DNA of 64,000 bases from Collybia mongolica (lineage: Eukaryota > Basidiomycota > Agaricomycetes > Agaricales > Clitocybaceae): the NCBI GenBank assembly GCA_013420905.1, contig JAAXNY010000001.1:4278001-4342000 (forward strand), written 5' to 3'. Shown here in pieces: positions 1-64,000 of the stretch. A program made the position numbers and the translations under genes. The notes beneath the pieces were generated by a model. It saw only the letters and a list, made by a program, of their open reading frames with translations. It searched no databases and was not told where the DNA came from. Every line of letters begins with the position of its first letter. The first letter of the stretch is position 1.

Positions 1-201
1 CTAAATCGAACCTGTTGAGAGATCATTGGAAAGGGCTTTGGCTAGTACTATTCAAAGCTTAGTGCTTCTAAGCACTTGAACCCGAACTCAAAACAGGCGA
101 TTCCTACTGTTCGTGTGTTGATTGTTAGGTTTGGTGTGTGTGTGTGTGAGGGATTACATTACATAGCATCAGCGCACTTATAGCCCAGGAGCCCCCTTTC
201 A
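1..201 (+). repeat. 3' portion of a Ty3/gypsy LTR (entering from the left edge)
   Basis: The stretch matches the last ~200 bases of the LTRs ending at 1746, 14767 and 16547, including the same ending CCCTTTCA, with a few substitutions and a longer TG run near 131-149. The remainder lies outside the window, so it may be a solo LTR or the 3' LTR of another copy. It abuts host coding sequence at 202 and is therefore another insertion into the same gene as the neighbouring elements. Confidence 0.93.
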
Positions 202-530
202 GCGTTATCAAGGCATTGATAAATTTCGAGGGAACTTCCCAGCCTTCGAGTGGCATATCCCGAATGTAGCTCACAAGCTCTTCAGTATTGTCGCGTGCTT
301 TGTGAGTACGTTGGTGCTTGGCCAAAATATAATTATGATTGTGGAAAGCATCCACCAAACGCCATTTAACCTGGTCTGGGTAGCTGACAACTAAGACCCA
401 GAAAGCTCGAACGACCACTGCGTGGATTTCAATGGCATCTGTATCGTTGGCATGACATGCAGAGATACTCACTCTCCGTAGTGTGTTTAGATAAGGCTCT
501 ATGAGACCAGGATCATTTTCAGCTAGACGC
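202..530 (-). pseudogene. C-terminal fragment of the broken HeLo-like/TPR gene
   Basis: On the minus strand this segment is open throughout and reads QRLAENDPGLIEPYL from its right end, the usual consensus of a kinesin-light-chain-like TPR helix in fungal proteins. The other part of the gene ends at 18300 in GREALALY. Removing all inserted elements and one copy of each target duplication joins ALALY to QRLAENDP in frame, giving a normal TPR unit. After the TPR remnant comes a helical tail containing EELVSYIRDMPLEGW. The fragment then runs into an LTR at 201, so the true C-terminus is separated again or lost. Seen directly: open frame and in-frame join. Inferred: the gene is inactive in this genome copy. 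Confidence 0.8.
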
Positions 531-1042
531 TGATAGGGCCCGAAATTGTTTGCACTTATAAAGTCAACAAGTAAGGCTATTAGTGTCATTTCTAATAACC
601 AAGTAAGCAGTAATAAAGGATTAGAGTCGAGCTCCGAGACGGCTAATCAGAGTGAACTAGTCTAATGGATAATACACTATCAGTACAGAGGACTATGAGT
701 ACGGTCTATTATTAGTCCTATTCACCATGCCCGGTTACAACCTCGGTGTCTTAGTTCATAAGTAACCGTTGTAGTATGATATCATTAGTCCGGGGATCAT
801 CATTAATAGGAGAAGTAATTGTAAATTCGGGACTTGCACAACCCGATCCTAGTCAGGGGTACTTGGTGTTAACTACCGGAAGTGACGGGACACCGTGAAT
901 AGCAACCAGGACAATCAGGAGGAGTAAACGACAGTGCCGCGCTGTTTTAAATAACAGAGCGCGCGGTCGGGACTTGATAAGAGTTTAGCCAGCTCTTTCA
1001 ATATTTGATAAGTAACCAGTAAACGACATAATTGGCACGCAT

Positions 1043-1054
1043 GGCGCGCGCGCC
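1043..1054. promoter_or_regulatory. GC palindrome in U3 of the gypsy LTR
   Basis: GGCGCGCGCGCC is a perfect 12-bp palindrome about 100 bp upstream of the LTR TATA-like box. The 3' LTR repeats it, and the diverged solo LTR keeps a palindrome with both arms changed (GGTGCGCGCACC at 15844-15855). Position and persistence suggest a promoter-proximal binding site; the function is inference. Confidence 0.4.
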
Positions 1055-1155
1055 AAGTTGTAGTAGACGCATCAGTATTGAATACAGATTCTTGGCGCGC
1101 GGGAGCGCGGTTCCGTGTAAAATTTACAATTCCATATGATATTTAGTTTGTACAT

Positions 1156-1163
1156 TATAAATA
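1156..1163 (+). promoter_or_regulatory. TATA-like box of the gypsy LTR
   Basis: TATAAATA lies 591 bp before the LTR end in an AT-rich stretch, the only strong TATA-like word in the LTR. It is kept in all three full LTR copies. It probably drives the genomic RNA, with the R region beginning a few tens of bases downstream. Confidence 0.55.
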
Positions 1164-1333
1164 GACTGTAGATGAGTAGCGCTAAGGCAAGGAATCTTGC
1201 CCCCACTTCGCGCGACTATAGAGTATACAAATCACATTTGTTAAAACACTATTGCGTGCCCGAATTAAGGATCAGATTGCTTCAACGTGTCTTGATTGGA
1301 ATTGATTGGAGAACCACAGAATTAAAGAAACTT

Positions 1334-1477
1334 AGTTCACTTGGAACTTAGTACCGTATTGTCCGTTGGAATTACTAGGCACTTGGCCTTAGTGCACTTG
1401 GCACTGTATTGTTTGATAAGTCACTTGGACTTATAGATCCGCTTGGGATCACTAATAATTGAACGTACACTTGGTAC
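1334..1477 (+). repeat. Array of six small hairpins with a constant CACTTGG loop
   Basis: Six units of the form stem-CACTTGG-stem follow each other: agtt/aact (1334-1348), agg/cct (1377-1389), agtg/cact (1391-1405), ataagt/acttat (1416-1434), gatc/gatc with loop CGCTTGG (1436-1450) and gtac/gtac (1465-1477). The stems differ between units but stay complementary, whereas the loop is nearly constant. The array is downstream of the TATA-like box, so it would lie in the leader and probably also the 3' end of the genomic RNA. A role in packaging, dimerisation or translation is conceivable but unproven. Confidence 0.6.
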
Positions 1478-1748
1478 TCAGTCTATTGGATCGAGAGATA
1501 TTATAAATATACCTAGCAGGTTTTTGAACCTGTGTTGAAGCTTTTGTCTAAATCGAACCCGTCGAGAGATCATTGGAAAGGGCTTTGGCTAGTACTATTC
1601 AAAGCTTAGTGCTTCTAAGCACTTGAACCCGAACTCAAAACAGGCGATTCCTACTGTTCGTGTGTTGATTGTTAGGTTTGGTGTGTGTGTGAGAGAGATT
1701 ACATTTCATAGCATCAGCGCACTTATAGCCCAGGAGCCCCCTTTCATC

Positions 1749-1769
1749 TGGAGCCCACCGCGAGGGTTC
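1749..1769 (+). other. Primer binding site of the gypsy element
   Basis: Two bases after the 5' LTR the sequence begins TGGAGCCCACCGCGAGGG, starting with the TGG expected to pair with a tRNA CCA end and continuing as a GC-rich complement. I could not assign the tRNA; the spacing of the implied T arm is off by about one base from a standard tRNA. Confidence 0.65.
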
Positions 1770-2202
1770 AGAGTTTTTGAATAGTCTAAAGAGAGCATCT
1801 TTCTTTGAAAAATATTATACCAAGACGAGTAACGTCGTCTACAAATTGAAGTAGAGCGGAGAAAGTTTAGTCAATCTGTCTCAAGAGCCACGCCCACAAG
1901 CCAGCTCGTCAAACAGACTAACTAATCAGCCACTTGCAAGACAAGTAGCTACAAAAACGCGGCAGACTAAAAATTCGCAAAACGCTGGAGTAACAGAGTC
2001 GTTACCACCTCCTAGGCGAGCGCGCACACGAGGATCTTCACAACCAGCCTTTGGATCTTCAGGACCAAGGCAAGTATTTAGAACTCCAGAGCCCTTAGGA
2101 AACATATCGACTACTAGTAGACCAGTAGCGCGCGGAAGATCGTCTGTAGTAAACCCAGTAGCAAACCCGAACTCGTTAGCTACTCAGAACCGTTCAGTAA
2201 TC

Positions 2203-3714
2203 ATGACTGAACCCCCTCGTAAATATATGCCCCAACCAGGCGTCCGTGATGCACCAGTATTCAAAGGAAAAGAGCCCACGGGTTTAATCCGGTTTCTGGA
2301 GCGAATGGAGGTCCTATGGAAGGAGTGTAACATTACAAATGATGAAGAAAAGAAGTTAATGTTGGGAAAATACGCAGACCTACAATCAGAGAATGAGTGG
2401 AGGGCATTAGACCACTATAAGACAGGCACTTGGACGGATTTCAAGACAGAGTTGATCTCTAGTTATCCGGAAGCACTCGATCAAGTAGAAGGATCAGTAG
2501 CCAAGTTAGAGGCAGTGTGTCGCGCCAACCCACGTATTGGAGTAACCGATGAGGCCGCGCTGAAAAAGCTGAAGCGTGAATTCAAAGCAGAATCTATTAA
2601 ACTCTTGGGAGTTAGGCCACCTATTATCTCTAACCGTGAATTAGTTACCAAGTTCTTGGGATGTCTAGACGAAGTCTTCAGATCCCAAGTACAAGGAAGG
2701 CTAACCCTGCTAGGGAATAATCAGTCTAAAGCTACACAGGCAGGACAAGCCGTTGCTACAAACAACCGAGCAGATCCTAATACTATTGCCGAAGCCGCCG
2801 CGCTCGCGCGACGAAAAGGGGATCAGTACGATCTGGAGGAAGTTATAGCAACTGCAATCAGCATTTCTGAAGGTGTAGCCAACATGAATATTCCAGACAC
2901 AAATAGATCGTTTATAACGTCCGTAACAGCAACAGCAGCGCCCAAAATCAAAGTAGAGATGGATGAAATAAAACAACAAATAGTTAATTTGTTAGACCGT
3001 CTCCAAGTAAATGAGAAGAATACGAGGAGTGGATTCGAGGATGTAATGAAAGCGCTTCAACAAGCAACTGTTCAGAACCATGCCACGAATAGCACACCCC
3101 AGCAGCATCAGTATCAGAATCAGTACGGAAAGCCTAAAGAAGGACAACCGCAAAGACCAAATGCGTATAAATGTCACTACTGTTTTACACCCGGACACTT
3201 CATAATGGCCTGTCCCGAGAAACAGAAACATTTTGAGGAAGGGAAAATAAAAACCAACGCAAATGGAGGAGTATGCTTACCAGACGGATCATATATTCCA
3301 AGAGAACCAGAAACGGTATCATTGAAAGATAAAGTGGAACACTTCCATTCAAAGAAGGTAGCGGCCCTTTATTACGGAGATGTCACAGAAGGACCCGCTC
3401 CAGGAGTATTGTCCGTTATGCAGTCACATAATGCAGTAGACAATAGTAACGACATTGGAACCTTGAAAGCCATAATGGCACAAATGGCACAATTTCAAGC
3501 GCAACAAATGTTAGGACAACAGAGCGCGCAAACCGCGCTGCCAGTAGCACCTCAGATGCAGAAACAGGAATATATAAATAATAACTATAATCCTACGGCA
3601 AAGAGCGCGCCGAACCCTGACATAGTAGCCTTACAAGCACAAATGAGTACTTTATTAGGGCAGGTAGCAGAACTCAATAACCAAAACAAGGTTAAAGAGT
3701 CGGGTTTCAATTAG
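2203..3714 (+). CDS. gag: Gag polyprotein of the gypsy element
   Basis: Encodes 503 residues. The N-terminal two thirds has the helical, charged character of a Ty3-type capsid (FKGKEPTGLIRFLERMEVLW near the start), followed by a Gln-rich linker and one zinc knuckle CX2CX4HX4C (CHYCFTPGHFIMAC, about residue 325), the nucleic-acid-binding signature of gag. The C-terminal ~80 residues are rich in Gln and Met. No upstream in-frame ATG was seen although the frame stays open back to about 1853, so 2203 is the likely start. It ends at TAG 3712-3714, within a short overlap with the protease frame and directly after a GGGTTTC heptamer. The product would assemble virus-like particles in the cytoplasm. 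Confidence 0.9.
   Translation: MTEPPRKYMPQPGVRDAPVFKGKEPTGLIRFLERMEVLWKECNITNDEEKKLMLGKYADLQSENEWRALDHYKTGTWTDFKTELISSYPEALDQVEGSVAKLEAVCRANPRIGVTDEAALKKLKREFKAESIKLLGVRPPIISNRELVTKFLGCLDEVFRSQVQGRLTLLGNNQSKATQAGQAVATNNRADPNTIAEAAALARRKGDQYDLEEVIATAISISEGVANMNIPDTNRSFITSVTATAAPKIKVEMDEIKQQIVNLLDRLQVNEKNTRSGFEDVMKALQQATVQNHATNSTPQQHQYQNQYGKPKEGQPQRPNAYKCHYCFTPGHFIMACPEKQKHFEEGKIKTNANGGVCLPDGSYIPREPETVSLKDKVEHFHSKKVAALYYGDVTEGPAPGVLSVMQSHNAVDNSNDIGTLKAIMAQMAQFQAQQMLGQQSAQTALPVAPQMQKQEYINNNYNPTAKSAPNPDIVALQAQMSTLLGQVAELNNQNKVKESGFN
3702..3708 (+). promoter_or_regulatory. Candidate -1 frameshift slippery heptamer (gag/protease)
   Basis: G GGT TTC fits the X XXY YYZ slippery pattern exactly in the gag frame (codons GGT at 3703 and TTC at 3706). 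It is four bases before the gag stop and inside the overlap (3696-3714) with the protease frame, which is the -1 frame. Slipping here would fuse gag to the protease at Gly-Phe-Gln-Leu. I did not establish a downstream pseudoknot. Confidence 0.6.
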
Positions 3715-3719
3715 GTCCG

Positions 3720-4925
3720 ATGAAGGAGGCTAAGGAACACGCTAGACCTACGACTAGGTCGCGTTCCAAGAGACAGCCAGAGGACCGAAGTAAAAATAGA
3801 AATAGTCGTCAAGAAAGTAACAATTTAGAGAGTAGTCAGGATAGTAGTGAAGAGGAGTTGGTAGCGCCGTCTCCTAGTAAAAAGAAAGTAAAATTTGTTG
3901 AACCATCAGTAAAGTCCCCAGTACGAAAAGAATTACCCTACATCGATGTGCCCGTGGTACCCTACATACCCCGGAGAACGGAACGCAACCCTGAACCAGT
4001 TGATCCGCTACCTAATTTTAACACTAAGCGCGGTCCGACTTATGAAACTAAGTCCCCGATAGAAGTAAAATTAAAAGGTGGTGATATAATTGCTAAAGTG
4101 TTAGACAACCCTATCACATTGACCACGGGAGAGTTAATGGGCTCGTCAAAAACCATTAGAGATGGAATAAAGAATATTGTAACTGCCAGACGTAAGTCCC
4201 TTACCCAAAGGGACGCTAACTTGCAAATAAACGGAATAGATGAGGAAGACGTCTTACCCTTTGGAGGGGACTGGGAACTTGATGATAACTACTTACGGCA
4301 TGACGCGCTACCAGTAGAGTCAATCCCATTCCAGTCTTTCTTCATCTCAGAGTATGACCGCGGCGGAATACCTAAGGGATCTATAATATGCGGGGACCCA
4401 GTCCTACAGTATTTAGAATCTTTACCAGCCGGGGAAGAGCCCAAACAGTTGTATGTAGCAAAAGAATCGGCCTCTTTGCGCGCAGTATATCCAGTAATAA
4501 ATGGGGTAGGAACGGAGGAATCTTTATTAGATGGGGGATCCCAAATAGTATCAATGGCTAAACAAACGGCTTTAGACTTAGATATTTCATGGGATCCGGA
4601 CGTTGTCATACACATGCAGAGTGCTAATAAACAAGTGGAGAAAACAGCGGGATTAGCGCGCAATGTCCCTTTCTTGTTTAATGACATGGCCATCTACCTC
4701 CAAGTACATATTATAAATTCACCCGCATACAAAGTATTGCTCGGGAGACCGTTTGATACGCTCACGGAAAGTCAGATCAAAAATGCTCGGGACGGGGGAC
4801 AAGTAGTCACTATCACGGACCCTAACACGGGACGAAGGTGTACTATTCCTACCCATGCAAAGGGATCACCGCCTAAGCTGTTGAAAAGACAACCGGAGCA
4901 GGATTTTCGGCCTTCGATGAATTAA
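3720..4925 (+). CDS. Retropepsin-like aspartic protease of the gypsy element
   Basis: 401 residues from the first ATG; the frame is already open from 3696. The first ~100 residues are basic and serine-rich, probably a linker. The protease core is at about residues 250-350: the active-site loop reads [11 protein letters not shown], a D-G-G variant of the usual D-S/T-G, and the conserved end of the fold is VLLGRPF. One catalytic Asp per chain means it would act as a dimer to mature Gag-Pol. It lies -1 relative to gag and ends at 4925, overlapping the pol frame (open from about 4876, again -1). A separate ORF for protease is less common than a single pol ORF. Translation by frameshifting rather than the ATG at 3720 is inference. 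Confidence 0.85.
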
Positions 4926-7900
4926 TCCAAAGTGATCAAGGAGAGCTAGCCGTAGAAATTGCTGAAGATGAGGACGGGAACTTTATTATAACGGGTTATA
5001 GACACCCTACTGATAAGCGGAATTTTGGTCACAAAGAACTTAGAGATGTCTTTTTGTCTAGAAGTGATGTAAACATGAATAGTACAGTACCTGAACGCGA
5101 ATTACTAGCCACGTACTTGGCTTCCGTAGATGAGCGCGATGGACCAGTAATAAACTACGAGCAGAACAGTAGGGACCCAGCAAGCACACCCACTAGACCG
5201 CTGACATACGCTCAAGAACAGCCCATGATCAATAAAGCTTTAAGTAAATTAAAGCAGTGGCAAATTGGCACAAACGAGCGCGGTCTTGGAACGGCAACAA
5301 GTGAAAAGTGTAATATTGAGACCATGGATCAGCTAGTAGGAAAGAAGTATAAACCAGTACATTTGAAAACAAAACCAACACTGGCGGACCTGCCTGATAA
5401 ATTTAGAATTATCAGAGATATAAAGGGCGACCCTTTAGCAGCCCTACCAGTTCTAACGCCTAACCCACCTCCGTTTAAACCAACTGGGAGGTACACTGAG
5501 GAAAGGCGCGCGGAATTCCAAAGAGTACATGAAGAAGAAAGCTTCTTAAAACCTAAAGAGATGGATATAATCCACGACTTTATGTGCAAACATAATGATG
5601 GTTTTGCTTGGAATGATAGTGAGCGCGGTAGTTTTAAGAAGGAATATTTTCCTCCCATCGAAATACCAGTAGTCCCACATACGCCGTGGACAGAGAGGAA
5701 CATTAGAATCCCACCAGGAATCTATGAAGATGTTTGTAAAATCATCAAGACAAAAATTGATGCAGGAGTCTATGAGAGATCCAATTCATCATACAGGTCT
5801 AGATGGTTTACCGTATTAAAGAAAGGCCCAGGAAAGAAGCTTAGAATTGTACATAGTCTAGAACCACTGAATGCAGTCACAATAGCGCACTCGGGTCTAC
5901 CACCCGCTACCGAAGAACTAGCAGAACACTTCGCAGGGCGCGCTTGTGGCGGAATGATGGATCTATATGTAGGATACGATGAGAGGCCTTTAGCAGAAAC
6001 CTCGCGCGATCTAACCACGTTCCAAACACCATTTGGCGCGCTGAGATTAGTAACACTCCCTATGGGATGGACGAATTCTGTTCCAATATTTCATGACGAT
6101 GTCACGTACATCCTACAGGATGAGGTACCACATGTCACAATACCCTATATTGATGATGTACCCGTGCGCGGTCCAGCAACGCGTTACGAACTACCGGACG
6201 GAACAGAAGAAGAGCTACCTGGTGCTCCAGGTGTTAGGCGCTTCTTCTGGGAACATATGCAAAATGTAAATCGCGTCGTACAGAGAATGAAGTATTCTGG
6301 AGGAACATTTTCAGGATATAAGTCTATGTTATGCGCAAGTGAAATTCTAGTGGTAGGACATAGATGTACATATGAAGGACGGAAACCTACTACAGATAGA
6401 ATCGGTGTAGTTGAAAGATGGGGACCATGCAAAGATGTCAGTGAAGTACGCGCTTACATGGGAACTATTGGTGTATGCAGGAATTTCATTAAAGACTTCG
6501 CCCGTATAGGTCAACCAATTCAAAAGTTAACTAGGAGTAGTGAACCTTGGATATGGGGGCCTGAGCAAGAAGAAGCGCAGCAGCTATTATTAGACGCACT
6601 TAAAAATAGCCCCGCGCTCCGTCCAATTAATTACACCTGGAATACGCCAGTAGTACTGTCAGTAGATACGTCATGGAAAGCCGTAGGCTACTATATCTAC
6701 CAGGAAGACCCTGATATACCTGGAAGAAAGCACTATGCTAGATTTGACTCGATAACTCTGAATGAGCGCGAAGCGCGCTTCTCACAACCCAAACGAGAGC
6801 TATTCGGATTAATGAGAGTTCTAATGGCATGTTATTATTGGTTTATTGGAGTACGAAATTTGGTAGTGGAAACGGATGCAAAGTACATTAAGGGGATGTT
6901 ATCAAACCCAAGTTTAGGACCTAATGCAACGGTAAATAGGTGGATCGATAGGATACTTATGTTCCACTTTACTTTGGTTCATAAAGCTGGTAAAGGCTTT
7001 GGCCCAGACGGTCTGTCAAGACGCGACGCGCGGCTAGGGGATCCTGTCTACCCGGACCCAGACGATGGTTACGACGAACCCTCAGGTCCTTTAAGGTTTA
7101 TCAACCCAACGGAAGGATTGGATGACCCTTTGGAACTGTCAGACTTTAAAGAGGAGATCGACACGCGCGGCGGATATCTATTCCAACTTGCAAAGGAAAT
7201 CTCTGATTTTGAAGTGGAAGTAAACAATGCCTGGGCTGGTGAAGCAGCATTTATCGGAGAAGTAAAACAGCACTTAGGTTTAGGACGGTTCGGTATTCAA
7301 AGAGAAGCTTATCTAAAGCAACTTGTAAATACTACTGTCATACCCAATGAAAAGTTTAAATACGACCCTAATGTAAGGGAAGTATATGATGAGTCTAAAC
7401 GGACACCTACGGCACAGGAACAGGATAAAAACCTACCTTTAATAAAAGAATGGTTAAAAAGACCACAAAAGAGACCAAAAGGAATGACAGATCGCGCCTA
7501 CCTAAAGTTTGCAAGGCAGGCGTCTAATTTCTTTTTGGATCCAGAAGGCAGGATGTATAGGAAAAATATCGATAGCGCGCACCAGCTTGTTGTTGATAAA
7601 AATCACCGAACATATATGATGAAGGCGTCTCACGATTCTGTTGGACATAGGGGTTTCTATGCAACAAAATCTTTAATAGATAAAAGATTTTGGTGGCCAG
7701 AAATGGAACGCGATGTATCATGGTATGTGAAGTCATGTCACATCTGTCAGACAAGGCTTTTAACTTTGTTGAGAATCCCTCCTGTTATAACCCACACACC
7801 GTCTATATTCCAAGTATTGCATGCGGACACCATGTATATGAGCCCATCGTCTAACGGTTATAAATACATTGTCCAAGGAAGATGTGCGCTGTCTTCATGG

Positions 7901-8920
7901 ATGGAAGGCGCGCCCCTCAAATCTGAGGACGGCAAGACCTTGGGAAGGTGGCTGTTCGAAGAAGTAATTTGTAGATGGGGTTCTCTAACGGAAATTGTAA
8001 CGGATAATGGTCCTGCCTTTGTCGCAGCCAAAGCGTGGCTGGAATCCAAGTATGGTATTACAGGAATAAGTATATCACCATACAATTCCAAAGGAAATGG
8101 GATCGCCGAGCGCGCACATTGGGATGTGCGTCAAGCTGTCTTCAAAGCTACAGGTGGTGATGTAAAGAAGTGGTACTACTTCTTCCACCATGTAATGTGG
8201 GCTGACAGGATTACTATACGGAGAGGGACGGGTTGCTCCCCCTATTTTATGATTACGGGCGCGCACCCAACCTTACCGTTAGATATCATTGAAGCCACTT
8301 GGTTAGTAAAGTTACCAGGAAAAATATTGACTACAGAGGAACTCATTGGGTTTAGAGCGCAGGCTCTAGCTAAGCACGTCCAGCATGTGGCCGATATGAG
8401 GAAACATATCAATATAGAAAAACGAAGGAGACTATTACAGTATGAGAAGGATCACAGCGCAACCATCAGAGACTATGATTTCAAACCAGGAAGTTTAGTA
8501 CTAGTTAGAAATACCGAGGTCGAAAGTTCGCTCGATAAAAAGCTGAAGCCACGGTACCTGGGACCAATGATAGTCCTGAGACGAAACCGCGGGGGAGCCT
8601 ATATTGTTTGTGAAATGGATGGATCGGTGTGGCAACATAAAGTGGGGGCGTTTAGGGTTATTCCCTATTTTGCTAGGAGTACAATTGAACTGCCGGATAA
8701 TCTGCAAGATCTAATAGACATCTCTAGCGAAACATTAAATGCTTTAGTGGAATCGAAAGATCCCGCTAATAGACAAGTTTATAAGGAGCGTGACTATACC
8801 TTTGACAGAGTCCAATTGGATCAGTCCGATTCAGAGTCAAGCTCTAGTGAAAACACTGAAGAGGGGATAGCGCCGGCGCTACCACAAACTACTATGTCAC
8901 ACCGGAAGTTGCATAAGTGA
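4876..8920 (+). CDS. pol: Pol: reverse transcriptase, RNase H and integrase of the gypsy element
   Basis: The frame opens at about 4876 and its first in-frame ATG is 5075, so the true beginning probably depends on frameshifting or reinitiation from the protease ORF. Domains in order: reverse transcriptase with catalytic IPYIDD (nt ~6147) and the upstream [13 protein letters not shown] block; RNase H with [17 protein letters not shown], a KRELFGL acidic block and ETDAKYI; integrase zinc finger H-X-H...C-X2-C ending CHICQ (nt ~7570-7750); DDE core with [14 protein letters not shown] and [10 protein letters not shown]; then a GPY/F-like module ending in [11 protein letters not shown]...GAYIV. 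No chromodomain is evident. All catalytic acids I could locate are present and there is no internal stop, so the enzyme may be active. Confidence 0.93.
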
Positions 8921-9067
8921 TAAATCAGTATGAAAAACAGAAGCAGTAAAGACAGTGTAAGCAACGAAGCTAAGTAGTAAGGACAGTGTTAAACCGAGTA
9001 AAGACAGTAATACAAAGGAGCGTGGGGAGGGACACCATAACTAAGGAGGAAGTTAATTGGACTACCC

Positions 9068-10445
9068 TCAAGCAGATATGAAGTCGTCTTCAACCTCGGG
9101 CAAGGGCACATCAGCCGGAGCTACCTCCTCTTTATCATTGTCATCCTGGTCATAGACTTCGGTAGCGCTTGCAGTGGCAGCCTCGTCAGAGCCTCCCTCC
9201 AGAGCGGCCTCGTTCATTAGACCGTTGAGGCAAGTAACCTCGTCCATAGTGGCGTCACGACGCTTCAATAAGAAGGACACTGTATGACTGATCTCCTCCA
9301 ACTCAGCGCGGTAGTTTAAAAGCATCCTACCAAGGGCTTGCTTGGTGTGTGACAAGGGATCGCCCGCGTCAGCAATCAAGCGCGCCCGCGCTAAGACTAC
9401 ATCGTGCTCCTTGGAGGGACGGAAGTCAATAAAGACATGAGTATCTGATACACAGTCAGTATAAAAATAGAACCATCTATTATTAGAAAACGTACCCTCA
9501 GCAGATGCCTTTGGATCTTCATCCGGGGTGTCCTGCCTCGTACGCTTTTTGGGACGAAGAGTGCTGCCGCGGTTGAGCTCGGAACGCTTACCGTCCTGTA
9601 GGAATAAGAAACAAAGTAATAGACAGAGCAAAAACAAGAATGGGTACCTTGATGGCAGCCTTTTCAGCCTTAGTCCTTTTGACACGGGGAACCTTAATGT
9701 TCTCCTTCTCCTTGCGACTACGGGTGATTGGTCCTTCACTAAGGAGACGACTAGTCACTGGCCCTGAGACAGTAGCGCTAGCCGTAGCGCCGGAATCAAT
9801 GACCATATTCTTGAGTAAAGAAGAGACGCCATTGAGTATGTCGCGCACTGACAGCGCGGTAGCTAAAAAGAAACATACCGAGTCAGTACCAGACATTTCA
9901 ATGTCACCGTCATATTCACCGCCAGCAATGACCTCGCCTGGAATAGCGGGACTATCCGCATCACCACCAGTAGCAGGGACCTAGTACCAGAAAATCATGG
10001 TTTAAGAACAGTACAGTGCAAGATAAGGTAAAAAGCACGCACCGCGGTTTGAGACAGGTGCTCGGTGCGGACCTTTTCACGGTGACGGTGAATAGCAGCA
10101 GTAAGAGTCACAATGTTGCGGTAGACGGGCTCTTGAAGTAACTCGGGGTATACATGTTGTAGTCCCTGGAATGCTTTACGGACGCCAAAGATAACATTCT
10201 GCCAGGACCGCTCCGTCAAAACCATTTTGGACTCAGTCAGGAGTAGCTGTAAATTGTAAAAGTTGTTACGATAACGGCGTATATAAGTTAATTGGTAAAA
10301 AGTGTACTGCGGTTTCGCCTAACTTCCGGACGCTGACCCTTTGTTCAACAAGGGTGTCCATCGATAAACGAGCTTGAAAGGTGTGCCACTGAGCTTGGAC
10401 CATCTTGAAGTTCTCGATGTCTTGATAGTTGGGGGGGCTAGTCAT
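9068..10445 (-). CDS. Antisense cargo gene B of the gypsy element, spliced, unknown function
   Basis: I read six exons: 10445-10308, 10246-10043, 9980-9879, 9809-9648, 9595-9496 and 9444-9068. Every junction has GT...AG borders and the phases agree throughout, giving about 360 residues from MTSPPNYQDIENF to DDFISA. The protein starts with a helical segment, has a basic middle block rich in Lys/Arg (RSRKEKENIKVPRVKRTKAEKA followed by PKKRTRQD, possible nuclear localisation signals), a helical region around KQALGRMLLNYRAELEEI, and a very acidic C-terminus. I recognise no enzyme domain. It lies head-to-tail behind gene A on the same strand, with ~700 bp between them. A nuclear, DNA- or chromatin-associated role is inference from composition only. 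Confidence 0.75.
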
Positions 10446-11151
10446 AATGATGCAGAGGAAATTGATTCTTCGAACCAGAACGTTGTAAAGAGAGTATAAT
10501 AGAGTTGGGCGATGTCTTGGGACAAAAAGCACAGCCAGTGCCCTTTTTATACCTCTACGACTAGAGAAGTGCTACCCAGTCTCTCATTCGTTGCGCGCGT
10601 TCTATCCCCAGAAAAATCTATACATTTCAACTGAACAGGTCCGAGACGCGTGCCTAATTGAAATGCTGGGCCCAATTAAAAAAAAAAAAAGGAGCTCCGT
10701 AAAAATTCATGTGGAGCGCGGCAGTGTCCGCATGACAACTGGGACAGTTGTTATCAGTGTTGAGGGGGAGATGGGTATAAGCAAAATCGAATTGGAAAAA
10801 CCTACCAAGGTTACAAGGATTGAAATAGATTGTCTATAAAAAGTCAGTGATCGCGCCACGGTTTTTAATGATCGAGAGAATTGCACCAGAATTAAACCGT
10901 ACTATTTATAACTTAAGTAGCCGGGGCAAGGGCGGAAGCTTTCTTATGAAGACAATAGAACAACGGCAAAAACCAATTGTATTGTTTAAAGTCCAGGGGA
11001 CTGTATATAAGATATGTGTTGGACTTCAATTAAAGAATTGAAGCCCAACGAAAGGCGGGGGAATATGTAAGTAAAAAAAAAAAAAAAAGGGCACTAGGGC
11101 CCAGGGAAACACAGATATATATATAAAACGTAGGGGGGGGGCGCGGCGCGG
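10446..11151. other. Spacer between the two antisense cargo genes
   Basis: Contains the presumed promoter of gene B and the 3' end region of gene A. A-tracts occur near 10680-10692 and 11073-11088, and there is a TATATATATA run near 11114. Small open frames on either strand show no codon pattern or recognisable similarity. No further gene is supported. Confidence 0.5.
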
Positions 11152-13101
11152 CTACTCCTCCTCGCTGTCAGGAACGGACGCAGAAGATCTTGACGACGAA
11201 GAACTGTCATCAACCTCTACTTCTTCTTCCAAGGGCGGCCAAGGGAGATTCTGGAAGTCCGCGTAGAAGAGGAGGGCGCTCTCCGTGGCTGGCGTAGTCA
11301 GCAAGAGGTTTTGAAGGCCCTCCAGGCCTTCCTCCTCGTACAACCTACCAATGGTGCCAACTATGCGCGCCAACAAGGAGTCGCGCATTTCAAGCGCGCG
11401 GTTAGCGGCCTGAATGACCTCCGCGGCAAGGGTGTCCGCGTCGCTGAGCTGAGCATAGGCTTCAGCAACCGCTAGTAGAATAAGTAAAATCAGTAGTAAA
11501 CAAAAAGACAGAAAGAAGATGGCTTACTAGAAATGCCCGCACCAAGCATGGGCCCCAGATCCTCACGGAGCCTAGCGCGCTTCTGGGGAGTGAGGCTGAA
11601 GCTGCACTTCCCCTTCTTGGCGGTGGCGCATTCCACGCACGGTTTACCCCAACCGTTGAAGGTGCACTCAATGTCGCCGCGGGTGGCGCACATTGTGCAA
11701 GGATAGCCCACCTAGTAAAAATGATCAGTAACAAGAAATAAAGTAGTAATAAACATACGGAAGAGCGCCGCGGCGCAAGGTCAGCCAGCAGGGAGGTAAT
11801 AGGGGACTGTAGCGGCGTCAGCTCCCGGTTGGGAACCAGCGCGTGCTTGCGGCGTGTCGCCTGTGCCCTATCCCTAGAGCGAGTGGTCTTACGCGACCGA
11901 CGAGGAGAAGGGGCCGCGGGAGGCAACAACTCCGCGAACCCCTCTTGAGCCAACTGGCGGGCGATCTCATCATCGAAGAGCCGAAGTTCAGGGACTTCAA
12001 CCTTCACCAGCGGCTGCCCAGAGGACTAAGGAGATAAAGATGAGTAAAAGTAAATGACTTCAAGAGAGAAAAGAGACATACCGGGCCTGCTTCCGAGGGA
12101 CGCGGCGCGGAAGCACTGCCAGTCCCCTGGGCGCGCGACATGTCGGACTAGAATTTTGAAATCAAGTCAGCAATAATGTGAAACTCGTAAAGTAAAAGAT
12201 ATACCTGGGGAACCGCACGGCCTTTGCCCTTGGACCCAGCTGTACGCTTCCGCTTGAGGGGCTATTAAAATAAGTCAACTACCGAAGAAAAGTAATAAAA
12301 AGCAGTAATAAACGAACCGCGGGTACCAAGACCGGGGAGCGCGCCGGCAAGGGCGTGGCGGACCAACTGTCCCGGTACTGATGGTAACGGCGCGGTGCGC
12401 CAACCATGCGAGGAGGGACGAGGAAAGTATCCTGAAAGATACTTTCACCATTGTCGCGCTCGAAGCGCGACCCCACCTGGTCCAGGACTTGCTCCACAGT
12501 GGGAGCCTGGCCCTAAAGTAAAAGGTAGTCAGCTTGACAAGGGCAGGCAGAGTAAAGAAGTAAACAAGTCACTTACCAGAAGAATGGAATTGTGGCCCAG
12601 GTCAGTCGATATGACCGTGCGCCAGGAAGACCACGAAGCCTCGCGCGCGTCGACAGGGATGCGCATCACTTGAAGGTGAAGCGCGCGCAGGAGGAGAATA
12701 GCCGGATATGGCAGCGAAAAACGCGCGCCACGGACCACGCCAGTGATGGCATCCTGAGACCAGTAAATAAGTAAAAGGTTTTAATAAGTAAAAGATGGGC
12801 GTACGATGAGCATGGAGCAGTGATCGACGAAGTCAATCAACTCGTCGAGGTCAAGGGGGCCCTGATGGTCCATACGGGGCGCGAGTTCCTCGGCCATAAT
12901 AATCCACCCTTGCTCCATGGCGACAAAGACATCGCCCTCGGCATCTTCAAGGAGGTCGGAAAATGAGGGGACCGGCTGGTCCACATAGACCATAGTGGGG
13001 GAACGGCCCTCAGTCGGTAGAATCGCGGCAGAGAGCGAGAGAGACAGCGCGGAAGGCGAGCGCAGAGCACGAGCCATGGCGGAAGTAGAAGTGGAAGACA
13101 T
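11152..13101 (-). CDS. Antisense cargo gene A of the gypsy element: Zn2Cys6-like cysteine-cluster protein
   Basis: Eight exons can be read: 13101-12805, 12753-12577, 12512-12318, 12261-12205, 12147-12082, 12025-11759, 11711-11528 and 11471-11152. All have GT...AG introns of 46-64 nt and consistent phases, giving about 520 residues from MSSTSTSAMARAL to a DSEEE end. Exon 7 encodes CTMC-X7-C-X8-CVEC-X7-C, close to the fungal Zn2Cys6 binuclear cluster (CX2CX6CX5-12CX2CX6-8C), preceded by a basic block in exon 6 (RRSRKTTRSRDRAQATRRK) and followed by a helical region and a Ser/Glu-rich acidic tail. This is the layout of a DNA-binding regulator, although the cluster is internal rather than N-terminal. 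It could instead be a gag-like nucleic-acid-binding protein. Confidence 0.8.
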
Positions 13102-13540
13102 TTCTGTTTGAAAAGGTTGGAGCGTTTGAGCGATGCAGATAGCAAAGAGATTTAGAAATGGGCTATAAAGTCCAAATTGTCTAAAACTTAGCAAGGACGC
13201 GAGCTTTTTAAAACGCACAACCCTGCATTGCGAAGCTCTAAAGAACAAACAGGAGTACCGATCTCTTGCTGAAGTGTCAGAAACATAACGAGAAAAATGT
13301 CCAGATGACTGAAATATCTGTAAAGCGATGTCCAAATGTCAAGTACTCTCTCAGGAGACGTATATAACTGTCACGATCCTGATGGGAAGTAAACCTCTGG
13401 GCTCGATCCCAACATCGCGCGCCTACCTGTCTAAAAGCGGAACCGTTGTAACATTGTACTGAAAGATTAGACGCGTGCAGACCCGAAGTATTGGACCAAC
13501 CTGCCGGCAAAGAGAGACTGAGGACAGTCTACATTTGTGG
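13102..13540. other. Probable antisense promoter region of cargo gene A
   Basis: No gene is supported in this 440-bp stretch between the start of gene A and the polypurine tract. It is the only unique sequence upstream of gene A inside the element, so it should hold the antisense promoter unless transcription begins inside the 3' LTR. I saw no clear TATA box on the minus strand near the start. Confidence 0.4.
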
Positions 13541-13551
13541 TATGGGGGAGA
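13541..13551 (+). other. Polypurine tract of the gypsy element
   Basis: TATGGGGGAGA is directly adjacent to the 3' LTR start at 13552, the position where plus-strand DNA synthesis is primed. Confidence 0.8.
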
Positions 13552-14767
13552 TGATAGGGCCCGAAATTGTTTGCACTTATAAAGTCAACAAGTAAGGCTA
13601 TTAGTGTCATTTCTAATAACCAAGTAAGCAGTAATAAAGGATTAGAGTCGAGCTCCGAGACGGCTAATCAGAGTGAACTAGTCTAATGGATAATACACTA
13701 TCAGTACAGAGGACTATGAGTACGGTCTATTATTAGTCCTATTCACCATGCCCGGTTACAACCTCGGTGTCTTAGTTCATAAGTAACCGTTGTAGTATGA
13801 TATCATTAGTCCGGGGATCATCATTAATAGGAGAAGTAATTGTAAATTCGGGACTTGCACAACCCGATCCTAGTCAGGGGTACTTGGTGTTAACTACCGG
13901 AAGTGACGGGACACCGTGAATAGCAACCAGGACAATCAGGAGGAGTAAACGACAGTGCCGCGCTGTTTTAAATAACAGAGCGCGCGGTCGGGACTTGATA
14001 AGAGTTTAGCCAGCTCTTTCAATATTTGATAAGTAACCAGTAAACGACATAATTGGCACGCATGGCGCGCGCGCCAAGTTGTAGTAGACGCATCAGTATT
14101 GAATACAGATTCTTGGCGCGCGGGAGCGCGGTTCCGTGTAAAATTTACAATTCCATATGATATTTAGTTTGTACATTATAAATAGACTGTAGATGAGTAG
14201 CGCTAAGGCAAGGAATCTTGCCCCCACTTCGCGCGACTATAGAGTATACAAATCACATTTGTTAAAACACTATTGCGTGCCCGAATTAAGGATCAGATTG
14301 CTTCAACGTGTCTTGATTGGAATTGATTGGAGAACCACAGAATTAAAGAAACTTAGTTCACTTGGAACTTAGTACCGTATTGTCCGTTGGAATTACTAGG
14401 CACTTGGCCTTAGTGCACTTGGCACTGTATTGTTTGATAAGTCACTTGGACTTATAGATCCGCTTGGGATCACTAATAATTGAACGTACACTTGGTACTC
14501 AGTCTATTGGATCGAGAGATATTATAAATATACCTAGCAGGTTTTTGAACCTGTGTTGAAGCTTTTGTCTAAATCGAACCCGTCGAGAGATCATTGGAAA
14601 GGGCTTTGGCTAGTACTATTCAAAGCTTAGTGCTTCTAAGCACTTGAACCCGAACTCAAAACAGGCGATTCCTACTGTTCGTGTGTTGATTGTTAGGTTT
14701 GGTGTGTGTGTGAGAGAGATTACATTTCATAGCATCAGCGCACTTATAGCCCAGGAGCCCCCTTTCA
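13552..14767 (+). repeat. 3' LTR of the gypsy element
   Basis: 1216 bp, starting TGATAGGG and ending CCCTTTCA; side-by-side reading with 531-1746 showed no difference. It is followed by ACGC, the same four bases that precede the 5' LTR. Confidence 0.95.
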
Positions 14768-14773
14768 ACGCTG

Positions 14774-14789
14774 CATCAGGAAAATGACA
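14774..14789 (+). repeat. Left terminal inverted repeat
   Basis: CATCAGGAAAATGACA, 16 of 16 bases matching the complement of 18282-18297. It begins 2 bp after the ACGC duplication of the gypsy element. Confidence 0.85.
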
Positions 14790-15099
14790 CATGGTCTGAC
14801 CGCCTTAATAAGCCGCTTTAAGATGAAATAAGACGAAATAAGACACCAGACATTCTGTCTTATTTAAGCTATGTCCATTTCTGAATCCAGGTGATTTTAA
14901 GACACCAGACATAACCAGACACATTTAAGACATGCTTTTTAAGACACCAGACCTTTTTAAGATGCCAGATGGCTCTAGAATGTCACACTTTTCAGGTTAT
15001 TTTCAGTACGGGGACATATTGTCATTTTGACGCGATATGTAAGCAAGATGAGTGGCGATGGCTGCTGGGCCTGAACGCCAGTCACTACATAGTGTACTA

Positions 15100-17291
15100 C
15101 TAGTCACTGTCATCATCGACAATCTGGCGGCGACGCAAGGGGGCAATGACAGGGTTCACTGGTATTTTCGGCTGGTTCCGTTTCTTGGACTCGAGGTGGT
15201 AGGGGTTGGTCGTAGCGAGGATCTTGTTCCATTTCTGGCCTGGGGTCGCTAGCTCCTCAGAGTAGTGGGCTGTCGCTTCAGACCAAACTCCTGTAAATCC
15301 AGCGGTATCCTTGACAAAGAAGCCCGTTGATAGGGCCCGAAATTGTTTGCACTTATAAAGTCGACAAGTAAGGCTATTAGTATCATTTCTAATAACCAAG
15401 TAAATGGTAATAAAGGATTAGAGTCGAGCTCCAAGACGGCTAATCAGAGTGAACTAGTCTAATGGATAATACACTATCAGTACAGAGGACTATGAGTACG
15501 GTCTATTATTAGTCCTATTCACCATGCCCGGTTACAACCTCGGTGTCTTAGTTCATACATAAGTAACCGTTGTAGTATGATATCATTAGTCCGGGGATCA
15601 TCATTAATAGGAGAAGTAATTGTAAATTCGGGACTTGCACAACCCAATCATAGTCAGGGGTACTTGGTGTTAACTACTGGGAGTGACGGGACCCCGTGAA
15701 TAGCAACCGGGACAATCAGGAGGAGTAAATGGCAGTGCTGCGCTGTTTTAAATAACAAAGCGCGTGGTCGTGACTTGATAAGAGTTTAGCCAGCTCTTTC
15801 AATATTTGATAAGTAACCAGTAAACGGCATAATTGGCACGCATGGTGCGCGCACCAAGTTGTAGAGGATGCATCAGCATTGAATACAGATCCTTGGCGCG
15901 CGGGAGCGCGGTTCCGTGTAAAATTTACAATTCCGTATGATATTTAGTTTGTACACTATAAATAGACTGTAGATGAGTAGCGCTAAGGCAAGGAATCTTG
16001 CCCCCACTTCGCGCTACTATAGAGTATACAAATCACATTTGTTAAAACACTATTGCGTGCCCGAATTAAGGATCAGATTGCTTCAACGTGTCTTGATTGG
16101 AATTGATTGAAGAACCACAGAATTAAAGAAACTTAGTTCACTTGGAACTTAGTACCGTATTGTCCATTGGAATTACTAGGCACTTGGCCTTAGTGCACTT
16201 GGCACTGTATTGTTTGATAAGTCACTTGGACTTATAGATCTGCTTGGGATCATTAATAATTGAACGTACACTTGGTACTCAGTCTATTGGATCGAGAGAT
16301 ATTATAAATATACCTAGCAGGTTTTTGAACCTGTGTTGAAGCTTTTGTCTAAATCAAACCCGTTGAGAGATCATTGGAAAGGGCTTTGGCTAGTACTATT
16401 CGAAGCTTAGTGCTTCTAAGCACTTGAACCTGAACTCAAAACAGGCGATTCCTACTGTTCGTGTGTTGATTGTTAGGTTTGGTGTGTGTGTGTAAGGGAT
16501 TACATTTCATAGCATCAGCGCACTTACAGCCCAGGAGCCCCCTTTCACCGTCGCCCAGCATTTCAGGGCTCGTTCAACCTATGATGACAGGTGAGTATCT
16601 CGATGATTGCCAGGGTTGCTAACTTACTGCAGTAGCTGCCATCACCAGTGCGCCTTGCGGATTGTCATCGATCTTGAACTCGGGCGCAAGATTGTCGACT
16701 ATGGCAACGTGATGCATGAATGTTTCCATCACCATCCGTGACTGGAATGAGCCTTTATACCTCTGTACAATATTAGCAAGGAAGTGAGAATAATTGAAAG
16801 TCACTCACAATGTCGTCGGGATCAGCCTCATCAACACTCATCCAAAGAAAGGGGGAAGGGTTGTCGAGGCTGGGTGGGACCGCCCACTCCACATAATTGC
16901 GCCGCTCCTCCGGATCATTATAGATGGGATCTGAATCCCAGAAAGTCTGAATGGCGGTGCCTGCCGCATTCGCAAAGTTGCTGCGCCATTCGTATGTCCT
17001 CTGCCTAAGCTGGTGCAGGCTGTCAATTAGAAGGAAAACTCATTGAACTGGACAATGTACCAGAGCAAAAAGCGGGTCCTTGGTAGCCGAGAAGACATGA
17101 GAATGGTTGGGGAAGATGTTGCCCCAGAGATTCTGCGCCTCAGTGACATGGTTAACCAGGATCCAGGGATTGGCAGCCATCTGCCACGTCATCGCTGACA
17201 ACAACTGCACAGCCGCCGCCAATGTCGCCAACGATGGTATATTTGGCTTCCATGATCTTTGCCTGTTTATTAATAATCCGACTCTTTTCAA
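15100..17291 (-). pseudogene. DUF6532-like gene, interrupted by a solo LTR
   Basis: Minus-strand exons: 17291 down to a donor near 17059 (MKRVGLLINRQRSWKP...KDPLFAL), then LRQRTYEWRSNFANAAG...DEADPDDI, then RYKGSFQSRMVMETFMHHVAI...AATA, then VERALKCWATGFFVKDTAG to a stop at 15100-15102. Motifs such as RYKGxFQxRMVMETFxHH and a C-terminal ALxxW...W...Y block resemble the DUF6532 family, which is greatly expanded in agaricomycetes and has no established function. The solo LTR (15328-16547) splits the last exon: GCGACGG|GGC joins in frame as Ala-Thr-Gly once the LTR and one CCGT are removed. The start at 17291 is the first Met of the first exon seen; a longer N-terminus may have been lost on capture. 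Family call is from memory of consensus. Confidence 0.6.
15328..16547 (+). mobile_element. Solo LTR of the same gypsy family
   Basis: 1220 bp with the same TGATAGGG...CCCTTTCA ends as the full element, flanked by CCGT on both sides (15324-15327 and 16548-16551), so internal sequence was lost by LTR recombination. It differs from the young LTRs at dozens of positions, many of them C-to-T or G-to-A at CpG, and has a 4-bp CATA repeat insertion near 15556. It is older than the full-length copy. Confidence 0.93.
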
Positions 17292-17364
17292 TACACCTAC
17301 ACATCAAGAGACTACACGTTTGACGTGCACCGACGCGTCTAGATAGTCAAAATTACGGATACTC

Positions 17365-17863
17365 ATGGCTCCCACTTCACATAACGCAAAAGATGATGCT
17401 GTCTTCATGGCAGACCTCCTCGGTGGCTTGGACAATTCCTTTTGGAATGCTGTCCCCACCCCCGACCCATCACCCATAAGACCATGCATACCTCAACAAC
17501 TAAAGATGCCCTCCAAGCGACCATCCCATGGGTTCAGTTCTCCCACACGCCCTTTGCCTGTTGCAATAAAGCTATCTGCGTCCAAGGTGTTTTCTGCTGG
17601 CAATGTGCTTTTGCAAGGTGCCGAAGACTGGGACTGGAGCAAAAACCTCCCCACTCTGGAAAAGAAATATCCACGGAAAGCAGCTCAGGTACGGTTGATC
17701 ATTCAAACATTGACTAGCTGTAGCTGAACGCTGGTACATACAGCCAAAAAACGTTATTAATCAAATCCCGCCTTATACACCCGAGCCATGTACAAGATGT
17801 GTTGTGGTATCAATAACTGAATCTAGCGACAATGGTCACTACCGAAAGGCAAGTATCCAATGA
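17365..17863 (+). pseudogene. Dna2-like N-terminal gene fragment captured in the TIR element
   Basis: Exon 1 (17365-17688) and exon 2 (17744-17863) join in frame across a 55-nt GT...AG intron to give about 147 residues. Segments FMADLLGGLDNSFWNAVP, LLQGAEDWDWS and PYTPEPCTRCVVVSITE resemble the N-terminal region of the replication helicase-nuclease Dna2, including the start of its OB-like part. The reading frame then stops, and no nuclease or helicase motif follows. A GC-AG intron from 17849 would extend it only slightly into an acidic tail. It starts head-to-head with the DUF6532-like gene, 74 bp away. The similarity is from recollection of fungal Dna2 sequences; a database comparison would decide. 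If right, it is a transposon-captured host exon pair. Confidence 0.5.
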
Positions 17864-18281
17864 CAATGATGACAACAATCCCTCCTGACGGACTTGCAGC
17901 CCAACCCGACGGCAATGACAGCAAGAACGAGAATGAGACAGAATCTGAGGATGGAGCACCACATTGGACAACAATGAAACACCCCGTCACCGAGGTTCCA
18001 TAAAGCCCGGTCAATTGCTTATTCCGCGGATATGAAAAATCAGCACGTTAAACATATTCTGTCAGTATTCTGTCACTAGCTTGGCATCTGCATAGTATTA
18101 GGCATTGGGACCGTAATCTACTTATTTTATTTTATTCTAAATTTATCTTAAAACCGTCTTATGGTCTTAAAGGCGTCTGGCGTCTTACACGGAATCTGAG
18201 AAAACAGGTCATTTTTAAGACATAAGACAAAAATAAGATGAAATAAGATGAAATAAGGCAAATCAGACACATCAGACAATT

Positions 18282-18297
18282 TGTCATTTTCCTGATG
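18282..18297 (-). repeat. Right terminal inverted repeat
   Basis: TGTCATTTTCCTGATG, the exact complement of the left repeat, followed by TG and the TPR gene coding sequence. Confidence 0.85.
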
Positions 18298-18299
18298 TG

Positions 18300-20641
18300 A
18301 TATAAAGCCAGTGCTTCCCTTCCGGTGGACAGTCCCTGATTATATTGCTCAGCGGCATTGAGCGTGTACGTCAGGTATGAGAGACCTCTTGCTAGGTCAG
18401 CAAGGTGGTCACTGCTGCTACCTTCTGGTGGTTGAATTGAACGGTAGCATTGGACTGCTTCTCTGCAGGCCAAAACTGCATCATTCTTTTGACCAGCATG
18501 TATGTAGTCACTCGCAAGATCATAGAGTCGATCAGCGACAGTCGTAGAGTCTAGCTCAGCAATGGAATTGGTAGACAGTTTACGATAAATCTCGATGACC
18601 TCGTGCCGGATGGTGACGACTGTTGTATTCTGCTTAATGCGTCGTAGACTCCACGAAGATTCTTGGAGAGCGCTTGCGAGAAGAAGAGGATCGCTATTTG
18701 ATTGTCGTATCAACTCGAGTGCCTCAGTTGAACATCGCTCTGCCGCCGCAAAATCTCCAGTGTCATGGAGGAGGGTAGCATATCTCCACAACGACTCTAT
18801 GAAATGTGTAGTGAATTTGGCTGGGCGAGATGCAGCCAGTGTCCGGAATAATTGGTTGGACTCCTGCATACGATCCAGTGATAGACGGACATCGTCTGAA
18901 AAAGGAGCACTAGAAAGGTGTGCGAGGCATGTAGCAAGATTTTCATCGTATATTCTAGGATATTGGTCAGACAAACCACGATAGATGGCCAGAGCTTGGA
19001 GCTCCCTGTTATAGGCGTCGCGTATTTTACCCGTGTCTTCTAGGCTATATGATAGGCTGTGACATGCCCGTGCCGTGTTAAATTCTACCCACACGGTCGA
19101 AACATAGTCCCAACCATAATTCGAGAACAGGGTTTGATGAGGTGGGGCGTCGCTGTCGACTTCGTCAGTCTCGACAGCAATTGTTTCCAAATATTCATCT
19201 GTGGCATCACCAGCCCATAGCTCCCATTCCTTGAGTTCTGCGCGGATGTTCTCCAAGAGTGCGAGAGACTCTTGTGCAACCTCTAATCCTTTCCCAAAAT
19301 TGCCGTCCCGGGTAAGGACACTCCACCATTCTATCAAAGAGTTCGACAGCTCAAGGTGAACGTTGTGTCTGCATGGCTTTTTCAGCATATCTCGTTCCCT
19401 CGCAACGCACTCTTCTATATCTTCCGTGGCTCCTTTGTAATCGCCAACTTTTGTTTTATATTCTGAGAGATTTCGGAGCGCCAAAGCCAAGTACGGGTCA
19501 TACATTTGGGCATTCGTGTCGAAGAGCGTTCTATAGAGATCGACTGTCCAGGTACCAACGGTTTTTGCGTCTGTATACATCCTTAAGTCGTGTAGCTGGA
19601 TCGCGAGATTCACCATATCCCATGCGGCATTTTGTATCGATCTCTCTCCAGGGGGGCCTTGTAGGATATCGATAACATCCCACGTTGCAGCAATGACTGC
19701 GCGGTGGCGCACCGCAGGCGTTTGATGATCCGTTGCCCATCGGTGTGGAATGGCTGGCTTGAAAGGCCCCAAATATGGACTACATGGGTCTCTGCTTTGA
19801 AATATTTGCGCAGCGGCAAGAGTACCTAACGCGGAAACAATGTCTTTGATCTGCTCGTGGAGATAGAGTGACCCCAGGGATACCGAAGGAAGATCCATCG
19901 ATTCTGTGGGGGAGTGAGTGACAGAGGTCACAATTTGAGAGTAGCTAACATCTGGTGGCGTGCTGGCTTGGAGGCCTGCCGCGAAGACTTCCATTCGATT
20001 CAGCCCTCGTTGCTGTTGTTTGTCTAACACGACTAATTGCTTTTCTATCCGGGACGTCGCCGACGCCACGCCAGATATCGGCTTCTCAATACGAACGAGC
20101 GCAAAGAGCTATCATGCATTAGTTGGAGATATCTTTTTAAAGAGTAGCGACCAACCACAAAGCGCATTGAGAATGTTTGTACCTTATCCTTCAGTCCTTC
20201 TATATCAGTCTCGATGACGTTACAGTTTGACCAGGCTTTGAATGCCGCGCATAACTTATTGAATCGACCTTTGGTTTTAGGAATAATCAAGTCACAAGAG
20301 CGGAGTACTTCACGCATACGCCTGAATTGCTATAAGAGAATTCACAGAACTTCTATAGCACAAGACTCACTCTAAAAGTTCAGAAAGTGCCGAATATAGC
20401 TCAGAAGATTCGTCCAATACACGTCCATCGCAAATCCTTTTCAGGTCGGTCACATAATTAGTGATATCAGCGGTGAGCTTCCGTATGGTTTTCCGGTTCT
20501 GCGGAAACTTAGTATCAAGGTTAGTGTATACTCAGGTTCGGGGTTGAATAGACATACCTTGTTAATAGAGTTTTGTATTGCCCTCGCAAGCTGGAGAAGC
20601 GCTATTACCGCACTCGCAGTTGATATTGGATCTACTGGCAT
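18300..20641 (-). pseudogene. HeLo-like/TPR protein, 5' part of a gene broken by nested elements
   Basis: The start is MPVDPISTASAVIALLQLARAI at 20641. Short introns follow: exon 1 ends at 20558 and exon 2 starts near 20507 (FPQNRKTIRKL), then exons beginning RMREVLRSCDLI and LFALVRIEKPISG lead into one long exon. Roughly the first 150 residues are helical and resemble the N-terminal domain seen in agaricomycete NLR-like and MLKL/HeLo-like proteins. The rest is TPR-type repeats (LALRNLSEYKTKVGDYKGATEDIEEC, RYATLLHDTGDFAAAERCSTEALEL, LYDLASDYIHAGQKNDAVLACREAV). No nucleotide-binding domain is present. The frame is intact until 18300, where the TIR element begins in the middle of a TPR helix (ALALY). 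It continues at 530. Possible role before disruption: a signalling or incompatibility adaptor, by analogy only. Confidence 0.75.
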
Positions 20642-21329
20642 GAGACGGCAGCAGAGACAATGGGTTACCTGGGAGTGATGATGCTGAGACGATTGAATCA
20701 CGCCATAGAACTGAACGGCATCTTTAACGCCGTCACTGGGGAGGAAGTTAGTCAACGAAAGTAAGGAGGCTTACCTCACGCCCACAACTATCGCATCACC
20801 CACCATTCTCATTCAGTTTGTGATTCCCAGATCACTACTGGAGGCGATGTGCATTGTTGCACGGCATATTAGCACAGCATCCGGTCATCATTTCGATCGC
20901 GTACAGTACCGGCGTCTTTACGATTGAGCGGAATTTTAGCTGTAATGGCAGTTCTTTAACCATATCTTACATATCCCTTAGTACTTACCGATTCACGACA
21001 TTCCATGAGCGGGTTGTAATAGCGTGAGCGTTAATCCTTCCACCGGTTTATTAGAAAAATACAGCAGTAACCGGTTGATCAAGTCAAATCAAACTCCCTC
21101 ACAATGATTAGTACAGCAAGAAAGGTTGTTGAAGCCATCGTTGAATGGGCTTTTGGGGGTGTGGGTATTGTGGAAGTTAAAATATAGCGAATAGAGGTTC
21201 ATGATGGTGCAGTACAGCTATTTTGAGAGACACTGGCACTACTATTATTGTGTGAGATGGAGGATATGTCCAACACTAAAATGAACGACCAGTACGTAGG
21301 GGCTTTACCATACTTTGAAAGCTAGCGGA
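20642..21329. other. Intergenic region between the TPR gene and mre11
   Basis: About 690 bp upstream of the TPR gene and downstream of mre11. I see no open frame with coding character, no repeat and no RNA gene. It presumably holds the TPR promoter and the mre11 polyadenylation site. Confidence 0.5.
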
Positions 21330-24239
21330 TCAATCACTCTCGTCGTCATCCACCTATCGCAAGATAGTCATTAGTAGATCTGATTTTTGGTGCACATTAA
21401 GGAGACTGACCACCATCTTTCCCCTCGCTCTTGTCGCCGCTGCCCTTGACGATCGACCCGATGGAGCAAAGGTCAACTGTGACTGCTTAGCAGGGGCGGC
21501 TGCAGCTTTTTTCTTTGCTGGTGCCTTCTTCGCAGGTTGACTGACGGTGGGAAATATACTGCACGTTAGTATACCGTACTGACCATGTAAGGGTACGCGA
21601 CGCACCTAAGTACAGCAGCCCTATTCGTTCTTTTCGTCGGCTTCGGTGCCTCCTCTGTGTCGTCATCATCATCGTCAATCTCAATTATCTCATCGTCTGA
21701 ATCACTCTACGAACAGGGTGATTAGTTGTACTGCAAAAGTTCAAAACGAGATGAGGGCTCACAATGGCAGCTTTCTTCCCTCGTCTAGCTGGTGCCTTCT
21801 TCGCGGGTGCTTTGGCTGGTGCTTTGGTCACTGCTTTCGCAGGTTTGGTAACGGGCTTCTTTTTTGGAGGAGGTTCGTCCGACTCGGGCTCCTCGAAATC
21901 TGAACCTATACCCGCATCAACATCCATCATCATTGAATCATCCGACAATTCGTCGGCCAACCCGTCTGCTTTAGCTTTACCCTAGGTATATATTTGTTAT
22001 AAGTAGTATGCTTAACGAAAGGTCGCGGAGAATAACCTTGGCTTTTGAAGCCTTGCCCTCCTTGGCCTTTTCAATATACTCCTTCTCTTGTTGCTCTTTC
22101 GCTTTAACAAGCTGGCTAAATTGTAAGCCTTCAGTGGAAATCTAATAGGCCTAACGATTACCATGTCTTCCAACTCATCTTCGTCGACCTCCTCGTTAGC
22201 TTGTACACCTTTCATCAGTTCTTTAAGTGCCTTTGCGACATGTCTAAGATCCATGGCACATCAAGACCAGCCCCTCCACACTAACGAAGGATAACTCACG
22301 TCTGGATGGCATGGGTATCATCTTTCTCCACGAACATTTGTATCGCATCAGACATGCCCACTTCGCCCAACAACTGCAATTCCTGCGCAGCTAGGTACTC
22401 GTTGACCAAAGTCGCCACGCGTACCTTAGCGAGCTTTTCCGAGACACTGAGGTTGGGATCGTCAATACTTAGTTCGGGCTCATCAATGGCGACCTTGGCG
22501 CTCTTGTTCGCTGTCTTTTTTGATCGATGGAATACAAGCACATCCCTGGGATTTGCGATGCGGCCTTGAAATTCTTGCCCGAACCGGATGGGGTTGGACA
22601 TTTCGCTGACGCCCGTGGTTTCGACCTGGTGGAAAGAATTTTCAACACAGGCAAAGGTGGAACTTCACTACGAACCTTTAGTCGGATGAGGGGAAGCATC
22701 CGAGGCAACTCTTCCTCGCCCTCGGCCACAGCTTTTGCGTTCCGTTCGTCCCAAAGCTCGTTAGCCCCATCAATCAGGGCGTTGACCTGGCATCGGAGCG
22801 ATTTGACATAAGTGAAAGATATGCAGAAGAAGGGGGGCAAGTTACTTTGGCTTTGAGATACTTTGAAATCTCTATCTGGTCTGAGATGTCTAGCCCTTCT
22901 TCATCTGCGACCTGGTTCAAGACAACCTGTTCGATAACGAATGGGCGAACTGTTCGCAGAGCAATGGGTTTCATCTGGAACTCTTTACCCTCTATCTCGA
23001 GTAATGCAACATGTCTACCAGTACCGTTCAGTGGGTAGTCAACGAAATGAAATGCTAGAGATTAACTTTTCGATAGCCTCTCCATCGGCAAGGGAGGTCG
23101 CTACAGATGATCCGGGTTGAGTGATATAGTAGTTTTTTCCCGCTACTGGTTCGGGAACAATACGACAGTCGTGTTCATGACCCCATACCACAAGCGCGAT
23201 GCTGTCATCGAACATTCCCTCCGGTACAGATTCTTGGGGTCCGTGCTTCACACTGCCATTCCTGTTAGTGACAGGGCCATAAATGTATAGGTACCACAAA
23301 CCGATTTTGATGCAAGAGTAGAATATTAAACCAATCATCCTTATTACGAGGCATAAACATTCGGACACGATTACTTCGGAGCTCGAAGTGCATTCTCTGG
23401 TCCTTGACATTGCCAATACCATATAATCCAAGCTGAGTGTTGCCTTTGCGTAGGAGGACTGGACGGACAGCTATTCCCGTAGTAGAGGCATCGGCATCTG
23501 ACATTGGAAGGTCGATTTTCCCCATATAATTCAGAAGCCCCGAGACAGACAGGACGTCAAGTGCGCATAGGGCGCCTTCCTATGCAATAACTCAAATTAG
23601 ATACGGTATGAAAACTATGTGCTCGAATATACCCACAGATCCAGCCCCTTGAGGGTCGTCGTGGTTGCCGTGAATCGAAAAGACGGGGGTGCCAACATTG
23701 AAATTTGGGTCTTCGTAATTGATTGCAGGAAACCTACCAGGGGTTAAGCATAATCATTTGAAGGTTTATAAGATTACGGACGAGAATCCATCTGCCTTTC
23801 CCTCATCCGGATCACTCAATAGTTCTACTTGAACCGGTTTATCACCCATCGTATATTCTCTGAGAAGGGCAATCGTGCGGTATAAGCAATCCCTAGACGG
23901 CTTGTTTTCGTGAAAGAGATCACCCGCAAGGAGCACAAAGTCCACCTTCAACGAGACGGATGAAAACTTGAAGTGATGGAACATTGACATGTGTCACCCA
24001 CATCGTGCTTCACAGCCAGTTGAAGGATTTCACGGAAAGTATTGATGGAGTCCTGACCACGTATTGGGTCTCTTTCCAAGTATCCTATGTGGTTATCTGT
24101 TGCCAAAAGGATCTTTATGATATCTTTTGGGTCTGTATCATCCAAATTAGTCCAAAATGGTTTCTCAGACCTCTCTAAACTCACCTGCCCCTTTAATAGT
24201 GGGTGGGGGCAGTGAGTCCCTGTCCGAGCCGTCTGACAT
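21330..24239 (-). CDS. mre11: Double-strand break repair nuclease Mre11
   Basis: Starts [13 protein letters not shown] at 24239 and stops at 21330. Many short introns interrupt it. The phosphoesterase motifs are all visible in order: [21 protein letters not shown] (D-x-H), [34 protein letters not shown] and VVWGHEHDC, followed by the [12 protein letters not shown] segment, the capping domain ([46 protein letters not shown]) and a long C-terminus with Lys/Ala/Pro-rich and Asp/Glu stretches ending VDDDESD. It forms the MRN/MRX complex with Rad50 and Nbs1/Xrs2 in the nucleus, resecting and signalling DNA breaks and acting at meiosis and telomeres. All metal ligands that I could read are present. 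It is divergently arranged with the transporter gene at 24371. Confidence 0.95.
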
Positions 24240-24370
24240 GATCGGGTCCGTAAGTTGATTCTGTTATAGTGGTTCTGGTTAATGAAGACAGGGCGCTGTG
24301 CTGGGCAGACAATGTTGATGAGAATTTCGAGCCAAGTCAATTTGGGAAAGGAACGCGTCGCGTCTCGGTA
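24240..24370. promoter_or_regulatory. Bidirectional promoter between mre11 and the nucleotide-sugar transporter
   Basis: Only ~130 bp separate the two start codons on opposite strands, so both genes must share this interval (or their 5' UTRs overlap). No TATA box is evident. Confidence 0.6.
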
Positions 24371-25968
24371 ATGTCAATGAATGCCGGCAACCACCCAACA
24401 GCCAACGGTCACACGGGTCACGGCCTTCCACTTTTTGACGTCGACATCGACGACCTCAAAACGACAAAGCTTGCTTTGCTTGAGAGTCCCTCAAGCTGTC
24501 TGATTACGCCGCTCGACGCAACGAGCACACGTTTCAGCTCTTACCGTCCTCTTACCGGCGTCGAAGGCCGCACCGCGATGGCACCACCTCCCAATGCCTC
24601 CAAACCAGCCTCTAGAACGCTTGTGGTGCGTATTCAGGAGGTAGAGCTGTGAAAATCACGCCTGACGGAAATTCTAGACAGGCGTTGTGGTCTTCTATCT
24701 TTTCGCAGCACTGTCGGTAAGTCCCAAGCCCAAAATTGTTTACCAGATCGAAATTCACGGACTCGGCCCCATTAGATGGTCATGGCGTGAGTAGGCCATC
24801 ATTACCGACGTTCAGTATACTGAAACTTTCTCAGTAACAAATGGGTGCTCAATAGCACAGACGCCCCTTTATTCTTCCTTTGGACTCAGCTCATGATTGC
24901 AGTTCTTCTGTTTGGAATTTCCGACATGATGCGCGTGTTGCCGGACAGATTAACATTCGACCCAAAAATCTGCAAGGGCCTCATTCCTATGGTGGGACTC
25001 AACGTCGTAGGCCTCAGGTTTGTATATTCCAGAAAAGTGCTTTTGCTGTCTTCGTCACAATAACTCATCCCCCCAATGTTCAATAGCTTCAGCAATTATA
25101 CCTTGAAGTATGTGGACGCATCTTTCTACCAAGTGGCACGGGGCCTCGTTCTACCCTTCACCGTCTGCACTTCTTTCATCGTTCTGCACTCGCGTCCATC
25201 CCTGCGCATCCTCATTTCGTGTTCTATCGTCACTCTTGGATTCTTTGTAGGTGTGTTCCTCGATGGAACGCCCTTATCGCTTGTCGGAATCGGGTTTGGG
25301 GTAGCCAGCTCTGCTATCACAGCCATACACTCTGTTGTTATTAAGCAGAGTTTGAATGTTGTAGACGGAAGTGCCCTCCTGCTCTCGTGGTACACCAACC
25401 TTCTCAGTGCTGCAGTGCTAGCTCCAATTATAGTATTGGCTGGAGAAGGGCCGAGTATATGGAGACTTCTTTTTGGGGTCGAAGAACTTGCGGAAATGCC
25501 GAAATTAGGGGCTCTTAGTCCTTTCACGACATTCATCTGGGGTTCGATCATCACGGTAGAACATTGCATCTCTCAACTGCCATCCAAACCTCTAATTGAA
25601 TTCTTCGTTCAGGGTGCACTGGGATTCCTTATGAGTATTGCTAGCCTCCTTTCTATCAAGGTGACTTCGCCCATCACACATATGGTTTCATCGGCTGTTC
25701 GTGGTGTCGCCGCATCACTTCTCGGAATGTGGCTATTCCATGACATCATCACGAGGTAGGCTCTTTTATCACAGTTTTGATTCTCTTTGTCGTCTTATAC
25801 ATTCTATTCAGTGGCCGCGCTTCTTCTATCGCTATCATCCTCCTGGGATCGTTCTATTACACATGGGTGAAGCACCAAGAAACACAAAAAGCGGGCAAAA
25901 CAACGTCTGGCTATGAGCGAGTGAAAATGGAGGACCTCGAATCCGCAAAGGATTACAAACCAAAATAA
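24371..25968 (+). CDS. GDP-fucose-type nucleotide-sugar transporter (SLC35C/TPT family)
   Basis: Begins MSMNAGNHPTANGHTGHG at 24371, with a polar ~90-residue N-terminus. Exons then encode a multi-span membrane protein: VVFYLFAAL, NKWVLNSTDAPLFFLWTQLMIAVLLFG, FSNYTLKYVDASFYQVARGLVLPFTV, GFFVGVFLDG, SALLLSWYTNLLSAAVLAPIIVLAGEG, FFVQGALGFLMSIASLLSIKVTSPITHMVSSAVRGVAASLLGMWLF, and a short cytosolic lysine-containing tail. The SFYQVARGLVLPF and SPITHMVSSAVRGV blocks are typical of the GDP-fucose transporter branch. It would exchange cytosolic GDP-fucose for GMP across the Golgi membrane. Two genes for GDP-fucose synthesis lie within 6 kb, supporting the substrate. Exact splice sites of the second and third exons are uncertain. 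Another GDP-sugar cannot be excluded. Confidence 0.85.
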
Positions 25969-26283
25969 CCTGTTCTCTCGCATAGATGCAGTACATACCT
26001 GCCCTCACTCATAACCTACATATACCTTATAGCTCAGGATAGCCACCTAGACAAATATTACCCATCTACGACAGACTTTCAATAATAAAAACACCAGCCT
26101 CATTCATGAATACGTCAACGTTGTACATCGCACAACATTCATCTATCATTCCCTTAAGTTCTCTAAGTGGTATGGATACAACAAAGCAAGTTCGACAACT
26201 CGACAATAATAGTGAATAAAACACAGGTATTTTCAATCTTCCTCCATTTCAGCGCGTTTATAATAGGGCCTCTAAACTGAAAA

Positions 26284-27615
26284 TCAAGCTCGCAGCCCTG
26301 TTGTGAGGCCACGGCCAGATCGTTCTAGATTCCCATCCAGCAGCTCATATGCGGGCTTATACCGGGGCTGTGGTATCGAAGGCATCGACCAGCCATCGGG
26401 GGATGATATTGCGACGTGGCCGTTTGAGCTATGGGGACGCACATGTGCGGACGTTATATACTTTGAAAGGATACCGGTAGGTGACACCAGTTCAGATTCA
26501 GGTGCCGGAGGGACATTGTGCGTTATAGACATTACAGAGGTGAGGGCGGTTCCGGGCGAAATTATTGACCCCGCGGACGACGGGGGTTCTAGGTGCGAAC
26601 TTGAAGTTTCGTCTATGAGAAGTGCAGGGTTCGGGAACGTATTGAATGTCGATCCGAGAGATGTATAGCTGTGGAATGTGTCAGTGACAGCTAGTATGAA
26701 AACAAAATACGAGGCTCACCCTTGGTCATAAAGTTTACAATATGGCACATTTAGTTTTCGCAAGAAATTCCACACATCAGGGTATGACCAGTTAATGATC
26801 GGATTTATACGTTCGAAACGAGGCCAGTCGTTGTCGGTCATGTTTCTGTGAGATAGCGTGGCTGGGTATAGGATCAACATATTTCCTTCCCGCAATAAAT
26901 GTTGGTTACCTCCATGTGGGTCTGTACGACGAGTCCCTATCAGTATAGCACTGATGTGGGGAAATTTGGTTTTATATATATCCAGGGCCTGCCGCATTCC
27001 TTCAGCGCCTTTCGCCTTCCCAACCGCATTTGATACCAGTTTCCGACTATCAATATAGTCTGCACCATTTCCATGCGCAGGGGTGACTACACTTTCCACC
27101 TCTTCAGAAGGTGGCCGACACAGAAATAGATCGACACCATATGCCTTGGCCGACTCTTCAATGAACTCCTCTAGTACTGGAAACGGGGATGGAACAGGAA
27201 TGTAGATTCCAGGTATTGGCCTCGTGGAGTTCCTTCGAGCGAGGGCCCCCACAAATAAATGAAGCAGTACGGTGCCTAATAGACAGCTCTAAGAGACGAT
27301 GCTCGGATGAGATGCGATCCAGGACTCACAGTCTTTGCCGCCGTTGAAGCTGATGGATACGGAATCCTGCCTTTGAACATCGTGTCATTTGGTGCCAAGG
27401 TATCCAACGTTTTTTCCTACCTACCCGTGAGTATCAAGGCCCTCGTCGATGACAGCCAAAGCCTCCTTGACTACCGGAGCGAGCGCGTCGTCTGAATTGG
27501 CAAGCTCATAGACTTCGAGGGCGATCTTCCTGCAATTCATGGCTTTTCTGGCTAATAGCAGTCCTTGTAAAGAGTGCAATTGATTATACGTGGATAAATT
27601 GTGGGGATCGGGCAA
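26284..27615 (-). CDS. FAD1: FAD synthase (FMN adenylyltransferase)
   Basis: Starts MPDPHNLSTYNQLHSLQGLLL at 27615 and ends LTTGLRA at 26284. A PAPS-reductase-like PP-loop domain follows the helical N-terminus: SVSISFNGGKDC is the nucleotide-binding loop, then LLHLFVGALARR, YIPVPSPFPVLEEFIEESAKAYGVDL, the conserved AILIGTRRTDPHGG, and [36 protein letters not shown], the hallmark end of eukaryotic FAD synthases. The enzyme transfers AMP from ATP to FMN in the cytosol. Beyond the core is a variable Ser/Pro-rich C-terminus of ~80 residues. It is divergent with the GDP-fucose synthase gene (238 bp apart). The 315 bp between its 3' end and the transporter's stop hold nothing beyond the two convergent 3' ends. 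Confidence 0.92.
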
Positions 27616-27853
27616 CGTAGCTAGGCGTCGAACGCCGTTTCTTTTGAGAGGTGGATTCTTTGATCACGTGTCGATTATTTATAAAACTTGTCAGCGACCC
27701 CTGGGTTGGGTGAGCACCACGCGATATCATAAGCCTCCATTCCCTATTAAATCATTAACGAGTAGAATACAAATTACAACTTTCCCACAACCTTATCAGT
27801 GAGTTCATTTTCGCCACCTAGGCCACAACACTCCTAATCTCAAACGCTAGCAC
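27616..27853. promoter_or_regulatory. Divergent promoter between FAD1 and GDP-L-fucose synthase
   Basis: A 238-bp interval separates two outward-facing start codons. ATTTATAAAACTTG near 27676-27689 is a TATA-like word on the plus strand. Confidence 0.5.
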
Positions 27854-29313
<1,460 letters not shown>

Positions 29314-29585
29314 GTAGACAGACATGATATATCATGATATCTGACTAGAAATGTAGCCCAATCATTAATTAGAAATTTGACCCAACTTTTTCAGTAACAC
29401 TTGGACTACCCCCAAAAACAATACTATGGGTCCGGCGCGGCATCAGGAATTACGAAACATAAGGAGCTGAAAAGTTCTGATCTATTATGTAGCATGTATT
29501 AGTCCAAGTCCAGAAATGACAAAGTGCGAAAGCACGAAGACAAGATTATACAGTCGAAAGTGTATTTTTGTTTTTGAGGTGGCTC

Positions 29586-31025
<1,440 letters not shown>

Positions 31026-31597
31026 GATGGTAAAAGGAAGGGGGGCGGAATCCTCATGTTCAGTTCAGAAATTTATTTATTGCATGATCTGCACGAGTTC
31101 GGCTAATATATAGCAGGTGCACTAAACCTCTCCTGGCTGCCACGATACATATTTTAAGCGATAAAGAGCTTCAGAAGAGCAATGAGAAGTCTATGGACTA
31201 TGGGGCTGCTGTCGTGTACTAGAGACTTGCACTGAGTAAATACTTGATGAAATCCAGTGAGATTGGTGAATAACTCAGTTGTCAGGCAAATGCCCATCGG
31301 ATATTGCCGACCCCTAAAAGTTCCTCCTTTGACCCTGAAAACGTTTGTTTTCCTTCCGAGTCCGTAGCTCAATCTCACAAGCGCTGGGAAGCGTCAGCAG
31401 CCGCTACTCTCATCTTTCTTCAAACAACAGACAGAATACTTGCCTAGCTTACGCTGGCGCCAGCCGCCCGTTCAGGGACCCCCAGCCTTCGCACGTACTC
31501 GGAAGAACATGCAAACTCACATTATTTGGCAACATTTGCCTAGCTTAACCCGTTGATCTGATGCCGTCCCTTCGGAGCCATTGGGACTATTCTCGAA
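31026..31597. other. Intergenic region upstream of gmd
   Basis: Holds the gmd promoter on the minus strand. Plus-strand frames around 31345-31550 are open but begin without an ATG, and I could not join them convincingly to the small ORF at 31598. No repeat was seen. Confidence 0.4.
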
Positions 31598-31873
31598 ATG
31601 GTGGCGTCCACGTATCTTCGTGGCGGGATCGTAGGTTACACTTACTTGGACCTTTCAACACCCGAGCCTCATCCAATGTCATACGCTCATCCTTACAGCG
31701 AATATCTTCACCCAAGGGCCTTCCAACGAATGTGTTTTTACACGCTCGCAGGATCAACTTTTTGGTATATCTGCCTCGTCCTACCATGCATGTACATCTT
31801 ATCAGAACCTATACGACCCCACCATCGTCACCCTATCGTGGTCACGTCGGCCGAACCATTCTTTTATCTTTAA
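31598..31873 (+). CDS. Possible small membrane protein
   Basis: A 91-residue frame starts MVASTYLRGGIVGYTYLDL. It has one plausible membrane segment, MCFYTLAGSTFWYICLVLPCMYIL, preceded by HPRAFQR. Size and layout resemble small mitochondrial membrane proteins, but I do not recognise a family. An upstream exon with a targeting peptide is conceivable. Chance is a real alternative. Confidence 0.25.
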   Translation: MVASTYLRGGIVGYTYLDLSTPEPHPMSYAHPYSEYLHPRAFQRMCFYTLAGSTFWYICLVLPCMYILSEPIRPHHRHPIVVTSAEPFFYL

Positions 31874-31989
31874 TAACCTCCAAAGAAAGACGTTACCGAT
31901 TCTCCTCTACCTAGTTTTTATGGGATAATGCTGCAGCAGCGCTGCAAAATTTGGAGCTATTCAGTGTTTCTACAAGTTTGTTCTACTTA

Positions 31990-33110
31990 TTGCAAGGCTA
32001 ACTCTCAGTAAAAAGCAGAAGTCGATCTGTGGTTAGTGAATGGTAGGCTTTTAGTCAGATTGGACCTAAGACTGACTAATATGCGTTTTTGAGACATTTG
32101 ACCGACTAGCTTTAGTCGATTGATTGTCATACTTAGTCAAGCCCTGGTCAATTGACATTCAATAGTCAGTTACAGGTCAGTCAATATGCATTGATTATTA
32201 AATGTGGTTCAATTCTCAGTCATCCACCAGTCAGTCCTGAGTCAGTGTTCTGTCAATTATTGCTGGCCAGTAGTTTTTATATTATATTATTTCTAGTACA
32301 TGGAGTTGATCTAGCTACACCATTGCAAAGCCTCAAAATCATTTCTCTCTATCATTTCCCCTATGTCTTGAATAGCATGGTTAGTTTTATGGATGGAATG
32401 ATGGAATGCCCACCATGCTGTGTGGTACAGGGCACACAACAACACTGCCTAGAAGGTAGCAATGTCATCACCAAGTCATAATATATATAATGAAATTTGA
32501 AGCTTACAATTTTTGCCACACTTCATACCATCCCCACCAGGTCTTGGAGATAGCCATTCAAGGGGAATGCAGTGTTGTCAATGTTGATGGCAAAGTGAAC
32601 TTGAGCAGTACAGTGTTTTTTTTGTGGTTGTGGGAAGGGATTAACAGAACTGTTGCAATGAAAGCTTTAGTGCCTGACCAATAAAATTGATCAGTCTAGA
32701 GACTCACAATCTACAAAAACAGTTGAAGGCCTGAACCTAAAGTGTTATTATCTCGATTAGTAGTGTGATTCAGGTATGGCTGCGCAATGGAGAGGAGCAA
32801 GGTGAGTAGCACAGCTTGGTGTAACGACATGGTGAAGGAAGCCACGACACAGCAGCTGGAGCTGTTCAGGGCAGGTCTTACAAACTTCAAAGAAATAACC
32901 TATTTTCATAAGCCAGTTACCAAGCACACCCATTCAAGCAAGCTGAGAACCAAAAACAAAAGAAAGATTTCTCAAATCTCTTGGCAATCTATTTTGGCTT
33001 GGGAGGAACATAAGTTGGACTACTGCCTGACCACAGGATGACATCCAGACCAGGGTCAGACCTGTGCACCACCTAACACTGACTAGTCTCTTTACTGAGG
33101 CTGACTATTG
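31990..33110. repeat. AT-rich tract with dense AGTCAG/CTGACT motifs, possible decayed DNA element
   Basis: From about 32035 to 32270 words such as GTCAG, CTGACT, GTCAATTG and AGTCAGTC recur in both orientations, and the motif returns near 33050-33110 (GGTCAGACC, CACTGACTAG, GCTGACTATTG). CTCAGTAAA occurs near 32006 and, as its complement, near 33090. The arrangement resembles subterminal repeats at both ends of a ~1.1-kb element. The middle contains only short frames without recognisable domains. I could not fix exact ends or a target duplication. Confidence 0.4.
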
Positions 33111-33126
33111 ATCACATACCAATGAT

Positions 33127-33851
33127 GTAAGGTAGCGGACACTAGAAACCGACATCCCTTACATAAGCAATTTTTGTCCTTGCCACCATCCTCAATAACC
33201 ACAACACAAGTAGTTATTCTATGTAACTGTGTCCACAAATATGTTGTAACTACTCTAGTTATTGCTGTCCAGCTTTTCCTTTTGAAGAAAAAATGTCAAT
33301 TTATGAGTGAGATATTGAGCCTCAAATTTTTGAAATAGAAAAAGCTTCAGAAAGCTTTGTTTCGACGAGAAAACATCTTTGGAAGGGGGAGATTTTTTGG
33401 TGACCAATTTTTTTGGCAGCTTACATAAGCAATTATGTGGTCCATCCCAGGGTAGAGGGACGAGGAGAGGGGATGAAAACAGGCCAAAAAATATACATAA
33501 TAGCCTCATGAGGTCATCCAACAAATGGAAAGAAGGTCCAAGGCTACTTTAACTCACATTCAAAACCTCAGGCTCTCCAAAATTTTTGAAACCCATCCAA
33601 CCACAGACTCAGAGGATGAAGATTATTTACTGGGCCAGAACCCGCAACAGCAAGAAGTCACAAAGATCTATACCTTTGCTAGTGATCTCAAGGATTCCAC
33701 ATCCAATACCATTCCACCCTAATAACACCCTTCTTACTGCACTATGCCACCTGTATTTTTTTTTTCTTTCTTCTGGACATTGATTTTTGCGTGGCTTGGC
33801 ACTTATTAATCAGATTACATAAGGGTGTTGGTTCCTAGTGTCCCCTACCTT
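33127..33851. mobile_element. MITE-like element with ~34-bp terminal inverted repeats
   Basis: The left end reads TAAGGTAGCGGACACTAG... and the complement of the right end reads TAAGGTAGGGGACACTAG..., with about 30 of 34 positions matching. The element is ~725 bp with no coding capacity that I can support. The outermost TA on each side could be a TA target duplication (Tc1/mariner style); TG also flanks both ends, so the boundary is uncertain by 1-2 bp. An internal TTACATAAGCAATT copy near 33420 repeats sequence from the left end. Confidence 0.65.
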
Positions 33852-34546
33852 ATGTGTGTTTTTGTTCATATAAACAAACGGACTCAAAGGATGTCAGCTT
33901 TCTAATCCACCTTTGGACTTCTTCAAGAGCAGTCTGAGGGCATGGAGGTAGTCGGTTCACAGATGCACCGCTGTTACAGGGTGCATTGTGGAAAAGGTTT
34001 TTTATGATTCTCGCAGGGAAACGCATACAAGAGTTTATATCTACATAATAAAGTTACTTTATGTTCAAGTTGTATGGATGGGGAAAGGGGATGGATGGTG
34101 GGTTGAATGGAATAAAGAGTGCCAAAGGTGTGAACTGTAGTAACCTGAAAGTTAACAAGGGAGCACGGTAGGCACTGGCACACTTCACACTCACCTGGAG
34201 AACCTGAGAGGTTGGAGGGGAGCACAACAGGGTCAGGTTCCCAGGCTGAGGTATAGGAGGCCCAATGTCTCACCTTTGTTGTGGAGACAAGGGAGCTTGA
34301 TTATGATCAAGGATACAGTAACAAAATGTGGACTAGGTCTAGTTACACAGTGAGCGTTACATCTTGTTGCCTGTTGGTTGCGCAGAGCGAGGTGGATGTG
34401 AGTGCACAGGTAGAATCGGGTAAGTGTGGGTGCACTGGGGTGTCATACCTTTGGTGATTAGACTTATGTAAACAATATTTTGAACTTGACTAAATCTATG
34501 GACATGTCCAGGGCATGTGATGGTCATGTTGCAACATGCTATTATT
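33852..34546. other. Unassigned stretch between the MITE-like element and the LINE
   Basis: About 700 bp with only short frames on both strands, none with a domain. Probably old repeat-derived sequence. No RNA gene or regulatory signal was recognised. Confidence 0.35.
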
Positions 34547-34684
34547 AGTGTCACAGTTTCCACTCCTTGATCTCTTACCACCATCTGGTTAGGGATTAGA
34601 TATGCTGTAACACCAACTACTACTATTGATATTCAGCACGGTTGAGCCCACCCACTCCCAACAAATGCTACCAGTACTAGGTCT

Positions 34685-35479
34685 GTGCCCGCCATTCATC
34701 ATCCTAATGACCCTGATCCTCCACCTCTGGGGGGGTCAGCTGATCTACTTCCTACCATGTTCTTTCATCCCCTGCCATCAAAATCCCCATCACCAGCCCA
34801 TACACCCTCACGACAGTCCATCCTAAGGGCTCTTGACATCAAGAAGACTAAGCTGAGAAGAAAAGCTTTCTCTTCCATCCACCCATCTCCAGTCAATAGT
34901 GATGATGAGATGTTTGATGCCCTCGCAGACCTCAATAAGGAGGATGCCACCATTACCCCAGGGACTGCCAAGGGAAAGGGTAAAGACAGCCAGGGAGATG
35001 CTGAGATGGTTGACATCTCAGGCATTGACCCCAATGTAATCGTAGATGACCTTGAAGGGGGTTACTTCTTTGCATTCTGTAAGGACCCCACAACATGGGA
35101 CATGGATACCAGTGCCGCCTCCACTTCTGTTTGCAGGATCAACAAGTTCATCAAATTTGCTGAGCAGAACAAGAGGATGTGGAACACTGAGGAATCAGAC
35201 AGCCTAGTTGAGGCATCTGGCCACCTCATACAGACCCTGGTGGAACAGGGGTTCATCTGTAATTCCCTACATGGCCATGACCCTAGGTCCACCACATGGG
35301 CATTCGTTGACAGCATTGCAAGCTCTGTTTGCACTGCCCTATCCAAGGAATGGAAGGCACACCATGCCCCCATGCCCCCACCCATAAACCCACCAGGACA
35401 GCTTCCTAACCTGAACAAGTCCTATGCATATTGTAACTTGGACCCCACAGGACTGGGCTGCAGAGAGGGTTACAATTGA
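34685..35479 (+). pseudogene. LINE ORF1-like remnant
   Basis: 264 residues starting MPAIHHPNDPDPPPL. It is Ser/Pro-rich at the N-terminus, acidic in the middle (DDLEGGYFFAF), with a helical segment around RINKFIKFAEQNKRMWNTEE. There is no zinc knuckle or RNA-binding fold that I can see. The frame ends just after the deletion junction near 35450-35470, where it meets ORF2 sequence in another frame. ORF1 identity is inferred from its position. Confidence 0.5.
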
Positions 35480-36460
35480 ATACTCCCCAAAACCGACAGG
35501 CAAGAAAGAGGAGAGGAAGGCTGCATTCAAGGAATTTGGATTAGTATTAACTAATTGGATCAATGATGCTAAACGTACCCCAGGGCATATTGCCATCATA
35601 TGCAACAGGTCAGTCTCACACCACCCAGACCACCAAGCCACTGGTGCTTGGAGAGTATGGGGAGGTGGGTCACTTTTCAGTGGCACTGCCCCATGGGGGA
35701 TGCCACATCAGACAATGCAGAAGCCTTTGCCATCTCCAGGGGGATAGATGAAGCCTTCCGCATCCCAAACCTAGACACATCTAAAATAGATGTCTTCTCG
35801 GACTCTGTGAATGCAATCAAACTGGTCTTAGACCCATCACACCACACGGCCCACAAATCAGCTGTCAACATGACATCAAAACTCGCCTTGTGGCTAACTA
35901 TCAAGCCCAATGCTACCATCACGCTACATCACATGCCAAAAGCATGTGAAGTCAGAGAACACCTTTACACCCACGAGGCTGCCACTAACTTAGAGGTGGC
36001 CCATGGGGAAGTTAAGCACACTACCCTTGCAAAAGCAAGGGCAAACGCTGTACTATGTATGACAGATGCTTGGAGCATTCTGGCCAAGCAGAAGGAGTAC
36101 ATAGGAGCAAATTTCCTGCATCTCCATGAACATGGAAAGCAATTGACTCCAAGCCACCTGAAAGGGGGGACTTGGATAGGAAAAATCTCTACAGAGACTA
36201 GTAAAACCATCCGACTGGCACAAGCTCTCACTGGACATGCACCAATCGGCGCTTACAGACAACACTTCCTTAAAGAGAAGGAGACGTACATGTGCAACTG
36301 TGGCCTTGGAAAGGAGACCATTGATCATGTGTTCAGGTACTGCCCACTCTATGAGAGGGCAGAATGTCCTGGGAGGAAACTAACCCTTGTGTGGGTTAGC
36401 AACTTCTTACATGACAACCCAGCGGCCTTCAGTGTCTTCCGGGAACCATGCATAGAATAG
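35467..36460 (+). pseudogene. LINE ORF2 remnant: RNase H and C-terminal CCHC motif
   Basis: The first part lies in another frame (FKEFGLVLTNWINDAKRTPGHIAIIC...ATGAWRVWGGG), and a shift at about 35690-35705 leads into DATSDNAEAFAISRGIDEA and IDVFSDSVNAIKLV, the second and third acidic blocks of an RNase HI domain. The first catalytic Asp appears to be Asn (IICNRSVS). The C-terminus has LTGHAPIGAYRQHFLKEKETYMCNCGLGKETIDHVFRYCPLY, the C-X-C...H...C motif that ends I-clade LINE ORF2 proteins. Stop at 36458-36460. Frameshift, missing catalytic residue and absent RT make it nonfunctional. Confidence 0.8.
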
Positions 36461-36954
36461 AGCAGGAGTACCTGGAGGTAAGTGGGTGCTTGTTGGATGG
36501 TATCCTGATACCAGGTCAAACACCTCAGGGCGAGTGTACATGCATGGGCCTGGTCCCTCAGGACTAAGTCGGGCTTCCCTCGGGAAGCCTTTGGGGGGGT
36601 GTACCCCCCTGTGAACCGGGCGCGAGAAAGCGGCCGTGCTGACCACTTATAAAATGGATTAAGAAGCGCGGGGGGCGGTCCCCTCTGCGACAACTCCTGT
36701 CCTTAGTCCCGTACGGGTCTATTACCCGGTCCCTTCACAGGAACCAACACCCGGAGCGCTTGTCCTGGGAACAGGAAGGCAATCCAATCTTGCCATATAT
36801 GACGGCCTTTATGCGCCATATTTCAATCCGGTTATCTAACTACGTTTACATGTGACCGCATCTGTACTAGTGTATGGCGGTATATAAAATCGTTGAAAGG
36901 AAAGAAAAAAAAAAGTGTCACGGTTTCAGCTGATCAAGTTGAGAGGGAACCCTT
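36461..36954. other. 3' region of the LINE and short flank before the copia element
   Basis: Up to 36914 this is the untranslated end of the LINE: GC-rich, with a CTTCCCTCGGGAAGCC-type inverted repeat near 36577-36595 and GGGGGTGTACCCCCC near 36595-36610, and an A-rich tail. The last 40 bp are host flank, ending CCCTT, the copia target duplication. Confidence 0.55.
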
Positions 36955-37336
36955 TGTAAGGATCTAGACATGAAGTAAGTCTCAGATGTGCGCACGAGAG
37001 TGAAGGCAACAGCTCATGTATATTTACCTAGACACGAAGTAAGTCTAGGAATGGGTCAAGTAAGTAACGAGAACTGTAAGTAATGTAAAGGGGAATATTC
37101 ACCTCAGATGTGCGCGCGAGAGCGAAGGCAACAGCTGAGGTGAGAGGACGAAAACTAACGGGTATTTCTGTGAAAAGGAATAGGGGTTGTAGGGAGATAA
37201 CGGGACTAGCAGGGACTATACGGAACGAGGGTAAAGGTTGTACAGTACGAATATGAAATAGAAAAGGTGACGCGTGCATGGTATGACCTCGCGCGCGGCT
37301 TGGCGTTCGGGCATCGGCACCCTTGTCAATCCAACA
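36955..37336 (-). repeat. 3' LTR of the copia element
   Basis: 382 bp; on the minus strand starts TGTTGG and ends CTTACA. It contains two copies of a ~37-bp unit (TCAGATGTGCGC...GCAACAGCT) and two of TAGACA(C/T)GAAGTAAGTCT. It differs from the other LTR at five sites, always carrying the TG or CA state. Confidence 0.93.
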
Positions 37337-37343
37337 CTCCCCC

Positions 37344-40300
37344 TCAAGGTGACGAGAGCCCGAGTTGTGACGCAAAGTGCTTGACTTTGGCAGACGGCAG
37401 GGCTTTGGTGAGAGTATTGGCCACCATGTCTTCGGTGGGGCAATAGACGAGATGAAGGGAGCCACGTTCGACGATCCAGCGAATGAAATGAAAACGAATG
37501 TCGATGTGTTTAGTGCGGGCGTGGAATTGGTGATCGCGTGCCAGCGCAATGGCAGACTGATTGTCTGAAAATAGCGTGGTAGGGTCGAGGTCGGACGGGA
37601 ATAACTGGGCGATAAGGGATCGAAGCCACAAGGCTTCTTTGGCAGCGTGGGTGAGTGCAACGTATTTGCTCTCTGTTGTTGACAACGAGACGATTTCCTG
37701 TCGTTTAGCACTCCACGAAACGGCGCCACCGTGAAGCAAGAAAGCATACCCAGAGATGGCATGACGGTCTTTGGCCATGCTGCCGTCAGCATCCGCATAG
37801 CCAATTAAGTCACGGTTCCCACATCCGAACGACAACCATAAGTTGACGGTCCCTTTCAGGTAGCGAAAAATTCACTTGACTGCTTCCCAATGTGCAGGAC
37901 CAGGTTTCGTCGCGAAACGAGAGACCGTCTGGACAGCAAACGAAATGTCCGGGCGCGTGCCAAGGGAGGCGTACATGAGTGAGCCAACAGCCTCATGGTA
38001 CGGGACATCGCGCATCTGTGCGAATTTGGCAGTGGTGGATGGGGATTGGGACAAGGAAAGGCGGGTGGTGGTTTCCATGGGGGTGGACATGGGTTTCAGC
38101 TCATGAAGCCCGTAACGGCGCAAGATAGAGTCAATATATGAGCGCTGGGAAAGGTGGATGGAGCGGGCTTCACGATCGCGGCGGATTTCAATGCCCAAGA
38201 GCCAGTGGAGCTCGCCGAGGTCAGTAATCTCGACATGCGTCTTCATTTGCTCCTTGAAGTTGACGATAAGGTCCATAGATGACGCGGCAATCGTGCAGTC
38301 ATCAACGTGAACCAAGACAATGATTTTCGACTCCCCGTCGTGGCAAAAAAACACAGCCTGGTCGACATCGCACCGGGAGAAGCCCATCTTGTCGACCATG
38401 ATGTCAACGAGCTTCTGGTACCAACAACGGCCGGACTGCTTCAGTCCGTAGAGAGTTTTGACAAGGCCGCAGACCTTGCCGGAGGAGTCGGGTGCATGAT
38501 AGCCAGGGGGCTGGCGCATGTAAATTTTCTCGTCGTCGGTAAGTTCTCCATTGAGATATGCGCCCTTGATATCGATCTGATGGATATCCCAGTCAAGGGC
38601 AGCAGCTTCGGCGAGGGTGGTGCGGATTGACGCGAGTTTGGCGACGGGTGCGAAGGTGTCGAAGTAGTTGACACCCGGGACCTGTGAGAAACCCTGCGCG
38701 ACGAGGCGAGCCTTGTAGCGCACAACATTCCCAGCGGCGTCCTTCTTCACACAGAAAACCCACTTTGAACCTACAATGTTTGCATCTGTGGGCGGGTCAA
38801 CAAGTCTCCAGGTTCCGGCCTCCTTGAGTAGCACGAGCTCCTCGTGGATGGCTTTCTCCCACAACGGCCAGTCGGGGCGACGCTTCGCCTCAGCCAACGA
38901 CCTAGGCTCTAAAGCCTCGGCCTCACTGATCTCGGCGGCCATCGCGTACTCCTCGATGAAGTCAGCCGTCATCATCCAGTTCGCGGTACCCTCCCCCTCA
39001 AGCGTAGTGTTCTCGGGGACGGTGGGCATGGGTACACCGCGAGCAATGACAGGATCAGACGGACGCGCTGAAGTTACGCCGTGTCCGTCAATGATGGCCT
39101 GAACACGGGCGCTAGGGCGGCGCTCACGAGGGGGGCGGACAACTTCGTCGATAGGTGGAGGAGCAAGGGTGGATGGACCGGGGGTAGAGGCAGGAGTTGA
39201 AACGGATGGGGCATTGGCAAACGGCATGGCAGAACTAGTATCCTCCCCCTCGGGACGTTCTGTGGATGCCCTAGTCTTGTCGTAGTAGACGTTTCGTTCG
39301 ACGGTGACGGATCAAGTGTCTGGCCAGTAGATCCGGAAGCCGTTGCTCCGATCATCGACACCTATCCAGCGACCCTCGCGAACACGCCCTCCCAGCTTAT
39401 CACCCTTCTCCACACGCACCCACACCTTTTCACCCCACTCGCGAACTTCCTGAAGGTCAGGTTTGCACTTGAAGAGAGCCTCGTACGGAGTCATCCCTTC
39501 CACGGCCTTTGTCGCAGTGCAATTCATCAACCAAACGACGTGCCATGCAGCTTCCCCCCACAAAAACTTCGGGAGGCCACTGGCATGTAACAGGGCACGA
39601 ATTTGTTCGACAATGGTGCGATTGCGACGCTCTGCGACGCCGTTATGCTGTGGGGTGTCGTGGACGGTTAACTTCCGGGTGGTGCCGCGTTCCTTGAGGT
39701 GGACGACAAAGACCTTGCCCATGTATTCGCTGCCACGGTCAGAGTGCAAGGTTTTTATGCGCATGCCGAGGGCTGTTTCACACCATGCCTCGAAGTCCTT
39801 GTAGGACTGGAAGGTTTCAGCCTTCTTGCGAAGAAGGTCGAGATGGGTCCAGCAAGTGTGGTCGTCCACAAATGTCACGTAGTAGAGTTTTCTGCCCTTC
39901 GTAGCAACTGGCGCAGGCCCCCATAAGTCTGAGTGGACCTCGCCTCCAAATTTTGTTGCCCACTCGCCTGCGCGAGCCTTGCGAACAGGCTTCCTGGTTG
40001 CTTTGGCATAGACACACGACTCACAGAAGACCGGATCACCACTAGGAGAGGTTTCGAGACGCACGCCAGTCACGAAACCTTGATCAACTAGTTTCTTTGC
40101 GACCTCGGGAGTTATATGGCCCATACGCCGATGGAACTGGTCGAGGCTGATTGCCTCAACCGCGGTGTTAGCCTCTTTGGGTTCATGCTGAACCCGATAC
40201 AGGCCGCGTTGGGTCTTCACAACCTCGCCGACTTGATTCCCATCAGGAGCGCAAATCACGCACTTCCCGCCTCCGAAGGTGGCAGAGAAACCGTTGTCAT

Positions 40301-41894
40301 CAAGACGGCCGACAGATACAAGGGTGTAGCCCACCTCGGGGGAATACAACACCTCAGTGAGCCTGAGCTGGGAGACATCAGCGCCGTTAGGGACGTCGAT
40401 CACCATCTCCCCCTTGCCAATAGCATTAAACTTTTGCTTGTTGGCGGCTCGAAAAGGCCTCGGAGTAATCGTGGTATAATTCTCGAAGGCGTCTTGGTAC
40501 GGGGACATGTGACGGGAACACCCTGAGTCGTACACTTCGACACGAGGGGCATCTTCGGTGTTGTTGCCAGCATCGACATTTGCTGCAACATCCTCTGTGG
40601 CTACATCCGAGTCTGAGTCAACACCGGCGAGCGAGCTAATCTCACTCCAGCCGGCCTCAAATAACTCCTCGGAGTCCCTGCCACGATCCGATATGATTTC
40701 CCTGGGCGCTTCCCCAGCATGGGGTGGCCCACCATCACCTTCGTCATCACTGTCCCAGTCTGAATCGGACAATGCGTACAATTCAGGCATTTGCCCATCG
40801 GACTCGTCCTCGGAGTCAGATACAGGCTGTAATTCGGGCATTGATCTGTCCGTATCCCAGCCGGACAAGTCTGTCAATGCCGTTGACACGGAGTCGCAGT
40901 CTGAGTCGGATTCCATTGCGAAGGCACAATCCTCGCTATCGGAACCAGAGTCCTCAATGGCGGCATTAGCGGAGCCGCTCACTTTCGAAGGACCCTTCTT
41001 GTCACCACTGGACGACTTCGCGGGCTTGGGGCACTTGTCCCAGAAGTGTCCTTTGTCACCACAATTCCAACATTCCCCACGCGGCCGTCTCGAGGGATTA
41101 CGGCTCCTCCCTGACGAGACAGATAAAGCCTCGTCTTCAGCTTTCGACTTCGAGCTTCCAGCACGGTGCGATTCACGTTGAGTGATAACGCGTTCGGACT
41201 CCTCGACGATCAGAGTGATCAAGATGTCGGGGTGTATGGCTTTTATAGTGTGGCTTCCGTCGAGAGGGATTCGGGAAACGGCTAAGAGCTGGGCAGCGAA
41301 TCGAGAGAGATGCTGGGGTAGGGAGTTGATGATAGTGGAACGGTAGTCTTCGACACTAATAGTGACACCATAAGTAGTGAGCTTCTCCTTTTCGGTGCAT
41401 AATGATTCCATGAAAGCACGAACGTTGCCCTTATCAGGGCACTTCATATTCAGGAACTTCATCTTCAAGTCTGTCTGTGTATAGACTCCCTTCTCGGTGT
41501 ACTCAGTAATGATGGCATCCCAACGGTCCTTGACAAGAGCTTTGCCATGGACGAGGATCAACGTAGAGTCAGGGATTTTCTGAGTAAGGAGGGATTTCGC
41601 AATACGCTCGTTCTTGGTCCACAAGGCATGAGCAGCTGTCTCGTCGTCCGACGGAGATGACATCAACGTGGGGCGCGGCGACGTGCCGTCGAAATGGCCC
41701 CAGTACCCCTTAGCCTCAAGAGCATCCTTGAACCGCATATTGAACACAGTCCAGTTCAGCCCAGTAGCTTCGAGCTTGGGTACAGTGGAAGGAAGAACAT
41801 CGGTGGTGAGGGAATGCGAAGAAGATGACATGGTTACGATAGGAGATGAGATAGTAGCAGTGTCGGGGCCCATAACCTGTAAGGATCTAGACAC
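37344..41894 (-). pseudogene. Copia gag-pol polyprotein with two premature TGA stops
   Basis: One frame runs from 41894 to 37344 except for TGA at 39312-39314 and 37872-37874. The likely start is in or just after the primer site (MGPDTA or MSSSSHSL). Domains in order: UBN2-like gag, zinc knuckle CWNCGDKGHFWDKC, acidic linker, protease YDSGCSRHMS, GAG-pre-integrase HRRMGHITP...CESCVYAKATRKP, integrase with GEVHSDLWGP, HSDRGSEYMG and DTPQHNGVAERRNRT, reverse transcriptase with IDIKGAYLNG and VHVDDC, and RNase H with GYADADG, LSTTESKYVAL and KHIDIRFHFIR. Both stops sit where the family usually has Arg (DT-R-SV; AVK-R-IF) and are one CpG transition from CGA. The product is inactive as encoded. 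Confidence 0.92.
41866..41877 (-). other. Copia primer binding site matching the anticodon region of initiator tRNA-Met
   Basis: Immediately after the 5' LTR the minus strand reads GGTTATGGGCCC. This is complementary to the anticodon arm of eukaryotic initiator tRNA-Met (GGGCCCATAACC), the half-tRNA priming mode known for Drosophila copia and yeast Ty5. It begins with GG rather than the TGG of 3'-end priming. Confidence 0.75.
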
Positions 41895-42259
41895 GAAGTA
41901 AGTCTCAGATGTGCGCGCGAGAGCGAAGGCAACAGCTCATGTATATTTACCTAGACACGAAGTAAGTCTAGGAATGGGTCAAGTAAGTAACGAGAACTGT
42001 AAGTAATGTAAAGGGGAATATTCACCTCAGATGTGCGCGCGAGAGCGAAGGCAACAGCTGAGGTGAGAGGACGAAAACTAACGGGTATTTCTGTGAAAAG
42101 GAATAGGGGTTGTAGGGAGATAACGGGACTAGCAGGGACTATACGGAACGAGGGTAAAGGTTGTACAGTACGAATATGAAATAGAAAAGGTGACGCGCGC
42201 ATGGTATGACCTCGCGCGCGGCTTGGCGTTCGGGCGTCGGCACCCTTGTCAATCCAACA
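41878..42259 (-). repeat. 5' LTR of the copia element
   Basis: 382 bp, the less mutated copy, keeping CpG at all five sites where the other LTR has TG or CA. Confidence 0.93.
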
Positions 42260-42318
42260 CCCTTTCACCCCTATCCTCTATTTCCTCTGCACCAATTCAG
42301 CAACTCTCCCTCTGACCA

Positions 42319-44076
42319 TGCATTCATGCCTGAATATACCCGAAATCTTGGCTAACATTTTCAACTATGTTCTCGAAGATGTTCCTTCTGAAAAGTATCC
42401 TGAAATCAGGAAATGGCCAGAAGCGGGCTCTGAAACACTTGCCGCGTTGGCCAGGACGTGCAAGGCATTCTCAGAGCCAGCCCTAGATGTTCTTTGGTAC
42501 CGCCAACCGTCTTTGGCTCCTCTTCTAAACTGCCTGCCGGCGGATTGTTACCAAACCGTGCCCAAGGCGTTCGTGAAGACGATAATGGTACAAGGCCGAG
42601 CATTACTGATCCAAATGATATGCGGCTTATTATCTGGCACAGACTATCACCAGGGACCTTACGCACGATGATTTTAAGAGAATCCTTCACTATGCGAAAC
42701 GGATCAGGTCCATCGGTTTTAACTACCCCGCATCGCCAAATCATCATAAGCACCTTCACGAACTGGACCCTCGAGTTCTACGCATCGTTCTAGATGCCAG
42801 TCGTGGATGTAATCGACTTTTACCCAACCTTAAGCATCTGCGTATGGCGCTTCGTGAATTTGACGGAGAAGCTCCGACAGCGTACGCCGAGCTGGTGGTC
42901 GGGCCCAACCTACAAACCATCTCCTTGTCATTCATCGACTATTGCGATGATCCATTGCCCACAGAGAGTAATTGGAAGAACGTTGAATCGCTTTTGTCCT
43001 TGTCATCATCAACTCTCACGACCTTCGCTATCTCTGTCGAACAGCCGTATCCAATGCCGGTGTACATGGGGAGTCCGGATGTCATCAGAGTTCTTAGCAA
43101 ATCATTTGGCCACCTTGAGGCATTGAACATCCCAGCTATTCAAATCACACATGATGTTTTAGCCCACGTCGCCACCATGGCAAACCTCAAAACACTGAAA
43201 TGCTCCATCGACACCACCGAACTTGTGCTATTCAACCAGACAACTACATCCCCAGGCCATTTTCCTAGTGTCCAAACTTTAAGTGTTGACTCACCACATT
43301 TGCATCCCCTTGAAGAACTCCTTAAACGTCCAGGACTTCAGAAGCTTGAATCACTGAATTTTTTGCGGCGTGAAAACATTGGCAGATGGGACTTGGACTC
43401 CTTTTTCGATATCTTCCGATTCAAAAACACTACTCCAGAAATAGTATCCATCAGCCTCTTGAAATCGCCTACCTCCTCCCCAGTTCTGGCCCCCTTGCAT
43501 TGCGACGTTTCCCCCATAACCACGCGAACGCTTGTTCCATTGTTTTCAAGGAACATGAAGAATGTAAATATTGATCTCCATGGCACTGTTGAGATTGATA
43601 ACAAGGTTCTGAAGGATCTGGCGGAGGCATGGCCAAACTTAGAATTGCTGAGACTTGCCGAACGCTCAATTGAAACGTATCCTTCGGTTACCTTTGACGG
43701 TATCACCACTCTCATCTCTATTTGCCCAAATCTCCGGACACTTTCACTGCGGTTCAACGCAAAAAAAGTCAATTCTACTGTGACGCCGAAACAGAGTGAT
43801 TCCAGTGTGGTTCCTGGGAAGAACATGAAGGCTTTTGATGTTTGCACATCACCGGCCATAGAATCAACACCATGGATAGATTTCCTTCCCCGTATCTTCC
43901 CCAATCTATTAAGTCTGGATTACGGCTGGATCTACACCCTTCCTGATGGAGATGAAGAACTTCGGGAGCTTGGACCCTTGGACGATATATACTATCACTG
44001 TTGGATGCATGTTTGGGATTCATTGCTTCCTTACATGAAAGCCAACGAGAAGCGAACTCATACTGGATCTTTTTGA
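42319..44076 (+). CDS. F-box protein of the agaricomycete family
   Basis: Starts MHSCLNIPEILANIFNYVLEDV, an F-box helix. It continues with LAALARTCKAFSEPALDVLWYRQ, the typical second half of the motif. A 55-nt intron (42588-42642) joins KAFVKTIM to TITRDLTHDDFKRILHYAKRIRSI in frame. The long remainder has LRR-like spacing (LPNLKHLRMALREF, FGHLEALNIPAIQ, MANLKTLKCSIDTTEL, WPNLELLRLAERSIE, CPNLRTLSLRFN) to a stop at 44074-44076. It would link a substrate to an SCF ubiquitin ligase through Skp1; the substrate is unknown. A copia element lies 59 bp upstream of the ATG on the opposite strand, so its promoter may be displaced or altered. Confidence 0.85.
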
Positions 44077-44174
44077 ACTTGTTCAATTCCGTGGGTTCTG
44101 GACTACTTCATCCTTGAGCATGGCTGACGAACACGCTTATTATATAGTATTGACAACCAATGACTTATCAATGC

Positions 44175-45038
44175 CTAGGCTGTGGCGGTTGAACCGGTAT
44201 ATGCATGGATGGTCTGATCAGCGCAACCTGCTGGTGTCTGATATGCGTAGGGGCCAAGGTTGACATAAACATCTCCGTGGCCCTGTGCATCTGGACAAAC
44301 AAGCCAAGCCTATTTTGCCCGTCAGTATGTGTTGCGAGCAGAGCCCTCATATAACCTACGTTATTCTGAGGCCTGGTTATAGTTGGGTTGCTCCATTCAA
44401 GGGTATCTCCACTGAAAGTAAACGTCCCTGAAGTCGCGGGCGATGTTGACCAACTCAGTTTTAGTTTCATGATGGTTGAGCTTGCCCGGCTCTCGACAAT
44501 GCCGTACAACTTGGTTCCACCCGCACTTTGAATCAACTGTCCGCCAGTAATTTGGAATTGGGCGGCATTACTTGGGCTCCCAAGCACAGCGTCCGATGCT
44601 GTGCTCAGGACCTCTGACTGCAGATATTTATGGAAGTTGGGGTCTGCCTGTCGAGAATGTTACAAGCAGCACAATACACATATGATTGAAAACGTACCAC
44701 GGCACGAATGAACGACCATCCTGGAACGAGAGTGGCGGAGCCACCTGGAGCTGTTGTTGTCGTTGTTCCGCCTCCACCGCCGGATGTTGATGTTGTTGTG
44801 ACCGTTCCTTGGAGGCACTGAGAATAGTAAGGATTTCCGACACTGCAATACCAGCCCGCGGGACACGTAGTTGGACCAGTCCATCCTACACCGCCACACT
44901 ACTCATATAAATTAGTTAACGCTATTATCTTATACGCTGACTGACCTGCCCCCATTCCGGAGCTGTAGCCTGGGATGTGGCACCCCCAGCCAAAAGACAC
45001 ACTGTAGCCAGAAGATAAGAAGATCTGTTGAGTACCAT
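44175..45038 (-). CDS. Secreted CBM1 protein with an uncharacterised C-terminal domain
   Basis: Signal peptide [22 protein letters not shown] starts at 45038. A CBM1 cellulose-binding module follows directly ([33 protein letters not shown], with the conserved Cys set and aromatic face) and a Thr/Ser/Gly linker. Then comes a domain of about 140 residues beginning [15 protein letters not shown] and continuing [25 protein letters not shown] to [21 protein letters not shown]. Introns split the CBM1 (44887-44930 region) and the C-terminal domain. I do not recognise the second domain as a hydrolase or LPMO; similar CBM1-plus-unknown proteins are common in wood- and litter-degrading basidiomycetes. 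A role at cellulose is inferred from the CBM1. Confidence 0.85.
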
Positions 45039-45078
45039 CGCAAACTCTTGAGGACTCGAGTGGTATAATCGTTGCCTG

Positions 45079-45087
45079 CTTTATATG
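45079..45087 (-). promoter_or_regulatory. TATA-like box of the CBM1 gene
   Basis: CATATAAAG on the minus strand about 41 bp upstream of the ATG, suited to an inducible secreted protein. Confidence 0.45.
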
Positions 45088-45351
45088 GGCTTAAAAAGAA
45101 TCGATATTCGCCCGCAGGACGCCGACCAATTGCCTTTTCCTCGGATACACTGTGATTCATGGTCACAATGTTTGAATGCCTCTTCCGCTTAGCGGATGAG
45201 GGGAATATTCGGAACTGTGAAGTCAATCATGTATTTGTTCGCACCGACGTTGTAAGAACACCTGATCATGATGCCCTCTGGGTCTGAGCTTGGCATTCTA
45301 TTATTAGACACGCTATGTAGGTATTTATTGATCGAAGGCCAATCAATGTCT

Positions 45352-46128
45352 TTATAGATTGATATGGATTTTCTTCTGTGCTTTTATTAGAACCCATCCT
45401 TCAGCATCGAACTCTACTATACCCTTAGATAAGGAAGTGTGGCCTTCGTTGCCGTCTTGTAATAGTGTGTTTGTTTTTGTTGGAGGGGAGCATATTGTAA
45501 TTGGCGTTGGTGCTGAGGGGAAGTTTGAAGTAACCCAACTTATGACTTCTATAAAAGGGATGAAGAATAATAGCAGGAGCTCGGCTGCCAATGAGGACAA
45601 CGCCTCGTTCATGTGTAAGATGAACTGTCCTGCAGGGGTTTGGGTATTGCAGAAGTAGTGTGTTATGAAGTATATGAGGATGATAACGATGTAAGCCAGA
45701 GTAAAGAGTGCCAAGGTCCACGTTGTAAATTTCGCCAATGCAGCCACTATCAAATGATGCTGTAAGTCACGTTGTAGGAGAATGGGATGGAGTACTAACG
45801 TAAGAGCAGATCTACGATAATTCCGGTCGCCCTCCCATTGAGCCCGACGATAGGAGTAAGAAAACTTATGGCTGCTTGTGAAAGTATACTGGTGTGTCTT
45901 GATCAAATATCGCTCAAATTTGAGCTCGTGAACAAAGACATACGCGGTCGAAATTATGGGACTGAAGGCCAGCACAAAAGCAACCATGGTATATCGCTGA
46001 AAATGAGTGAGGAATGCATGGAAGAATAAAACTAAAACTAAAGAATGCGCACAGAAAGTAAGCCAAAGCGAGCATCGAAGAGCACTTTGTGCATTATATG
46101 CATTGTCGGCTGAACATAAAATGTACAA
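45352..46128 (-). CDS. Multi-span membrane protein of unknown function
   Basis: An uninterrupted frame of about 258 codons; the first ATG is at 45987 (MVAFVLAFSPIISTAYVFVHEL). If an upstream exon exists the N-terminus is longer. Hydrophobic stretches include LWLTFCAHSLVLVLFFHAFL, MVAFVLAFSPIISTAYVFV, WTLALFTLAYIVIILIYFI and LSSLAAELLLLFFIPFIEVI, so 3-4 membrane spans are likely. The C-terminal tail is polar (TPITICSPPTKTNTLLQ, EFDAEGWVLIKAQKK). I do not recognise the family. Confidence 0.5.
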   Translation of the reverse strand: MYILCSADNAYNAQSALRCSLWLTFCAHSLVLVLFFHAFLTHFQRYTMVAFVLAFSPIISTAYVFVHELKFERYLIKTHQYTFTSSHKFSYSYRRAQWEGDRNYRRSALTLVLHPILLQRDLQHHLIVAALAKFTTWTLALFTLAYIVIILIYFITHYFCNTQTPAGQFILHMNEALSSLAAELLLLFFIPFIEVISWVTSNFPSAPTPITICSPPTKTNTLLQDGNEGHTSLSKGIVEFDAEGWVLIKAQKKIHINL

Positions 46129-46811
46129 AAGGTTTCGCTTCTAATCAATTATGTAAACGTCGACTTTAACATATGGTCCACAGAACGTACCTGTCCGAGG
46201 TCTTGCTTTGTGGAATATTGTGCTTTTGTATGTTATTTTCCCGATGGGTGGGTACCATTTTGACGAAATTCGAGATGTTACAGAGGGAGTTCTCGAGGTT
46301 GAACTTATTTATGAGGATAATTGGAGTCAGGACGACACATATTAGGTTAACACGTCAATGGGACGTAGCTCGTGGCTGCGGAGCGGTTTGAGTGAGGTGT
46401 GGTTATGGTGGCTGTTGAGTGTTGACAGGAGGCGGTGCAGGCCCAAGCTCCAACAAAGGGCACGAGTTTATGGTTTAATCACGGCTTCGTGGCGCGAACA
46501 GTTAGTTCAGAAGTTTGTGCCCAACCAAGCTCTGTCTTGAAATTAAGGGTCAAAAACAAGAGTCCAGCGCAAGGATCAGGTGCGAAGAGTATTGAACGTA
46601 ACTCCGGGATTTAGGGCTCGCCTTTATGGTTGGTACTCTTAAGAGGTATTTGCAATGATATGATGGTGGGGCATCATACGGGTTACTTGAAGAGTTGTTT
46701 AATCACTGTCGTCTCAAGATTTAGATAAAATTTCTAAAGGCAATGCGAATATTAATGATGACTCTCGTATTTCTTTTTTAGGTAGCATATAATGTACAGA
46801 CGGCACCATCT
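46129..46811. other. Intergenic region
   Basis: About 680 bp between the membrane-protein gene and the 3' end of the aldo-keto reductase. Short frames near 46173-46540 lack coding features. Nothing else was recognised. Confidence 0.4.
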
Positions 46812-48125
46812 TTATTGAATTTTAACCTTGAAAGTGGCTGGCTTTTCTTCCGGTTCGTCAAATATGTTCACATCCCAACTTGGACAATCGGCAAGAGTGT
46901 ACGGAATGTTGAATCTACAAACGAAGTCAGTCACGATTCTGTGCCATCAGAAGTGTCCGGCCCTAAGATATACCTAGCATGATTTCCATGCCCGAGAGCA
47001 CTTATCGCGTCATAGTCCTCCTTGTTAAGCTTGACCTGTTGGAAGTTCGTAATGATGCGGTCCTCTTGAACGAGTTTCGGCACAAGAGAATACTCCCCGT
47101 AAGCTCCCCACGCAATAAGGACCTGCTGAGGAGTCGTGTTGAGCCGTTTTGCAATATCCTCGACAACAGGGTGATTTGATAACTTTGGTTTGTCGACCCA
47201 TGTCGGGCGACGGCATGGAAATGGTAACGATGTGTCTCGGTAAGGAATGTCCTTGCAGTTGACGCCAAAGGTACCATATGCTGTGACATGAATACCCTGC
47301 TCCTTACAATACGTCACTAATTCAGTCTGTGGCAACAGAGGATGAATTTCAATCTGGTTCACAGCCTACATTAAATACTGATCAGGCGATCCCGGTATTG
47401 AGACATGTTAAGGAAACCTACCGGTACCACGCCAGTTGCAGCGATAATACCCTGTAAATGGTCGATGTTGAAGTTACATACGCCAATGGCTCTGACCTAC
47501 AGAAGATTAGTCCAACGTGTGCTCAATCGACGAGATAGTGATAATAACCTTTAATTTAGGGAGAGCGGTCATAGCTTTCCAAGTCTCAACCAGACTTGTC
47601 TTGGTGTCGAGAGCCGTCTCCGTCTCCTTATTGGGGTGTGGGGGATTAAGTCCATTCCCGGGGGGGAAAGCTACGGGCCAGTGGATCACTGGATAATCAT
47701 TGATGGGTGAAACGATAAGCACCCAAAAAACAACATACAATATAAATCTAGATAGTCCGTGCCGAGCTGACGGAGCGTTTCGTCCAATTCCTTGGCAACT
47801 TCGGCGGTCTGATGGGCTGAGTTCCATAGCTTTGAAGTCAAGAAAAGGTCCTCGCGTTTGACCACCGATGGTATGACTTTCTTCAGGGCAGTGCCCACTT
47901 CCTCCTGATTCTGGTACACCATAGCAAGATCAAGATGGCGGTAACCATTTCTCACAGCGAATTCAACCTTATTTCGTCCAGTATGTAAATGATATAATTC
48001 CTTGTGAGATTATATTTGAAAAGTACCGTAGCTTCAACTTCCCCAGGCTTTGAGAGCCACGTTCCGAGAGCAAGTTGAGGTATCTTGGCGCCGGTTGAAA
48101 GGGTAAATTCGTTTCCAAAAGACAT
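46812..48125 (-). CDS. Aldo-keto reductase
   Basis: Starts [32 protein letters not shown] at 48125. Catalytic features are in place: [16 protein letters not shown] (Asp and Tyr), FLTSKLWN (Lys) and YLIHWPVAF (His), then [43 protein letters not shown], an Arg/Lys coenzyme-binding region ([14 protein letters not shown]) and a spliced C-terminal exon [11 protein letters not shown] ending KVKIQ at 46812. Six short introns are visible. It is an NADPH-dependent reductase or oxidase of carbonyl substrates in the cytosol, of the fungal alcohol/aldehyde reductase type; the exact substrate is unknown. The C-terminal loop, which sets specificity, is about 30 residues. A TATA-like ATATAAAG is ~50 bp upstream (48175-48182). 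Confidence 0.92.
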
Positions 48126-49763
48126 GTTGTGTTTTTAGGCCGTTAGGGTTTGCCATTAGACAAGTTGAAGCCTCCTTTATATCAATCACCACTGGTCGCG
48201 GATGACGAGGATGACAGTCTTTGACGGGCTGAGTGGAGACGGTATCGGGTGATCTCGGGCGAAGATCCAGACAGGCCGAGCCAATGGTCCATGATGGAAT
48301 GCGAAGGAGAAAAGCTGATGTTTCAAAAATAGATGTCACGCAGTTCGGGATATGTGTGGACATACCAACGAGGGCAATTGCAACCGTTAACTAGTAATTC
48401 TCTGCGAAATTTATGTAGGTTCTCTAACGTCGTCCGTATATAGGATCATCAGAGGAAGAGATAGAGACGACAATAATTTAAACACAAGGAGATGTGAATC
48501 ATGTTATACGGTACATTTTGGTTGGGCGTCGACCTACCAAATCTCCTATAAGCGCGCGCCCTCATTTTTAAAACAGTCGTCGTCGAGATAATGGCTGACT
48601 GAATGATCCATCAGAACCCGACAAGGGGTCCCAAAAGGATTGAAACATGACGCTCTCCTCGTTGGCAGGACGTTAATTCAAGCCGGAAGTCTAGAGTTCC
48701 TAGGTCTATATGGTTATGACCGACAGTTCATAGCACTTCACCAAATCGGTGACCGTGACAAGCACCGCCGTTGGCAACTGCTACGGGCAGAGGTAATCGG
48801 AAGGTTTATCAACACACGAGCAAATTCGGGTGCGAAAATGAATAACGGCCAACTGTGTATGATGCATGGAACTCGAAATGTCGAGCTCTCCTGCATTCGA
48901 TGGAACTTGGAACAGTGACAAGAAAAATATTTTCGCACGGATCGCTGCAAACATCCACATGACCCTAGTACTCAAATCAAGGTGTAGACCAGCCCAAGCA
49001 ACTCGATCGTTGTCGGTGACCATCCTGTTCAAGACAACCACAATACATAACCTTTCCAACTTTATCTCTCTGTGTCAGGGGCTCCAAACAACGAAGTTCT
49101 ATTTAATGAATGAAAGGGGCCTGTGCTACTAAACTGTTAGAATGCCGATCAAGTGTCAACACGCCAGATTCCATTGACCTCTTCTTCGTGGTTCAACCGG
49201 ACATTAACATCATTTTGGTGCGCTAATCCACTGTTTGACGGTTTTAATGCCATTCCGACTACCGGAACTTCCTCTACGGTATATGGTGAGTGAAATAACG
49301 CTGAACTTTAGTTCTGGCTAACATCTCGAGCTCTGTTCAGCCATGCCATGAACTTGCAATCCCAACATGATCACGCCTATCCTGTAGAGTTACACTCATT
49401 TCGCTCCAAATACACTTGAGGCCGTTCATTGGCGGGTGAGGCCGATGCTCCACCTATCAACTCTGCTCCCCAATCCCAGGTATAAAAGAGGAGTCCTTGG
49501 TTCAGTTTTAATCACACGATTAATTTCCCTCGGAATTCATGCGTTTGACACCTTGCTATCCGGATCTGTCCCCCATGGGCTCACGTGTCCACATTGCTCT
49601 CAAGCAGGCTGATATGGATGCTTCAAATTGGTCGCGTGGCGTATCATTAAAACGCCTTACTATTGGCCCAACTCCTGGACAACCGTGGGTCATTGAAAGC
49701 GTTCTATTCTATTCCGAGGGCTCGCTCATAACGTGATGAGTACCCAGAGATTTCGTCTCAGAA
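48126..49763. other. Intergenic region with a possible upstream ORF of the TENA gene
   Basis: No gene is supported from 48126 to 49480. TATAAAAG at 49481-49488 is a strong TATA box. A 65-codon frame at 49539-49736 (MRLTPCYPDLSPMGSRVHIAL) ends 27 bp before the TENA start at 49764 and may be an upstream ORF in its leader, or a missed first exon. It has no recognised domain. Confidence 0.4.
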
Positions 49764-50732
49764 ATGATCACGGAGAACCAAGATCTGTGGGACAAGCTTT
49801 TACACCATCCATTTTGTGTGGCTATGGGGAATGCGACGGCCTCACTTGAAGGCTTTAAATATTATATGGTTGTGAGTTGTGGTTGACTCCCCGCGGACTA
49901 GTTCTGATCAACCGCAATGCAGCAAGATATGTTTTACCTTCGCAGTTTTGTTCGATATAAGTTGCGAGTTTTCGCTCAAGCAACCGACTGGGAGGACACC
50001 AGACAAGCTCCTACTGTCACACAGAATGACATTGATTATGCTGATCTCCAACTTCGGATCTGCACGGAATATCTGGGCATTTCACAAGCCAAAGTTATGA
50101 AGACGCCAGTCGATCCTCGCACGCAGAAGTACATTGACGTAGAGTATCGCGCGTCAATTGAACAAGATTGGTTTAGGCAAGTAATCTCCCTATACCACAT
50201 CTTCAATATCGCTCATAAATAATTGTGTTAGCTTGCATGTGCTAATGCTCCCCTGTGTCATCGTCAGTCGATTTCTTTGCGATACGTAAGCGAACCAACT
50301 CTGTTCATGAAGGGTTACAACGAAATTGCCATGAAGCTCCACCCCACTGCTACAAAGGGTAGGTTGACTACCGTAAAATTGACTGGTCGGTTTATATACA
50401 CATCACCTAGAATCCTTATTTTACAAGTTCTGGATCAGGCCCAACCTTGATAATGCCGCTGCCACACGATATCGTAGTAAGTCTAAATCTATTGTCAGTG
50501 GCCCATATCAAAATCTCGCCTGAAACGCCTCACCTCGTCAGACTTCTGTAACCAAAACATGGGTGATGCAACCAAGGAAAATCGGCTCAACTGGAAGAAA
50601 TTATTCAGGGCAGCGTGCGAGATGGAGATAGAGTTCTTTAATATGGGTTTGGCAGAGGGTATATTATCCACACCAATAAGAATCCGACCGCAAATATCTT
50701 CCAGCCACAGTGGAAGTTTGGGCGCATGTTGA
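49764..50732 (+). CDS. TENA/THI-4 family protein
   Basis: Five exons begin MITENQDLWDKLLHHPFCVAMGNATASLEGFKYYMV and continue QDMFYLRSFVRYKLRVFAQATDWEDTRQ. They then encode EQDWFSLHVLMLPCVIGYNEIAMKLHP, FYKFWIRPNLDNAAATRYR, and FCNQNMGDATKENRLNWKKLFRAACEMEIEFFNMGL, with a stop at 50730-50732. These are the conserved blocks of the family: the Cys in the LPC motif, the GY, and the Glu near the C-terminus used by TenA-type aminohydrolases/thiaminase II. Eukaryotic single-domain members may hydrolyse aminopyrimidines in thiamine salvage; biological substrate here is inference. The intron after DWF uses a GC donor (AG|GCAAGT). Confidence 0.88.
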
Positions 50733-50822
50733 TGTTCATGAATTGTTTTGTTGAGATTTCATCTTCGATACTGACTGTGGCCTTGAACTCGATAGATATT
50801 ATAAAACTATATGTATGTAGCA

Positions 50823-51842
50823 TCATTTAGTAAATTCCATAAACTCGGCCCATATGTCATCCATAAAGAAGATCGCGGATATATGCCCCCCTTCAAGCCA
50901 GCTCATACGAGCGTTCGAATACTTCGACACCAAGTACTCTCCCCATTCTCCAGGAGTCATGTCGTCTTCTCTCCCAGCAACCACTAAAACTTTCCTTCCT
51001 GCAGTGAGCTCGTTGTCGAGGTCACCAATGTCCTCTACGCCCCACCCCCAGTCGCTATGAAGTACCTCGGCCGTGCTCAGGAATCCCTCCCAGCTCTTCT
51101 CCACGCTTCTCCTGTTCATTTGTGCCATCTCACGCTCCAGTTGCCCAACTTCATACCCCTTCCTCTCTCTCCAGGCCCTGTACATGTCTTTCTCTTTATC
51201 CGCCATCTTATCAAATATAAAGCGACGTATGAAGGTCTCTGCGCCTTCCTGAGTGGAAAGTTTGGAGCTGATGAAGAGTTTCGTAAAATGGCTTAGAAGG
51301 CGAAATGGTATAACGCGTGCTGGAGGTCCGATGGCAATGTAATTCGACCATGTCATGCACTTCGTGTATGCGAACTCTTTCTCCTTGTTCCTAAAAGGGG
51401 GAAATGCTCCAAAGAGGACGAGTCCTTTGAGGTGCCGACCTGCGGGGAACTTGTTGAACGGGGCGCCATACAACATCTGGGCCGGCACGGTCCCGAACGA
51501 GCCACCACCAATGTAAAGCTTCATGCCAGTCGTATCTGGATGCAGGTGGTCTATCAGGGCAGATGTATCGCCCTGAATGGTGGTGGCATATGATACCCCC
51601 TTGGCTGGTGGCGACGTATTTCCGTATCCAGGAAGAGTCGGAGCGATGTAATGTGCGCCCATAGATTCAAGCACTGTAGGCAGTCTAGGAGCATTTCCGA
51701 CGCTCAGAGTACCCGTGAAGAAAATAACCACCATTGAGCTGGTAGCTATGCCCACGTCTTCATAGGCCAAAGTTCGCCCGCCCGGAAGGGCAAGTAGTTT
51801 TTCGTTGCTCATCTTTGGAGGCAGGGCAAGAGGGAGTGCCAC
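50823..51842 (-). CDS. Alpha/beta hydrolase, tandem copy 1
   Basis: Single exon, 339 residues from MALPLALPPKMSNEKLLALPGG. Key features are an oxyanion region GTLSVGNAPRLP, PTLPGYGNTSP, the nucleophile elbow IGGGSFGTVPAQ (Ser), the acid VVAGREDDMTPGEWGEY (Asp) and LEGGHISAIFF (His). Residues 1-10 are absent from the paralog at 52204-53193, so Met11 may be the actual start. TATAAAG on the minus strand ~25 bp upstream (51865-51871) favours the first ATG. Likely cytosolic esterase/epoxide hydrolase-like; substrate unknown. No signal peptide. Confidence 0.88.
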   Translation of the reverse strand: MALPLALPPKMSNEKLLALPGGRTLAYEDVGIATSSMVVIFFTGTLSVGNAPRLPTVLESMGAHYIAPTLPGYGNTSPPAKGVSYATTIQGDTSALIDHLHPDTTGMKLYIGGGSFGTVPAQMLYGAPFNKFPAGRHLKGLVLFGAFPPFRNKEKEFAYTKCMTWSNYIAIGPPARVIPFRLLSHFTKLFISSKLSTQEGAETFIRRFIFDKMADKEKDMYRAWRERKGYEVGQLEREMAQMNRRSVEKSWEGFLSTAEVLHSDWGWGVEDIGDLDNELTAGRKVLVVAGREDDMTPGEWGEYLVSKYSNARMSWLEGGHISAIFFMDDIWAEFMEFTK

Positions 51843-52203
51843 TTGGTAGAATGATTGAGCAAAGCTTTATACACGAATCTTCCTTCCCTTAGGGCCTGAA
51901 GTTCGCCCGCAGTGCGCTGCGGGCAGCTTATCACCAAGGATACGGAAAAAGCGCAGGTGAAGGGAACAGGAAAGGTGCGCAGCATACATAGTAGGATTTC
52001 CAGGTACAAAATGCGGCGCAAGGTTGGTACCTGCCAAGATAATCATATTATTTTAGGTACCCATTCTAGGCACGTCCAGCTGCATGTAACGCCGTTTTAC
52101 GTCTCAAATCAGTTGACTTGCCCACCCAAGCTCTTCTCCTTGCTTCAACAGATATTACATATGTTCAGAAATAACCTATCCATTATAAGCGTTACATACT
52201 ATC

Positions 52204-53193
52204 CTAGACTCGGTACTCCATAAACTCAGCCCATATGTCGTCCATTGAGAAAGTAACAGCAATGTGGCTCCCTTCGACCCACCTTATGCGGGCGTTGATA
52301 TACTTTGACACTAGATACTCTCCCCATGCACCCGGCGACATATCATCTTCCGTTGCCTCTACGATGAAAACGTTCCTACCTGCAGTGTGCTCTTCATCAA
52401 GATCTTCGAAACCCCTCCCCGCCCAGCCCCAATCCCCATGAACAACTTCTGCGGTGCTCAAAAGCCCCTCCCAGCTCTTCTCCACGCTCCTCCTATTCAA
52501 CTGCGCCATCTCACGTTCTAATTGCCCAACTTCGTACCCTTTCCTCTGTCTCCAAGCCGCATATATCTCCTTCTCTTTGTCTCCCATCTTTTCGAACACG
52601 AATTTGTGTATAAAAGCCTCGGCCTTTTCCTGTGTGGAAATTTTGGGGCCAATGGCAAGTTTCGTAAGATGGCCGAGGAGACGGAAGGGGAGAATGCGCG
52701 CTAGGGGGCCAATGCTGATGTAGTTTCCCCATGTCATGTTTCTGGTATATACAAAGCCTTTCTCCTTGTCGTTTTTAAATGGAGGAAACGCCCCAAGAAG
52801 GAGGAGACCCTTGAGGTTACGACCAGCAGGGAACGCGTCGAATGGAGCACCATACAGCATCTGAGCCGGCACGGTTCCAAACGAGCCACCCCCAATATAT
52901 AGCTGCATATCAGTCTTATTTGGATGTAGATGGTCGAGCAAAGCAGATATATCGCTCTGAATTGTCGTAGCATATGATACTCCCTCAGCAGGTGGAGATG
53001 TATTGCCGTACCCAGGAAGAGTTGGAGAGATGTAGTGTGCGCCCAAGGATGTGAGTACGGGAGACAATTTAGCCTGTCCGACGGTTAACGTTCCCCTAAA
53101 GAACACGACCACCAGAGAGCTAGTGACCAAGCCTGCACCTTCATACGACAAGGTGCGCTCGTTCGGCAGAGAGAGTAGTTTTTCGTTGTTCAT
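52204..53193 (-). CDS. Alpha/beta hydrolase, tandem copy 2
   Basis: Single exon, 329 residues, aligned along the whole length with the copy at 50823-51842: LPGYGNTSPPAEGVSYATTIQ, IGGGSFGTVPAQMLYGAPF (nucleophile), EATEDDMSPGAWGEYLVSKY (acid) and VEGSHIAVTFSMDDIWAEF (His). The pair arose by tandem duplication in the same direction, 361 bp apart, a spacer with no gene. The first gene in the unit has TATAAAT ~72 bp upstream. Duplicates differ mostly in the substrate cap region (KEKGFVYTRNMTWGNYISIG), suggesting substrate divergence. Confidence 0.88.
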   Translation of the reverse strand: MNNEKLLSLPNERTLSYEGAGLVTSSLVVVFFRGTLTVGQAKLSPVLTSLGAHYISPTLPGYGNTSPPAEGVSYATTIQSDISALLDHLHPNKTDMQLYIGGGSFGTVPAQMLYGAPFDAFPAGRNLKGLLLLGAFPPFKNDKEKGFVYTRNMTWGNYISIGPLARILPFRLLGHLTKLAIGPKISTQEKAEAFIHKFVFEKMGDKEKEIYAAWRQRKGYEVGQLEREMAQLNRRSVEKSWEGLLSTAEVVHGDWGWAGRGFEDLDEEHTAGRNVFIVEATEDDMSPGAWGEYLVSKYINARIRWVEGSHIAVTFSMDDIWAEFMEYRV

Positions 53194-54065
53194 ATTCAGG
53201 AAAAGTACTTGTGTTGGATGGCCATGCTGCGTTTCAATGGGCAGATGAAACGGACAAGGCCTGAATTTATACCTATGCCTCTGGCTTGGATTCTGCTATG
53301 TATGTGGTTTTGGCGGCCGCAGCGCGTAGTTCCAAGTCAGGACGCTTGAGTTCCCCTCCGAAATCTATAACCATGTATTGAACAGAGGTACCGACTCTTT
53401 CGGAGGTTTTATTAGGGCCACGACACCGACAATATGTGGCATGGTGGGAATGTAATGGGAGAGAGGGAAACGCAACCCGTTTTGGTGATGCGTACAAACA
53501 ACTGATATGCCATCAAGGCAAAATACCGCTTACGAAACGGCCCGGATCCAGAGTCCACCAGTCATATACCTTACTTCACGGAGGTGACTGTAATTCTGAA
53601 GGTATGTTTCCTTGTCGGCCTTTGCCTCGTAAGCCTGCCAGAAGACAACGCTTGCGATTTCCAACCGTGATAGATACTATCTCCCGACCGTCCCCGACGA
53701 TGCCTCCAGGAAAACAGGAACTATACCGAACTGATTGCGGACGGCCGCGGTGCTAGCTGTGGCCTCGAAATTTCATCAAGTGAAATGCGTCACACCTCTA
53801 GGGATGCAAGCACGATCATGATCAACGCTGTTCGAAAGTTATAACGTAGGGCAGTGTTAATTGCAATGTGACCCTAGCGAGCCTCACCTTATCCACGTGT
53901 TGGGTCCCGGGTCAAGTTGGCATGTCTAAACTTAATTACCACGAGTCCAAGGCATTCTTGGTTTGATATAAATGCGCCCCCGTTTCAAAAGCGCCTGGTT
54001 AACACGAGGATGCTCCGTTGATAAACTACGAGTCGGAAAGCTGACATCCCGCAGTTTCTTTCGCC
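53194..54065. other. Divergent promoter region between the hydrolase pair and the DUF7587 gene
   Basis: 870 bp. A plus-strand TATAAAT at 53967-53973 lies ~95 bp before the ATG at 54066. Minus-strand TATAAAT near 53265-53271 serves the hydrolase. Frames at 53273-53756 show no coding pattern. Confidence 0.45.
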
Positions 54066-56001
54066 ATGACTTCGATTTCTTCTACGCAGGACGCTGAAGT
54101 CACCACTTTGCCCCAATACGGATTTGGGACAGATGTCGATTTTGATAACCTTATCCAAGACAATCACTTCCTCTTCCGCGTCTACACACCCCGGGAACGT
54201 TCCCCCTTCTTCGACGACACAGATCCCTTTTTCATAGCGCCCAAGTTTAATGAAAGATACAACCTCTCTCCGGCACAGTTATCGGAATGGCGGGCCAATC
54301 ATGGTCCTCCGCTACCTCATGTAGGTACATATGAGGACGTGGTGACACACATGGACTGGACGACTCGACCTTCTTCGCCATATATTTCCACATCCTTTAG
54401 CTTCATCTGGTCCATCTGGGAGGCCCTTCGTCGTTACCACCAAGGCGTCAAGAAAGACGTCCAGATCGCCGTAATCGATGCATCTGCGGTCTCCGGCAGA
54501 GCCGTCACTGCCGTGCAACTCCTGCGACAAAGTTCACCGTCCGAGTAAGTACACTTGACATACACCTAGCCCATATCTAACATTACATTCAAGGCGGCCG
54601 GGTGAATACTGGAAGTGGTATCGATTTTCGCAGGAATCACAGTCTGTGCTAGTGCACGAATGCATTCCTGGAACAGCCGTCTTGGCCTCTGTTCCTCTCC
54701 TTTCGCTTCTAGAGAAACTGCCATCATATTTTCTACGTCCAGAAATTCCCCTCGGAACAAAGGGTAGTGCGCTAGCCGCAGTCGCCTGGGACTATGCGGA
54801 AAAGAAGCGCAGCTACAGAAAATTCTGCCAAAACATGTCGACCCGCTTTTTGCAGCTATCTCCAGAAGCTCGTTTACAAGACACCACCACGGGATCAGTC
54901 AGACTGGCAATGTCGTTCCTCCGCCCCTGGTTCCACCAATGCGTCACAGACGATTTCCAGACTGCCACAGTGACGCTTTGCGCACTTGCATTTTCGATTG
55001 CTCAATGGCCAGGACAATGGTGGGCTCATGAGCACTCGGAGATGTGGAATCTCATACGTGTGATGGCCCTCTCTCTCGCAGAGGAAGTGAGGGAGAAGCA
55101 GCAAGGCCAAATGGCTGAAGTCAACCGCCTACAAGGGGTCATATCCGAGCTCGAGGGTGCAGTGAAAAATTACGAGCGAGAATTATCTACTCGACCTACC
55201 AAGAAACCTGCACGCCTGTTGGCGCCTCTCACCATACCCCCACCGCTAAGGCCAGCGGTAATGCCCATCTCTCCCTCGCCGTTCACGCTGGGTCCTTCTC
55301 ACAATGTTTCCATTTCCATCCCGCGAGCTCGGTCCTTTGTTCCCACCCCCATCACCCCACCTACCTCTCCCATTCGCTCCGCGGCCCCCGTCTTCCCCAC
55401 AGAGAAACTTCCCGCCTTAACTGACCAAGACGCAGCAACGTCGTCTCCAGCGCTTTCGTTCACCCTCATTAATAACCCGCTTATGACACTTTCACCCCGC
55501 GATGCACCATCTTCTCCGCTGGCATCGGACTCGGGTACGATCACTGACGTAGAGCTGCCAGATGATCGTACCCCGAAGAAGGACTTTTTGCTCCTCGAAG
55601 AAGGTCCATCCTCACAACCCTCTACACATATAATGATTCCACCTTCCATCGGCCCCTCCCCTTCCATCGAACCTTCCTCTCCCGACGATTCATTGTCCCT
55701 AAGAATTCCCTCCTCACCAGTAGAAACCCTGGTCGAAGTACCCACGCCCACTCGTTCACCCCCAGCGGTCAATGTGATACTGCCTCTCGATGTCTTGGCG
55801 CCCCAGCATTATTTGTTGTCCGATCCGACATTATATTCCCCGGATGCGGATAGACAGAGTGGCGAACGAAAGCGCGTTCGCCGGCCGCCTTCCGCAGCAG
55901 AGACTGCCTCGTGCCTTGTTACCGGCTTCCTGGTTGGAGCCTTCATCACTCTTTGTCTTTTGTCGCCGCACCGTCGCACACTCTTGACCAATTTGACTTG
56001 A
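54066..56001 (+). CDS. DUF7587-like protein with C-terminal membrane anchor
   Basis: Two exons, 54066-54544 and 54594-56001, join in frame at Ser-Glu-Arg-Pro to give 628 residues. The N-terminal ~250 residues match the DUF7587 pattern known from agaricomycetes: HFLFRVYTPRERSPFF, SPYISTSFSFIWSIWEALRRYH and VLVHECIPGTAVLASVPL. The order R...STS...E resembles the ADP-ribosyltransferase fold, which I offer as inference only. A helical region follows (WNLIRVMALSLAEEVREKQQGQMAEVNRLQGVISELEGAV, probably coiled-coil), then a long Pro/Ser/Thr-rich disordered stretch, and a terminal hydrophobic segment CLVTGFLVGAFITLCLL with a basic tail, consistent with a tail-anchored protein. Function unknown. Confidence 0.75.
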
Positions 56002-56299
56002 TCCTGAATATTCCGACTCCCATCTCTCTCCGTTTCAATTACCATCCATGGAAACAGCTCCGTCGCAATAGGCGAGGAGGATCGTTTCAGCACCAGAACT
56101 ATATCGATGAATCCCCCGTGGCCTCGTATAGCTGGTCCTTATTCGTCCGCACACCTGCAGACATAGGTCTGTCTAGCATTTTCGCAATGTAATCTAGGGT
56201 TCTATCGATGTACTACGGATGTAGCGTTATACTATTTATGCAAATCGGCATTCATATTGTACCATTAAATGCAATAGCTATGTGCTTCATTTCTGCCCA

Positions 56300-57138
56300 T
56301 CACTTGCGAATCGCGTAAAGGAAACCATCGTAACCCTTTTCTCCTGTGGTCCCGATTGTCGTCGCGTCAATTTCCTGATCACCCTTGATGCCATGCAGAA
56401 GGGTCCTAACTCCCTCTACACTGTTGTCTGAGTAGGATGGATCGGCGACTTTTCCGTAGCGGACCACATTGTCTACAATCTATGAGACAGTGTTTCAGTT
56501 TGTGTTTTGAGAGTAGAGATGTACTACATACAATTACGCCACCTTTCCTAACCAAACGCTTGCCTTCCTTGAAGTACTGCAAATTGGAGTTCTTATCGGC
56601 GTCAATGAAAACCAAGTCAAAAAGTGGATCAAGGTTCATTTTAGCCAAAGTCTCGACTGCATTCCCCACGATGACTTCAACTTTGGATGACAGCCCTGCC
56701 TTGGAAAGGTTTTCCCTGGCAACCTGTATCATGTGTAAACCAAGTAAAAAAGGCCTAGAATCAAATCATACCCTGGCGTGTCTCTCGTCGATTTCGAGAG
56801 TAATGACCTTTCCACCCTCAGGAAGAGCTCTTGCTAACCATATGGTGGAATAACTAGAGAAAGCAAGGTCTTACATGGAATGAGACAGGAAACAAATTAC
56901 GAATGACCAACCCTCCAAGAGTGCCGACCTCCAAGATGCGGCTGGCACAGATAGATTGCGCGAGGAGCATTAGGAACTTTCCTTGTGCGGCGCTGACCGC
57001 AATATCGGGTAGACCATTTGCTGTACTATTCTTCAGTGCGTTGTCCAAGGCCTCGTCCTTGGTAAGAAGGAATGAGTTATGGTAGGTGTCCGACCTGGCC
57101 CAGTCACCCTTGCTGGTAGGAGTAAAATCTTGCTGCAT
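56300..57138 (-). CDS. Class I SAM-dependent O-methyltransferase
   Basis: Starts MQQDFTPTSKGDWARSDTYHNSFLL at 57138, ends FLYAIRK at 56300. Exons give [42 protein letters not shown] (SAM-binding), ENLSKAGLSSKVEVIVGNAVETLAKM, DLVFIDADKNSNLQYF (metal-binding Asp), RKGGVIV and DNVVRYGKVADPSYSDNSVEG (second metal site), as in caffeoyl-CoA/catechol O-methyltransferases. About 225 residues, the usual size. It methylates a small catechol-like hydroxyl in the cytosol; the physiological substrate is unknown. Confidence 0.9.
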
Positions 57139-57265
57139 CTTAGGTGGGAGGAAGATAAAGCGGTGAGAATTGGTGAGAGATTAGTTGGTTATACAAATTG
57201 TTTGACTCGACCAGCTGCATATAAATAGGCGAGAAGCCAGATGCTTATCTGATAAGATCAGAGGA

Positions 57266-58916
57266 TTACATCACCCATTGCCGTTCTCTCCTAACCTCCT
57301 CTGCTCTGCGATCTACTATCTCTTGTATATCATCTCCCCAAATCGTTTTCGGGTCTACAAAGTTACCCTCCTCCTGTGTTCCACATGCCTTCAGATGTTT
57401 CTCTGCTTCCCCGTGCTCCATAATGACACAGTTATCTACCGTTAATGGACGGCTGACGTCCCATCTGAGCAATACGGGCCGGGAGGGCACATTGTGGGGT
57501 GGAATAACAGAGCGACCGCGATGGATATCCTCAAAAATTAAAGATACATCTTCCTCGTCAATTGGGAGTTTGCTACGTCGGTGGGTTTAGTGTCATCATA
57601 TGGGGTAATATATGAGAGTATGACTGACTTGATAACTTGATCTGTAAGTTTGGATTCGCGATGGAGAAGATCACGGAGGAGTCGCTCGTATAGTTTTTTA
57701 CGATTTCTAATTGCAAGAGGGTTCAGGATTGGTTTACCGGCCAATTCACATAAAATGTAGGTCGATGCATGTAGTCCAAATATACATGGCAGGGGCCCTG
57801 AAGGTTCTGTTGAGCCAGTGGGATCCTGTCAAGAGGAAAGACTAACCGAGAACTGGGAGTATCCTCACGCGGAAATCATCAAAGACACCCAACTCCTTGA
57901 CCGGACCCTTCTCGAACTCCTCGTCAGGGAGGGGGAGCAATTTCACGTCCCCAGGAACTTCTGTCGAATAAACGACAGGAATACCTGACGTAACCCCTAG
58001 TAGGCGTAATCGCCTCCGCACAGAGCGGGCGAGGGGATCGTATACTGTGTTGGAGATGTCGCTAATTTGAATTCGAGTCGGGTCACACTTGGCCGAAGCA
58101 CCCATGGAGGAAAATACCTATTACACATACGTAATTTACTAAAGAGAAGCCCGAACGACATTCCGAAATACTTACCTTCAGTCCATGATCGTGACAGTAT
58201 TTTAGAAGGTCTACTTTAGTTTGTATGTTGTCAATCGCGTCTAGTTGGGGTGTTGAGAAAGAAGTGGATCAAAACTAGCAAGACTCACCTATTACCCAGT
58301 CAGCGCCCTCGAGAAGCAGTCCTCCTTCCTCCTTTCGCCAAATTTCAATACGCGCGTCCACTTCTACCCATCTAGATATTTTCTTCAAAGCCTTCTCGAT
58401 TGATTTCACTTTCGGTGTCCCTACATCAGTCAAACCAGCAGTAGCGTGTCGATTGAGAGATGACAACGTGACGTAGTCAAAGTCCACAAGGCGAATGTTC
58501 GACACCCCTCTATTACAAAGTTGTTAATGATTTCTCAAGAGAGTTTATGTAACGTACGATCTTGCAAGCATGACTGCCACCCAACTACCAACTCCTCCAC
58601 ACCCAATTATGACTACTTTCCCCTTACGAACCTTCGACATCCCGTCATCGCCGAAGAAAGCATAATTTCGCGCGAGTTGTTCCCTTATGAGGTCCTCGTC
58701 ATATTTGAGACCTATGGCTTCTTGGACGACTTCTGAAGGGGGTGTTGGTGCCGTGCTCGACTCCTTGGAAGCTATTGAACGAAAGATTTCGTCATTAAGA
58801 TTTTTACGACGCTCCCTCTTTGTGTACGAGTTGTATGCTGTCAAAAGTCCAGCCGTTGCCACTGATGCCCCGACGGCTGCAGCGATGAGCTGCGTTCTGT
58901 GTGAGTGAAAATTCAT
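57266..58916 (-). CDS. tRNA threonylcarbamoyladenosine dehydratase (TcdA/Tcd, ThiF family)
   Basis: Starts MNFHSHRTQLIAAAVGASVATAGLL at 58916, a membrane segment like that anchoring yeast Tcd1/2 at the mitochondrial outer membrane. Then come LARNYAFFGDDGMSKVRKGKVVIIGCGGVGSW (ATP-binding GxGxxG), NIRLVDFDYVTLSSLNRHATAG, DWVIGDAIDNIQTKVDLLKYCHDHGLKVFSSMGASAKCDPTRIQI (catalytic and adenylate-contact residues) and PVVYSTEVPGDVKLLPLP, with a long C-terminus to REERQWVM-like end at 57266. It forms the cyclic ct6A at position 37 of ANN-decoding tRNAs. Domain order and the SMGA motif favour this over E1-like ubiquitin activators. No RING or zinc motif is seen. Confidence 0.9.
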
Positions 58917-59156
58917 TCTGAAGATGCTTGAAGACGGCGGCCAAATGAGCAAATTTCCCCACGTGATTTGGTCAGGGTCTCATTGACATCGAGGGCCCGT
59001 CGAATGGCATTTCTTGGCTCACTGTGTAGGTTAAAGGTTTTGTTATAACAACTTAAGGTAAAGCCGCATGGCGGTGTACGTGTTATAAGCACACAAGATT
59101 ATAAATATCTACTTTGAGCTCCTAATATCTGCATAGATGGCAACATTATAATCATA

Positions 59157-60904
59157 TTACGATTTTTCGAAGTGCTTCAGACTTTCATTTCCCTCCAACA
59201 CATCGACGCTTCGTTCCGCCATCCTCGACACCTCCGACACTTCATTGTCGTCATGATTAAATTCCAAACCCGCTGATGACTGACCACGAGCCTCTTCCGT
59301 GAATGGTCTATAATACGCTTCCCGCAAATTAAGCATGAGGCGGGGGCCTAGGACGCACGCGACCACGCCAGCGACGGATACCGTGGTCTGTCCTCCCGGA
59401 TTCTGTGAATAGTAAATAAGATGAACCGAACTAGATTTGTCGTTATCAGAGAACACACCGGAAACCCCTTCCAACCACCGACGCTGAGAGTATACGCAAG
59501 CAATGCACTAATGGGCGGAGCACATTCAGTCGGAAATAAGCAGAAGCCTTGCAGGCTAAATCACATACATAAACGGGAAAAAGATACTGTCCCTGAGTAG
59601 AATGAAGGTCAAGGATCGGCGCCCAGATTTGCTTGAGGTTTCGAGGTCCCAACTATAAGACTCGCGAGAGTAGGTATATCCAGCATAGAGCGCGAATCCA
59701 AAAATTATTGCCTCCATGAAGATCTGTGGGATCCACATTGTATAGCACCAAGGGGGAAACGCGGCCACCTTGATCGTGAACAGTCCCGGAATCAATTCTG
59801 ATCGAACTGGAATGACGATCACATTTGTTTTAGAGTCGGATCAGAGCTTGATCGAAATATCGTACCATGTACAGTACTGAGTGCATTTCCGAGAATGGTG
59901 GACATAGTTATTATCTCGAGGGCATAAACAATAGCCATAGTATAAATGACTTTGCGGGAGTTGTGATAGATGCTCGCTATTCGATGTTGCATAATAGCTG
60001 GAGGACATTGGTGATTTGAAGATACCCAGGTGGGAAATGATTCACCTTGCATCGACCAAAGTACAATATTGAGCCCCCATGTTTGAAAACAGGCCCAGAT
60101 AAAGGCTAGATGAATATAGTTAGTATGGGGGCTTGGTAGTCCAAGATGAGACGCATACTTCTACAAGATATTCAGCGAGTCAGAAAATGGACTCATGAAT
60201 ATTTTGGAGAAAACTCACTGCTATGAAGAAAAAAGGTACCATTGACGATCAGGTGAGTTGCATTTCATGAAACGACAAACTGACATCCTGGACTGTTGGA
60301 CTTGTACCGATTGTCTCTGTGACACCTTAAGGTGATTGTACAGAAACAACGCATCTGTGACGCACCGATTGCAGCATAGCTTCACGGTGGATATCAGCGT
60401 TTCATCCACACATCAAATTACTATTGACATACATGTAAACCGCATCACCCAAGTATCTGTTCTGCCAAGTCATGATAGATTGAGCATTTCGGCTCTGAGG
60501 GCATGCTCTTACTCACAATAACGAAGAAAATCTGGGCGAGAGACTGCTTCTTTGACTGGGATTTTAGGTCGTTCATTTAGTTACATTGGAATGTGGGTAA
60601 TCAAAAGGCACGTACCCATATGAGTTCAATCTGACAGTGTTAGGAGGAAAATAAGTGTATAATAGGAAAGTATCGTTCCGGTGGTGGTACCTCACGGTCC
60701 AGCGTAGTCACTGTAATTCAACTCGTGAATATATGAGCTTAGTCGCGAGAATAATACGTACAGTGATCATATATAATTACAATCGTAGTAGCAACTATTA
60801 TAACGAGTCAGCGAGATCTATCCCAAATGGTTTACTATGTATGAACACTTGCGTTGAACTTGTCCTTTCGGGATATGACGGCTTTGGTACGCAATGGCGT
60901 CCAT
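59157..60904 (-). CDS. DUF6533 multi-span membrane protein
   Basis: The N-terminal exons start MDAIAYQSRHIPKGQVQ at 60904 and splice to TTLDREIELIWSKKQSLAQIFFVI-NRYLGD, the DUF6533 signature of agaricomycete membrane proteins. Further exons give IHLAFIWACFQTWGLNIVLWSMQ, RKVIYTMAIVYALEIITMSTILGNAL, PPWCYTMWIPQIFMEAIIFGFALYAGYT, LLRDSIFFPFMYV and ACVLGPRLMLNLREAYYRPF, then an acidic tail ending LKHFEKS. Six or seven spans are likely, so a receptor-like role is often proposed for the family, but it is unproven. Introns are short and numerous (about eight). Exon boundaries of the first exon are uncertain. Confidence 0.75.
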
Positions 60905-62066
60905 CGTGAGTAGATTTCAGATGGTGTGAGGGTTACAAAGGGGGAATATATGCTGCAGATGGGGCTACTTATAAGACATTGCAGCTCCTGTTCGAACTGA
61001 TATCAAATAACCCCCTTGATTTGGCCAACGAGGTGAGTTGTTCAGCAGGGAATCTACATACAAGAACATTGTGCTGTGTGGGTACAAATATCCCATAAAG
61101 CTTGAATAGAGTGGCGGAACACATCGGCCTGGCGGCTTATAGTGGCAAGCATGGGATGCGACCAAGGATATGACAGACCCATGAAAGCACGTAACTGCCT
61201 GTCGGCCGGACTTCGCCTCCTTTGAGGTCGTTGTTCTCTGGTAATGACAGCGTCAGGTAGAACAGGTTTGACAAGAGTTGTTAAGTCAAAGATATGAATG
61301 AAGGGTCCGTGGTAGCGCCAATGACGTTTTTCTGCTGGACTTGCAGTACCATATGTATCATTGGTGTGCCTGATAAAGCAAAAATGGAGCCATGAATCAA
61401 GATCAAAGACGAACAATTTTGAACTCTCACGGCGTCAAAAATCATGATCAGAGTTGCGTGCACGTTTCAACAATGATATTGCCCTAGACACAGGTCCAAT
61501 ACCTCGTCTCATCAACTATGATAAAGAGTGTGCTCAGCCTCGAAAATATCCCGCGTATTGACGTCGATCAACGCGTCTGGTATTGCTCATTACAAAGCTT
61601 CTTCTTGCCACAAAACAACGCAGTGCCTGGTCTCCTGAGAAAGCCTCTCCTTTTTAATGTGGATAGATATGTCATGGAACATGTCGTATTTGCGTGTTTT
61701 GATCTCGCTCCAGTATAGATTCGGAGGATGATAGGCACAAGATAGGTAATTATAGCATGATCTTGTGAGTTTGTGAACATGGACGAAGGACGTGTCAGTT
61801 CTTTATGTAAGGCATATCTTAGCTTGGTAATTTACCTATCTATGACTCATGAGAAAACAAATCCTGAGTCTACCGACAGTTTGTCTTGCATCTTTGTAGT
61901 CGATACATGTCGGGTCCGAAAGAGTTGGTTATATATGAGTTTAGGCACGTTTGCCTAAGAAACGTGTGATGAAACACATGACTGGCAAAACAGCGAGGTC
62001 AGGTGACACCACCTTGCCATCCGCCATCAAATCTCTAGGGAGTCATCTTCAGTAACGACGTTGACC
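60905..62066. other. Intergenic region
   Basis: About 1.2 kb between the DUF6533 gene and the Nudix gene. Minus-strand frames at 61054-61463 are short and I could not link them to a family. No repeats, tRNA or promoter words beyond the general AT-richness were recognised. Confidence 0.4.
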
Positions 62067-63409
62067 ATGGAAACTAACTTATCCTTCCTGGACCTAATTA
62101 ACGTTTGCGACAATTTTCGAGTTCGCCAACCATCCCCACTACCGACATCATTCGACTCTGAAACGCTAATTCCGTTATATCTAACAGAATCGCTCACCAG
62201 TCCAGTCATTGGTTTACTTAGACCCATTATTGTTCAGCAATTGAAGGCCGAGAACGATCTCTGTCGCGAAAATGGCGCGCAGGAACTCTGGAATGTCCTC
62301 TTTTTAGATGAAACGCCGCGTGTGGCATTTCAAACATGGCTTGACACCCCCACGAAGCGCACGGCCGTGATGGCAGAATTGTGTGAGCGATGGAGAGATA
62401 CCCGATTGTTTGAGGAGGTCTGTGGGCCGAAGAAATGGAGGAATGAAATGTATCCGATATATGCTGATCCGTTTGGCGTGCACGATTATCCAGACAATAC
62501 AGCACCTCGGAAAAACTTGAACTTTGTATTCGAGATGGAACGCTCGGCGTGTGCGCTTTTTGGTGTAGTCACCTATGGTGTTCATATGAGCATTTATGAC
62601 GAAATCGAAGCAGATGGTCAAAGAACCTTGCGGGTTTGGGTGCCTACACGCGCCAGAACGAAGCCCACGTACGTCAGGTGTTATTAGCTTTTGTCACAAT
62701 GAACAATATCTCGTTTTCTCTGGAATTGCAGGTGGCCGGGATACTTGGATAACTCCGTGGCGGGGGGCATTCCAAGCGGTATGCCGATGCTCGAATCTCT
62801 CGTAAAAGAGTGTATGGAAGAGGCCAGCATAACCGCCGACATCGTTCGGAAGCATGTAAGATGCACCGGGGTTATCAGTTACTTTTTCAGGTTGAGATTA
62901 TCACATCGTTGATCGGGGGTATTTTGTAATTGATTTGCCCAGGACTTCGAGGGGATGGCTTCAACCTGAGGTTGAGTGAGTGCTCAGCTCAGAATACTGT
63001 GTTCCCAAGTTCCATGGCTGATAAACACATAGATACGTTTACGACCTTCTCATTCCTTCGGATATGGATCCCGCCCCTTTTCAACCCAAACCCCTCGACG
63101 GCGAAGTCGAGTCATTTGAGGTGCAAATGACCCCTTAAGGATGCCGTTCAGCACTCACTTTGTTTTTTTTTCTTTAATAGCTCCTATCACAAGATGTCAT
63201 TATCCAAAAAATGCGCGCTGGGTTATTCAAGCCAAACTGTGCACTGGGTTAGTGCTACATGTCAATGTTTATAACTCGTGACCGACATGTTCCTAACAGT
63301 CCTCATTGACTTGTTCATCCGATTGGGTTATATCACACCTGAAAATGAACCTGATTATATGAAGATAGTGACCCGATTACACGGTCAGTTCGATTATGAG
63401 AGATGGTGA
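62067..63409 (+). CDS. Nudix hydrolase with DUF4743 N-terminal domain
   Basis: Starts METNLSFLDLINVCDNFRVRQPSP at 62067. The first ~200 residues match DUF4743 (IGLLRPIIVQQLKAE, VAFQTWLDTPTKRTAVMAELCERWRD, YPIYADPFGVHDYPDNTA, MERSACALFGVVTYGVHM, LRVWVPTRARTKPT). After an intron comes WPGYLDNSVAGGIPSGMPMLESLVKECMEEASI, the Nudix box with KExxEE. Further exons encode TSRGWLQPEVE, LPIPSDMDPAPFQPKPLDGEVESF, LLSQDVIIQKMRAGLFKPNCALVLIDLFIRLGYITPENEPDYMKIVTRLH and a stop at 63407-63409. Relatives (yeast YJR142W type, plant Nudix 20/24) hydrolyse oxidised thiamine diphosphate derivatives, so a role in thiamine damage control is plausible; the substrate is inference. Confidence 0.9.
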
Positions 63410-63737
63410 AATCAAAACGTCTTAAGAGGTACGTGTGAATAATTTATATCCCATACCTAGCGTTGGATTGAATATGGTCAAGGTTTTTAATGCATAGATC
63501 TTGTGTATCAAAATGTCTTGTAGTTTGAATGTGCTGTGGAACGAGCGTGTTTACCATTGACGCCCAAAGTAAGTTGGTCGAGTTCACGTGATGATGGTTG
63601 GGTGCCTTGAGGCATCAATCACAGAATACGTTTCGAAGCTGAGAACGGTGACATGCTTAATTTTGTTCGGTTCGCTTCTGACACTATATAAGGTTTAAGG
63701 AGTTTCTCACTTATCGATCCCCCTGTTTCCCACCCTG
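63410..63737. other. Promoter region of the peroxidase gene
   Basis: 330 bp. It contains a TATA box (63685-63692) and no coding frame. Nothing else was seen. Confidence 0.5.
63685..63692 (+). promoter_or_regulatory. TATA box of the heme-thiolate peroxidase gene
   Basis: TATATAAG, 46 bp before the start codon at 63738. Confidence 0.6.
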
Positions 63738-64000
63738 ATGTTCCTCCTCACCCCCCTCAAAAATGCGACGCAAGGCGTCGCCGTCTTTGTCTGGGACATT
63801 TCGCTCACATTAATTAACATCGTAACGCCAAGCAGAAAGGAGGGACATGTTACTCCCGAAGGACATCCGGGCGTGGGAGGGGTATGGCCCGAATTCGTTG
63901 CACCGAAGGAGGGTGATAGTCGCTGTTGCTGTCCCGCATTGAATGCGATGGCAAACCACGGTATCCTTCCGTTTTTCTTATTATAATGAGTACAGTTATA
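63738..64000 (+). CDS. Heme-thiolate peroxidase (chloroperoxidase/UPO family), 5' part
   Basis: Begins MFLLTPLKNATQGVAVFVWDISLTLINIV, a hydrophobic N-terminus that is either a signal peptide or an anchor, then the family opening block EGHPGVGGVWPEFVAPKEGDSRCCCPALNAMANHGIL. The conserved PCP motif that provides the axial heme Cys is CCP here (Pro replaced by Cys), with ALNxxANHG intact. The first exon ends at about 63960 (GT donor after AACCACG), and the rest lies beyond the window. Such enzymes catalyse halogenation or oxygen transfer to unactivated C-H bonds, usually extracellularly. Confidence 0.85.

Follow-up and report, generated by a model that had tools for sequence, protein, structure and literature searches.

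Because their replication runs through RNA, retrotransposons should lose introns, and this locus raises the question of how such an element could hold two genes whose 11 introns persist in every one of the 32 copies compared. The window (the whole stretch of 64,000 nucleotides of Collybia mongolica DNA that was analyzed) contains, at 531-14767, what is by its sequence a recently inserted Ty3/gypsy LTR retrotransposon (Table 1). The two direct LTRs, each 1216 bp long with TG...CA ends, showed 0 differences, and a target duplication of 4 bp, ACGC, was present on the outer flanks of both (527-530 and 14768-14771), in agreement with the initial annotation of a gypsy element with identical LTRs and a recent insertion. 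The domain order of pol, together with its similarity to Ty3, places the element in Ty3/gypsy. In Pfam, the RNase H and integrase zinc-binding domains of pol passed the cut-off and rve and RVT_1 fell below it; in the PDB, pol matched Ty3 Gag-Pol (7q5b; E value of 6.3e-28) and, further downstream, PFV integrase (E value of 8.1e-10). The gag zinc knuckle matched zf-CCHC_2 (PF13696; E value of 6.5e-06) at 26.3 bits, just under the cut-off of 27, and the 401-amino-acid ORF in the expected place of the aspartic protease had no match in Pfam. The complement of positions 1752 to 1769, within the putative primer binding site, had 75 exact matches in the genome, one of them in this element, and a search for the corresponding tRNA using one guessed extension returned 0 matches. 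An Rfam search also gave 0 matches.

Two genes, A and B, occupy the minus strand between pol and the 3' LTR, as originally proposed, and both gene models are open without internal stops. Every intron begins with GT and ends with AG (seven of 47 to 64 nt in A and four of 51 to 62 nt in B). The eight exons and ~520 residues first assigned to A were upheld, whereas B has five exons rather than six and 383 residues rather than ~360. A sixth exon in B was rejected: the 69-nt GTATGT...CTCAAG stretch (9878-9810) that would be the additional intron stays open and in frame when translated, and a Collybia nuda protein, P0001, conserves its later portion, SVRDILNGVSSLLK, so we treat the stretch as coding. 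An alternative 16-nt intron (GTATGT...TTTTTAG) was judged by reading to be too short, and it breaks the frame. The earlier length suggests that the 69-nt stretch had been removed as an intron (383 minus 23 residues). With five exons in B, A and B together have 11 introns and 22 splice sites, not the 12 junctions counted previously. P0001 is 63% identical to B at 100% coverage, and its alignment is gap-free over B junction 1 and, by eye, over junctions 3 and 4. The homologue search proposed for both proteins thus succeeded for B; none was found for A outside the C. mongolica genome, with one search scoring the best 7997 word-sharing candidates.

Table 1. Features of the element, in window coordinates
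Feature	Position	Strand	Remarks
5' LTR	531..1746	+	1216 bp, TG...CA, 100% identity with 3' LTR
Putative primer binding site	1749..1769	+	TGG-start stretch just inside 5' LTR
gag ORF	2203..3714	+	503 aa, open frame, CCHC zinc knuckle
Second sense ORF, protease position	3720..4925	+	401 aa, open frame
pol ORF	5054..8920	+	1288 aa, RT - RNase H - integrase
Antisense gene B	9068..10445	-	383 aa, 5 exons, no internal stop
Gene B exons	10445-10308, 10246-10043, 9980-9648, 9595-9496, 9444-9068	-	
Spacer A-B, downstream of A, putative B promoter region	10446..11151	-	
TATA-like box TATAAAAAGGG	10541..10551	-	About 105 bp upstream of B's ATG
Antisense gene A	11152..13101	-	520 aa, 8 exons, no internal stop
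Gene A exons	13101-12805, 12753-12577, 12512-12318, 12261-12205, 12147-12082, 12025-11759, 11711-11528, 11471-11152	-	
Gene A exon 7	11528..11711	-	Six-cysteine cluster C-x2-C-x7-C-x8-C-x2-C-x7-C
Spacer gene A / 3' LTR, putative A promoter region	13102..13551	-	
3' LTR	13552..14767	+	1216 bp; purine-rich tract just before, ACGC after

A copy search that scored 38 of 152 candidates gave 39 rows, comprising the window and 37 other places (one of them twice); 36 of the 37 were fetched and aligned, and a half copy on contig C23 was left out. Gene A was fully intact in 31/37 aligned copies, and gene B was intact in 32 of the 35 that hold it, figures that overstate the family-wide rate because the 36 fetched copies are the nearest ones to the window. 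Some copies may be duplicates of one another (L031 and L032 have nearly equal profiles). Counts over 32 copies leave out L040 and L043 to L046, which are truncated or have large deletions, and counts over 28 further leave out the broken copies L035, L037, L041, and L042. All 352 introns checked in the 32 copies were present, and 0 had been lost. In 31 copies compared with the window, the splice dinucleotides varied at 1 of 44 positions versus 68 of 492 intron-interior positions (one-sided Fisher P = 0.014), and distinct indel events numbered 5 in 2715 bp of exons, 14 in 613 bp of introns, and 47 in the 706 bp of the A-B spacer. Because the same exon-intron layout recurs in dozens of copies, with constant splice sites and rare exon indels, the structures of A and B are beyond chance. 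The more diverged copy L048 has a complete A in which all 7 introns are GT-AG, and it keeps B up to the end of the locus, with 3 GT-AG introns; compared with the window, its indels fall in introns and the spacer. Its differences at codon positions 1/2/3 were 35/25/71 in A and 13/3/16 in B, a weaker third-position excess.

Divergence of the 36 copies from the window at codon positions 1/2/3 was 0.011/0.012/0.049 for A and 0.008/0.004/0.019 for B. In the 28 unbroken copies, dN/dS was 0.195 for A and 0.211 for B, and with broken copies included (32 copies) the values were 0.192 and 0.215. Variants were also compared with a null of 5000 simulations in which mutations were matched for CpG and type. 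For variants found in at least two copies, the nonsynonymous/synonymous ratio relative to this null was 0.21 for A (0/5000 simulations reached so low a value) and 0.30 for B (14/5000); single-copy B variants, with a ratio of 0.64 (402/5000), were indistinguishable from neutral. Excluding broken copies slightly lowers nonsynonymous counts, and the ratios are similar when these copies are included (0.34 for A and 0.48 for B over all variants). Across eight copies, dN/dS was 0.24 for A, 0.33 for B, and 0.46 for pol (last 446 codons), while in a set of only three copies it was 0.45, 0.41, and 0.46 (whole pol), so that A and B were then no more constrained than pol. The coding constraint on A and B is comparable with that on pol. 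Purifying selection therefore appears, from these substitution patterns, to maintain A and B between copies. The suggestion that the genes are not fossils is borne out by their intactness in most close copies and by dN/dS of about 0.2; stops, which neutral decay would have left, were rare in the close copies, though L047, a remote locus, has decayed to a fragment that lacks A as well as B exon 1.

Such constraint could in principle fall on antisense transcription instead of protein, with antisense or double-stranded RNA limiting copy number, and retroelement antisense RNA can indeed be non-coding and regulatory, according to the available part of PMC7264820. Selection at the RNA level would not favor synonymous change, the keeping of frame, or splice-site conservation, and we consider this explanation improbable; an RNA-level effect may operate in addition to selection on the proteins.

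The family comprises about a hundred loci in this one genome, some loci being cut by contig ends or decayed. Among the best 69 of 379 pol candidates, which were the ones scored, 63 were followed by B on the opposite strand, in 58 cases at 1122 to 1129 bp. Family copies without the genes were thus not the rule, and the placement, together with the identical LTRs, agrees with the proposal that the genes belong to the element and arrived with its recent insertion. B exon 2 was missing behind six of the 69 pol matches, one of which does have B exon 5. A lay upstream of 93 of 105 B matches, 87 times at a distance of 1.2 to 1.45 kb (105 of 108 exon 2 matches were used, three weak ones with E above 1e-5 being dropped). 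In most copies, A and B are antisense ORFs between pol and the 3' LTR.

Were A and B instead another mobile element, nested antisense and amplified with its gypsy host, they might be found apart from each other and from pol, and the partner was absent within 8 kb for 16/110 A and 12/105 B matches, while 23 of 80 B exon 5 matches had no listed pol alongside. Missing partners are expected, since only the best 69 of 379 pol candidates were scored and loci end at contig ends or are decayed fragments; moreover, B exon 5 lies 153 to 154 bp behind pol in 57/69 matches, and no transposase in Pfam was matched by either A or B, making a nested element quite improbable. That A and B are recently transduced host genes, passengers of no value to the element, is highly improbable: their introns would imply entry as genomic DNA and not as spliced mRNA, but the genes sit at fixed places in most scored copies, are diverged yet constrained between copies, have a B homologue 63% identical in another mushroom, and in exon searches of this genome form one family (77 to 100% identity) plus five short or weak matches, with no clear separate host gene.

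Our preferred reading, which we hold at a probability of about 0.8, is that this recent Ty3/gypsy element is split by strand, with an intron-free gag, protease-position ORF, and pol on the sense strand and the selected, intron-rich, expressed genes A and B on the antisense strand. It builds on what the DNA shows: how the two genes are structured, their occurrence in most scored copies, their retained introns, the signature of purifying selection, and the young insertion. The sense strand would be copied through RNA, and the genomic RNA would carry the A and B introns only as reverse complements, which would go unspliced and survive reverse transcription. The initial annotation had offered antisense orientation as the explanation for intron survival, and the 352/352 introns kept in 32 copies are as it predicts; the pattern fits an LTR retrotransposon able to keep introns by coding on the antisense strand. 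From the integrated DNA copy, we infer transcription of the opposite strand from element-borne promoters, followed by splicing and production of two proteins. Both would matter to the spread of the element, since purifying selection keeps both.

The element-borne antisense promoters that the initial annotation called for are plausible. The TATA-like 11-mer upstream of B, TATAAAAAGGG, was identical in 32/32 copies, and the 40-bp bin containing it was no more conserved than neighboring bins. The A-B spacer around it is the most indel-rich part of the antisense block, with variation mostly in the A-side 200 bp. The spacer between A and the 3' LTR aligned at 94 to 100% in 33/36 copies searched (one over 294 bases only); within it, a 25-bp bin with TTTATAG (13185-13161) had 0 variable positions, as did the outermost bin.

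Neither A nor B matched Pfam at an E value of 1, and Pfam and PDB sequence searches with A, B, or P0001 yielded nothing beyond chance. The exon 7 cluster of A, intact in 36/37 aligned copies, is a possible zinc-binding domain. The Zn2Cys6 (Gal4-type) family pattern has six cysteines as two C-x2-C pairs and two singles, with a first loop of 6 residues. Exon 7 shares the two pairs and two singles, but its first loop has 7 residues and the Pfam profile was unmatched up to an E value of 10; no other Pfam profile recognized the cluster up to that threshold, and its PDB sequence matches were at chance level. Structure models of exon 7 (mean pLDDT of 56.8) and of P0001 (40.2) were poor and were left out of fold searches. 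The A protein has basic stretches and an acidic tail beside the six-cysteine cluster; the B protein, probably helix-rich, has a basic middle and an acidic tail. With odds somewhat short of even, we guess that A and B are nuclear accessory proteins that bind DNA, chromatin, or the preintegration complex and would regulate transcription or integration, a role that for A is deduced from its composition and a single cysteine pattern. The suggestion made at the outset, that the genes control transposition, target choice, or host silencing, is likewise a guess.

Antisense accessory ORFs are already known from Grande, Retand, and the fungal Boty (brtn). As far as the available text of these sources describes them, the plant-type ORFs (Grande and Retand; aORF-3R) resemble A and B in place, orientation, and presence in most copies, and gene23 of Grande is transcribed antisense from a promoter of its own, its product being nuclear (PMC7264820, PMC11963269). 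The word "intron" occurs 0 times in the available text of these two papers, whereas A and B carry introns; the Retand TRP28 domain (PF04195) is absent from A and B (Pfam, E value of 1), and the host here is a fungus. In the accessible portions of PMC7264820 and PMC8365987, brtn is an extra antisense gene of a fungal gypsy element in Botrytis cinerea and Sclerotinia; compared by description only, it is one gene in an ascomycete host, against two genes here, and it was not among the matches listed in homologue searches with A and B. Tcn1-like fungal gypsy elements, likewise compared by description only, share with this element an additional ORF, of unknown function according to a figure legend in PMC2864245. 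The nearest spliced case is HBZ of HTLV-1, a protein gene lying antisense in an LTR element, close to the 3' LTR; HBZ transcripts initiate within the 3' LTR and include two spliced variants (PMC1459196, in the part available). Here, by comparison, there are two genes with 7 and 4 introns, whose coding parts and starts are wholly internal, and no bZIP domain of the HBZ kind was matched in Pfam at an E value of 1. A literature search, weak for subscription papers, returned no intron-containing antisense LTR-retrotransposon gene besides spliced HBZ and no multi-intron pair, and the accessible text of PMC3248453, PMC5408684, PMC12477816, and PMC12810828 describes no such intron-containing genes.

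A bolder version of the strand-split reading, which we think rather unlikely, is that the strands form two compartments, one serving replication and free of introns, the other bearing genes whose introns are useful. Introns would limit protein to integrated, correctly transcribed DNA and never genomic RNA, and splicing could give the accessory mRNAs export, stability, or escape from RNA-based silencing; mushroom genes often need splicing for mRNA export or stability. The genes would be host derived, captured at the DNA level by read-through from a convergent host gene, and would have become essential regulators.

The element provides a natural test system for the role of antisense accessory genes in LTR elements, those of plants included, for the route by which intron-bearing genes enter an element that replicates through RNA, and for whether splicing shields element mRNAs from silencing. 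Mushroom gene catalogues, perhaps including that of Collybia nuda, may list such element-borne proteins as unknown genes.

The Ty3/gypsy element that carries genes A and B, together with other features of the window, is described in the table below. The LTR identity claimed by the initial annotation held over the full length of both repeats, and ACGC is present on each outer side of the element. A solo LTR and the end of another LTR of the same family bring the number of family insertions to three in 17 kb.

Features of the window (coordinates are window positions)
Feature	Position	Strand	Description
LTR end	about 1-202		same family as the element
Ty3/gypsy element	531-14767	+	flanked by LTRs
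LTRs	531-1746 and 13552-14767	+	1216 bp, identical, TG...CA ends
gag		+	zinc knuckle, score slightly below Pfam cut-off
401-aa ORF		+	protease position
pol		+	1288 aa; RNase H, integrase, Ty3-like RT
Gene B	10445-9068	-	between pol and 3′ LTR; 5 exons, 383 aa
Gene A	13101-11152	-	between pol and 3′ LTR; 8 exons, 520 aa
Solo LTR	15328-16547		same family, 96% identical, CCGT on either side
Two neighboring ORFs	34685-36460	+	264 and 286 aa; second, by eye, resembles an RNase H domain from a decayed retroelement
Two long ORFs	37872-41894	-	451 and 860 aa; by eye, resemble a Copia-type element
Two neighboring similar ORFs	50823-53193	-	339 and 329 aa; tandem duplicate pair by eye

The introns of A and B are 47 to 64 nt long and GT-AG in every case, and 9 of the 11 (9068-13101) are in phase 0, a higher share than usual. 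Introns this short, together with a homologue of B in Collybia, would suggest a mushroom-type fungus as the host. The proposed model of A stood in exon number, approximate length (~520 residues) and strand, while B has one exon fewer than the six first assigned to it. The sixth exon was rejected: the stretch apparently taken for an intron has no stop in frame, and P0001, a homologous protein of Collybia nuda, shows conservation of the later part of this stretch.

We searched the genome (46 Mb, 26 contigs, with the window at C1:4278001-4342000) for the further family copies that the initial annotation had proposed to look for, and both genes proved to recur with the element. Among 69 pol matches scored out of 379 candidates, B exon 2 lay behind pol on the opposite strand in 63 (58 of these at 1122-1129 bp) and B exon 5 lay 153-154 bp behind it in 57. 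A exon 7 was found upstream on the same strand for 93 of 105 B exon 2 matches, 87 of these at 1.2-1.45 kb. These 105 strong matches were all stop-free, with identity down to 79%, and three more were weak; A exon 7 had 110 matches, 107 of them stop-free, two of them short with just 65-70% identity. The genome-wide exon search revealed no clear separate host gene for A or B. In a diverged copy (L048), A retains each of its 7 introns and B is kept over the fetched extent; a decayed fragment (L047) lacks A and exon 1 of B.

The window and 36 other copies of the A-B block were aligned. A was fully intact (start, frame, stop and splice sites all present) in 31 of the 37; two others were frameshifted, one combined loss of a donor site with an in-frame deletion, one had a large deletion and two were cut by contig ends. 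B was intact in 32 of the 35 copies holding it. Across 32 copies no intron was lost (0/352), and 1 of 44 splice-dinucleotide positions was variable versus 68 of 492 interior intron positions (one-sided Fisher P = 0.014). Relative to the window, exons (2715 bp) had 5 distinct indels, introns (613 bp) had 14 and the spacer (706 bp) had 47.

Divergence at codon position 3 was two to five times that at positions 1 and 2, an excess that was weaker in L048. The dN/dS comparison suggested earlier gave 0.195 for A and 0.211 for B across 28 unbroken copies. Nonsynonymous/synonymous ratios were compared with 5000 simulations drawing the same mutation types from the same gene, with CpG handled separately. 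For variants in at least two copies, the ratio relative to expectation was 0.21 in A (0/5000 as low) and 0.30 in B (14/5000); for single-copy variants it was 0.45 (0/5000) and 0.64 (402/5000). Selection while the element replicates, followed by relaxed decay after insertion, predicts such a difference, with shared variants more constrained than private ones. In eight copies, on the basis of few changes, dN/dS of A (0.24) and B (0.33) lay below that of the last 446 pol codons (0.46); in three copies the values were 0.46 for whole pol, 0.45 for A and 0.41 for B. We put the probability that A and B are real, selected genes carried by the element at about 90%.

Divergence from the window varied along the block. 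Loci L011-L014 were <1% different in A and spacer, L015-L025 matched in A and differed by 3.8-5.0% in the spacer, and L026-L039 differed by 3.8-5.2% in both, with B at 0.6-1.6% throughout. A alleles fall into two classes (at <1% or about 4% divergence from the window), as do the spacers, and three of the four combinations occur. By these patterns, the copies are mosaics, for which template switching between co-packaged RNAs would be the natural reading; such switching would fit an A-B block that travels through RNA with its introns retained.

Of the 7994 candidates scored in the homologue search, also proposed earlier, P0001 alone matched B at E ≤ 0.001 (63% identity, full length covered); two protein searches returned no homologue of A. 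Pfam gave no match near its cut-off for either. P0001 is gap-free over B junction 1 (alignment with exon pieces 1, 2, 3 and 5) and also spans junctions 3 and 4 (by-eye comparison including exon 4); junction 2 falls within a poorly conserved stretch. In B exon 3, an in-frame GTATGTTTCTTTTTAG (9863-9878) resembles both termini of a former intron that are now translated; the C. nuda protein lacks nine residues in this area.

The introns would be present in genomic RNA as reverse complements and would not be spliced there, and integrated DNA copies would express A and B from the opposite strand. About 105 bp upstream of the B ATG, TATAAAAAGGG is the same in 32/32 copies; the 40-bp bin holding it is no better conserved than its neighbors, so that it is weak evidence for a B promoter. 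A candidate promoter of A is less evident. Location and antisense orientation are shared with ORFs of plant Grande, RIRE2, Retand and PvRetro13 and fungal Boty (brtn), as described in three reports (PMC7264820, PMC11963269, PMC8365987). HBZ of HTLV-1 is likewise antisense, and spliced (PMC1459196). Antisense ORFs at this place are already known; searches of the open-access literature found no mushroom gypsy family that carries a selected antisense pair, one gene with seven introns and the other with four. For the plant counterparts, domains related to DNA or chromosomes are described, as is a nuclear protein (PMC7264820). In A, 36 of 37 copies retain a six-cysteine cluster, and inspection by eye shows stretches of basic residues and an acidic tail; the C. 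nuda homologue of B is helix-rich in a low-confidence predicted structure. These features and the plant counterparts favor a nuclear regulatory role, and we tentatively suggest that A and B may be nuclear accessory proteins regulating transcription or integration of the element.
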